From: a virus
Length of the DNA stretch: 42,314 nt
Strand: one strand, 5' to 3'
IMG/VR virus record: IMGVR_UViG_3300008050_000102
Coordinates: 1-42,314 of that record
This document shows, one piece after another, positions 1-42,314 of this stretch. The notes under the pieces are model-generated. The model ran no database searches, was not told where the DNA came from, and saw only the letters and a program-made list of their open reading frames with translations. The translations under genes and the position numbers were made by a program. Numbering within the stretch: the stretch's first letter is position 1; every line of letters begins with the position of its first letter.

Positions 1-1258
1 CGTGAGCAAGATTTCTAATAAGTTCTCCTGGAGTTAAATCTTCTAAATAATTTATTGTTGCGCCCTCATAAACATCTTCCCAAAAAACACTATTCGCTCT
101 TTTGTAAAGACCTTTTACAGGTCCTGTAACGCTAGCTTTTTCTTGGAGTTGCTTTTGAGTCATAGCTACAGCCCTCTTTAAAACGCCATCTGCTTCTGGG
201 TGAGTCATCAGCTCATACAGTTTTTTAAATGCTGTTTGAGAATCATCATACATAGTCCACGTTGCATGATTAGGATCAACAGGATCGTCATAACTAGCAT
301 ATCCAAACCTCTTTACAGATTTAGAACCATTTCTATTTATTAGTTTTTGTTCTAGCGCCTGCTGAGTAGAGAGATACATTTGCTGGCCTTCATCCCAATA
401 AGTCATGTTTGTGTCTTCTCCGAAGCTCCGCTTTGTAGCTTTAAGTAAATGTTCCGTATAGCCCTCCTGCTTCATCATCTGCTGCTGATAGAGGATATTT
501 CTAGCGACCTGAGTTTCAAATTGCTCCTTAGTAACAAGGCCTTTCTTTAAATCTGTTGCATGAAGGTCTACGCTTGCGTTAACATGAGACCTAAACCGAG
601 AAGTAAGCTCCATTTCCTCCAGTGCTATGCTTGTATCAGTGGTAGCGTCTGATAATTTAATTGTCGAGCCGCCTATTGAGTTCTTTGCACGAGCAAGGTT
701 TGTTATTTCCGTAAGAGCTAAAGGTAGTATTTCAAACAAATTAAGTGCAACTTTACCAGCTCCACTCCAGGAAGGATCCTGTACAAACTCTTTAATATTC
801 GGCGCGACATTTGTCAAGCCATTCATTGCCATTTCACTTATGAGAGCGTTTTCTAGAGTTAGTGCAGGCACTCCTGCGATAGGCGTTTTAAACACTGTAC
901 TTGCCCATGGAGCAAGAGCAGAGTAGCCGAATTCACCTATTGCTTGAGCTCCTTTAAGAGCGAGGGCTCCTGGAGCCAAACCTAGAGCAATAGCTAAATC
1001 TATGGGAGGTCCTGATGATATAGCTCCACTTGCTGGTAAATCCTCATACATACGAGCTAACTCCTCGTCTGAGAGGCCTTTAATTTCATTAGGATTATCT
1101 AATCCAAAATCATTTAACCTAGCTAGCAACTCCTCTGTGTTCTTAGGTTCAGTAGGAATTCCCCCACCATTATCATATTCACGGGACAAGCCACCATTTT
1201 TAAGCTTAGCTAATCTATTTCCTTTCTTTTTCTTTTTAGAAACTTTCATCACTATCAT
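1..1258 (-). CDS. Probable internal virion (cargo/ejection) protein, 3' end beyond left edge
   Basis: An open minus-strand frame enters from the left edge, and 419 codons are visible with no stop before base 1. I start it at the ATG at 1258, which lies 8 bases after the stop of the upstream gene; a second in-frame ATG at 1249 is equally possible. The N-terminus is very basic (five consecutive lysines) and is followed by the short motif LAKLKNGG. A related K-L-x-x-GG pattern occurs in the 357-aa protein at 9389-10462. Residues about 70-150 are rich in Ala, Gly, Leu and Pro and mildly hydrophobic. The rest is mixed helical sequence with many charged residues. I do not recognise a named domain. 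It lies in the same transcription unit as other large virion proteins and just downstream of the lysis-like genes, so an internal or injected virion role is an inference from position only. Confidence 0.6.
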   Translation of the reverse strand, partial: MIVMKVSKKKKKGNRLAKLKNGGLSREYDNGGGIPTEPKNTEELLARLNDFGLDNPNEIKGLSDEELARMYEDLPASGAISSGPPIDLAIALGLAPGALALKGAQAIGEFGYSALAPWASTVFKTPIAGVPALTLENALISEMAMNGLTNVAPNIKEFVQDPSWSGAGKVALNLFEILPLALTEITNLARAKNSIGGSTIKLSDATTDTSIALEEMELTSRFRSHVNASVDLHATDLKKGLVTKEQFETQVARNILYQQQMMKQEGYTEHLLKATKRSFGEDTNMTYWDEGQQMYLSTQQALEQKLINRNGSKSVKRFGYASYDDPVDPNHATWTMYDDSQTAFKKLYELMTHPEADGVLKRAVAMTQKQLQEKASVTGPVKGLYKRANSVFWEDVYEGATINYLEDLTPGELIRNLAH

Positions 1259-1266
1259 ATATTAGA

Positions 1267-1602
1267 TTAGCTCATAAGAATTTTAATAATAGCCCCTACA
1301 AAACCCACAAATAAGACCCCGATCCCCCACTCTATAACTTTCTTCCAGCGTAGCACCCCTTGAAATTGTTCAATTAACTCATCCCTTTCTGGTGCACAAG
1401 TCTCGCGGAACTCCGTGTTCTTATTCGTAGCCACTATAAGTCCTGTTTGGGGATCCATGATAAGATCGTATAATCTATCTTGCTTGTCGCACATCTCTCC
1501 AAGCTTAATCTCCATGCGTTTCATCTCCCCATTAGGTCTCGACTTCTTAAGCTCTTTAATATCCTTAGCTATTTTTGCTAATGTGTCTTTTTGTACGGCC
1601 AT
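1267..1602 (-). CDS. Coiled-coil protein with C-terminal membrane anchor, possible lysis accessory
   Basis: The product is 111 aa. Residues 1-45 are a charged, lysine- and glutamate-rich helix likely to form a coiled coil. Residues about 89-110 are a single hydrophobic segment (starting VIEWGIGVLF) followed directly by the stop, so the protein would be tail-anchored with its body in the cytoplasm. This layout resembles small XhlA- or spanin-adjacent phage membrane proteins, but no family signature is clear. The start codon shares its A with the stop of the preceding 43-aa gene (TAATG), so translation is probably coupled. Its place right after a holin-like gene suggests a role in lysis timing. 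The alternative is an unrelated membrane-associated virion accessory protein. Confidence 0.7.
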   Translation of the reverse strand: MAVQKDTLAKIAKDIKELKKSRPNGEMKRMEIKLGEMCDKQDRLYDLIMDPQTGLIVATNKNTEFRETCAPERDELIEQFQGVLRWKKVIEWGIGVLFVGFVGAIIKILMS

Positions 1603-1733
1603 TATTTCTCTTTTGCGTGTGAAAACAGCGTTTCTACCACTGACTCCGATAACGTTAATTTTTCTCTAAGATCCTTGTTTTCGTTCTCAAGAATCTCGTT
1701 TAACCTTTTCAAATATTCTACCTCTCTAGTCAT
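1602..1733 (-). CDS. 43-aa coiled-coil protein between the holin-like gene and the membrane-anchored gene
   Basis: This small ORF reads MTREVEYLKRLNEI and continues as one charged heptad-like helix (leucines, glutamates, lysines) to a TAA stop at 1604-1602. It fills the gap of about 140 bases between its neighbours. It starts 8 bases after the stop of the holin-like gene and ends in a TAATG overlap with the next start, the same tight packing as the rest of the operon. That packing is the main reason to call it real. It has no membrane segment and no recognisable family. It might be a partner of one of the flanking membrane proteins, but that is speculation. Confidence 0.55.
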   Translation of the reverse strand: MTREVEYLKRLNEILENENKDLREKLTLSESVVETLFSHAKEK

Positions 1734-1741
1734 TATATGGG

Positions 1742-2179
1742 TTATCGTTTTACTTTTTCTATAGTTCTCCCCGCGAAGTATGCACCGAAGGCGGTCATCA
1801 TTAATATCTGTAGCAAATCTACATATGAATCCTTTACAGTAAAGGGCCAGCCATCGATAGAATCTGCAACCATAGTCACCATAAACATGAACATCAAGGC
1901 AATAAGTGTCAGTGGTCGTATCAGCTTTGCGAGCTTTACATCACCCCCCATATCTGCTTTCCAGCGTTCTGTAACGTTCTCCTGGAAGCGAACCTCAGCA
2001 TCTATCATACGTTGAGCTTCTTCAGAGTCAACGCTGTCGTCTTTGTCTATTAAGTTCTTTACAACACCTAAAGCCCCACTGTCTGGGAGAAGGTCTCCTA
2101 CAACGCTGAGTACACTTGGTGCTTTTTCAGACAACCAAGATCCGAGTTTAGTGTCTTTTATTTTTTTCTTTTTATCCAT
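1742..2179 (-). CDS. Holin-like protein, 3TM gene-transfer-release holin type
   Basis: The 145-aa product has a basic N-terminus (MDKKKKIKDTK), a weakly hydrophobic segment at about residues 22-44, a conserved-looking middle with the pattern ENVTERWKADM, then strong membrane segments at about 83-108 (RPLTLIALMFMFMV) and 121-141. This order, especially the E-x-x-x-RW-x-x-D stretch just before an RPL-headed membrane helix, matches what I know of the 3TM holin family (GTA holin type), whose members form membrane lesions that let endolysin out. Its start overlaps the stop of the 1736-aa gene as TAATG. No endolysin is identifiable in the window. The family call is from pattern memory and has not been confirmed by a search. 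Confidence 0.72.
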   Translation of the reverse strand: MDKKKKIKDTKLGSWLSEKAPSVLSVVGDLLPDSGALGVVKNLIDKDDSVDSEEAQRMIDAEVRFQENVTERWKADMGGDVKLAKLIRPLTLIALMFMFMVTMVADSIDGWPFTVKDSYVDLLQILMMTAFGAYFAGRTIEKVKR

Positions 2180-5100
2180 TATTCTTCAGGTTTAGGGAAA
2201 AGTTTATAATATTCTTTCATAACTTCCATCATTATCTTAATTTCCCCTTCTTTTATGTTCTTAATCTTACTTTCAAGGCTATTCCATGCGTCAATATCAG
2301 CTTTAGATGATCCGACCCAGGCGTTTATATCTCTTTGTTTAGTTACTAAAAGCTTTCTAGTTTCATTAAGCTTTGAGAGAGGTTCAGACACAGAGCTGAA
2401 AACTTCCTTCATTGCTAAAGCTCCGTTGTATCTCTTTTGATCCTCTTCATTAAGATCATCTCTTGAAGGCATAGCCTCGTCCTTCATTCTTTTTAGCTCC
2501 TGTGGGTCACTAAATTCAGCTATATATGCGCTAACTACTTCTTGTGCGTCATAATATTTCCCGTAAGTAGCGTATGGGAAATCCTTCCCGTACCATCTTC
2601 TTACTACAGGCCACTTCTCAAAAGCAAACCCATCATCAGGAGCCCCTCCTTGGACTGCAGGGGTTAGGCCTTGATTTTCATCAGGGTTTATAGGTGGGCT
2701 AGTTGGATAAGCATTCAACGATTTTGTTCTTATATCAAAAGCAGCATCGGTTCCTCGGTCTAGGAATGTTGTGATTCCTCCACCATAAGAATTTATAATA
2801 TGCTCTACAAGGTCAGGATTAATATCTATATCTCCAGATACATTTTTACTTCCTCCCGTAGATCTATTAATAAGGTCTGTTGCATTTCTTAAGGCTATCC
2901 CAGAAGTGTACCATTGAGAAGATCTAGAAACCCCATCCTTTTCCTCAGGGACTATTTCATTACCAAAAGCATCTACGTTCTGCCAACTTTGTATCATAGG
3001 TTTTAGAGCATCAGGAGTTGCAATATCTTGAGTCAACTTCCCAAGTGCGCTAACAGGGTCTTTAGATTTAGAAGCTTCCTTCTCTGTCCCTGAAAAATAC
3101 ACAGGAGAGAAATTAGTGATTACCGATTTAGCAGCAAAAAGAGCTCCTTCTTCTGCTGACCTTTGCCCATCCATAACTTCCGCACCAGAAAGGCCCATAG
3201 TATAAGCTGACCCAAATCCATAAACTAAAGGAATTAAAACCCTTTCTCCTGTTTTGCTGCCAGGAATCATAAAAATCATGTTTCTTTCCTTTACCGAGTC
3301 TGGTATTTTATCGTAAAAACTTACTCCGTCTTTATCTACTTCAGACACGCTCATATTAAACTCAGTAACTAACCCTCCAAACAGAGCTATTCCTCCTAGC
3401 ATCTTTTGGGCTGTTGTAAGTCTTTGAAAAACATTACGTGAGTTTCCTTCTGCGTCTACTTTTGGCTTTGTTTGAACGGCAGTTTTTACCGTTTTATCTA
3501 TACCCTGAACACCCGCATTAAAAAAGTATTTCAATCCGCTAATAGTAGCAGTTTGCGATCCATTTCTATTGAAGTCTATAGTAGCATTCTTAGACATAGC
3601 CGCAGCATAGGCTGGTTCAATACCTTGTGAACGAGCGGCTTTATATACTTGGAATCTATACGTAGACTCGAATACGTTATTAAAGGACTCGATTAACCCA
3701 AAAGAATTATCAAACAACCATCGCCCTCCTTTTTGAGCCTTAGAACCTGGAGAGACCTCACGACGAAGGGAGGCTTGGATGTCTAAGAGAGGTTGTTGCA
3801 TAGCCCAACCAGTTGGACCCCCGTGGGCCTTCCATTCTTGATATAAAGCGTTTATATGAGTGTCAGCTCCTGCTCCAGACATTTGGAATTCATTAGCCGT
3901 TATTGTTCTTATAGTTGACGCCCATTCCGCAGATCCTGGCATTGACATTTCTTTTAAAAGCTGCCCTTGTTTTACGGGCTGCCCATTACCGTTCCTCATA
4001 CCATATCCAAACGCAGCTTCGGCGGCGTTAAGAGCATTTAGCACGGAAGCTGGAGCGTCTCTAGGAGCGTTAGCAGCCCAAAAAGTAGGATTATAACTTG
4101 TGAACATTGACGGAAGCCTTCTCATAAACCTCAAGGTAGGCTCTATAGCTCTAATAAAAGTTTCAGACTTAGGAGCAGGCATAGTTTTTAACGACTTTGC
4201 GTATTCTGGATTTGCGAAATTGATGTATTTTTTTTGACCATTAACATAAGTTGTTACTGTACCTGGATCTAAAGAGTTTCCTGTTTCTGAGATAGAATAA
4301 ACATCTGGGTTAGGGTTCTTTAAAAACAGCTCATGTAGCGAGTTTAAAGCAAGATTTCTTTGACCTGCAATATGAACATTAGTGTTGTCGAATAATACTC
4401 TGGAGAATATGTTTGAGGCTTCATCGCTTCTACCTTCAGCCCTTTTCATATAACTACCTTCTAAGCTTAGATCCCTCGGTATACCAGGGAAAAGGTTCCT
4501 TTTTGATGCGGTTATACCCCCAGCAACGTCGTCAACTGATTGTCCGTGAAGAGGAACATAATCGGTAAATTGATTAGACCAAATAGAAAAAGTCTCACTA
4601 TCTATCAATCCATACTCTACTAGCGCAGCTCTGGTTTCGTCCTGTATAGATCTTACTCCACCCACGATTTTATCCAAAGAAGCCTTTACTTCAGGGGATA
4701 AACTTTCTAAAAAAGCTTGAGCTTTTTCTGTGCTAAGTCCACTACCGTTACCTTCTTCTATATATTCTCTTAGCTTTACCATCTCTGCAATCTCTTTATT
4801 AGTTGGCTGAGATTTAGCTTCCAATTTATTAAGCTTTTTAATATCAAGTTTTAAAACATGAGCGTTTCTTTCTGGTGCGTGTAGAGAATATAAGTATCTG
4901 TCTAACAAACCTAAAGCGTCCCTTGAATAACCTTTAGGTAAAGCATCAAGGACCTCTGTGGTGAGGGTCTTTTGTAAAGAAGTTAGCTGGTCAACAACAC
5001 CTCCTGGAGCGGCTCTTTTATCACTAGACTCTTGAATCCTAAACTTAGTTTTAGAATCCAGTAGCTTGAGCGCAATTTCAGCGTCTTGAGATAAAGGAAC

Positions 5101-7389
5101 TCTTAATCCTTGCTCACCCCCTTTTCTCGCCTTCATAATACTCCCCTGTAAAGCAACTAAATTTTCATGACGTGATACCCATTCTGTGTACCACCACGAA
5201 GACATCGCAGGGTCAAAAGAGAGAGGTACAGGGTTGTCTATAGTAGGGTCGTCTATAGGCCTATAAACGTCTCCATCAAGCACTTCTTTAGGTATTATAG
5301 GAGAGCTATCAACTTCATATACTGATTCAATATTACGTCTAGTTTGTATTATTTCGGCCATTTCAGCATCTAAAGCTTTAGCAACAGGAGAAGTAGGGTC
5401 GTCTAAGGCTGTTCTTTCTGCAAACTTCTTGTTGAATTCTTGATGAAGATTAACAATGTCGCTATAATCCTCAGGGTTCATATTAGTATAAAACTCCTCA
5501 TCTGCTAGATTGCTTGCACCTACTTTGTTTTCAATATCAACAAGCCTCCGCTCAGCACTAAAAGCTTCTTGTGTATTTGGCTTCTCTCTTAAAACTCTTA
5601 AAAGCTCAGTTCTTTCTTGTTGAATCTTTATGTTCCCTCCATTTCTACCAACTCTATCTCTTGTTAAAGCTGTGGTATTAGTGTTTGAAATTCTATTTAT
5701 TCCAGATCCTATAATAGCTCCTGCAGGACCAATACTAACTCCCGCCGATATAGAGACATCTAATCCTATTTGCCTTACGTCAGCCCAGGAATATTCCTGA
5801 CCCGTTCTCTCCATTATACTAACATAGTTAGACATCGCGGCCATACCTCCAGTTACCCCAGTAACAGGCACAGAATACCCTGCGTTAGCCATATGATACT
5901 TCCACCAATCAGAAGCTGCGGCTCCTGGAGCACCACCTTTAACGCCTCTTAAAGCTCTTAAAAAGAATAGAGAGCTAGCTCCTGTAGCGACCATATCAGC
6001 ACCGAAAACTGAGGATAAATGGCCTTGTCTAGCAGACTCATTGAAGCCTTCTGTATACTCTGACATCAGCTCAGGATTACCTCCTGTAGCAAGCATCATT
6101 TCGCTATGACTAATAGTATCCCCGTTCTTAGTATATGTCTTAAACATATCATGACCTCTAGTTCGTGCGGCCTCTTGTATAGTGGAAAGAGTCGCTCCTT
6201 CAACAGAAATTAATCCTGTTGTTGCCCAAAACCCTAACCCTAGTCCTCCTGTAGCTGTGGCTGCAGGGATCATAACTGACATAGTAGGAGCAGCTTCAGC
6301 GGCAAATCCTGCTATTTGTTTTATACCGTTTATAAAGTCGTTATTAGAAAAAGACTCGCCTACTCCACTTTGAAATTGTAAAGTTTCTTCTCTTATTTTT
6401 TCTGCTTTTTCTCTTCTCTCTGAAACATTTTTAGCGCTTCCTCCAAAAAAATTATATACAGAGTTAATAAGATCTATACCTGCTGCTTCAAATTTGTCAG
6501 CTAAATAACCTGAGAACCGTGGTGCAACTCCAACTACATCACCGCTTTTCCAAGTTTCAAACCCGTCAAATTGTAAAAAGGGTGTATTCCCAACTGTCCC
6601 ATCTCCCGACAAATCAATCATGCTTCTGTAATTCTCCAGCATGTACTGCTCCATATACTCTAAAGCCTTTTCATCCCCCTTTATATTGTCAGGCATGTTA
6701 TTTCTTAAGGCATTAGCGGTAGAGTCAAGCAATGCTTGATTAAGAAACTTCTTAGCTGCTTTAGTTCTATCTTGCTCTATATCCTCAGGAGATCTTTGTA
6801 TTGGAGGAAGGCTTACACCTCCTACACCGCCCTGAGATCCATAAGCATAGCTGTCTATCGTAGTTGCTACACCGCCTAAATGATCTTCTATGAACTGCTC
6901 GTTTTGAATAAGCTCAGCAGCTAAAGCGTCTACACCTTTAGGAACAGAAGTAAACCAGCTTTCATTATTTGATAGAAAGCTTTGGTATACCTCAGCTATG
7001 TTAGGGAGGTTATATTGCTGAACAGTGTTCGCTAGTTCAAGAAACCCTGCTTTTTGATATCCATCATAATACTCTGGAGTAATATGTAAGGACTCTCTAT
7101 CTTCGGGAGAAGTTATATCCCATGTAGTGTTTGCTACAAGAGAAGCATCAGCTACAGGTCCAACCGAAGAAGTATCTGCTTGTCCGAGAAAAGGACTGAT
7201 ATTCGAAACAGAGGCCATATTCCCCGCCTCCGAACCTGAGGCCGAAGAGGATCCTTCGGTTTCGTCTTTTTTTTTTAAGTACTCTGTTGCGTCAATACCT
7301 TGAAAACGCAATCTAGATAAGATAGCGTCATCTGATACATTTTTAGCTCTTTCAGCAGCAATTAAAGCTTCTATTTCTTCTGGTTCCAT
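2179..7389 (-). CDS. Giant internal virion protein with LPD38-like region (large polyvalent protein)
   Basis: The product is 1736 aa. Residues 1-45 look like a small helical domain, followed by a Ser/Gly-rich linker and a long region of Gly/Ala-rich patches. Residues about 370-400 and 545-560 are hydrophobic enough to contact membrane. From about residue 840 to 960 is helical sequence including LIDSETFSIWSNQFTDYVPL. From about 1085 to 1320 the pattern is NPTFWAANAPRDAPASV, then an E-S-T-YRFQVYKAA stretch, then TIDFNRNGSQ and KYFFNAGVQG. I recognise this combination as LPD38-like (large polyvalent protein-associated domain), found in giant phage proteins that enter the cell with DNA. The C-terminal 300 residues are charged. 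It is likely packaged and ejected. No nuclease or polymerase motif is visible. The function is inferred. Confidence 0.7.
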   Translation of the reverse strand: MEPEEIEALIAAERAKNVSDDAILSRLRFQGIDATEYLKKKDETEGSSSASGSEAGNMASVSNISPFLGQADTSSVGPVADASLVANTTWDITSPEDRESLHITPEYYDGYQKAGFLELANTVQQYNLPNIAEVYQSFLSNNESWFTSVPKGVDALAAELIQNEQFIEDHLGGVATTIDSYAYGSQGGVGGVSLPPIQRSPEDIEQDRTKAAKKFLNQALLDSTANALRNNMPDNIKGDEKALEYMEQYMLENYRSMIDLSGDGTVGNTPFLQFDGFETWKSGDVVGVAPRFSGYLADKFEAAGIDLINSVYNFFGGSAKNVSERREKAEKIREETLQFQSGVGESFSNNDFINGIKQIAGFAAEAAPTMSVMIPAATATGGLGLGFWATTGLISVEGATLSTIQEAARTRGHDMFKTYTKNGDTISHSEMMLATGGNPELMSEYTEGFNESARQGHLSSVFGADMVATGASSLFFLRALRGVKGGAPGAAASDWWKYHMANAGYSVPVTGVTGGMAAMSNYVSIMERTGQEYSWADVRQIGLDVSISAGVSIGPAGAIIGSGINRISNTNTTALTRDRVGRNGGNIKIQQERTELLRVLREKPNTQEAFSAERRLVDIENKVGASNLADEEFYTNMNPEDYSDIVNLHQEFNKKFAERTALDDPTSPVAKALDAEMAEIIQTRRNIESVYEVDSSPIIPKEVLDGDVYRPIDDPTIDNPVPLSFDPAMSSWWYTEWVSRHENLVALQGSIMKARKGGEQGLRVPLSQDAEIALKLLDSKTKFRIQESSDKRAAPGGVVDQLTSLQKTLTTEVLDALPKGYSRDALGLLDRYLYSLHAPERNAHVLKLDIKKLNKLEAKSQPTNKEIAEMVKLREYIEEGNGSGLSTEKAQAFLESLSPEVKASLDKIVGGVRSIQDETRAALVEYGLIDSETFSIWSNQFTDYVPLHGQSVDDVAGGITASKRNLFPGIPRDLSLEGSYMKRAEGRSDEASNIFSRVLFDNTNVHIAGQRNLALNSLHELFLKNPNPDVYSISETGNSLDPGTVTTYVNGQKKYINFANPEYAKSLKTMPAPKSETFIRAIEPTLRFMRRLPSMFTSYNPTFWAANAPRDAPASVLNALNAAEAAFGYGMRNGNGQPVKQGQLLKEMSMPGSAEWASTIRTITANEFQMSGAGADTHINALYQEWKAHGGPTGWAMQQPLLDIQASLRREVSPGSKAQKGGRWLFDNSFGLIESFNNVFESTYRFQVYKAARSQGIEPAYAAAMSKNATIDFNRNGSQTATISGLKYFFNAGVQGIDKTVKTAVQTKPKVDAEGNSRNVFQRLTTAQKMLGGIALFGGLVTEFNMSVSEVDKDGVSFYDKIPDSVKERNMIFMIPGSKTGERVLIPLVYGFGSAYTMGLSGAEVMDGQRSAEEGALFAAKSVITNFSPVYFSGTEKEASKSKDPVSALGKLTQDIATPDALKPMIQSWQNVDAFGNEIVPEEKDGVSRSSQWYTSGIALRNATDLINRSTGGSKNVSGDIDINPDLVEHIINSYGGGITTFLDRGTDAAFDIRTKSLNAYPTSPPINPDENQGLTPAVQGGAPDDGFAFEKWPVVRRWYGKDFPYATYGKYYDAQEVVSAYIAEFSDPQELKRMKDEAMPSRDDLNEEDQKRYNGALAMKEVFSSVSEPLSKLNETRKLLVTKQRDINAWVGSSKADIDAWNSLESKIKNIKEGEIKIMMEVMKEYYKLFPKPEE

Positions 7390-7394
7390 ATAAT

Positions 7395-9389
7395 TTAGTT
7401 ATGCGATTTTGAATAGAAAAGATTAAGAGAGTACCCTAAGTCTGGACTAACTGAATTTGGAAAGACCTTCCCTCTTACACCAAAGTAATCGTCTAGCTTA
7501 GTCCCAAGCTCTATAAGCTTAGCTCTATCGTCTATGAAATCAAGAGTAAAGACAAGATCGGGGGAACCCGTATCATAAGGTGAAGAAAGTAAAGGACTTT
7601 GAGCTTCGACATATCCATTACCAATAATTTCATTAGCTCCATCTGCATCTACACCTATGCTGAATAAAGGGTCTCCTAATGCAAAAGAAAAGTTACCTTC
7701 TACTGGTACGATATCTCTCCCTTCAGAGCTCGTTAAAGCCCCTGTAGTTCCTGTTTTATTTAACTTAACGCTTATTGTGTTATCACTGTTAAAGTAAACG
7801 TTGTCTATAGGCCCATCAACACCAGTTTGAGGTGAAAATTGACTTGAAGTAGCTCCGCTCATGTTTATAGAGAAGTTTCCAAGTACTTTAGGGAGACCTG
7901 TACCGCCAAAGGCTTCTACAAACTGACGTGTAACACCAGCCGTCCTTCTAGGGGGAAGACCTACCATTCTCCAACCAGGGGTCCCAGTGGTTAGTGCATT
8001 ATTTTCAGCCACAAAAAAGATATCGTCAATTGTAGTTTCTGAGGTTAGATTACCGCCACCGAAAGTAGCATAATTCTGTGCCATTAATCTAGCATACCCT
8101 TGAACAAATCTATCTTGATTACCCGCATCAAATATGAGGTTCTCATTTTCAACCATTTCGTTTAAGTCATCCCATCCCCAAACATTATTTGGATTAGCAG
8201 TAGTCATTGAGTTGGCCACGGCTGCTAAAGCGTCTAAGCCTTCTGCTTCGGTAGCATCGGCTGGTATAAGTTTATCGTAATTAGAACCTCTTACTATTTC
8301 GTCAAATAGATTAGAATTTTGCATCAACTTGCGAAATCTATCATCAAGCTCTTCTAGTTGTGTTGAAGTGGCAACTGTATTGCCTTCTTCGTCTCTCTCA
8401 AAAGCTAATTCTGGTTGTAAATATTTAAAAGCGTTAGCTTCTTCTTTACTTAAATAGTCAGGGTTTTCCTTAAAGTATTCTTTGTACATTGCGTACCTAG
8501 CTGACTGTCCGTCTCTACTAGGAGATTCTAAAAGAGAAGTAGTTCTTGTTTCTGCAAAAATCTTATCCCACCCTAATCCAACTCTATCCCCTTTAACTAA
8601 AGGCTGTACATATTGTTTCCCTATATCCATTAAAGACATAGGTGACATTTCGGTAGCAAATTTATTTATATCATAAAGAGCGCTACTGTTATCGCCGTAT
8701 ATAGGTAATTCTGTTAAAGAAGTAGAGCCGCTTACGCCTTCCATTCCTGTAGGAGTGAAAACTTTCAGAACTGGTCTACCAGTAGTATAATCTATACCTC
8801 CATATTGCTGATAACCTCCGTCTGCATAAGATGAGTCTAACATCGAGCTTTTAGGAATACCCATAAAGCCATAATCAGCATACTCATCTAGAAACTCTAA
8901 GCCTTCAGCTGTAGGGTGAACTGTCATATCTACTGGTAACCCCTTAGAAAAAGCATCTAATTTTGCTGGGTTCTCTAAAAGATTTGTTAATTCGTTTCTT
9001 GCATTTGAAGCGGCAGGCTTCCCGTCTCTATTGTACTGTAAGCTATACAAGCTAGCATAAAAATCTTTAGCCTCCTGCGCCATACTCATTCCTCTTTGTA
9101 CGCTATTTATAGGTTTTCCATCACGATCTACCAAGTTCTCTATTTGAGAATCAAAATCCGCCATATACTCGTACCAGAAAGGTCTAAGGGAGGGAGCAAG
9201 TTTCTCTCCCGTTAAACCAAAAACATCACTTGTTTTAAGTTGTATCTTAGCTCTTTGAGCGTCTAAAGCCTTTAATTGAGAGGCCATAGACTTTTGCTTT
9301 TGACTCTGAACAGCTAACGCTACCTCTGTGAGCTTCCCAAAGCCTTCTAATTGTAGCCCTGGGCCAGCGTATATCGGATTCTCTGCCAT
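7395..9389 (-). CDS. Putative internal or tail virion protein of unknown fold, 664 aa
   Basis: No family is recognised. The first 130 residues are helical and charged (QSQKQKSMASQLKALDAQRAKI), the middle is acidic and mixed, and residues about 460-600 are glycine-, serine- and threonine-rich with short hydrophobic strands, as in beta-rich virion proteins. There is no signal peptide or membrane helix. The gene starts in a TAATG overlap with the stop of the 357-aa gene and ends 5 bases before the giant LPD38-type gene, so the three are almost certainly co-translated as one virion set. In podoviruses with short tails, such sets are usually cargo or ejection proteins. A peripheral tail role is also possible. 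Confidence 0.55.
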   Translation of the reverse strand: MAENPIYAGPGLQLEGFGKLTEVALAVQSQKQKSMASQLKALDAQRAKIQLKTSDVFGLTGEKLAPSLRPFWYEYMADFDSQIENLVDRDGKPINSVQRGMSMAQEAKDFYASLYSLQYNRDGKPAASNARNELTNLLENPAKLDAFSKGLPVDMTVHPTAEGLEFLDEYADYGFMGIPKSSMLDSSYADGGYQQYGGIDYTTGRPVLKVFTPTGMEGVSGSTSLTELPIYGDNSSALYDINKFATEMSPMSLMDIGKQYVQPLVKGDRVGLGWDKIFAETRTTSLLESPSRDGQSARYAMYKEYFKENPDYLSKEEANAFKYLQPELAFERDEEGNTVATSTQLEELDDRFRKLMQNSNLFDEIVRGSNYDKLIPADATEAEGLDALAAVANSMTTANPNNVWGWDDLNEMVENENLIFDAGNQDRFVQGYARLMAQNYATFGGGNLTSETTIDDIFFVAENNALTTGTPGWRMVGLPPRRTAGVTRQFVEAFGGTGLPKVLGNFSINMSGATSSQFSPQTGVDGPIDNVYFNSDNTISVKLNKTGTTGALTSSEGRDIVPVEGNFSFALGDPLFSIGVDADGANEIIGNGYVEAQSPLLSSPYDTGSPDLVFTLDFIDDRAKLIELGTKLDDYFGVRGKVFPNSVSPDLGYSLNLFYSKSHN

Positions 9390-10462
9390 TATGCTACGTT
9401 GTTGTTAAACTGTTTAAGACCGTATACTTTAGCCATCGCTAGAACAGCATTTCTTGCCTCTGCTACAGTAGGGTTTTGCGGGTCTCGTATCTGAGCAAAC
9501 GCATCCATCATACCTTGGTCTTGTTCGCTATTCGTTATAGCTAAGCCTTGCGCTGAGTTCTCATGTCTTTCTTGCCCTGTTGTTTTAGCTACAGTTTCTC
9601 CCGTTTCCGAGTCTACTATATCAAATTCTTGAGAGTCGTGGTCTTCCACTCCAGGGGTTACAAAACTACCACCTTCTGCTATCAGTTGTTGAATCGTGCC
9701 ACCGTTAGCAAGCCCAGAGGGGTTCCCATATAAAATTCTACCTTGTCTTTCTTTAGCCTCTTGCTCTTCTTTATAATCTTCTATAGATTGCTCTACTCCA
9801 CCAAAACCCCTCATTGAGAGACCTGCTACTCCACCACCTGCTAGCTTCTCAATAAATCCGCCATCTTTTCTTGGAAAAAGATCTTTACCAGTTGTATTCC
9901 AGGCATCTTCAAGCCCCTGCTCAGCGGTGCTTAAACCTAAAAGATCCATAGGCATGTTTAAAAGCCCGCTTGTCCCACCCATAATGTTTTGCGTCCCAGC
10001 ATTAAAAGCAGCTGTACCTTCGGTCATATCTTGCCCGTAAAGCGCGGTCATCTGATCTTTTGCTTTCTCTTCTGCTTGTACTAAAGGTGATCGTGCTGTA
10101 GCTATATTTTGAGCTGTTAGTAAACCGCGTTCTTGAGTGTCTGATGCGATTTGATCTATACCTAAGGTCTGCATAAAACGAGGATCCCCAGACTTCTGAG
10201 CAGCAATTAATCCAGCTAAAGCGCTATCTGCCTTCTCATCACCCTGCTTTCCAGCTTGATTTGCTAAAGTTGCTTGCTCGTCAGAGAAAGAAGCTAAAGC
10301 ATCACTAGCCCCTAAATTCCCTATAAAATCCTCTCGACCCTGCTCATATTTGGCCTCCCCTTTTTTTCTTTGGCTTATACCTATCCCAATATTAGCAAGG
10401 TTACCTAGAACCTGACCAGCCATCGCTACACCTCCTAGACTCATTTTACGTAGTTTCCTCAT
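9389..10462 (-). CDS. Internal virion-associated protein with glycine-rich C-terminal module
   Basis: The product is 357 aa. The N-terminus is basic and helical (MRKLRKMSLGG), and residues about 20-190 are Ala-, Gln- and Asp-rich helices. After residue 200 come short glycine signatures: KDGGFIEKLAGGG, LANGGTIQQLIAEGGSF, then PGVEDHDSQEFDIVDSETG followed by a TGQERHENS stretch. I associate this GG-plus-EFDIVD-x-x-TGE module with large virion proteins of Bacteroidetes phages, where it recurs near the C-terminus, but I cannot name a function. The partial protein at the left edge has a shorter related NGG element. The gene opens a co-translated run with the 664-aa and 1736-aa genes. A TAAATTTG box lies in the 35-base gap before its start. 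Confidence 0.55.
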   Translation of the reverse strand: MRKLRKMSLGGVAMAGQVLGNLANIGIGISQRKKGEAKYEQGREDFIGNLGASDALASFSDEQATLANQAGKQGDEKADSALAGLIAAQKSGDPRFMQTLGIDQIASDTQERGLLTAQNIATARSPLVQAEEKAKDQMTALYGQDMTEGTAAFNAGTQNIMGGTSGLLNMPMDLLGLSTAEQGLEDAWNTTGKDLFPRKDGGFIEKLAGGGVAGLSMRGFGGVEQSIEDYKEEQEAKERQGRILYGNPSGLANGGTIQQLIAEGGSFVTPGVEDHDSQEFDIVDSETGETVAKTTGQERHENSAQGLAITNSEQDQGMMDAFAQIRDPQNPTVAEARNAVLAMAKVYGLKQFNNNVA

Positions 10463-10484
10463 GTTTCCTTTTTACTTTGTGTTA

Positions 10485-10492
10485 CAAATTTA
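10485..10492 (-). promoter_or_regulatory. Promoter -7-like box TAAATTTG ahead of the internal-protein genes
   Basis: A perfect TAnnTTTG (Bacteroidetes -7 element) sits on the minus strand in the short gap between the 336-aa and 357-aa genes, 22 bases before the start at 10462. I find no TTG at the expected 19-base spacing upstream, so this is a -7-only match in AT-rich DNA and could be chance. Confidence 0.3.
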
Positions 10493-10497
10493 ATGAA

Positions 10498-11508
10498 TTA
10501 CTGCTTAACTTCCCCACTATGACTGTAATCAGTTGTCTCGAACTCAACGTTTAAGGCGAACAACTCAAAATCAGCTGAACCGAGAGTCACTACAGCATCA
10601 GCATATTGACCTTTTGGTGAATCCCCATTAACAGAACTAGGAGTTATAGCGTAAAGATATTCATTCCCACCAGAGGCTACATATGATATATCACCCCCTG
10701 ATTGCTCTATAAGGAAGTACCCGTTCTTATAAAAAGGTGTTCCTAATTCTCCTGCAATAGAGAATAAGCTACCAAAAGACTGATAGTCCTCAAAAGATAT
10801 ATTAGGATCTGCAAAATTTGCATTAAGAGTTCCATCTGAGTAATAAGGATATAGAACTGATGTACCTGTAATATCAGAAGACTTTATAAGTTTAGCATCT
10901 GTAGATGTCGGTAGAAATCCGCCCTGTACGTTCACTCTAAAGGCCCATAAGGTACCTCCCCCTTCGTAAACAAACGGAGTGCCGTCAGAGGCCGTTAAAA
11001 GGCCTTCTACGGTGTTTGCTTCTACAACTTCCTCTATCCGACCTATAACTTTTACGTTACTTGCAGTAACTTTTTGTTCTCGCCCTATATGCCCATACAA
11101 GATACCGCCTTTTTCTTCTAGCGGTCCAATCTCAGTAGTTTTAAGTTGTTCGGGTTGAGAGGAGTTATTTACTTTAAAGATATTGTCCCCTGACATATTA
11201 GTAGTTCCTTCAAGGGAGAAGGTCTTATATATTTTATTAGAAGAAACTTTAGGGGAGGCAGCTCCGAAACCTTTTGAAGCGTGAGCGTTAAAGGTGACGG
11301 CTATACTTGACTGATAAGACTGATTGTAAAAATTGTTGTTAGTATCCCCAATACCATGAGCCCATAAGGTGTTAGACGATGACACAGATTCTTTCGGTGA
11401 GGAGAAAAGCATTTTATCAAGGTAGGCGTAGCAGTTACTTAAAAAAGAATACCTTGTTTTCCAAGAGTGTTTTTTATTATCAAAGGCTATAGTTGCGTTG
11501 CTATTCAT
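10498..11508 (-). CDS. C-terminal companion of the giant tail (stabilization/muzzle-type) protein, 336 aa
   Basis: The protein opens with TIAFDNKKHSWKTRYSFL, then a hydrophobic-glycine stretch with TLWAHGIGDTNNNFYNQSY and a beta-rich remainder. In crAss-like and related phages, the large tail stabilization protein normally runs from a GGYDP-x-x-DEYL segment directly into a TIAFDE-x-x-x-W-x-x-FYSF segment, followed by a hexapeptide on the gift of an LYxHN element. Here the first part is in the 2256-aa gene (residue 1490 onward) and the second part opens this separate gene. The start ATG overlaps the end of the 2256-aa gene by 8 bases (ATGAATAG), so the two are likely coupled. I see no typical slippery site. 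I infer that both products assemble together at the tail. The alternative is an independent tail-tip protein. Confidence 0.65.
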   Translation of the reverse strand: MNSNATIAFDNKKHSWKTRYSFLSNCYAYLDKMLFSSPKESVSSSNTLWAHGIGDTNNNFYNQSYQSSIAVTFNAHASKGFGAASPKVSSNKIYKTFSLEGTTNMSGDNIFKVNNSSQPEQLKTTEIGPLEEKGGILYGHIGREQKVTASNVKVIGRIEEVVEANTVEGLLTASDGTPFVYEGGGTLWAFRVNVQGGFLPTSTDAKLIKSSDITGTSVLYPYYSDGTLNANFADPNISFEDYQSFGSLFSIAGELGTPFYKNGYFLIEQSGGDISYVASGGNEYLYAITPSSVNGDSPKGQYADAVVTLGSADFELFALNVEFETTDYSHSGEVKQ

Positions 11509-14500
11509 TTTGAGTTTTATATTTTACTAGGTAGTGAGACCCACTCCCATCTGGGTATTCTACTTCCACTAAACTTCCATCAGGGTTTGTCTCGTAAGTA
11601 TAAATTTTTCCTTCATTGGTTACATCCGTTCCAAATTGCGTAAGAAGAGCAAGCAAATCGGCTGTGCCTACATTCGCATCTATATTAAAATCAAAAGCAA
11701 TACGTTGGAATTGCACACTGTCTAGAGAGGCTGGATATTGAATCTGAAAACCACCTTCCCAGTTCCCTGTCCCATAACTAAGCCTTTCAAATTCTTTCTT
11801 TACTCTATATAACTCATCCATAGTAATTCCATTTGCTTGGATATACTCAGTAAGATTAGCCGCTGAAGTAGTTGTGATTTCACCATCAACAACAAGAAGG
11901 TCTAAGATGTTTTGAGATAGGTAGCTAGGAGGAAAGTCTTCAGGTACCCCGTAAATGTTATTATTTTCTAAGTTTGCCTGGATAGTATCTATAGCGTTTT
12001 TAACCCCATTTAAACCCTCTTCAACAAGGCTTACAATATCAAGAGCAGATACAGTCCTGTTAGTAACTTCCTCATCTCCAGTAGAATAAGAGCCTTCAAA
12101 TCCAAACGATGGGGAGGTAGAATGTTCTGAGAAAAGCTGCTGGAATGCCTTTAGGTTTACAAGAGCATTAGATACAGCAACTATAAGAGGGAAGTATCTA
12201 TTTACAGCCTCATTCTCATTATTTTGATTTAACAGAATTTGAGTCGAAGAATCATAAGGGGCGTATCCTGCAATTAATAAAATTTCGTGGAGCTGGGTAA
12301 GCATCTCCATGTAATTACCGATACGGCCCTGTAAACTCTGATTAGTGGCAACGGAAATGCTTATACCAGATGTAAGCTCTGGAATTACACCATCATTAAA
12401 ATCGGTTATTGATTGCGCATTTGGGAATCCATTCATCGCAAAGAATCCATTGCTGACAGCTGCATTCCAGGTAGTAACTAATTCATCTTGTAAAGTTGTT
12501 AAGGATAAATTTGCAGCGTTAGTGAGAGCATTGGCAGTAGCGACGTCGCTTTGAGCATTTGTGAGCTTATCTTGTATGTGGGTAATATAAGGGGCAATTC
12601 CAAAATAAGAATCTTGAGCAGTTTCTGTAGTAATGGCACCCATCTCCCAACCATAATCACCCTCATTTATAACAGCAAGAAGAGAATCTATAAAATTAGC
12701 AAGATCAGTATTAACTACTGTTAAAGCATTAATATAATCTGTAAAAGCTGGCTGAATTTTACTTGTAATACTTTCCTCTGTAAGAACTTCGTCGCTCTGT
12801 AAAATGCCGTCTCCGTCTGTATCTAATCCATCAAGACCTGACCCCTCCATGAAGGTTTTTAGATGATCAGGTAAATCCTCAGGAGGTAATATAAGTCCAT
12901 CAGGACCCGTTAAAGAGGTCATAGAAAGTAAAACGTTTCTAAGTTGTTGAGCTAAACTGCTCTTTGTTTCGTCTAAATTGTTTACAGCTGTGATGACCTG
13001 ATTAGCAAAAGAATTCGTTCCCCCTTCACCAAGAAGATCACTTATAGAAAGTGAGAGATTATAAATCGAGGCCATCCAGGAGTTATCCTGCACATCCACC
13101 CCTGTTACCGAGATAGAACTCCCATCACTTAACGTATGATTAGTAGCAGTAAGACCAGGGATAAGATTGGTTATTTCTGTTGTAGCAGTTGTTATTGCAA
13201 TAAGAGAATCTTGTAAGCCTAGTTCGTCTAAAACTTCTTCAAAAGAAGAAACTAAAGACAAGAAGGAATTTGTAGAACCTATAAAGCTATCGTAAGTTAA
13301 CCCGATTTTTTCTAACCCATAGATTAAATCGTCTTCTAATCCATTCACCACAGCTTCTTGTTCGGCTATAAGCCCTGTTATCACATTCGTATATTGAGCA
13401 TAACTAAGGACTTGAACAGTCTCTCCATTAGGTAGTAGGACGTTTGTAATCACTGCACCATACAAATCTTCATTTGCAAAATCTGCTAAAAGGTCTGAAA
13501 AGGTAGTTTCTAAATCACTTAAAAGGTTTCCAGCATCTGCAAGATCTGATGTTAGTCCCGCATTAAGGCCTTCTAATTCTTCTATCTCGTCACTTGCATT
13601 AGCGAGATCGCTTTGAAGAAGAGCTACAGCAACATCGTTATTGCCATCAACAGCATCCTCATATATCACGTCTTCTATTACACCTTCGAATTCTGCAATA
13701 GAGGGAAGTTCTGGCGGTATATCTGCATCATCAGCTATCACATATGTAATATTATCGTTAATGACAGAGATAAGATACTCGTCTTTAAGAGGGTCATACC
13801 CTCCAACAACTCTTACTGGTCCTTGAGACTCGACGTTAGCCATAGCTCTAGAGAAGAGATCGTAGAAATAGGTTTTCATTCCTAATTCTGAAACTACAGC
13901 AATCCCTTGATTAGGGGAGTACATATACACCTCTTTATTTTTCTTGCTTGCGAAATATACTGAAGTTCCTGCTCTAACTACGCTTTCTGGATTTGTATCA
14001 CACCCATAGTTTCCAGCATAAAATTTCTGAGTACCTAGAACTTTACCTGAAGCTATTAAACTTGTAGAGCCTCCCGCAGTAGCAAGGATATTCCTCTCTA
14101 CAGGTATGGCGCTTACTTTGTTTTCTTGAATTACAAGAACAGAATCATACTCATTAAGTAAAGACATAATAGAACCGTACTCGTTAGGTAGGTCTTTATA
14201 TGGTAAAACAGAAGGGTTAAATCTAGTAAAGCTATTAAATCTAGAAGAATAGTTATTTCTTTCGGAGAAAGTTACCGAAGCCTTATTTCTAGTTTCTGTA
14301 GCCTCGGAAAATATAATCTTTGGCTTCCCGTAGCTTTTACTGTTAGCCCCTGGAAAAAGGTCTATAAAAGAGTCGGTCTCTACAAAGTGGTTTCTAAATC
14401 TTGGGTGCTTACTATCGGTATCTAAAAGAGGGAGAAAAGAGTCACCGTCAAATCTAGGGGTATTAAGAGGAACCCTTCTCCAATAAACATCTCCATCTTC

Positions 14501-17500
14501 GATAATAATAGGGTTTGTCTGGTGGGACAAAGTTCCTAAAGCTGAGCTAGAAATATTATATTTCGGGCCTGTTTCGTGATATACTCTGGAATCTATATCT
14601 TGAATTTTTTTAGGTGAATATATTTCAACTAAAGTCCTATTGTTCCAGTAATTATAGAGGGTAGTCCCATTAAATTGACCGTTATCAAAAGACTCGTAGA
14701 TATCCCAGTAAGAAAAATTAACAGCTAAGGCATTATTCTTTAATACAAGAAACTCACCTACTTTAGAAGGGTGAACTCCACCTTCTTCATTTTCAACATG
14801 ATGGAAAAAATTTTCGGTAGTGCTAGAGGTCATAGTTTTAACTCCTAAAACTTCAAACTCATAGTTATGAGGGAATATTTCGGTTTCTCCATCTCCGCTT
14901 AAGTAAGATATAATCCTTAGTTTATCTCCTGGGGAATATGTATAAAGAGCTTTTCCCCCGTCTTTATTTACAGCTCCCCAAGCGTCTGAATACGAGACTT
15001 CGTTAACTCCCTGTAAGTTTGCAAGAGATACATATATAACACCACTCTCACTTTCTACAGAAACTTCATTGTCTGTAACGTTTACAAACGCTGGACCTGT
15101 AGTATATTGAATGAAATCCCCTATACTAGAGTTCCCACCATATACAATTTGATAAGAGCGAGCCCAAGAAGGAGGATCATGATTAAGCTGCATAGCTATT
15201 TGAACCCTACCTTTATTTCCCCCTCTAAGTGGCTCCATGTCTGAATATCCACCTACATATACGCTATCTAAAAAGTTTGCGTTCCCAGCCCTTCCTCTTT
15301 CATCATAATATACAATTCCAAAATCATGGGTGGCTGAAGTTTTAAAGCTTGCGTTTTGGTTTATAAGACCGCCGATAGAAACAAAAGAAGAAGAATATAA
15401 TATCTCAACCCAGCTATGTTGTTTTTCAATACTGAGGTCATAATAACTAAAAGCTTCATCAAAAACAGGATCAAGATATGTTCCTGAGGATTTATAAAAA
15501 GCCCCTAACATTTTTTGCTCATGGTTTTGCATCTCCCCCATAAATGCAGCGCCACCGTTTATAGGTTTTAATGACTCTCCATCGACAAATGAGAGTTTAA
15601 ATTTCTCGGAAGTAGATGGGAGAAGCAAGTCGCCTGTTACATCTGCGAAAAGAGCTGTATTAAAATCAACAGTCTCTTGTGCGTTACGTAAAATTTTTGG
15701 GGGTTCATTTGAAAGAGAAGAATTAGCTCGAAGGTAACCTACAGCCTTCTGCCGATTTTGCTCTGTATTGTGATCATAAGCATGGATATGCCCTGAAGTA
15801 CTTTGAAGTATGTAAGCTTGAAAATTAATCTCACTATGATTTATAAAATACCAGTTTTTGCGGAGGGCAGAGGGATCGGACCACCCAGAATCAGGACCTG
15901 GAATTGACCTATAAGTTTCGGCTAAGTCACCGTCAATGTCATTTGGGTGATATACCTCCCAATGAGAGAGATCTAAGTCATATAAAGTCTTTTGGCCGCC
16001 GCCAATAGATGTAGAAGGGTTAGTTTTTCTTTCAAGAACGGGTATACATGTTCTGATTTCAATATTTTCTAAGCTTTGCACCTCTAAGGCTAAATAAGCG
16101 TCGTGATAGAAGCTATCCTCTTGAGGATATCGCGCATCCATAGTGGTATTCATGCTAACTAATCCAATTTTTACATCAGCTTTTGTTACAGCGATGTAGC
16201 CTACTGGAGAGTTGTGATGAAAGTCATTAAAAAAATCGTCAGTAGGATCAGGAGGACCATCCAAGACTTGCGGTACTTGACCTCCAAGAGCAGACACTAA
16301 TTCATGCTTGCCTGATTCGGTATAACTCCAAGTCCAAGTTTGAGGCCCTTCACCAGCGGAAGGTCCGTTTAAGTCAAAACTATATTCAGAGGTTTTTTTA
16401 GGTATAGTTATCGCTGAGGCAAAAGGAGTCACAACCTCATTTACTTCAACCTCAGGCATTTCTCCTGAATCTGTCAAAAAATGAATTATAGCTTTTTTAA
16501 TGTTATCTCTTGCTAGTTCACCAGTAAGAACAGTATAGTTAGTTTTAAACCTAAGGTTAAAATCGAGGGATCCACCTTTTATGATAAGAGGCGCTGCAGC
16601 AGAAGTGCCGTGAACTACAGGAGTAATTTCAGGATTATCGGGATCTTCAGGGTTAAAAGAGACCCATTCATTATATAAAGCTGAATCTACTGCTGCAACG
16701 GATTCATCTACGTGAAAGCCAACACCTCTGTTTGCACCAAACAAGACATCGCCGCTTTCAACAGACATACCCTCAGTATGAACTTGATATCCAGTTACAT
16801 TTGCTTCTTCTTCAGTATCAAAAGATGACTCCCCATCAATCCAAACAGCATCTGCAGAACCCACTTGTTTATTGCCGTGGAAAGAATTTGTATAGTCGTA
16901 TACAGTATAGTTATTATCTGGGTTAACAGCCCATTGCACATTTATAACAGAACCTATAGGAAGTTCCGCCCAGGGGACACCTCCTGTATCAATCTTATAC
17001 CCAGCAACTTTCTGTTCTGCAAAAGCAGCTTCGGACCCGCCAACACTTTTTAAAGGTTGCATTAAAAAAGGTCGCACTTTAATAGTTAGGTCTGCGGCGC
17101 TTTGAAGAGCTTCTTTATATACAGGCACTCCTGTAGCATTACAATCTACACTGTCGAAGCCTTCTAGGTAATTAGCATACATCAACCTATTAGAAACAAT
17201 TGCTTGAGCTCTAGCCTTTTTAGGTAACCCTGAAAAATGCATAGCAGTTTCTTCTTCCGAGATAGGATATAAAACTCTGTCGTTATAGAATAAATAATTT
17301 GTAGCTTCGGTAGGAGCTATCTCTTCAATGACTTTAAACCCCCCAGCATTTCCAAAACGAACTAAGAGACGAATTTTTTCTACCTCTTTAGTGATATTCT
17401 TAATCTCAGGTGCTGCAGCAGATTGTTTAGGGACGGTTAATAAACACACATTAACCCCAAGGCTAGCGACTGTATTCACTCCCTGCTGTAAATATTCTTT

Positions 17501-18271
17501 AGGTATAGCTAACTTAGAGTATGTGGATATAGGGCTGTCTACATCTCCTTTATATAAGAACTGATATGCAAACTGCATACCTGGAACTTTTTCAAAGTTA
17601 GATACTAGACGATCAGAATTTGTGCTAAATTCAAAAGTAATAGGCTCTAAAGGTGTTCTTGGACAGGCTTTTATTAAGTCATTAACGCTATATAAATCGT
17701 ATCCATCAATATCGCTATTAGCCATAGCTTTGAAAACGTCTAGCTTTTTAGGCTCATTAATGTTGTCCGTAAAATATAAAACTACGCTTTTAGCCACTTC
17801 ATATAGGGCGCCTGTAGAGTCTTCGTCAGAGGTGTCTTTATGTCCTATGTGAACTACATCCCCATCAACAAACCCTTGAGCAGGAAAAGCAAATCTAGAA
17901 GAAGTATAAACTTTAACATAGCTGTCAGCTGAAGAGCCTGGAAGTATACCGTCTCGGTCATAAGCCCAAACACCCATTTCATCAGGGTTTTCAGCCCACA
18001 CAAAGAAGAAGATAAGGCCTAAAACATCATCCGTAACAGAACCTATAATTCTAGAAGTAGAGTCAAGCATAGAGCCTTCTACAGCCTTGTTACCAGCGGT
18101 TGGTTTTAACACTCCAAAATCTCCACCTGAAGTTAAATCTCCTGTGCTAGCGCTAGATTTATGATCGTCTCCAAATGTTATATTTAACGCATCAGCCATA
18201 TCCGTATTTGGACGGTGCCTTGCATCTACAGAAGTGTTTAACCTCTGAGGTGTTACTTTATCTATAGCCAT
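11501..18271 (-). CDS. Giant tail protein (stabilization/muzzle-like) with large C-terminal helical insertion
   Basis: The product is 2256 aa, far longer than the roughly 800-1500 aa I expect for the family. The N-terminus (RLNTSVDARHRPNTDMADAL) has the N-D-x-E/D-A-x-N layout of phage tail stabilization proteins. Residues about 60-1480 are beta-rich, tyrosine- and serine-rich repeats. The GGYDPLKDEYLISV motif is at 1490-1503. From about 1515 to 2230 the sequence changes to Leu/Asn/Ser-rich helices with coiled-coil potential, a canonical EF-hand loop (1817-1828) and a dockerin-like loop (2194-2205). The normal continuation of the beta domain is missing and seems to be in the next gene. The start lies immediately after the 291-aa ring gene (TAATG). 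Its position after two ring-like proteins supports placing it at the base of a short tail. Confidence 0.7.
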   Translation of the reverse strand: MAIDKVTPQRLNTSVDARHRPNTDMADALNITFGDDHKSSASTGDLTSGGDFGVLKPTAGNKAVEGSMLDSTSRIIGSVTDDVLGLIFFFVWAENPDEMGVWAYDRDGILPGSSADSYVKVYTSSRFAFPAQGFVDGDVVHIGHKDTSDEDSTGALYEVAKSVVLYFTDNINEPKKLDVFKAMANSDIDGYDLYSVNDLIKACPRTPLEPITFEFSTNSDRLVSNFEKVPGMQFAYQFLYKGDVDSPISTYSKLAIPKEYLQQGVNTVASLGVNVCLLTVPKQSAAAPEIKNITKEVEKIRLLVRFGNAGGFKVIEEIAPTEATNYLFYNDRVLYPISEEETAMHFSGLPKKARAQAIVSNRLMYANYLEGFDSVDCNATGVPVYKEALQSAADLTIKVRPFLMQPLKSVGGSEAAFAEQKVAGYKIDTGGVPWAELPIGSVINVQWAVNPDNNYTVYDYTNSFHGNKQVGSADAVWIDGESSFDTEEEANVTGYQVHTEGMSVESGDVLFGANRGVGFHVDESVAAVDSALYNEWVSFNPEDPDNPEITPVVHGTSAAAPLIIKGGSLDFNLRFKTNYTVLTGELARDNIKKAIIHFLTDSGEMPEVEVNEVVTPFASAITIPKKTSEYSFDLNGPSAGEGPQTWTWSYTESGKHELVSALGGQVPQVLDGPPDPTDDFFNDFHHNSPVGYIAVTKADVKIGLVSMNTTMDARYPQEDSFYHDAYLALEVQSLENIEIRTCIPVLERKTNPSTSIGGGQKTLYDLDLSHWEVYHPNDIDGDLAETYRSIPGPDSGWSDPSALRKNWYFINHSEINFQAYILQSTSGHIHAYDHNTEQNRQKAVGYLRANSSLSNEPPKILRNAQETVDFNTALFADVTGDLLLPSTSEKFKLSFVDGESLKPINGGAAFMGEMQNHEQKMLGAFYKSSGTYLDPVFDEAFSYYDLSIEKQHSWVEILYSSSFVSIGGLINQNASFKTSATHDFGIVYYDERGRAGNANFLDSVYVGGYSDMEPLRGGNKGRVQIAMQLNHDPPSWARSYQIVYGGNSSIGDFIQYTTGPAFVNVTDNEVSVESESGVIYVSLANLQGVNEVSYSDAWGAVNKDGGKALYTYSPGDKLRIISYLSGDGETEIFPHNYEFEVLGVKTMTSSTTENFFHHVENEEGGVHPSKVGEFLVLKNNALAVNFSYWDIYESFDNGQFNGTTLYNYWNNRTLVEIYSPKKIQDIDSRVYHETGPKYNISSSALGTLSHQTNPIIIEDGDVYWRRVPLNTPRFDGDSFLPLLDTDSKHPRFRNHFVETDSFIDLFPGANSKSYGKPKIIFSEATETRNKASVTFSERNNYSSRFNSFTRFNPSVLPYKDLPNEYGSIMSLLNEYDSVLVIQENKVSAIPVERNILATAGGSTSLIASGKVLGTQKFYAGNYGCDTNPESVVRAGTSVYFASKKNKEVYMYSPNQGIAVVSELGMKTYFYDLFSRAMANVESQGPVRVVGGYDPLKDEYLISVINDNITYVIADDADIPPELPSIAEFEGVIEDVIYEDAVDGNNDVAVALLQSDLANASDEIEELEGLNAGLTSDLADAGNLLSDLETTFSDLLADFANEDLYGAVITNVLLPNGETVQVLSYAQYTNVITGLIAEQEAVVNGLEDDLIYGLEKIGLTYDSFIGSTNSFLSLVSSFEEVLDELGLQDSLIAITTATTEITNLIPGLTATNHTLSDGSSISVTGVDVQDNSWMASIYNLSLSISDLLGEGGTNSFANQVITAVNNLDETKSSLAQQLRNVLLSMTSLTGPDGLILPPEDLPDHLKTFMEGSGLDGLDTDGDGILQSDEVLTEESITSKIQPAFTDYINALTVVNTDLANFIDSLLAVINEGDYGWEMGAITTETAQDSYFGIAPYITHIQDKLTNAQSDVATANALTNAANLSLTTLQDELVTTWNAAVSNGFFAMNGFPNAQSITDFNDGVIPELTSGISISVATNQSLQGRIGNYMEMLTQLHEILLIAGYAPYDSSTQILLNQNNENEAVNRYFPLIVAVSNALVNLKAFQQLFSEHSTSPSFGFEGSYSTGDEEVTNRTVSALDIVSLVEEGLNGVKNAIDTIQANLENNNIYGVPEDFPPSYLSQNILDLLVVDGEITTTSAANLTEYIQANGITMDELYRVKKEFERLSYGTGNWEGGFQIQYPASLDSVQFQRIAFDFNIDANVGTADLLALLTQFGTDVTNEGKIYTYETNPDGSLVEVEYPDGSGSHYLVKYKTQNE
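11657..11692 (-). other. Dockerin-like calcium loop coding segment in the giant tail protein
   Basis: Residues 2194-2205 read DFNIDANVGTAD, followed by LLALLTQFG. Aspartate or asparagine at loop positions 1, 3, 5, 7 and 12 and glycine at 9, followed by a leucine-rich helix, is the pattern of one half of a type I dockerin. Calcium binding is inferred from the pattern. Confidence 0.6.
12788..12823 (-). other. Canonical EF-hand loop coding segment in the giant tail protein
   Basis: Residues 1817-1828 read DTDGDGILQSDE, with acidic ligands at positions 1, 3, 5 and 12, glycine at 6 and a hydrophobic residue at 8. This is an exact fit to the 12-residue EF-hand loop. It sits inside the inserted helical region. 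Confidence 0.65.
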
Positions 18272-19146
18272 TAGTACTTAGGAGCTTGCATGAAGTTCTT
18301 ACGAAGTACTTTTAAAGCTTCGTTTTTAGTAAAGTTTCCTAAACGAGCTTTAGCTTTTCTTCGCTCGTTATAGTATTCCGCTCTAGCTCTAGACTTCTCT
18401 CCTCCTGGAACGGTAGACTTTCTTTCACATAATTTATAATAGATGTAACTACGTATAGCTTCTTCAGCATATATATGTATAACAGGGTTAGTAGATCTAG
18501 CCTCGTCAGCTATATACTCTAAAACTATCTCTGAAGTAGAATTACCAGCGTCTATTTCTAATCTGTTTTGGTCTAAGTTAACTCTATACGATCCTGGAGC
18601 TTTCGCTCCTCCAGAGCCATAAAGCCTTCCTAACCCCCCTTGGAACATAAAGTTCTCAAAGACGTAAGAATCATTGTTAGAGCTAGTTGCTGATTTAGCG
18701 TTATCCCTGTCTAAGATTAGATTACTGTCGATATCTAAAGGCCCACTTGCACTATCGGTAGTTGAAATCGTGTCGTCTACATCTGGAGAATCAACACCTT
18801 CTGCAGTTGAATCTTGTAAGATCTGTCTAGAGTAGTTAATGTTTTTGTTTTGGTTAAATACTCGAACTATCCCGTCCGAACCAATAATACCAACCTTTAT
18901 TAAATCTACATAATCATCAGGTAATATAACCGTGCCGTTGCTGTGTACATCTAGTTTAAGAGATTTTACTCTAGAGGTAACATCGAAACCGAATTCTCTT
19001 ATACCTCTTAAAGCAAAGTTCCTGATAGCAGAATCTGAAGCGTTAGCTGTATAGTCGTCCCCATCTAAAGTAATAATATAATCGTTAATGAGTTGTCGAA
19101 GGGTGATATAATTCATCCCGTTTTGTGAAATGTCTTCGTATGCCAT
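18271..19146 (-). CDS. Head-tail connector/ring protein, crAss-like pattern
   Basis: The product is 291 aa. Residues 74-90 (ILPDDYVDLIKVGIIG) and a C-terminal basic helix with the pattern YYNERRKAKARLGNFTKNEA match what I remember of a ring or connector family in crAss-like and other Bacteroidetes phages. In that family an LPDDYVDxxKV strand is followed far downstream by a YYNExRRAxARL helix. The gene starts at the stop of the 258-aa gene (TAATG) and ends at the start of the giant tail gene. That fits a chain of rings stacked between portal and tail. Residues 105-150 are Asp/Ser-rich and likely a surface loop. The exact ring number cannot be assigned. Confidence 0.65.
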   Translation of the reverse strand: MAYEDISQNGMNYITLRQLINDYIITLDGDDYTANASDSAIRNFALRGIREFGFDVTSRVKSLKLDVHSNGTVILPDDYVDLIKVGIIGSDGIVRVFNQNKNINYSRQILQDSTAEGVDSPDVDDTISTTDSASGPLDIDSNLILDRDNAKSATSSNNDSYVFENFMFQGGLGRLYGSGGAKAPGSYRVNLDQNRLEIDAGNSTSEIVLEYIADEARSTNPVIHIYAEEAIRSYIYYKLCERKSTVPGGEKSRARAEYYNERRKAKARLGNFTKNEALKVLRKNFMQAPKY

Positions 19147-19922
19147 TATTCAGCTTTTTCTTCATTAACAGTAATCGTAGTAAGAAAGGTATCCCGAAGT
19201 CTTATACCTATCATTTTAGCTATCTCGATAATAAGTTCGTTTGAGTAGTGAGGAGCTAATTCAAAATGTCTGGAGTTAGCCATATCTGCCATGTTTGTAG
19301 CCCCTATTTGTATGTAAGCAGGTGTTAGAGTGGTCTCTACACTTCCATTTACGTTTATAGACCCAGGGATCCTGTAATACTTTAAGACAACTTCGTTAAT
19401 GTCCGTAGGAAGGATCTCTATGTTGTGTGCTATAAGAGCAACAGGAAAAGCAGATGTTGGTGAAGACAAGTTACTATTCATTACTCTATCTGCATCTTCA
19501 GAATTATATATAAGCTCTAAAGGAGTTCTAACCCCAGTAACAGTATTATCTCTAATAGAAATAATCTTACCTAAGTTAGAAGGCTTCGCTAGAACAGAGA
19601 TCGAATCATCAGATGGATCGTACATCACCGCGTCATCATCCTCAATATAATCAATCTCCGCGCTGGCATCACCAAGTACAGTTTCATATATAAAGTAAGA
19701 CAAATCTTCTTCGACTTGCTTATATACCGACTTATCTCTAGAGTTGTCTACATTAGACCTTCTAAGCTTCTTAGAGAGCGCCAATTCAGTAAACATCTCA
19801 TTATATACGTTTTGCTGAGCTATAGCCGCAAAGGTGCTGAAAACCTCAGGAGTAACGAAGCCTTTCTGGTCTTTGTTGCAAAGATCTCTAACCGTGTTAT
19901 ATATATCTATCACGTTAATCAT
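19146..19922 (-). CDS. Ring/connector protein of the head-tail neck
   Basis: The product is 258 aa. Its N-terminus carries IDIYNTVRDLCNKDQKGFVT followed by PEVFSTFA (residues 5-32). I recognise this as the N-K-x-Q-x-G-x-x-T/S-P-x-x-F signature of neck proteins in Bacteroidetes phages, including crAss-like ones. The remainder is mixed alpha/beta and ends in a helical stretch. It is the first gene after a strong terminator at 19940-19966. A TATATTTG box lies 6 bases ahead of the start codon, so its transcript may be nearly leaderless. It overlaps the 291-aa ring gene at the stop codon. Together they probably form the adaptor between the portal and the giant tail protein. Confidence 0.65.
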   Translation of the reverse strand: MINVIDIYNTVRDLCNKDQKGFVTPEVFSTFAAIAQQNVYNEMFTELALSKKLRRSNVDNSRDKSVYKQVEEDLSYFIYETVLGDASAEIDYIEDDDAVMYDPSDDSISVLAKPSNLGKIISIRDNTVTGVRTPLELIYNSEDADRVMNSNLSSPTSAFPVALIAHNIEILPTDINEVVLKYYRIPGSINVNGSVETTLTPAYIQIGATNMADMANSRHFELAPHYSNELIIEIAKMIGIRLRDTFLTTITVNEEKAE

Positions 19923-19927
19923 ACATG

Positions 19928-19935
19928 CAAATATA
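19928..19935 (-). promoter_or_regulatory. TATATTTGC promoter-like box ahead of the ring genes
   Basis: The minus strand reads TATATTTGCATGT and then the start codon. The box matches TAnnTTTG, and the full 9-mer recurs upstream of three other genes in the window. It directly follows a terminator, the arrangement expected for a new transcription unit. There is no clear TTG at -33. Confidence 0.45.
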
Positions 19936-19939
19936 CGGA

Positions 19940-19966
19940 AAAGAAAAGCCGCCTAAATAGGCGGCC
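19940..19966 (-). terminator. Rho-independent terminator after the 280-aa gene
   Basis: In minus-strand RNA the stem GCCGCC, loop of six, GGCGGC is followed by TTTTCTTTT. The stem arms lie at 60-65 and 48-53 of the 19900 block, in the 72-base gap after the stop at 19995. A perfect six-pair GC stem in otherwise AT-rich DNA plus a T-tract makes this a strong call. Confidence 0.88.
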
Positions 19967-19994
19967 TTATCTATGTATAGTAATAGAATAAGTC

Positions 19995-20837
19995 TTATCC
20001 GAGCTTATCTAATTTTTCTTCGATTAGTGAAAGAACGCTACTACCTTTCTCAGTAAGACAGAATCTAACCATAGTATTTACAGGGTCTTGTCCTACAGGA
20101 ACGGAAACAATAAGAGAGTTTGAGTCAAACCAATACACTCCGCCAGCTTTCACGTTTAAGATCTGATACTCTTTAGCCTGATAGATTGATGCTCGACATG
20201 TAACCTCAGGGGAATCTAAAGAGGATAGAAGCTCTGCTGGTTTCGATTTAGCAATCTTTAGTAGATTAAATCTTATCTCTGAAGCTTGATCATTTATTCC
20301 GATTCCGAAATACATAGCTATAGGAAGAAGCTCTGTAATATCTCTGTCTCGAACAAGAGAAATAGCGTCATTAACTAAGAACTCTTTTTCTAATTCTTTT
20401 TGAGCATTTTGTCTTTTATCTACTTTTCTGAAAGTAGTTCCACCGTTAGCTATGTTTGCTGGGTGCATCTCTAAAAACTTTCTAAGATTAGGTTGTTCTT
20501 TAGGGACAAACATTTTTCCATCTCTGAAAGCTACAGACCTTTTTAAAGCATTCCCAGATTGTTCGTCCACATATATAGAGGGCTCATTAGGGCAAAATCT
20601 TATCTCACGAATAGAGTCTATTTCTTTATCGTAAATAGTAACTCCTTTTTGAGGTAACATAAAGACAATTCCGCCGCCTTTTATGATTTCAAACTCACAG
20701 TGATAAGCTTTTTCTTTTTGCTTTATCGTGCGTTTTTTTGCAGGTTTAGAAGGTGCTACTTCTTGAATTACAGCAGGCTTTTCAGCAACTGCTGGTTGTG
20801 GGCTCATAGGAGCCTTTTTTGTTTTTGTTTTTCCCAT
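19995..20837 (-). CDS. Conserved phage structural-type protein, 280 aa
   Basis: The first 45 residues are Lys/Pro/Ala-rich and probably disordered. Then comes a beta-rich domain (EIIKGGGIVFMLPQKGVTIY), the phrase VAFRDGKMFVPKEQPNLRKF leading into LEMHPAN (residues about 105-132), then a charged helix (QKELEKEF) and an alpha/beta C-terminus. I recall similar proteins encoded between capsid and tail genes of marine phages, but I cannot name a function. A DNA-binding tail-completion or virion-associated role is possible given the basic N-terminus. It is the last gene before a strong terminator and begins 28 bases after the lectin-like gene. Confidence 0.55.
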   Translation of the reverse strand: MGKTKTKKAPMSPQPAVAEKPAVIQEVAPSKPAKKRTIKQKEKAYHCEFEIIKGGGIVFMLPQKGVTIYDKEIDSIREIRFCPNEPSIYVDEQSGNALKRSVAFRDGKMFVPKEQPNLRKFLEMHPANIANGGTTFRKVDKRQNAQKELEKEFLVNDAISLVRDRDITELLPIAMYFGIGINDQASEIRFNLLKIAKSKPAELLSSLDSPEVTCRASIYQAKEYQILNVKAGGVYWFDSNSLIVSVPVGQDPVNTMVRFCLTEKGSSVLSLIEEKLDKLG

Positions 20838-20864
20838 TATTGAAATTAAATTAAAAGTTAGTTA

Positions 20865-22196
20865 TTATATATTATTTGCATTTATAGGGCTCGGATCGTA
20901 GAAAGCACTTAAATCTTTTGCCAGTTTTGTTGCGGCGTTTAAACCAATATCTTTATCTATCACTCCAAATCTTCCTATTGATCCATCAAAAGTGTTTACC
21001 GTTGAGTCTCCATATCCCCCTAAATTCTCTATAAGTAAGTCTCCGTCTGTAAGAAAGGATGTTTTATAGGTAAAAGTTGGATCGTCTCTTCTTGTTTTAG
21101 CTGGAATAAAAGAAATAATATTACCGTCCCGATTATGTAAAAACAAATTATAGTCTTTATCTCTGCGTATTACAAATACATCACATCGTCGAGTCTGCCC
21201 GTGATGGGATGTCCCCTGAGCATTAGCTTTAAGTTTATCGGGGAAAATAAAAGAATCTGTCCAGTCATCCTCTATTGAGGAAGAGGTTGCAGGTTGGCTT
21301 GAAACACCGCTATGTCTCATTGTAAATGAGCTAGATTGTACTTTACCTGTCGCGCCACCTGACAGTCTAGCTGAATCAACCTCAAGAATCTCTCCGCAAA
21401 ACCCAACCGTCTCTCCTGCTGTGTCTCCAAATAAAGGCCTATATCCATCATTCTTGCTATGTATTACAAAGTATATAGTGTAATCTGATTTTACCGTAAA
21501 AGAGTTAGGAATAGTAAAAAAAGCAGATACGCTAAAGGTCATACTTGGTTTTCCTATTCTTGTGGTCACGTTAGTTGCTGACGAAGCTTTAACAGTCCCT
21601 GTAGAAGCTACAATACTATATGTATCTCCGCCAGAACCTGCATTTTTCCAACTAGATACAGTTGTATCGTCAGCGAAAGTGTCAACCCATTCATGGTTAT
21701 AATCTATTATAGGCATGTTCTTATTAAAAGAAATACCTGCAATAACATTATTATGATCTCGTTCTTGAGATAAATTATCTTTTTGTGAATTACCTATATC
21801 AGAAGCGTTTTCTTTTAGGATTATTGTAACGTCGCTTTTATTTAAAACAGTTGATTTTTTAAAGGTTGATGATTTTTCTACTACATCGAACTTCATAACT
21901 TGTTCTGCAGTATCCCTAGAAATAAAGTTTATAATGTTTTCTATAAACGCCATCTCTTGTCCTTCCGTGCAGCTTACAGATACATTTGTCTTTTCTATAG
22001 ACTCCCCAGAAAAAAGGCTTACGTCTTCATACATGCCAGAACCATTAAAGGTTATATTCACAAAGCCTTTCACCGCCGTTAAAAACGATACGTTATCTGT
22101 AGGTACGGCGAAGACACTGAGGCCTTCCCCCATATCAGACGAGTGAACACTAGCTTTATTAATCTCTTCTCTGCGAAATAAAAAGAATTTTTTCAT
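20865..22196 (-). CDS. Virion protein with shared N-terminal domain and C-terminal lectin-like domain
   Basis: The product is 443 aa. Residues 1-95 resemble the whole 107-aa protein encoded just upstream: both start MKKF, then a hydrophobic strand pattern, and both end in an acidic F/M-x-x-x-I-x-x-x-I helix. Residues about 165-435 have the sequence texture of a concanavalin/LamG-like jelly roll, including YTIYFVIHSKND, YNLFLHNRDG and a closing DGSIGRFGVIDKDIGLNAAT strand-turn. Lectin-like folds in this place usually decorate capsid or tail and bind host or extracellular glycans. The start overlaps the stop of the 107-aa gene. I infer a decoration or head-fibre protein anchored by its N-terminal domain. 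Confidence 0.6.
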   Translation of the reverse strand: MKKFFLFRREEINKASVHSSDMGEGLSVFAVPTDNVSFLTAVKGFVNITFNGSGMYEDVSLFSGESIEKTNVSVSCTEGQEMAFIENIINFISRDTAEQVMKFDVVEKSSTFKKSTVLNKSDVTIILKENASDIGNSQKDNLSQERDHNNVIAGISFNKNMPIIDYNHEWVDTFADDTTVSSWKNAGSGGDTYSIVASTGTVKASSATNVTTRIGKPSMTFSVSAFFTIPNSFTVKSDYTIYFVIHSKNDGYRPLFGDTAGETVGFCGEILEVDSARLSGGATGKVQSSSFTMRHSGVSSQPATSSSIEDDWTDSFIFPDKLKANAQGTSHHGQTRRCDVFVIRRDKDYNLFLHNRDGNIISFIPAKTRRDDPTFTYKTSFLTDGDLLIENLGGYGDSTVNTFDGSIGRFGVIDKDIGLNAATKLAKDLSAFYDPSPINANNI

Positions 22197-22519
22197 TAGT
22201 GGTCTACGTCAAGGGTTATTGTGCATGAAAGAATGCTTGAGTGTAAAAACACATCATCTACATCATCACATACTACTATAGTTGGGGTATTGCCAAGGGA
22301 AATCTCATCACCTATAGCTTTCATGACCGCTTTCTCTCTATCAGCTGTAATCGTTAGCGTTACAATATCTAAGCTTATGGCCTGTCCAGTTCCTAGTGAT
22401 CCTGGAGAAAACTTAAGTAGAAGTGTAGCGTCTGCCGCTACAGTCATAGCTATAAGATTGTCTGCAGGGTATGTAGCTGCATCATCTGCAGCATCTATAA
22501 ACTGTAAGAATTTTTTCAT
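22196..22519 (-). CDS. Small virion protein sharing the N-terminal domain of the 443-aa protein
   Basis: The 107-aa product reads MKKFLQFIDAADDAATYPAD and continues with alternating hydrophobic residues, then TADREKAVMKAIGDEISL and a C-terminal beta strand rich in Asp and Val. Similar small proteins are common in marine phage structural modules, but I have no named function. The likeness to the start of the next gene suggests a duplicated virion-binding domain: one copy is free and the other carries a lectin. It is the first gene after a strong terminator and has a TATATTTGC box 17 bases ahead of its start. Confidence 0.6.
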   Translation of the reverse strand: MKKFLQFIDAADDAATYPADNLIAMTVAADATLLLKFSPGSLGTGQAISLDIVTLTITADREKAVMKAIGDEISLGNTPTIVVCDDVDDVFLHSSILSCTITLDVDH

Positions 22520-22535
22520 TTTACTAAATTACACG

Positions 22536-22543
22536 CAAATATA
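22536..22543 (-). promoter_or_regulatory. TATATTTGC promoter-like box after a terminator
   Basis: The minus strand reads TATATTTGCGTG 17 bases before the start of the 107-aa gene. At the expected 19-base spacing upstream is TTA rather than TTG, so the -33 half is only partial. Its place just after a terminator argues for real promoter function. Confidence 0.5.
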
Positions 22544-22560
22544 CACAGAAATAAAAGAGT

Positions 22561-22588
22561 AATAAAAAAGGCCCCAGAAGAGGCCTTT
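22561..22588 (-). terminator. Rho-independent terminator after the capsid/decoration genes
   Basis: Minus-strand RNA carries AAAGGCC, an 8-base loop, GGCCTTT and a run of seven Ts, then ATT. It lies 26 bases after the stop of the 120-aa gene (22614). This fits a classical intrinsic terminator and should end or attenuate the capsid transcript. Confidence 0.9.
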
Positions 22589-22613
22589 CTCGTGTAGTGT
22601 TGCTTACTTAAGC

Positions 22614-22976
22614 TTAAGCTGAAGTTGCTCCGCTGAATCCAAGTGGAGCCCATGCTTCACCGTTCCAGATTAACGTAATGTTTTCGTTAGATGCGTTTAA
22701 AGTAATAACGTCATTCTCTGCAAATACTGTAGTTGCTACTGTAATCGCTGCTAAGTTTGTACCATCAGCATCTTCAGCCCAAAGGACCATGATTTGACCT
22801 GGGATGTCACCATTAGCTAATGTAAAAGCATTTGAGCTACCAGATCCAATGTCAAATTTTACATAACTCGTAGTAATAGGGATAGCCCCATCATCCGACT
22901 CAGTTAACGTTATCGCGGCTCCCTTTAAGTAAAGAGGGAAAACGTGATTTTCTCTAGTTGTGTTTGCTACTGCCAT
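22614..22976 (-). CDS. Small head protein, possible decoration protein
   Basis: The 120-aa product is beta-rich: short strands rich in Ile, Thr and Val with many Asn, Asp and Gly turns (TLANGDIPGQIMVLWAEDAD, then a LIWNGEAWAPLGF ending). There is no membrane segment or signal. The gene lies 74 bases downstream of the major capsid gene and upstream of a strong terminator, so it belongs to the capsid transcript. A role as head decoration or head completion protein is an inference from position and texture. I recognise no family. Confidence 0.55.
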   Translation of the reverse strand: MAVANTTRENHVFPLYLKGAAITLTESDDGAIPITTSYVKFDIGSGSSNAFTLANGDIPGQIMVLWAEDADGTNLAAITVATTVFAENDVITLNASNENITLIWNGEAWAPLGFSGATSA

Positions 22977-23001
22977 ATTTTCTATATGTTTTGTAGTTTA
23001 A

Positions 23002-23034
23002 GGGAGAAAGAAGAACCAAAGCCTTCCTCCTCCC
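23002..23034 (-). promoter_or_regulatory. Long RNA hairpin in the spacer after the major capsid gene
   Basis: In the minus-strand transcript, GGGAGGAGGAAG and CTTCTTTCTCCC form a 12-pair stem (ten Watson-Crick and two G-U) around a 9-base loop, in the 74-base spacer after the capsid stop. No T-tract follows, so it is not a standard terminator. Protection of the capsid mRNA 3' end, processing or partial attenuation are options. Confidence 0.55.
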
Positions 23035-23050
23035 GTCAACTTAGTTAATA

Positions 23051-24469
23051 TTATCCTTTAATAAGGACGTGTTGGTTCGCAGCACGAGTCACAAGAGCAA
23101 CTTCAGAGCGGTAGTGGAACGTAGCAACGTCACGACCAGCATCTCCGTTATTGTTATGCCCCATAACTCCACCTCCAGTTACCCAGTGATCTAAGTCACG
23201 AGAGTATCCTCCAGCTTCTTTATGGTACATCGCTAAAGCAGGTGACTTAATTCCTGTACGAGCGTCAGCTACCTGAGACATAGGAACCATAGCTCCCTGT
23301 AGGTAATTAGATGCTCCAAGAAGAGTTGGATCGTTTAACAGTTTCCAGTCATGCTTGTGGAATGTATATCCTCCACGAGTGAAAGATTTAAAACCAAGGT
23401 TTACAGCCATATCAGCATCGTTGTTAAACGCTCCGAATTGACCAGCTAAACCAGCAGTAACTTGAGTTGCAACTCCTCCAGCTAACATATCGTCGATAGC
23501 TAAATCTTGCGTTCTGTTTACGTACATAGCATACTCAGATGGTGCACCGTTCTTATCAAGCTCCATAATGATATTATCGAACTCGGCAAAAGAATCTAGT
23601 GGATTTGAGTTTGCGTTAGAAACTATAATACCTCTTTGCTCAACAGCAGAGACGTAACCTTCAGAACCAACTCCTGTTTCAACCCCTGCATTTACTGCAT
23701 GAGCTCCAACGTTTGTTATAACGTCAGCAGCGATTCCTGTTTCAGCAAAAAGCAACATCATCTCACGACGGTCTTCAAAACGCTTACGTGCGTCTTGCTC
23801 ACCTTTCATGTACCAGCGGTATTCTCCACCTCCGATATCTACCCATCCAATATTTGTTGCTTGAGATCCGTTCACTTGGAAGCGGTCTTTAACAATCATA
23901 AATGGATTTTTACGTTTTACCGCATCAGTATCAGTGAAGTGAGAAGGTTGCTCTTGTCCTTGACCGTATAAGTTTCCTAAAACAATCCAGTCTCTAGTAG
24001 AAGTAGCATTAGCTACTGCAGCTTCTCCGTCTAAAGAAGCTACTACTGCTTCTGTAGCTGCTGTAGGATCTGCATCATCTAGACTTAGAACAATGTAACG
24101 TCTTCCGTCAGCAGTGTCCATTAATACATCGTTAGCACCAAAAGGACATCCGTCAGTACTGAGCGCAGTCCATACTATAGTACATTGATCTACATCTTTT
24201 GATTTAGTCTGAGTTACAGAAACTTTTCTGTGACGACGACCTTCTTCAAAGTAATGAATTTCATCATTAGTTCCACCAGCTTGTATTGCGCCAGTTAGTT
24301 TTAAAAAGCCAGTGATACCTTGTTCACCGTAAGTTTTAACAAGCTCTGGAAGAACAAAATCTTTATTCTGCTTTAGAAGAGTGTTTAAGGTAGTATATGA
24401 CTCAGGGGTTAACCTGAGGTTCGCTGGGGAGGCATCGACGCCCTCTGCAGCTGCAGCTATATCAGCCAT
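23051..24469 (-). CDS. Major capsid protein, crAss-like type
   Basis: The product is 472 aa and forms the icosahedral shell. The N-terminal arm is followed by IHYFEEGRRH (residues 71-80), then NPFMIVKDRFQVNG with IGWVDI (188-212), then YRWYMKGEQDARKRFEDRRE (217-236) leading into MMLLFAE. Further on are FDNIIMELDKNGAP, AIDDMLA, NLGFKSFTRGGYTFHKHDWK with LLNDPTLLG, and a final ANQHVLIKG strand. I recall this order (EEDRLH, NPF/V-x-I-x-DYFEVSGS, YxWYLKxExxTRxRFED, F-x-RGSYxFYKTDWKYLND) as characteristic of crAss-like capsid proteins. The length is also close to that family. It follows the scaffold-like gene by 13 bases. This is one of the most confident assignments in the window. Confidence 0.9.
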   Translation of the reverse strand: MADIAAAAEGVDASPANLRLTPESYTTLNTLLKQNKDFVLPELVKTYGEQGITGFLKLTGAIQAGGTNDEIHYFEEGRRHRKVSVTQTKSKDVDQCTIVWTALSTDGCPFGANDVLMDTADGRRYIVLSLDDADPTAATEAVVASLDGEAAVANATSTRDWIVLGNLYGQGQEQPSHFTDTDAVKRKNPFMIVKDRFQVNGSQATNIGWVDIGGGEYRWYMKGEQDARKRFEDRREMMLLFAETGIAADVITNVGAHAVNAGVETGVGSEGYVSAVEQRGIIVSNANSNPLDSFAEFDNIIMELDKNGAPSEYAMYVNRTQDLAIDDMLAGGVATQVTAGLAGQFGAFNNDADMAVNLGFKSFTRGGYTFHKHDWKLLNDPTLLGASNYLQGAMVPMSQVADARTGIKSPALAMYHKEAGGYSRDLDHWVTGGGVMGHNNNGDAGRDVATFHYRSEVALVTRAANQHVLIKG

Positions 24470-24482
24470 ATTTTCTTAATAT

Positions 24483-25688
24483 TTATATTTTAACAGTAAG
24501 CTTAGAGGAATCTCCTCTAAGTATATTTCGTACTTGCTCGGCTAGTTTATTTGTTTGTTCGCCTTGCACAGTACTTTGTGGAGCTTGAGTAGAAACATTA
24601 GCCGCTGACTGAACTACATTTTTTTGACCATCGCTAAGGCCTTGTCTATATGTAGACGAGACGATAGAATCAATGTTGTCAATAATAGCTCGGTGAGAGT
24701 TTAACGAATCATAATCCCAACTTCCGTCAGACTGAACATAAGAATCAAAGTAATTATCTAATTTAGAATTCCTGTTGATTAAGTCCTGTCTGTATCGGTC
24801 ATCCAAACCGAAAGTAAATGTCTTCTCATTACCTAGATCAAATTCTAGTCCTGTAAGAGCAGACGTTTCGGCCTTCATATTTGAAAGCCATTGCTCGTTT
24901 ACGAAGCCTTGTGCTGTTGCCTCTTTAGGTTCAGGTGCGGCATATCTCATGCGCGTTTCCTCTATCCTAGATTTAGCCTCTGCAGCGTCCACCTTTGCTT
25001 GAAGGGCAGTCACTTTTACTTCTTCTTCAGAACTTGCACTTGGATCTAAGTTGTACTTATTCTGAATGAGCGTTGTAACTTCCTCTGATGATAAAGTTGG
25101 GTATTGGATAGCCATATCTACTTTCAGGGTCGTTATATCATCCATCTCAGATGTATTTAACGACTGATAAGTAAACCATTCCTGAGGAGACCTTCCAGTT
25201 TCCGTCACGAATTTAGATATTGCTTCCACCCTTTCATCAATAGGGGAGGTTACATTTGTCAAGTCATCTAAAGATAGCACCTCTCTCCCTAGCCTTTCGC
25301 TAAGGTATGTAGAGATAGCCCCATCTATTTGATCTTGACTATATTGTTCGTTACCAGAAGAATCCGTTGTAGGCTCTTGCTGGTCAGTTCCTTTTAATAC
25401 TTTCGTCCCGCCTGTAACCAATTGGTCTATAGGGGTTTCAGTAGTTTCTGTAGCTGCTGGAGCTTCAGTAGTTTCAGTAGCTACAGGTTCTCCTTGCGGT
25501 TCCGAACTAGGTTCTGGTGTAACCGCTTCAGATTGTTCTACCTGCGGAGTAGAAGTTTCTTGTGCCTCTACTTGAGGTTCAGGTGCTACTTGTGTTTCTG
25601 CTTGAGGCTCTGTATTCATAGAGACGGCAAGCTCTTCAGGAGTATTAAACACTTTAAATTCTCCGATTTTATCAACTGTATTTTCCAT
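24483..25688 (-). CDS. Scaffold-like acidic protein upstream of the capsid gene
   Basis: The product is 401 aa. Residues about 20-95 are low complexity, almost only Glu, Pro, Thr, Gln, Ala and Val, with near-repeats such as ETTEAPAATETTETP. Residues 110-300 are acidic and helical, and the C-terminus ends in LRGDSSKLTVKI with several basic residues. An acidic helical protein with a small basic tail, encoded 13 bases before the major capsid gene, fits a capsid assembly scaffold. No protease is visible, so scaffold removal could be by exit rather than cleavage. The call rests on composition and position, not on a recognised domain. Confidence 0.65.
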   Translation of the reverse strand: MENTVDKIGEFKVFNTPEELAVSMNTEPQAETQVAPEPQVEAQETSTPQVEQSEAVTPEPSSEPQGEPVATETTEAPAATETTETPIDQLVTGGTKVLKGTDQQEPTTDSSGNEQYSQDQIDGAISTYLSERLGREVLSLDDLTNVTSPIDERVEAISKFVTETGRSPQEWFTYQSLNTSEMDDITTLKVDMAIQYPTLSSEEVTTLIQNKYNLDPSASSEEEVKVTALQAKVDAAEAKSRIEETRMRYAAPEPKEATAQGFVNEQWLSNMKAETSALTGLEFDLGNEKTFTFGLDDRYRQDLINRNSKLDNYFDSYVQSDGSWDYDSLNSHRAIIDNIDSIVSSTYRQGLSDGQKNVVQSAANVSTQAPQSTVQGEQTNKLAEQVRNILRGDSSKLTVKI

Positions 25689-25714
25689 TATTATTTAATT
25701 TATTAATTTATATT

Positions 25715-26053
25715 TTACGCAGCTGGTCCGAGGTAACAGATATATCCTCCTCCAGTGCTAGACGAAGCTGTTACAGCTGTCCATCTCCCGTAAATAGTAA
25801 CCCCTTGTGGGAAAGTATTTGAGACGGCTACTGCCACTTGATTTGTTCCCGCTCCAAAAGGAGTCGTAGTCCCAAAGAATTGAGCTGGGTCTTCTTGAGT
25901 CAGCACTGTAAAGTTAGTATCTGACAGACAGGTTATAGATACAACCACCTTTCCGCTTGGTGGAGTATATGCACTCCCGTCATCTACGAGAGCGCTACCG
26001 TGCTGACCAAAGGCCGCCTGGTTTGCCATTCCTGTATTTGCTAATGTTGCCAT
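25715..26053 (-). CDS. Small beta-rich virion protein, 112 aa
   Basis: The sequence is Gly-, Ala-, Ser- and Thr-rich with short strands (KVVVSITCLSDTNFTVLT) and a C-terminal pattern FPQGVTIYGRWTAVTA leading to a YICYLGPAA end. I associate this IYGRWT ... YLG ending with small structural proteins that occur beside capsid or tail fibre genes in marine phages. It has no membrane segment. It lies between the 126-aa adaptor-like gene and the scaffold gene. A head decoration or fibre-base role is possible but not shown. Confidence 0.55.
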   Translation of the reverse strand: MATLANTGMANQAAFGQHGSALVDDGSAYTPPSGKVVVSITCLSDTNFTVLTQEDPAQFFGTTTPFGAGTNQVAVAVSNTFPQGVTIYGRWTAVTASSSTGGGYICYLGPAA

Positions 26054-26073
26054 ATTTGTGTATTATTTGTGTA

Positions 26074-26081
26074 CAAAGGTA
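26074..26081 (-). promoter_or_regulatory. Promoter -7-like box TACCTTTG before the 112-aa gene
   Basis: A TAnnTTTG match lies on the minus strand 20 bases before the start at 26053, in a 65-base gap. There is no TTG at -33. It would serve the 112-aa, scaffold and capsid genes if functional. Confidence 0.3.
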
Positions 26082-26118
26082 GTTATTTATTAAGTTTCTT
26101 TTTTAGAGTCCTTCCTCT

Positions 26119-26499
26119 TTATATCTTATAGTATTCGTAGTCCAACCCCATAAACCCGTGAACCCCATCTCCAGAGACATCCACAGCTTTATCAGCCCAT
26201 CCATCAGGGTGTGTAACAGGCTCTTGCCCAGTGACTTCCCCATCTACAATAATATCTGCCCCGACAAGGCCTTTCCATAAGACATCTACATGATATCCGC
26301 TAGACAGTACTGGAGCGGTAGTTTCTTCTCCCGCCTCGTTATACTCTCCTGGAGTAGTGACTATATTCCCTAACCTAACTATGGTATGTCCGTGGGTTGG
26401 GTAGCTGTTGCCTTCTTCGTCTGTTCCTACACCTAAAGCTTCTATAGCAGTATCTGCTTGAGCTTTGTTTGTGAATTCGTATTTACCTATTTTTTTCAT
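26119..26499 (-). CDS. Fibre-associated small protein, 126 aa
   Basis: The protein starts MKKIGKYEFTNKAQADTAIE and continues through an NSYPTHGHTIVRLGNI segment, a VDVLWKGLV strand, and ends with GDGVHGFMGLDYEYYKI. The HGHTI and GVHGFxGxxY elements recur in small proteins encoded next to tail fibre genes in flavobacterial phages, as far as I recall. Its gene follows the 674-aa fibre gene by 4 bases, so the two are likely made together. A role as fibre cap, adaptor or assembly factor is inferred from the neighbourhood. It has no catalytic signature. Confidence 0.5.
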   Translation of the reverse strand: MKKIGKYEFTNKAQADTAIEALGVGTDEEGNSYPTHGHTIVRLGNIVTTPGEYNEAGEETTAPVLSSGYHVDVLWKGLVGADIIVDGEVTGQEPVTHPDGWADKAVDVSGDGVHGFMGLDYEYYKI

Positions 26500-26503
26500 A
26501 TTC

Positions 26504-28528
26504 TCAACTTGTTATAAGTTCTAATTCTGCATCGCTTAAAGCTTCTTTGTATACTCTTAGTGATTTTATTTTACCATAAAAAGGTGAACCAGTTCCACCA
26601 GAGTTAGCGTTTAATTCCGTCATAGTTCCCGCGGTTAGAGCTTCATCTCTTGAATCTACTGATCGCTCCACTCCGTTTATCCAAAGAGCAAACTCAGTGG
26701 CTTTGTATTTAAAAGCCATTTTGTTAAAATTAGTAATGTCAAGAGCAGTAGAATAAGTCAGATTTATATCGTTACCTGAATTGTTAGTATGAAATCCTCT
26801 CATTTCATCTGCGTCGTTATTGAACCCCCAGAATATACGATGCGTGGTGGAGGTGTCTGCAGGACTTAAACTAAATAACTCAAATGACCCTGAGTCACTT
26901 GTTAAAGCGGCTATATCAGCATACACGACCCCTGATACGCTATCAAAATCTGCTGCAACTCCAGCGCTATTACAAGTCTCCGTAGCTCGCGTTACTGCAA
27001 CCCCGTGTGTTGGGATATACGATGTTGGGTAAGCGCTTTCTACAAACTGAGCGCCCCAAACAAACACGGAGGTCGTAGCGCTTTCGTTTACTCTATCTAT
27101 ATCTACCTCGAAACTACCAGTAGTAGCATCTGTTGTAAAAGAAAACCCAATTCTATACCACCCGTTACCATAATCCTCTAATATCTCACTCGTCCTGGTC
27201 CCGCTATTATGCGAACTCGAATAAGCTAAAGAATTATCACTCCAGTCATAAGCTCTTCTAAATAAAGTGCCTGAGGTTCTGAATCCCACTGTAGTCCTTC
27301 CTCCATTTACTAAATCATCGTTTTTCACAAATACGCTAATAGAATAAACAGTGCTGTCACTAACAGATACGCTATTAACTTTTATTCTATCATTACCATC
27401 ATTCCCTTCTTTCGTTACTCTACTTGCGCCTTGAGTGCCTTTAGGACTTGTAGTTATATTATCGGTTACAGTTGTATTTGACGCGGTAAATTGAGTAAGT
27501 TTTTCGCTATATGGTATTAAATTTGTACTCGCTGGTTCTAAAAGCAAATGCCCTTCAGGATTGTTTAAGAAGTCTATTCGTGGGATGTCACCTACTATAT
27601 CTGATATTTGTTTAACTGAGATGCTGCTTATAGTTACATAGTCGGTTGTTGAAGCTGAAGCAGAGGCATCAAGATTAAAATACCAAGCGTCGTTATCCGC
27701 GTCCCTTGTATAATAAAACGTATGAGTTCCTACCCCTTGTTTGGGCAAAGCGTTATAAGTATCTCCATCATAATATTGTATAACTGTTCCCGCAGAAAAT
27801 GAAGTCGCTTGTATAGTGTACGTTACTTTATAAGACTTTCCATCTTCAGTAATTGAATTTTGCCTCAGTCGATTATATTGGTCTGTATTTATACTTGTTA
27901 TAGTAAGACCGTTCTCATTATAACTATCAATAGCTCCATCCATCGAAGCCCAATCCTCGCCGAGTTCTTCAACGGATACGTCTTTAACTGAACCAATAAA
28001 GGAATCCTCACTGTCAATTCTTATTCTATCCGTTGAAGTTGCAACTATGTACTCAGTTTTAATTCCTATCGTTGTATGCCCTTCTCCATTAACACTACCC
28101 ATTTTAAAAAGTACTCTGCCTCGAGTTAATGAAACAACCTCAAACGTTACTTTATAAGACTTACCTATAACTGGCAACCAAACACTTTGATTAATGTCAG
28201 CATTACTTGTTCCGTCTGCTTCTGCTACTCCTGAAACAGTATTAATATTCCAATTAGAATTTACATTCCAAGATGTAGCACTTGAAAAATCTCCATTTAC
28301 TACAAGCTCACTTCCCGTTGCACTAAAATCTCCATTCTGGACTAACTCAGTGGAAGCGTCTGACATCTGCTTGATTAACCCATCTCTACCCACGTATGTA
28401 GCGTCAGTACCTCTAGTTACAGTAAACTCTGTATTAAGGTATTTATCCCCAACTTGCTTATGAGCTAAGAGCTTACCTTCTTTGGTAGCCCAATTTCCAT
28501 CCCCTAATTTTACTACTGCTTCCGCCAT
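26504..28528 (-). CDS. Tail fibre/receptor-binding protein with CBM- and LamG-like modules
   Basis: The product is 674 aa. Residues 1-65 are a short unique N-terminus. Residues about 65-310 hold two carbohydrate-binding-module-like jelly rolls, the second ending in DYVTISSISVKQI. At about 326 comes HLLLEPASTNLIPYSE, which opens a module ending with GNGWYRIGFSFTTDAT and AYPTSYIPTHGVAVTRATET (to about 515). Residues about 520-670 are LamG-like, closing with KIKSLRVYKEALSDAELE. This layout is common in phage tail fibres that bind polysaccharide. The start overlaps the stop of the 960-aa fibre gene, whose C-terminal half has the same order. It probably binds host surface glycans. Confidence 0.75.
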   Translation of the reverse strand: MAEAVVKLGDGNWATKEGKLLAHKQVGDKYLNTEFTVTRGTDATYVGRDGLIKQMSDASTELVQNGDFSATGSELVVNGDFSSATSWNVNSNWNINTVSGVAEADGTSNADINQSVWLPVIGKSYKVTFEVVSLTRGRVLFKMGSVNGEGHTTIGIKTEYIVATSTDRIRIDSEDSFIGSVKDVSVEELGEDWASMDGAIDSYNENGLTITSINTDQYNRLRQNSITEDGKSYKVTYTIQATSFSAGTVIQYYDGDTYNALPKQGVGTHTFYYTRDADNDAWYFNLDASASASTTDYVTISSISVKQISDIVGDIPRIDFLNNPEGHLLLEPASTNLIPYSEKLTQFTASNTTVTDNITTSPKGTQGASRVTKEGNDGNDRIKVNSVSVSDSTVYSISVFVKNDDLVNGGRTTVGFRTSGTLFRRAYDWSDNSLAYSSSHNSGTRTSEILEDYGNGWYRIGFSFTTDATTGSFEVDIDRVNESATTSVFVWGAQFVESAYPTSYIPTHGVAVTRATETCNSAGVAADFDSVSGVVYADIAALTSDSGSFELFSLSPADTSTTHRIFWGFNNDADEMRGFHTNNSGNDINLTYSTALDITNFNKMAFKYKATEFALWINGVERSVDSRDEALTAGTMTELNANSGGTGSPFYGKIKSLRVYKEALSDAELELITS

Positions 28529-31410
28529 TATTGTACTGTATATCCATTAGCGGTTGCTAACTCACCGAAATTATTATAACTGTCACCCGTTAAAGCTTCT
28601 AATTCATCATCTGTCAAGATCTCATCAAAATAGGCTAAGCACTTTATCTTACCCTTCCATGCGGAACCACCACCACCACTATCAAAATTTATCTCGGAAA
28701 ACGTGTCAGCACTCCATAAGGGATCTGTGCTTGTGTCTGTGGCTATTTGATCGCCATCAACATACCAAGCCCAGTCATCATCTTTGTACCTAAAGGCCAC
28801 CTTTTTAAAAGTGGATAACTGAGCTGATGTGTACGCGCTACTGGACGAAAGACTGAGGTTAGGTACAATATCGTCAGCGTGGCCTTTTCGACTACCAACA
28901 GAAAATTTACCATTGGTGTCGAGGGCGATCCAAGCTCTATTAGCAGTGGTGCCATCGCTAATAGCTATAGCTTTCCAAGTAGAAGTTATAGGTTCGCCAA
29001 ATATTGAAGCTACCTCTATATACAGAGCGCCTTCAGTACTATCTATAAGAGATGTATTCCCAGATCCCGCCATAGTCTCTTCACTTCGTGTTACCGAAGC
29101 ACCTGTATGGGTTGGGATGTATGAAGTTGGGTAAGCGCCTAGTTCAGTTTGAGCTCCCCATATATACACACCTGTACCATCTGCATCGAAGGAGATGTCC
29201 TCATCTGCCTCAGCTAAATAAACCTTCAAATAGGAGGTGGTTGTAGAACCTATATCGCCTGTTACCGAACATCTATACCATCCGTTGCCGTAGTCCTCTA
29301 TAGTAGACGAAACATAAGTGGCGTTAGTCCCAGTGTCTTGAGTTTGACCTATTGCACCGTTATCTAAGTCAAAATAAGCGTAGATATATACACTAGTGGA
29401 AGCATCTTGAAACATTAATCTAATCCAATCTTGTGTGCTCTTTTTTGCAAAAATACTCACCGTGTAGGTTTCATCTGCTACAGTGGTGAAAGACGCTGTT
29501 CTAATGTTGTGCGTGTTATCAGAATCATCTGCGGCCAAGAATACCGTTGTGGCTGTGCCATCTGGCGCTGTGATACTAGGCGCTATTGCAGAGGTTGAGC
29601 GAGTCCTGTTCCATCCTGAGGTATTCTCTGAATAAGGAACTAAATTTGTCCTTTCTGGCTCAAGCAATATATGCCCGTTCAACCCGTCTTTATCGTAACT
29701 TATCCTTGGGATATCTAGGTCGTCTGCTAGGGTTATATCTTTTAAAGAAACATTACTAAGTTCTATATAATCAGTGGCTTCCCCAGCGCCACTGCCAGCG
29801 GCTATAAGATTAAATATAACACCCGTTACCCCAATCGTAGCGGTTTTAAAATAAGTAACGTGAGTTCCAAGAGTAGTCTCCAGAGCAACACCATAACTAT
29901 CGCCATCCCAAAGCGTAAATGAATCAATGTCACCATCGGGATCAGAAAACCCTGAAACAGTATACTCTAGTCTATATGTTTTACCAGTAACTAAAGTGTG
30001 CCCAATATTTTGAACCCTATGCAGCGAATAGGATGCCTCGTTTACAGTTGTTATTCGTAACCCATTTTCAGTGATGCTCATCTGACCCGTCGGGGTGGAA
30101 TAATCTGCCCACCTATCGTTTGGGTCGAGTTTTTCTATAGATAGATCTTTAATTTCGTAAAATGCTCCAGTAGGGATCTTTTCATCAGGGCAAAAAATAA
30201 GAGCCATCTTTCTGTCATCCCCGTAAACTGGATCATTTATAGCCGTACATCTAAAATATATATCCGCCTCTACCCACTCTCCAGCATTAAGGCTGTGATA
30301 TTGAGGTGAGATTTGATCATGCCCCCCATAAGTTGTTTCTATAGCAACCTTGAAATCAGATTGAGCTACCGAGCATCTAAATTTAGCTCTAAAGCGGAAG
30401 GATTTACCTACTTCAAGTATACCACCACCCTCCTCACCTATATATTGATATATCCTTTGGTGCCAAGTTTGGTCTGTAAACTGCTTCGTTATGGTACATC
30501 TAATACCCCCTTCTATAGCTTCAAACTTTTTTAAACCATCATCGTAAGCACTCTCTTTCCACTCAGCAAATTGTAATCCGCCATCCAAACCAGTTTGTGA
30601 AGCAGGAGAAGAGTCAGAGAAATCTGCGTTAGGTAGTATATTGCTTGATATATCACTAAAATCCCCGTTTAAAATAAGTTCACTTTCCCCAACTACATCC
30701 TGCATATCTTGCAATAACCCGTCTGGTCCTACGCGCATAGCGCTGGAGTCGCGGGAGAAGGTAAAGTCTGAGGATGTGTCTTGGACTAGTAGATCTGTAA
30801 TCTCCAAGTATTCCTCCGCTGATCCCGTGCCTTGATACATCCGCAAAGTCTGTGGCGAAGTATCCGTGCGTACAAAAAATTCATACTCTTGAAAATCAGT
30901 ATCTAAGATAGGATTTGTATCTACAGAATTATCTATGTCAGTTAATGATCCTACTGAGAGGAAAGCCGCGGCTCTAGTTCCCCTTGCTTTGAATGTAACT
31001 CTGTACTGAGCGCCAGCCTCGTTCAAAAGAGTTGTACCCCTCTTGAGCCCGACTCCTGTAGTACCATTGTATGTTATTCTTAAGACATTATCAGCACTAA
31101 CGTGCGTTATGAGTTGTCCTGCATCATCAGTATTCCAAGGCAACCCAGTAGTATTCGTAGTAAAGTCCTCGCTGTGAGTAACTGTTGGTTCAGATTTTAC
31201 AGACCGCATCTTCCCGTCACTATAGCTCGTAGGAGTTAATAGTATAGAAGCCTTATCTAGGATATCCCCTTTAGAGATGTCTATAATAGTATCTCTAGAA
31301 TCTTTACGATTTTCCGTATAGGTAGATCTACCGCCTAAAGCGCCTAGCAGACGTCCTATAGCAGACTGTACCGCTGTAGATGCGGTTAAAAATGATGATA
31401 AACCTAGCAT
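28528..31410 (-). CDS. Long tail fibre/receptor-binding protein with CBM- and LamG-like modules
   Basis: The product is 960 aa. The N-terminus (MLGLSSFLTASTAVQSAIGR) with a short Gly-Gly turn differs from the neighbouring 674-aa fibre and may be the virion attachment part. Residues about 75-215, 240-430 and 430-560 are successive jelly-roll-like modules, the last ending DYIELSNVSLKDI. At about 580 the ILLEPERTNLVPYSENTSGW module begins, running to YPTSYIPTHTGASVTRSEET near 770. Residues about 790-945 are LamG-like, with WAWYVDGDQI and CLAYFDEILTDDELEAL. The shared C-terminal order with the next gene shows duplication of a receptor-binding block. No depolymerase catalytic motif is visible. Confidence 0.75.
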   Translation of the reverse strand: MLGLSSFLTASTAVQSAIGRLLGALGGRSTYTENRKDSRDTIIDISKGDILDKASILLTPTSYSDGKMRSVKSEPTVTHSEDFTTNTTGLPWNTDDAGQLITHVSADNVLRITYNGTTGVGLKRGTTLLNEAGAQYRVTFKARGTRAAAFLSVGSLTDIDNSVDTNPILDTDFQEYEFFVRTDTSPQTLRMYQGTGSAEEYLEITDLLVQDTSSDFTFSRDSSAMRVGPDGLLQDMQDVVGESELILNGDFSDISSNILPNADFSDSSPASQTGLDGGLQFAEWKESAYDDGLKKFEAIEGGIRCTITKQFTDQTWHQRIYQYIGEEGGGILEVGKSFRFRAKFRCSVAQSDFKVAIETTYGGHDQISPQYHSLNAGEWVEADIYFRCTAINDPVYGDDRKMALIFCPDEKIPTGAFYEIKDLSIEKLDPNDRWADYSTPTGQMSITENGLRITTVNEASYSLHRVQNIGHTLVTGKTYRLEYTVSGFSDPDGDIDSFTLWDGDSYGVALETTLGTHVTYFKTATIGVTGVIFNLIAAGSGAGEATDYIELSNVSLKDITLADDLDIPRISYDKDGLNGHILLEPERTNLVPYSENTSGWNRTRSTSAIAPSITAPDGTATTVFLAADDSDNTHNIRTASFTTVADETYTVSIFAKKSTQDWIRLMFQDASTSVYIYAYFDLDNGAIGQTQDTGTNATYVSSTIEDYGNGWYRCSVTGDIGSTTTSYLKVYLAEADEDISFDADGTGVYIWGAQTELGAYPTSYIPTHTGASVTRSEETMAGSGNTSLIDSTEGALYIEVASIFGEPITSTWKAIAISDGTTANRAWIALDTNGKFSVGSRKGHADDIVPNLSLSSSSAYTSAQLSTFKKVAFRYKDDDWAWYVDGDQIATDTSTDPLWSADTFSEINFDSGGGGSAWKGKIKCLAYFDEILTDDELEALTGDSYNNFGELATANGYTVQ

Positions 31411-31439
31411 TCGTAGCGCTCAGCCATGATTTTATATTG

Positions 31440-31844
31440 TTAAGAAAGTGTTACCGCAGAGCTGTCTAATCCGAATACTGCGTAATCTACTAAAGAGTCA
31501 ACTCTAGTGGAATAAACCTTGTATGTCTTATCCACTGCAACGGGGATAAAACAAAATTCACCCCCAGCTATTTTAGCAACCAAAGCGGTAGAATCCGTAT
31601 GATTATAAACATATACGTAATTTTCCTTTTCCTTCTCTAGATTCTTTACATATAGGTAACCAGAAACAAGCTTGTCATCTGCTTTATATACAACAAGTGC
31701 ATTATCATGTATAGTTGTTTTTAAAACTTTAGCTCTAACTAAAACCCCAGAATCTGCCGTAACAGAAGAACTGGCAACCACATTTACGGGGCTGGATAAT
31801 ACAGAATTACTGCTTAAAGTGAAACCTATTTTTAAGCTTCCCAT
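31440..31844 (-). CDS. Small virion protein, second of a paralogous pair
   Basis: The 134-aa beta-rich product includes SGYLYVKNLEKEKENYVYVY, then AKIAGGEFCFIPVAVDKTYKV and a closing VDYAVFGLDSS strand. The Y-x-K-N ... G-E/D-x-C-F-x-P-x-x-x-x-K/N-x-x-x-V core is shared with the 134-aa protein encoded just upstream, and the two are the same length. Proteins with this layout are familiar from marine podovirus structural modules. Their function is not known to me. It overlaps the stop/start of its paralogue and precedes the 960-aa fibre, so a fibre-base or decoration role is plausible. Confidence 0.6.
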   Translation of the reverse strand: MGSLKIGFTLSSNSVLSSPVNVVASSSVTADSGVLVRAKVLKTTIHDNALVVYKADDKLVSGYLYVKNLEKEKENYVYVYNHTDSTALVAKIAGGEFCFIPVAVDKTYKVYSTRVDSLVDYAVFGLDSSAVTLS

Positions 31845-32248
31845 TATGCTTCAAAGACTAGCATATACTCAATAGTAAACGTAGTGCTTATGCTAGGAGT
31901 AATTTTAATATCATTAGTGTCTGCACTCGCAGACCAAGGTAGAAAACACCAATCACCAGCATAAAGCCTTCCTATTTCTTCCGAGTTGATTGAAAGAGTG
32001 CAGTATTCCGAAGAAACAGTGCTTGTGTTTTTAATATAAACTTTGTGTGCTTTTGCAGCTGTATAATCTGCTCCGTCAAATAAAACATATGCTGAATCAG
32101 ATAAAGTTGTTTTCCTCCCTACTCCAGTAGTTTGGTCTAATCCAGTTACGCCACCTTGTTTTGTTAGGGTAGCCGAAGTGGAAAGTGAAAGAGCGTCACC
32201 CGTTAGGTCAGAGCTCGAAAGTGTTAATGTTGCAGTTGTTGTTGCCAT
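31844..32248 (-). CDS. Small virion protein, first of a paralogous pair
   Basis: The 134-aa product starts with a Thr/Ser/Leu-rich stretch (TATLTLSSSDLTGDALSLS), then KAHKVYIKNTSTVSSEYC, IGRLYAGDWCFLPWSASADT and a closing FTIEYMLVFEA strand. It aligns by eye with the next gene's product around the YIKN and GDWCFLP elements, which suggests a tandem duplication. It is beta-rich with no signal or membrane helix. A TATATTTGC box is 32 bases ahead of its start, so it may head a transcript running into the two long fibres. The role is unknown beyond probable virion decoration or fibre assembly. Confidence 0.6.
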   Translation of the reverse strand: MATTTATLTLSSSDLTGDALSLSTSATLTKQGGVTGLDQTTGVGRKTTLSDSAYVLFDGADYTAAKAHKVYIKNTSTVSSEYCTLSINSEEIGRLYAGDWCFLPWSASADTNDIKITPSISTTFTIEYMLVFEA

Positions 32249-32279
32249 CTTAATGGTAGTTGATAATTATTTATATGTG

Positions 32280-32287
32280 CAAATATA
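32280..32287 (-). promoter_or_regulatory. TATATTTGC promoter-like box before the fibre block
   Basis: The minus strand reads TATATTTGCACAT 32 bases before the start at 32248. It is the same 9-mer seen at three other gene starts. There is no TTG at the expected -33 position. Confidence 0.4.
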
Positions 32288-32288
32288 G

Positions 32289-32474
32289 TTATTTATGACT
32301 GACTAATTTAAACTCCGCTGACTCTAGTGAACCTTTATGAGGTTCATACTCCCCTTTCATCAAAAAGTACCTTCCTCGATCTTCCATCCAATGGTAGCCC
32401 TTGGGAGGGGCTACTTTTATTTTCCTGTTAGAAACGTTAAGCTCCCCGCCTTTATTTTTCTTTATAACTTCCAT
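32289..32474 (-). CDS. Small conserved phage protein, 61 aa
   Basis: The product begins with a lysine-rich stretch and contains APPKGYHWMEDRGRYFLMKG and a final EPHKGSLESAEFKLVSHK. I recall the PPKGxHWM-x-x-x-x-x-YxLM-x-G ... PHxGAxxxAxF pattern from small proteins scattered through marine phage structural modules. That pattern supports this being a real gene, but its role is not known to me. The start ATG shares its A with the stop of the collagen-like fibre gene (TAATG at 32472-32476), so translation is coupled. Confidence 0.6.
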   Translation of the reverse strand: MEVIKKNKGGELNVSNRKIKVAPPKGYHWMEDRGRYFLMKGEYEPHKGSLESAEFKLVSHK

Positions 32475-33931
32475 TATGATGCTATTACAGCACTTGACAC
32501 AGTATATCTATCAGCCCAATCCATTAATAAAACTATTGTAACAAAAGTATTTGAACTACCCGTAACGTCAGCATCGGCTTGAATGGATATCTTCATTGCC
32601 TCACCTTTTGCTATGGAAGCCCCGTCAAATAAAAAATGTACAACATCGTTGTCATCTGTGGTGGTCACGGCAACTGTTTCTGCTTCTACTGACGCTTTAG
32701 TTCCTGATCCTATAGGATCTTTCCATACAGTCATAGTTAGATTTCCATCAGAGCCTGATAAAGAGCTAAATCTCATCTGAGCGCTTAAAACTGTTACGGC
32801 ACACGGCGCTACCCAATCGGTGTATGCGTTTCCTTCTGTTGTGTATTCATTTGGAGGGCCATTTAAAGGAAGGTAATGAAGAGTTGTACTAATATCATCA
32901 AAATACCCACATGATATATAACTAAATGTTTTAGACGTAAAAACCCCATCAGTATCAATTTTTGCGGCCACAGCGTTATTCTGACCAAATAATACATTTT
33001 TATCCTCTGAGGAGTTAATAATCAAATCGCCATCAGCAGAGCCCGTCATTATGTTATCAACAGAATCCGACACACCGATGGTAACTGTATTTTCGTCATT
33101 TTGAAGGCGAATCTGAGGGGTGATTTCATCATCAGTCCCTATGTGTAATCGATCTACGCCAAAAGTAAGATTAGCTTCAGATGTTAAAGCACCCGTCGCG
33201 TTTCCTGTTAATATCTGGTTAGCGCCAACTGTTGTCAACCCTGTGCCTCCGTTAGCCACGGTTACTGTGTCTGTTAAAGTAGATCCTGCTGCTGGTACTG
33301 TTATAGGTCCTGAACCATCGAAATTAACTCCGTTGATAGCTCTTGGTGTTGCAAGAGTTGTTGCGTCTGCAGCTAAAGTTGCAGTAGCGGCGTTTCCAGT
33401 TGTATCTTGGTTTAAAGTCTCTACAGCTAAAACTAAAGTTCCGTCCCCTGTAGTTGCCGCTAACCCAGATCCAGCTAAGTTGGATGCAGCTACTGCAGCT
33501 GGAGTCGCTCCACCGACAATTATATTACCGTTAGAAGTAAGATCTACAGCGTTTATAGATCCAGCCCCGTTTCCAATTAAAACTCCACCACTTGTATGAG
33601 AGGCTACTCCCGTTCCTCCTTTCGTAACAGGTAATGATCCAGCCGTTTGAGGATCCGATAAATTTACCTGTAACTCCCCAGAATTTATAGTAAGGCCTCC
33701 TTGATATTTTAAATCAGCTGTTAAAGAAGTTCCAGTAAGATCTAATCCGTCCCCCGCAGTAAAAGAGGTCCCATCTGCGCCATCTGCGCCTGCTGGACCC
33801 GTAGGACCTGCAACCGTAGAGTCTGCCCCTGTATCTCCTTTAGGTCCTTTTGACGTAACGGAGATAGAAGAATTAGTTGGGGTAGTTACCGTAACAGATA
33901 TACCGCTAGTTGTTGTTATTTCTACACTCAT
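32474..33931 (-). CDS. Collagen-like tail fibre protein
   Basis: The product is 485 aa. Residues 1-28 are a Thr/Ser/Val-rich strand region. Residues about 29-55 are Gly-X-Y collagen-like repeats (GPKGDTGAD and GPTGPAGADGADG), expected to form a trimeric stalk. Residues about 60-250 are Gly-, Thr- and Asn-rich with LPVTKGGTGVASHTSGG and TVANGGTGLTTVGANQIL elements, typical of trimeric tail fibre shafts. The C-terminal 150 residues (from about YFDDISTTLHYLPLNG) form a beta-rich tip. The start overlaps the BppU-like gene by 4 bases. It is likely a host-contacting fibre attached through that adaptor. No intramolecular chaperone motif is recognised. Confidence 0.75.
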   Translation of the reverse strand: MSVEITTTSGISVTVTTPTNSSISVTSKGPKGDTGADSTVAGPTGPAGADGADGTSFTAGDGLDLTGTSLTADLKYQGGLTINSGELQVNLSDPQTAGSLPVTKGGTGVASHTSGGVLIGNGAGSINAVDLTSNGNIIVGGATPAAVAASNLAGSGLAATTGDGTLVLAVETLNQDTTGNAATATLAADATTLATPRAINGVNFDGSGPITVPAAGSTLTDTVTVANGGTGLTTVGANQILTGNATGALTSEANLTFGVDRLHIGTDDEITPQIRLQNDENTVTIGVSDSVDNIMTGSADGDLIINSSEDKNVLFGQNNAVAAKIDTDGVFTSKTFSYISCGYFDDISTTLHYLPLNGPPNEYTTEGNAYTDWVAPCAVTVLSAQMRFSSLSGSDGNLTMTVWKDPIGSGTKASVEAETVAVTTTDDNDVVHFLFDGASIAKGEAMKISIQADADVTGSSNTFVTIVLLMDWADRYTVSSAVIAS

Positions 33932-34344
33932 ATAGATTTAGATATATCCTCATTAACAATAAAGGATCCTCTTAAGACGGTTGTATGCGTGTCTACTCCA
34001 GAAGAAGTCGGGAGGACGTACTGTAAATCATAAGTGTATTTACCTGGTTTTATACCCCTCATAGTAGCTGCCGTAGCTGTTATAGTTACGTTTCCGCTAT
34101 CATCTAGAACGAAGGCCTCGAAAGTATTATCCACCTTCTTACCAAGATTTGTGCTGCCTAAAACAGGATCTTTTGATTTCTTAGAATGCCCCCAAACTTG
34201 CATTAAAAAAGAATAGTTATCAGTTACTAACTGTAAAGCCGTTCCTGAAGAATCCTTCATGGTTACGGTTAAGGAAAACGTGTCTCCTTGTCTGCACGTA
34301 ATATCTAATCTCTCCGAGACGTCTAAATTAACTCGATTTGCCAT
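33928..34344 (-). CDS. BppU-N-like fibre adaptor, immunoglobulin-like fold
   Basis: The 138-aa product has LDITCRQGDTFSLTVTMKDS in residues 12-31, then a YSFLMQVW strand, and near the end GKYTYDLQYVLPTSSGVDTH with TVLRGSFIVNEDIS. The R/K-QGD-T-F/W-x-x-x-V opening and the G-x-Y-x-YDLQ ... G-x-F-x-V-x-x-D-I-S ending are the pattern I know from the N-terminal domain of baseplate upper proteins (BppU type), which docks receptor-binding fibres to the virion. It starts in an overlap with the portal stop and ends overlapping the collagen-like fibre, so it probably joins that fibre to the capsid or tail. Confidence 0.65.
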   Translation of the reverse strand: MANRVNLDVSERLDITCRQGDTFSLTVTMKDSSGTALQLVTDNYSFLMQVWGHSKKSKDPVLGSTNLGKKVDNTFEAFVLDDSGNVTITATAATMRGIKPGKYTYDLQYVLPTSSGVDTHTTVLRGSFIVNEDISKSI

Positions 34345-36767
34345 TATTTCGTATTGCTATTAAGTAGTGTTTGTAGGTAAGAAGCAGGATTCTCATCAAG
34401 TTCTTTTCTTTCGCCTTTCCTTTGGGATACAAGCTTTGACTGCTCTACAGCTTGCTTAGAAACTCTTTGATCTTTTCTATCCTCTTTCATAACTTCAAGC
34501 TTTTGCTTAAACTCCTTATCATCTTCTTTAAACCCTAAAGTAGCTGTAGCTCTTATTGTCTCTATCTCTTTATCGAACTCGTGTTGCATCTGCGCCAACT
34601 GAGCCTCTAATTGAGCCTTCAATTGAAGCTTCTGAGCATCAATTTGAGCCGCCATCTGCACCTCCTGTTGTTTAATTTGAGCAGCTTGCATTTGTGTCTG
34701 TTGCTGTAATTGAGCTTGTTGTTGCTGCTGCTGAGCAAGCATTTGCTGTTGCTCTTGCTTTCTCTTTTGCCTACGGACAACAAGAAGCCTTTCTGCTTGG
34801 TCTATATCCCGTAAGGATCTAATTGCCATAGAGTCTTCAAGATCTATTTCCTTCTGACCTAAAGCTATTTGTATGTTTTGCTCTAAGAAGGCCTTGTCTT
34901 TATCCTCCATATCTTTCTGAACCTGAACCCCGAAGTTATACATCGGTAAACTACCAAAACTAGTCAGAACCCCCATGTTAGTCTTACCAATAGCGTTTCT
35001 ATAAACCTCAGCTATAACTGAATCAGAAGGTAATATTTGTATGCACTTTATAGCATCGCTACAAACCTTCTTGTACAGAATCATTGCCGCATTAGTTATA
35101 TCATAAGTAGCGTTATTAGAGGCTGCTATTGCTTGCTCTCTAACCCCCACTAAAGCTTCTCCTTTAGGCGAGCTAGCATCAACGACTTCATTAATCCCTG
35201 TTGTATCTCTTATAAGTCTTATATAGTGGTTGTATAAATTTATAAGTTCATTTATATTTCTAATACTATTCCCAATCTCCCTAATAGGAGGATTCTGAAA
35301 ACCACCTTCAGGGTTTTTACTCCTGTAGTAAAAGACTCCCGTTTGCTCGTAAATATCATGAAGCTCTAACGGCTGCATCTCCCCACCTTTACCTAACTGA
35401 ACGTTCTCTAATCCCTCTATATCTATGATTAATCCATCAGGTTTTGCTTTAGCAATAGCCTGTTGAATCTTTAAATGAGTAAGTTGTAACATATCTGCAA
35501 ATCCTACACAGCTGTCTACCATAGACTTAGGCATCATGTCTAAAAGATTTGTTGCTACTACAGAGTAGGATAACGTTGCTTTACTTATATCATATATATT
35601 CTTAGGTACGTTTGTTTCTCTCCCATACCCAAAAATCTTATCTGTCCCTATTACGTGGAAGCCTTTATATACATTAACTACATCTAGTCTATGTGGAGTT
35701 CTTTGAAAGACACCCCCTGATTTTTCTTTATATGAGTATCCTTCATTAAAGAAATTAGAATTTCCGTATTGATTTTCTTTCTCTTCGAAGATTAAAACAT
35801 CTGTCGAAAGGAATTCAAACTCTAAAACATCTACAATATTCTCATCATAGTCATAAATTGTAGATCCTCTGCTAGAGTCATATTTAGATCCAAAAGAACT
35901 AGAAGAGCTAGTTTTCTTTGCTATCTCTTTAAAATCGTCTTCTATTAATTCCTCCCCTGCCAAGCGCCTTAACTCTTGTATAGGCATGCTTTTTACATGA
36001 CCCCCATAAGTGAGGTCTGTAAACCCAGGATCTTCCGAATGACTATGTACAAAATCTTTCGGGTCTATGTATTTAGTGGTAATCCCATAGCTAGGATCGT
36101 TTGTTCTTTTTATTACTGCGAGTCCTATAGAAGCTAAATCTTGTACAGCACGTCTGAATGTATTGTCGTTAAAGTTACTCCATGAAAGAGTCATATCTAT
36201 CGCTATCTGAGCAGCTATCTCAGCGTCGCTTTTTATATTGTTATTCAAGAAAATCTCAGCTTCAGCTTCGTTATCTGGTAATTCCTCAACGTTAAAACTG
36301 AATTGAGCTCCAGTTTCTTGCTGCAGCTCCATTAGTTGCTTTTTCATAGCAGTCCTAATTTCCAATTTCGTTTTTTCTCTATTCTTTTCAGAAGAAGATA
36401 AAGGGTCTATAGCCTCTAAATTAGGGTATGGATTCCTTGATAATATTTTATTTACAACAATCCTTACAAATTTAGGGAGGATAGGGACGGGAGTGTAATC
36501 TATATTCATAAGACTCCCATCAGCCCCATTTGGACTTAAGTTGTTCAGAAGCTTTTTATATATATTTGTGTCCTGTGTCCCGTTAGCATACTTTCTATTC
36601 CGCTCAAAAACAGATAGTCTTTTTGAGAAAATAGAATCTGCGTTGCTTTTACGACCCCATTGCGACTCTATAGCCTTTGCGTACTGCAAGCCATAAGCTT
36701 TTTTCGCCTTTTCTTCCTGAGGCGCGAGTGGATCAGGAAAGCTCTTTGAGCCGCTGTGTTTATTCAT
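34344..36767 (-). CDS. Portal protein, crAss-like type
   Basis: The product is 807 aa and forms the dodecameric DNA gate at one capsid vertex. Residues 48-110 contain FERNRKYANGTQDTNIYKKL and an IDYTPVPILPKFVRIVVNKI stretch. Residues about 205-260 contain RRAVQDLASIGLAVIKRTND, KYIDPKDFVHSHSEDPGF and DLTYGGHVKS. I recall these as signatures of crAss-like and related Bacteroidetes phage portals (FAxGxQxxxKY, VPVIPKFVDIVV, VDPxxLVYSYTxDPxFxD). From about residue 660 the C-terminus is a Gln-rich coiled coil (QQQMLAQQQQQQAQLQQQ) and then a charged helix, probably the barrel and crown. The gene follows the terminase by 30 bases, with a TATATTTGC box in the gap. Confidence 0.88.
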   Translation of the reverse strand: MNKHSGSKSFPDPLAPQEEKAKKAYGLQYAKAIESQWGRKSNADSIFSKRLSVFERNRKYANGTQDTNIYKKLLNNLSPNGADGSLMNIDYTPVPILPKFVRIVVNKILSRNPYPNLEAIDPLSSSEKNREKTKLEIRTAMKKQLMELQQETGAQFSFNVEELPDNEAEAEIFLNNNIKSDAEIAAQIAIDMTLSWSNFNDNTFRRAVQDLASIGLAVIKRTNDPSYGITTKYIDPKDFVHSHSEDPGFTDLTYGGHVKSMPIQELRRLAGEELIEDDFKEIAKKTSSSSSFGSKYDSSRGSTIYDYDENIVDVLEFEFLSTDVLIFEEKENQYGNSNFFNEGYSYKEKSGGVFQRTPHRLDVVNVYKGFHVIGTDKIFGYGRETNVPKNIYDISKATLSYSVVATNLLDMMPKSMVDSCVGFADMLQLTHLKIQQAIAKAKPDGLIIDIEGLENVQLGKGGEMQPLELHDIYEQTGVFYYRSKNPEGGFQNPPIREIGNSIRNINELINLYNHYIRLIRDTTGINEVVDASSPKGEALVGVREQAIAASNNATYDITNAAMILYKKVCSDAIKCIQILPSDSVIAEVYRNAIGKTNMGVLTSFGSLPMYNFGVQVQKDMEDKDKAFLEQNIQIALGQKEIDLEDSMAIRSLRDIDQAERLLVVRRQKRKQEQQQMLAQQQQQQAQLQQQTQMQAAQIKQQEVQMAAQIDAQKLQLKAQLEAQLAQMQHEFDKEIETIRATATLGFKEDDKEFKQKLEVMKEDRKDQRVSKQAVEQSKLVSQRKGERKELDENPASYLQTLLNSNTK

Positions 36768-36784
36768 GTCTTCTTATATAGGTG

Positions 36785-36792
36785 CAAATATA
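36785..36792 (-). promoter_or_regulatory. TATATTTGC promoter-like box before the portal gene
   Basis: The minus strand reads TATATTTGCACC, 18 bases before the start codon at 36767, in the 30-base gap between terminase and portal. It is the same 9-mer as at three other starts. There is no TTG at -33. Confidence 0.4.
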
Positions 36793-36797
36793 CAAAA

Positions 36798-38918
36798 TTA
36801 ACCAAAAACTTCGTATCGTCTAAAGAACTTACGGTCTAGGTTAGTCTCTTTTTTCTTTTTAACTCTTTTTTGTGCGGCTAGCAAGGCTAAACCAGAACTT
36901 ATAGTTAAGTCAAACTTAGTTCTATTATCTATTTGATATCCAATCCAATCCTCTAAAGTTTTATTAAAATACATATTTCCAACCTCCCCAGTCTCTTGAT
37001 TCAATCCTACATGATTATGTATATAAGATTCTATTGCGTGAGCGTGAGACTGAATTACATCTTGAGAGTTAGAAGGTATCCCTTTTGTTTTTACTTTAAC
37101 CTTTGCAGAACTTGATGTTAAATGCTGAGGTCTGTCCATAAGGTACCCGTCATATCCTCTAGATTCAAAGTACCTGGCTATACCATATTTATTATTCTCT
37201 ATTAGTATTGGGTAACCGTAAAAGACAGCGGCCATTAAAACATCCTCATAAAAGATCTTAGCTAGAGGCGGCCTTGAAGCATACTCTAAGACAAACATAT
37301 TTGACGGATGTTCAATATGAAACTTGTTGTATAGATGTAGAGCCCCTTTAGACCCTCGTCCATCTACCGTAGCGTCAAGATCATAAGAGTCAACTCCCCC
37401 ACACCCCATATCAATATTTGGGGCAACTCTTTTACTATTCTTGAAAGCTTTTTTATTCCGTAGATCAGCTGGAGGCATCCAGGATATTTTAAACCTTCCC
37501 CTAGGATTGGGAGAAAAGATAACCTCTGTGTCTTGTTTTCCGTCTTTCCAGATAAAATCTCCTGTAACTACAGGGTTAGGGAAAAGATCCTCATTAACAT
37601 CTATTTGTTCATATATCTTACCTATATTAAAGATACTACCTTCAATGCTGTCCCTAAAAGCTTCATCTTCTGAGAGGGGAAATTGACGTATAACCTCATT
37701 CATTTCTGACGCGTTATCCTTTAAGGCTTCCCTCTCATTCTTTAGATATTCCTTAGAGCCTATAAGTATAGGTTCATTATCTAAACCTTCAACAGGGGTT
37801 ACAGGTGTTTCTATTACGGGATTCCCATATAAGTCAAAAAAGCCTTCTAGGGATTCTGAAGCAGGTATAAATAATCTATATAGACCCGTCCTTGTCCTCC
37901 CGTTAGCATTTCTTGATAATGGGTCTGAGTCAGTCCAAAGAGTTTTATATTCCTTCCCGCCTTTTGACATAGGGTTAACTGTGCTACCTACAAGAGCCTT
38001 GCCTACAATTTTCTTACCTACAATAAGACAAGTTCTTTGTATCCTCCAAGCATCTCGTATATCTGTAGGTTTTTCCCATTTACCCGCCTCATCTAAGTAT
38101 AGGATATGGAGCTTCTCCCCATCATAAGCATTATTAGTTGTGTTTTTCCAATTTATAACGGTATTAAGAGCCTCCCCCATTTGTGAGGTTTTATTCTTTT
38201 TGGTTATTCTTTTTGATGGCTCTCTGAAAGCTAGCTCCATGCGCGGGTTAGTGGTACCATCCTGGATAGGTTTAAAAAAGAAAGGGTAGTTTCTAAACAT
38301 ATAAACCACTTTCTTCATAAATATATTTTCCTGGGCATCTTTTCCCGTCTTCGACTGTATCCCCATAAGCTTATCTTTAACTTGCGTAGCTTCATCCACA
38401 AGTACAGCGGAACATATATTGGTATAGCCAGAACGACGGCACTTAGTATAAAGCTGGCCAATACAACGAGGATCAACCTCGCAAGCAGCCATGTGTAGAA
38501 ATATTTCACGTTGAAAATTTAAAAAGTACGGATAGCCAATATCCATCTTAGTCCATTGAAGCATCATATAGTGACGCCCCGTAATATATATAGCTGTACC
38601 GTTGTTATAAAACCAAAAACCTTCAGACCTACGCCTAAACTCCTCTTCGATATATGGATGAAACTTCTCTCGGAATTCTCTTGGGGTCTCGGCCCACTCA
38701 TCCATAGAGCGAATACGAGACAATTCCTTTGGCATAGGTAACCTCTCCCACACTTGCAAAGACTTTGAGTTTTTATATCCGAAAATTTGTTTCTTCGGCG
38801 GCTTCTTGGGAAGACAAATGAGTAACCCACCGATCTCAATAATTTCACCCTCTGTGTCTTTGGGGCAAATCTTAATAACTTTCTCATCATATTCATCTGA
38901 GTCAAGTAAGACACCCAT
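36798..38918 (-). CDS. Terminase large subunit (packaging ATPase and nuclease)
   Basis: The 706-aa motor pumps DNA into the procapsid and cuts the concatemer. The N-terminal ATPase part has a deviant Walker A, TKCRRSGYT at residues 158-166, of the K-x-RR-x-GYT type I associate with crAss-like terminases. The Walker B is LHILYLDEA (270-278), and a coupling motif GSTVNP is at 311-316. The C-terminal RNase H-like nuclease starts near residue 500 (PNIDMGCGGVDSYDLDATVD), with Asp503, Asp509 and Asp512/514 as metal-ligand candidates. The length is within the family range. It starts in an overlap with the zinc-ribbon gene. No small subunit is clearly identifiable nearby. Confidence 0.9.
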   Translation of the reverse strand: MGVLLDSDEYDEKVIKICPKDTEGEIIEIGGLLICLPKKPPKKQIFGYKNSKSLQVWERLPMPKELSRIRSMDEWAETPREFREKFHPYIEEEFRRRSEGFWFYNNGTAIYITGRHYMMLQWTKMDIGYPYFLNFQREIFLHMAACEVDPRCIGQLYTKCRRSGYTNICSAVLVDEATQVKDKLMGIQSKTGKDAQENIFMKKVVYMFRNYPFFFKPIQDGTTNPRMELAFREPSKRITKKNKTSQMGEALNTVINWKNTTNNAYDGEKLHILYLDEAGKWEKPTDIRDAWRIQRTCLIVGKKIVGKALVGSTVNPMSKGGKEYKTLWTDSDPLSRNANGRTRTGLYRLFIPASESLEGFFDLYGNPVIETPVTPVEGLDNEPILIGSKEYLKNEREALKDNASEMNEVIRQFPLSEDEAFRDSIEGSIFNIGKIYEQIDVNEDLFPNPVVTGDFIWKDGKQDTEVIFSPNPRGRFKISWMPPADLRNKKAFKNSKRVAPNIDMGCGGVDSYDLDATVDGRGSKGALHLYNKFHIEHPSNMFVLEYASRPPLAKIFYEDVLMAAVFYGYPILIENNKYGIARYFESRGYDGYLMDRPQHLTSSSAKVKVKTKGIPSNSQDVIQSHAHAIESYIHNHVGLNQETGEVGNMYFNKTLEDWIGYQIDNRTKFDLTISSGLALLAAQKRVKKKKETNLDRKFFRRYEVFG

Positions 38919-39304
38919 TAAAACCTAGCTTTTATATATCCTTTACCGTGTGAATAAGGGTTCATTGTTTCTGTCGGAGATCCTGGGCAGCACCATTCTG
39001 CAGCTCCATTCCAAGGGTCTATACACCAGCACGGGTTATATTTATTAGATTGCTTATAGCGATAATAATTCTGAGAAGAACAACTCATTAGTAATACTGA
39101 AGCGGCTAAAGCTAAAATATAAGTCTGACCAAATCTATTAGATCTAAAACTAGGGGCTCCTGTCTTTGGATTAGCTAATTCCATGTTCTCTCCACATTTC
39201 TCACACTGAATATCATTTACAGCTCCTTCCCCCTCAACATATTTTATTGTAACTCCTGACTTACTTATAGTGCCTTTACTACACTTGCATTTATACTCTG
39301 CCAT
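38918..39304 (-). CDS. Zinc-ribbon protein with internal lipobox segment
   Basis: The product is 128 aa. Residues 6-8 (CKC) and 34-37 (CEKC) form a zinc-ribbon-like pair, with the phrase GTISKSGVTIKYVEGEGAV between them. I know a similar short domain from small proteins of Bacteroidetes phages. At residues 61-75, TYILALAASVLLMSC looks like the hydrophobic core and lipobox of a lipoprotein signal peptide, followed by SSQNYYRYKQ and a cysteine-rich tail (CWCIDPWNGAAEWCC, residues 92-106). A cytoplasmic zinc ribbon ahead of a lipobox is odd. It may be a fusion, or a lipoprotein may be made from an internal start. The start lies 5 bases after the preceding gene. Confidence 0.6.
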   Translation of the reverse strand: MAEYKCKCSKGTISKSGVTIKYVEGEGAVNDIQCEKCGENMELANPKTGAPSFRSNRFGQTYILALAASVLLMSCSSQNYYRYKQSNKYNPCWCIDPWNGAAEWCCPGSPTETMNPYSHGKGYIKARF

Positions 39305-39309
39305 TTTAT

Positions 39310-39561
39310 TTAATTTTTATTATGTGATTTTCCTTTTATCCGACCACCCTCTCCTTTACGCCCGCGATTCTTTTTTATAGTCTCTATTAAAGTTTTTAAA
39401 ATGCCATTTTCAAACCAATGGTGTACATCTTTCTTCTGCCCCTTCTTTATCCTGCCATCTTTAACAGCTTTAGCTCGGTTTGAATTCCTTATGCTTCGCT
39501 TTTTAATTTGCTCGCTAGAGCTATGGAAGTCCTTGTATTCTTGTTTATAATTTCTTGCCAT
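39310..39561 (-). CDS. Small basic HNH-like phage protein
   Basis: I start this gene at the ATG at 39561 (MARNYKQEYKDFHSS). A TTG 15 bases upstream would add only five residues, and the ATG start fits the family pattern. The 83-aa product is very basic, with KKRSIRNSNRAKAVKDG, then KKDVHHWFENGILKTL and a KKNRGRKGEGGRIKG tail. I know small phage proteins that run from a basic helix into KDVDHKxGNxxxNSxxNLRVxSxxxNRxx, an HNH-type core. Here the spacing fits, but DH has become HH and the asparagine-rich centre is lost, so catalytic activity is doubtful. It sits between a full HNH endonuclease and the terminase side. Confidence 0.5.
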   Translation of the reverse strand: MARNYKQEYKDFHSSSEQIKKRSIRNSNRAKAVKDGRIKKGQKKDVHHWFENGILKTLIETIKKNRGRKGEGGRIKGKSHNKN

Positions 39562-39573
39562 TGTCTTAAATAA

Positions 39574-39581
39574 CAAAGATA
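39574..39581 (-). promoter_or_regulatory. Promoter -7-like box TATCTTTG before the basic HNH-like gene
   Basis: The minus strand reads TATCTTTG 12 bases ahead of the start at 39561, in the 22-base gap after the HNH gene. A TTGAC lies upstream but at only 11-base spacing. It is the same 8-mer as the plus-strand regulator promoter. Confidence 0.3.
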
Positions 39582-39583
39582 CG

Positions 39584-39958
39584 TTATAATGTCAAAAGAC
39601 CCGCATGAACTTCCCTGTGACAATTAGAACAAAGTAAAGCACATTTTTTTGATTCCTTTATTAATGCTGGGAGGGATTTCCAAGAAAGGCTTAAAGGGAA
39701 ATCTTTTTTTAAGGGGTCTTTGTGATGAAACTCCAATGCAGCAGGGCATTTATCGTATCCGCAGACTACACACTTATCTCCGTTAAGAGATAAAAGTTGC
39801 AGCTTCTTAGAATTCGCCTGATGTCTACGTCTCTCACTGTAGCAAATTTTACATCTACGCTCATAACCGTCTTTATTGCTTTTAAATATTGAGAACTCTG
39901 ATAAAGGTTTAACCTCTTTACATTTTACGCATTCTTTATATTCAGTAACACGACACAT
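39584..39958 (-). CDS. HNH endonuclease
   Basis: The product is 124 aa. An N-terminal zinc knuckle uses Cys10, Cys13, Cys36 and Cys39 (ECVKC and CKIC). A second cysteine pair, Cys63 and Cys66 (CVVC), is followed by LEFHHKDP with His78/His79, then Cys110 and Cys113 (LLCSNCHREVHAGL) with His114 and His118. This is the beta-beta-alpha-metal HNH nuclease layout, with the CxxC pairs holding the structural zinc. HNH proteins encoded beside terminase genes often help DNA cleavage during packaging; otherwise they are homing or nicking enzymes. Its gene is three genes upstream of the terminase. It starts at the stop of the 96-aa gene (TAATG). Confidence 0.85.
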   Translation of the reverse strand: MCRVTEYKECVKCKEVKPLSEFSIFKSNKDGYERRCKICYSERRRHQANSKKLQLLSLNGDKCVVCGYDKCPAALEFHHKDPLKKDFPLSLSWKSLPALIKESKKCALLCSNCHREVHAGLLTL

Positions 39959-40248
39959 TACTTTGAGAATTTTTCAGCAAACCCCCCAGTATAATCCTTT
40001 GCCCCTTTTATATCTCCGCTGGTTTCAAGGTCTTTAACCATTTGAGATAACCTCTGCCTCTCTATAATTAATTCTTTACAATCAGTAGCTGTTTGTTTGA
40101 TTGATTGGAGTTCTGCCTTACGAGCGCTTCCATTTATCTCTGGGTCAACAGGTTTTTTAACCTCTTCAATCATGTTCTCTATAGCTATTTCCATACTAGA
40201 CATTAACCTTCTAGACGCCCCTATAGTAGTAAACTTAGACTTCGACAT
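39958..40248 (-). CDS. Coiled-coil protein of unknown function, 96 aa
   Basis: Most of the chain is predicted helix: SRRLMSSMEIAIENMIEEVK, then a short Pro/Asp break, then a long charged helix (QTATDCKELIIERQRLSQMV) and a Gly-rich ending. The size, helical content and position upstream of HNH and the large terminase would suit a small terminase subunit, but no helix-turn-helix or family signature is visible, so that remains a guess. It overlaps the end of the GroES-like gene by 14 bases, so its translation is probably coupled. Confidence 0.5.
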   Translation of the reverse strand: MSKSKFTTIGASRRLMSSMEIAIENMIEEVKKPVDPEINGSARKAELQSIKQTATDCKELIIERQRLSQMVKDLETSGDIKGAKDYTGGFAEKFSK

Positions 40249-40822
40249 ACATAAGATCTTCTGCGCGAGTGCGGTAATACTCTTTCCCTTCTATAGTTAT
40301 TCTATAGTCTCGGTTTTCTTTAAACCCTACAATATCCCCTTTTTTAACACCTAGATTGTATAACCAAGGGCTATCAAAAGCGACACGACCTTTAGTTGGT
40401 AGTTTTTCTTTTGTCTCTACCAATTCAATCAAATCAGATTTTAACCCTAAATCTTCTTGTTCTATAAACTCTAATAAAGCCCACCCCATAAGAGGATTAA
40501 CCTTCCCCGTCTTCTTGCTTTTATAAGCTATCGCTTGATTGTTAATAGTATGATTAGGGTCATATCTCACTAAGTAATGATTATCGCTACCTGTTAAAAC
40601 CTGACCTTCATTAACAACAACTAAATGATGAAAATATAAAGTGTCTCCCTTTTCAACCCCTGTTTTATATTTAATAGGGGAGCAGACTACAGGGCCTTCA
40701 GTAACCCTATGTTCAAACTCATTAAACCTGCTGTCTACATAAAGCTCTAAACCAGAAGCTGTTTTTATTGTGTCTTTAAACTGTTTCTCAAGTTCTACAA
40801 CGAATATATCTAAAGTTTCCAT
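40235..40822 (-). CDS. GroES-like co-chaperonin with apparent internal duplication
   Basis: The product is 195 aa, twice the usual 90-110 aa of GroES. The C-terminal part has TKGRVAFDSPWLYNLGVKKG then DIVGFKEN, and ends RITIEGKEYYRTRAEDLMYV (residues 143-195). This follows the GroES order: a G-x-V strand, an x-V-K-x-G-D-x-V-x-F turn, an I-x-G-x-E-Y strand and an E-D-I/L-x-x-V-E end. The N-terminal part repeats the core as TEGPVVCSPIKYKTGVEKGD then TLYFHH (residues 41-66). In phages such proteins pair with host GroEL to fold capsid or tail proteins. A mobile-loop sequence is not obvious. Its early place in the late operon suits a helper made before the structural proteins. Confidence 0.68.
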   Translation of the reverse strand: METLDIFVVELEKQFKDTIKTASGLELYVDSRFNEFEHRVTEGPVVCSPIKYKTGVEKGDTLYFHHLVVVNEGQVLTGSDNHYLVRYDPNHTINNQAIAYKSKKTGKVNPLMGWALLEFIEQEDLGLKSDLIELVETKEKLPTKGRVAFDSPWLYNLGVKKGDIVGFKENRDYRITIEGKEYYRTRAEDLMYVEV

Positions 40823-40825
40823 AGT

Positions 40826-41065
40826 TTAAAAATTACAATCATATTCAACTATACACGGCATATCATCAACAGACTTCCATAAAGTTTGTGATGTTGTCTC
40901 GTCCTCTAAATATATAAGGTATCTAAACCTACTGTACTTATAAAGCTTCTCTTCATCTAAGATTATAGTACTTACCTTCCCATTTCCAGCTCGCATACCA
41001 ATGTAGTAAGCCATCGCATTTTTAGGGTCACGACCAATAATGATCTTTCTTATTATCCCTTCCAT
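40826..41065 (-). CDS. Conserved phage hypothetical, 79 aa
   Basis: The sequence opens MEGIIRKIIIGRDPKNAMAY then YIGMRAG and ends KSVDDMPCIVEYDCNF. I recall small proteins with an IRKIxIGxDPKxAMAYYxG start and a W-K-x-x-x-x-x-P-x-x-x-EYDCNF end from flavobacterial and other Bacteroidetes phages, but I do not know their function. It is an alpha/beta protein of mixed charge without membrane or metal motifs. It follows the 95-aa gene by 12 bases and precedes the GroES-like gene by 3, well inside the operon. That packing makes it very likely a real gene. Confidence 0.6.
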   Translation of the reverse strand: MEGIIRKIIIGRDPKNAMAYYIGMRAGNGKVSTIILDEEKLYKYSRFRYLIYLEDETTSQTLWKSVDDMPCIVEYDCNF

Positions 41066-41077
41066 TTTATTTTAATT

Positions 41078-41365
41078 TTACTCTAACTCTATTCCTAAAT
41101 CAGCTAAAAAGCCTTCAAGATCAATGTCGTCCTCCTTGTAGGTTAAACTAATAAAATCTTGAACATCTTCTAACTCCTCCCTATCGCTTATATTATAATT
41201 ATATAACGCTTTAAGATTTGAGCGGCTAGATTCTCTTAAGTTTGACTCTAGTAACCCGCACAAAACTACAGAAACATATCTATCTCTATAATTATATTTA
41301 TCCACGAGATCTTCCACTTGATATAATAACTCTTGAATCTCTATGAAAAACCTGCTCTCGTCCAT
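41078..41365 (-). CDS. Acidic helical protein at the head of the leftward operon
   Basis: The 95-aa product (MDESRFFIEIQELLYQVEDL) is strongly acidic and helical, with a Tyr/Asp-rich middle (YNYRDRYVSVVLCGLLESNL) and an Asp/Glu/Leu-rich C-terminus (DIDLEGFLADLGIELE). I recognise no family. It is the first gene of the long leftward transcription unit. Its start codon lies about 15 bases downstream of a promoter with a perfect TAAATTTG box and a TTG 19 bases further up. The first three bases of the gene also lie beside the -7 box of the opposing rightward promoter. An early regulatory or inhibitory role would fit, but nothing in the sequence proves it. Confidence 0.55.
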   Translation of the reverse strand: MDESRFFIEIQELLYQVEDLVDKYNYRDRYVSVVLCGLLESNLRESSRSNLKALYNYNISDREELEDVQDFISLTYKEDDIDLEGFLADLGIELE

Positions 41366-41372
41366 ATCTTTG
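41343..41372 (+). promoter_or_regulatory. Candidate rightward promoter of the winged-helix regulator
   Basis: A perfect TAnnTTTG box (TATCTTTG, 41365-41372) is 22 bases ahead of the start at 41395. At the 19-base spacing the -33 triplet is ATG rather than TTG, so the upstream half is weak. Such promoters often need an activator or are easily repressed. Confidence 0.5.
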
Positions 41373-41383
41373 TTTTAAACAAA
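41369..41383. promoter_or_regulatory. Palindromic operator candidate between the two opposed promoters
   Basis: TTTGTTT, a single T, then AAACAAA forms a perfect 7-base inverted repeat. It overlaps the 3' half of both -7 boxes, so one bound dimer would block both promoters. The 140-aa winged-helix protein encoded at once to the right is the obvious candidate ligand. Part of the symmetry follows from the two facing TTTG boxes. Confidence 0.5.
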
Positions 41384-41409
41384 TTTAATGTAAAATGCCT
41401 AGAAGTCAA
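41380..41409 (-). promoter_or_regulatory. Bacteroidetes-type promoter of the leftward operon
   Basis: On the minus strand, TTG (41409-41407) is followed by 19 bases and TAAATTTG (41387-41380). This fits the Bacteroidetes -33/-7 consensus (TTG, N19, TAnnTTTG) exactly. Transcription would start near 41373, 8 bases before the start codon at 41365. It is the best promoter I find in the window. Confidence 0.72.
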
Positions 41410-41817
41410 GTGTCTAAGAAGAAGTTGTTTAGAGAGTTTGCAAAACAAGATAAACTTTATGTTAAACGTAATTATCTCAAGAACTTAAAGGCCGTTAAAG
41501 AAAAATATACAGAGAGAACAGGGTTAGACTTTACAAAAATAGAGTTTCTTATATGGGCCTATGACCTGCAGTTTTTTACTCTTGATTACATGAGTGATTC
41601 ATTTGGTGTTAGTAAGTCTAACGTAAGTAAAAGATACATCTCTCCTTTAACTAAAGGGGGATATCTATATAAGCATTTTGATAGGCTTACCCCCTCAGAT
41701 ACTTTTGAAGATCATCTTTTTAGAGATGAGACAAAACATAACTACAGAGTTAGATATGCTATAACTCAGAAAGCTAGATTAATGGTCCAGGAGATATATA
41801 GAGCTTTAGAGAAATAA
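41395..41817 (+). CDS. Winged-helix (MarR-like) transcription regulator
   Basis: This is the only rightward gene in the window. The 140-aa product has a basic N-terminus (residues 1-42), then a winged helix-turn-helix: helix, FFTLDYMSDSFGVSKSNVSK (60-79) as the turn-recognition part, then ISPLTKGGYLYKHFDRLTPS (82-101) as the wing. The C-terminal helix (ITQKARLMVQEIYRALEK) would be the dimerisation part, as in MarR-type factors. DETKHNYRVRYA links wing and helix. I recall similar proteins near structural operons of marine Bacteroidetes phages. Its promoter faces and overlaps that of the leftward operon, with a palindrome between them, so it probably controls the switch to late genes and its own synthesis. 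It ends 5 bases from a convergent gene. Confidence 0.72.
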   Translation: MPRSQVSKKKLFREFAKQDKLYVKRNYLKNLKAVKEKYTERTGLDFTKIEFLIWAYDLQFFTLDYMSDSFGVSKSNVSKRYISPLTKGGYLYKHFDRLTPSDTFEDHLFRDETKHNYRVRYAITQKARLMVQEIYRALEK

Positions 41818-41822
41818 AGGCC

Positions 41823-42314
41823 TTAGTGTATGCTCTTAGGTGAGATGTTTGTCTCTGAAAGTATCAATGATCGCTCGAAGTCTCTGTATATAATAGTAAC
41901 GTCTTCTTCTTGAAGCGCCTCCGATATTTTCTGGTAGACTCTATAGTAAGCATGAGTAGACCTCCCGATAAACCCATTTTCTTTTATATCGTTGTTTTCT
42001 TGCGTATCACCCAGAAGTAAACATCCCGCAGTATCTTCATCAGTATTGCCACAATGAATAAGGATATATTTAAAGTTAGGGACATCAAGGACTTCAAGCA
42101 TCCCCATATGAATGTCAGCGAACCTATGAGCGTATTTGGCATCGAAGCCACCTTCTGTCCTAAAGCCGAGACAATACTCTCCTTCAGGTATACAAGTTTC
42201 TCCAGCAACCTTTTCGGTGCGGCTCTCATCTTCGAGAGTATAGCATAAAAATTTTCTTTTATCATTAGTTATATCAAATAGTATTCCGTTAGTTGAATCC
42301 TTCCCTTTGTTGAA
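41823..42314 (-). CDS. DUF5675-family protein, 5' end beyond right edge
   Basis: The minus-strand frame is open from the right edge to a stop at 41823, giving 163 visible residues. An ATG at 42107 would give only 94 residues, but it is internal: the upstream frame holds RKFLCYTLEDESR, GETCIPEGEYCLGFRTEGGF and KYAHRFADIHMGMLEVLDVP. It then continues KYILIHCGNTDEDTAGCLLL. The CYTLEDE ... IPxGxY ... H-x-GML-x-x-x-VPxFxxILIHxGNxxxDTxGCLL order is that of DUF5675, a family common in Bacteroidetes phages and near lysis genes. The cysteine and histidines in IHCGN and DTAGC look like a possible active centre, but the activity is not established to my knowledge. The true start lies outside the window. 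Confidence 0.82.
   Translation of the reverse strand, partial: FNKGKDSTNGILFDITNDKRKFLCYTLEDESRTEKVAGETCIPEGEYCLGFRTEGGFDAKYAHRFADIHMGMLEVLDVPNFKYILIHCGNTDEDTAGCLLLGDTQENNDIKENGFIGRSTHAYYRVYQKISEALQEEDVTIIYRDFERSLILSETNISPKSIH

Follow-up and report, generated by a model that had tools for sequence, protein, structure and literature searches.

Two overlapping genes of a phage genome appear to encode one muzzle unit at the tail tip as two polypeptides, in which the freed C-terminus of the first chain displays swappable adhesin or trigger arms; we give this reading a probability of about 75%. The muzzle is the gate of crassvirus-like phages, which are among the commonest viruses of Bacteroidota, and the example from which it has been described has one chain. 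In the literature searched, which was mostly that available without subscription, we found no description of a two-chain muzzle. The window, i.e. the whole stretch of DNA analysed, is an IMG/VR virus record of 42,314 bp, in which the portal, terminase and other head genes lie on the same strand. Its relatives by tblastn are podoviruses of Flavobacteriia, and the host is probably a marine Bacteroidota bacterium.

The gene pair and the muzzle core

The muzzle gene of the window directly follows the tail ring and structural genes of the block running from MCP to tail. The two genes immediately upstream (18271–19922, minus strand; 291 and 258 aa) match phrog_13977 (E 2e-65) and phrog_14543 (E 4e-28) and are syntenic with pre-muzzle structural genes, in an order kept in elemo, phi38:1 and MW202828; they probably encode tail ring or adaptor proteins. 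Chain 1 is an ORF of 2256 aa (11501–18271, minus strand) and chain 2 one of 336 aa (10498–11508, minus strand). The 8-base overlap ATGAATAG (11501–11508, minus strand) runs from the first base of the chain 2 ATG to the last base of the chain 1 stop, and translation of chain 2 is probably coupled to that of chain 1. These coordinates, lengths and overlap are exactly those of the first-pass annotation of this DNA.

By sequence, chain 1 belongs to the muzzle (tail nozzle) proteins of crassvirus type. It matches phrog_14478, a virion structural protein family (E 9.6e-71), and tblastn matches it to the muzzles of elemo, phi38:1, phi19:3 and Gundel. Residues 1–1503 (13763–18271, minus strand) form a core that is colinear with one-chain muzzles, and with the muzzles of the elemo phages, phi38:1, phi13:2 and Gundel, up to GGYDPLKDEYLISV; this segment, previously placed at residue 1490, was found at residues 1490–1503 (13763–13804, minus strand). 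A Pfam search of chain 1 gave no match, PDB sequence searches with chain 1, chain 2 and two profiles returned nothing meaningful, and scanning IMG/VR with one protein at a time brought up no relative for either chain. Since the muzzle of the window is not a single polypeptide and is made up of two ORFs, it is a variant and not an ordinary crassvirus-type muzzle.

The second gene carries the missing C-terminus

According to profiles and predicted fold, the 336-aa product is the missing muzzle C-terminus, comprising closing propeller strands and the C-terminal, ring-joining domain. It aligns from first to last strand with the C-terminal domain of one-chain muzzles and matches phrog_18548 (E 6e-6). 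By alignments and profiles, its first two strands, TIAFDNKKHSWKTRYSF (11443–11493, minus strand), would continue the blade of chain 1, and the TIAFD-W-YSF continuation that had been read as opening this gene is indeed colinear with the C-termini of one-chain muzzles. The Pfam family PF25729 (crAss_MUZ_C) scores 15.1 bits in chain 2 of the window, under its cut-off of 27, and 70–74 bits (E 1e-20 and 1.5e-19) in standalone chain 2 relatives; it is likewise far above the cut-off in one-chain muzzles, including residues 1244–1333 of crAss001 gp44.

Because an earlier profile contained the window sequence itself, the chain 2 profiles were rebuilt without the window's clade. Chain 2 of the window was found by a profile of one-chain C-termini only (E 5e-16), by one from four isolate phages only (E 2e-6) and by one from the other split lineage only (E 4e-8), and all three also find crAss001 gp44. 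Direct tblastn of chain 2 on phages found nothing and, the PDB sequence searches giving nothing meaningful either, it is only by profiles and folds that this chain is linked to known muzzles. Residues 212–293 share about 80 residues (32%, E 1e-5) with residues 64–147 of a 485-aa tail-fibre-like product (32474–33931); since most other second chains are shorter than that of the window, this stretch may be an inserted module.

The cut point in a predicted propeller

The muzzle passages of Bayfield et al. (2023; PMC10172136) describe the phi-crAss001 protein (PDB 7QOK, 7QOL) as a hexamer in which the propeller has seven blades and the ring-joining domain resembles the T7 nozzle, and ascribe length variation to insertions in the crass and IG2 regions; a split at this turn is not mentioned in those passages. 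Two AlphaFold2 models were made, one of chain 2 of the window and one of L149, a one-chain relative with an insert of about 150 residues at the cut point. Given their low confidence (mean pLDDT 53.5 and 50.1), only ranks and ranges were used. The top PDB match of the chain 2 model is residues 1202–1371 of the phi-crAss001 muzzle gp44 (Foldseek probability 0.92; Z 7.8, rmsd 2.5 over 110). For the L149 model, the phi-crAss001 muzzle again ranks first (Z 12.1), followed by many beta-propellers that match model residues 172–520; as this span covers strands on both sides of the insert, both sides are predicted to lie in one propeller.

In gp44, the point equivalent to the cut lies at about 1198–1200, between NDVYFTYKD and HCLCYSELINQF. 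The cut is equated with a position at which gp44, a single chain of 1371 aa with the same C-terminal domain (PF25729) and the same predicted propeller, has a tight turn. The models predict that the cut lies in a turn inside the beta-propeller, and that chain 2 supplies the closing propeller strands and the ring-joining end; structural matches to nozzles suggest that gp44 ends within its ring-joining domain. The first-pass proposal that a module was attached at the split of a one-chain protein is borne out, and the sharing of one domain by the two products, on which it also depended, is predicted by the models. Nozzles of the T7 gp12, SU10, VP1 and P22 gp10 types are structural neighbours of the models, with a propeller and a ring-joining domain. 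They consist of one chain, and we know of no arm at this turn in any of them.

In the mechanism that we propose, most of the seven-bladed propeller would come from chain 1, together with the N-terminal and crass/IG-like parts; the last canonical strand of chain 1 would be DEYLISV, and the arm of 753 residues, with its pair of calcium loops, would follow. Chain 2 would restart at its own ATG and add the strands that come next in the same blade (TIAFD...WKTRYSF), and its C-terminal domain would join the muzzle to the tail rings. Assembly would occur in trans, with the muzzle in six copies. A cut at an exposed turn would leave chain 1 with a free C-terminus, so that large, swappable modules could be carried without threading back into the fold, and fission could thereby provide a terminus for swappable host-contact arms. 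It can be imagined further, at somewhat less than even odds, that the propeller gate is closed in trans, that the freed C-terminus is a repeated docking point and that the calcium-loop arms of the window's lineage sense seawater calcium and couple adsorption to opening.

The split recurs in relatives

At least about 146 loci were gathered from IMG/VR with a degenerate DNA pattern for GGYDPxxDEY, a motif that selects a subset of muzzles, so that locus counts are not population frequencies, and they were sorted by a C-terminal-domain profile over all six frames. Among the matches listed, 70 loci are split, including the window, and 12 are one-chain, including the isolate record Panino; 19 are without chain 2, mostly with little sequence left, and 47 are cut off. 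In two loci, L043 and L091, the downstream sequence extends for 5 to 7.7 kb and no chain 2 or C-terminal domain was found in it. The two-chain tail had been presented as a departure from a one-chain norm; two genes there are, but the departure is not a lone one, as the C-terminal domain is a gene of its own in 70 of the 82 classifiable loci listed.

The isolates phi13:2, phi19:3, phi18:3, phi46:3 and MW202828 are split, while phi38:1, elemo and Gundel have one chain. The second gene is independent in most of the relatives sampled, phi13:2, phi19:3 and phi18:3 among them, and the record of phi18:3, a distant relative, notes virion MS/MS evidence for gp114 and gp115, i.e. for each chain, which bears on their presence and not on a complex between them. 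The Cellulophaga phages phi18:3 (gp114/gp115), phi13:2 and phi19:3 (gp120/gp121), of the Pachyviridae, have a two-gene muzzle with the same cut turn. They differ from the window in a chain 1 tail that is Ig/cadherin-like by eye and in the junction of the two genes, which share a reading frame and are separated by 3 nt; these phages belong to a separate split lineage.

An assembly error or a decaying gene could also give a split, and in one record, that of the Maribacter phage Panino, a plain frameshift does interrupt the muzzle gene at another site. Many independent contigs show the same split as the window, as do several Cellulophaga isolates, with both frames open and conserved; this recurrence excludes assembly error, and we consider error or decay together hardly credible. 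In Panino (L005, PP540027), the frameshift lies at about 8808, in an unrelated place, dividing the gene into CDS0075 and CDS0074, and is perhaps a sequencing error.

A frameshift or stop readthrough could join the two genes, making the main product one long chain with an internal insert. The overlap of the genes in the window fits this idea, as do the one-chain muzzles of L088, L149, L144, L031 and L055, where an in-frame insert occupies the cut point. However, the relative frame varies among abutting relatives (0, +1 and +2), tandem stops separate the genes in some relatives, and a complete chain 2 almost always starts at an ATG of its own close to the first strand. Moreover, the two genes overlap or abut in 24 of the 70 split loci listed and are up to 250 nt apart in 11, whereas in 35 more than 700 nt, mostly a whole gene, lie between the halves. 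The varying frames, tandem stops and intervening genes exclude frameshift or readthrough as the common mechanism, and the alternative raised in the first-pass annotation is thus abandoned as highly improbable for the window. A non-contiguous second gene, which the first-pass annotation had named as a refutation, does occur in relatives; it counts against a joined chain only and not against two chains.

The gaps of more than 700 nt between the muzzle halves usually contain at least one gene of a repeated, adhesin-like type. Such genes of 235–530 aa lie between chain 1 and chain 2 in L013, L016, L040, L046, L070 and others, and are built of the repeated motif YYFDGxxFxxATxxYTDxxLTTxAPDGYY...RQQ.

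Chain 2 could instead be a free-standing tail protein, e.g. a ring or adaptor protein, with chain 1 closing the blade alone or with its new tail. The genes are non-adjacent in 35 of the 70 split loci listed, and chain 2 carries most of the ring-joining domain and could fold alone. Against this, the ATG of chain 2 in split loci lies mostly 0–13 residues before the TIAF/TLTY strand, so that the protein starts just before the first missing strands and not at the ring-joining domain, in keeping with a need for chain 2 to supply them; core and chain 2 evolve at similar rates; and no substitute strand was found in non-homologous tails. The constant start of chain 2 favours completion of the blade in trans, and we regard a free-standing chain 2 as unlikely, with roughly the odds of one throw of a die.

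Lastly, a self-splicing intron or an intein might remove the insert and restore one chain, since crassviruses are known with many introns and inteins (PMC7886860). At the gathering score, Rfam finds no intron in the window and ten relatives, and a search of positions 11000–14500 at E ≤ 1 finds none either; intein searches gave no match, and the inserts are adhesin-like or calcium-loop modules. With no signal in the Rfam and intein searches, this explanation was set aside as having next to no likelihood.

The arm of chain 1

Under the two-chain reading, the residues that follow GGYDPLKDEYLISV in chain 1 are an attached module (residues 1504–2256; 11504–13762, minus strand), Leu/Asn-rich and acidic. 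A long extra stretch had been announced here and is present, at 753 residues instead of about 700, and it is unrelated to the sequence of one-chain relatives. Its composition differs from that of the core, as had been claimed: Leu is 11.8 vs 6.9%, Pro 2.9 vs 5.0% and Lys+Arg 2.5 vs 8.0%. The two reported calcium-loop motifs are also there, about 0.06 being expected by shuffling: a canonical EF-hand loop, DTDGDGILQSDE (residues 1817–1828; 12788–12823, minus strand), and, 377 residues away, a dockerin-like loop, DFNIDANVGTAD (residues 2194–2205; 11657–11692, minus strand). The arms of the window's clade contain 10 EF-hand or dockerin-type loops vs 0.45 expected, and none was found in the cores or in the arms of the other split lineage.

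Residues ~2180–2220 of the window are homologous to the tails of L063, L141 and L027 (E about 1e-4), and the dockerin-like piece is common to all four tails. Against dockerin and EF-hand profiles, L141 reaches E 5e-5 to 2e-4 and L063 E 3e-5, all under the curated cut-offs. The arms of the clade have in common the loop consensus of such modules (PF00404, PF00036, NF041540), but the Pfam search of the window's tail gave no significant profile match and only the loops are recognisable. Dockerin type I consists of two calcium-loop repeats of ~22 residues. The tail of the window was rejected as a dockerin of this type: PF00404 has no match, and there is only one EF loop and one dockerin-like loop.

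In relatives whose cores are 80–97% identical (mean 86), chain 2 is 83% and the arms are 68% identical, and the arm lengths of the same pairs differ by 106 aa on average. The chain 1 tails are the fast-evolving, modular part of the two-chain muzzle. Their fast divergence and gain of modules point indirectly to arms that most probably attach to the host surface and take part in triggering gate opening, and the loops suggest that they may depend on calcium. The phage also encodes separate lectin-tipped tail-fibre candidates, which counts against an adhesin role for the arm. Among the tail-fibre genes, two tandem paralogs of 674 and 960 aa (26504–28528 and 28528–31410, minus strand) are 32% identical over ~500 residues, and both end in a Laminin_G_3/ConA-like lectin domain.

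A cut that recurs inside a structural domain suggests a way in which phages of this kind may convert a surface turn into a free end that carries variable modules for host contact. Annotators should be aware that the C-terminus of the muzzle is often encoded apart, by an unnamed 'structural protein' gene, which sometimes lies behind a gene for an adhesin.

History of the split

On an unrooted tree built from the 330 residues before the cut, 2–3 changes are needed to account for the split state, and a single clade of all split rows is rejected by the AU test (p 0.0002). These results point to at least two changes of state, i.e. to a split that arose at least twice if re-joining is set aside; as the tree is unrooted, re-fusion is a possible alternative history. 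The window groups with L053, L133, L063, L141 and L027 (99/97), next to one-chain muzzles that already have an insert at the cut point (L088, L149 and L144), which makes insertion first and fission second a plausible order in this lineage.

Elsewhere in the window, at the place of the giant virion-cargo gene of relatives, there is a 1736-aa protein (2179–7389, minus strand) with an LPD38 domain (PF18857).
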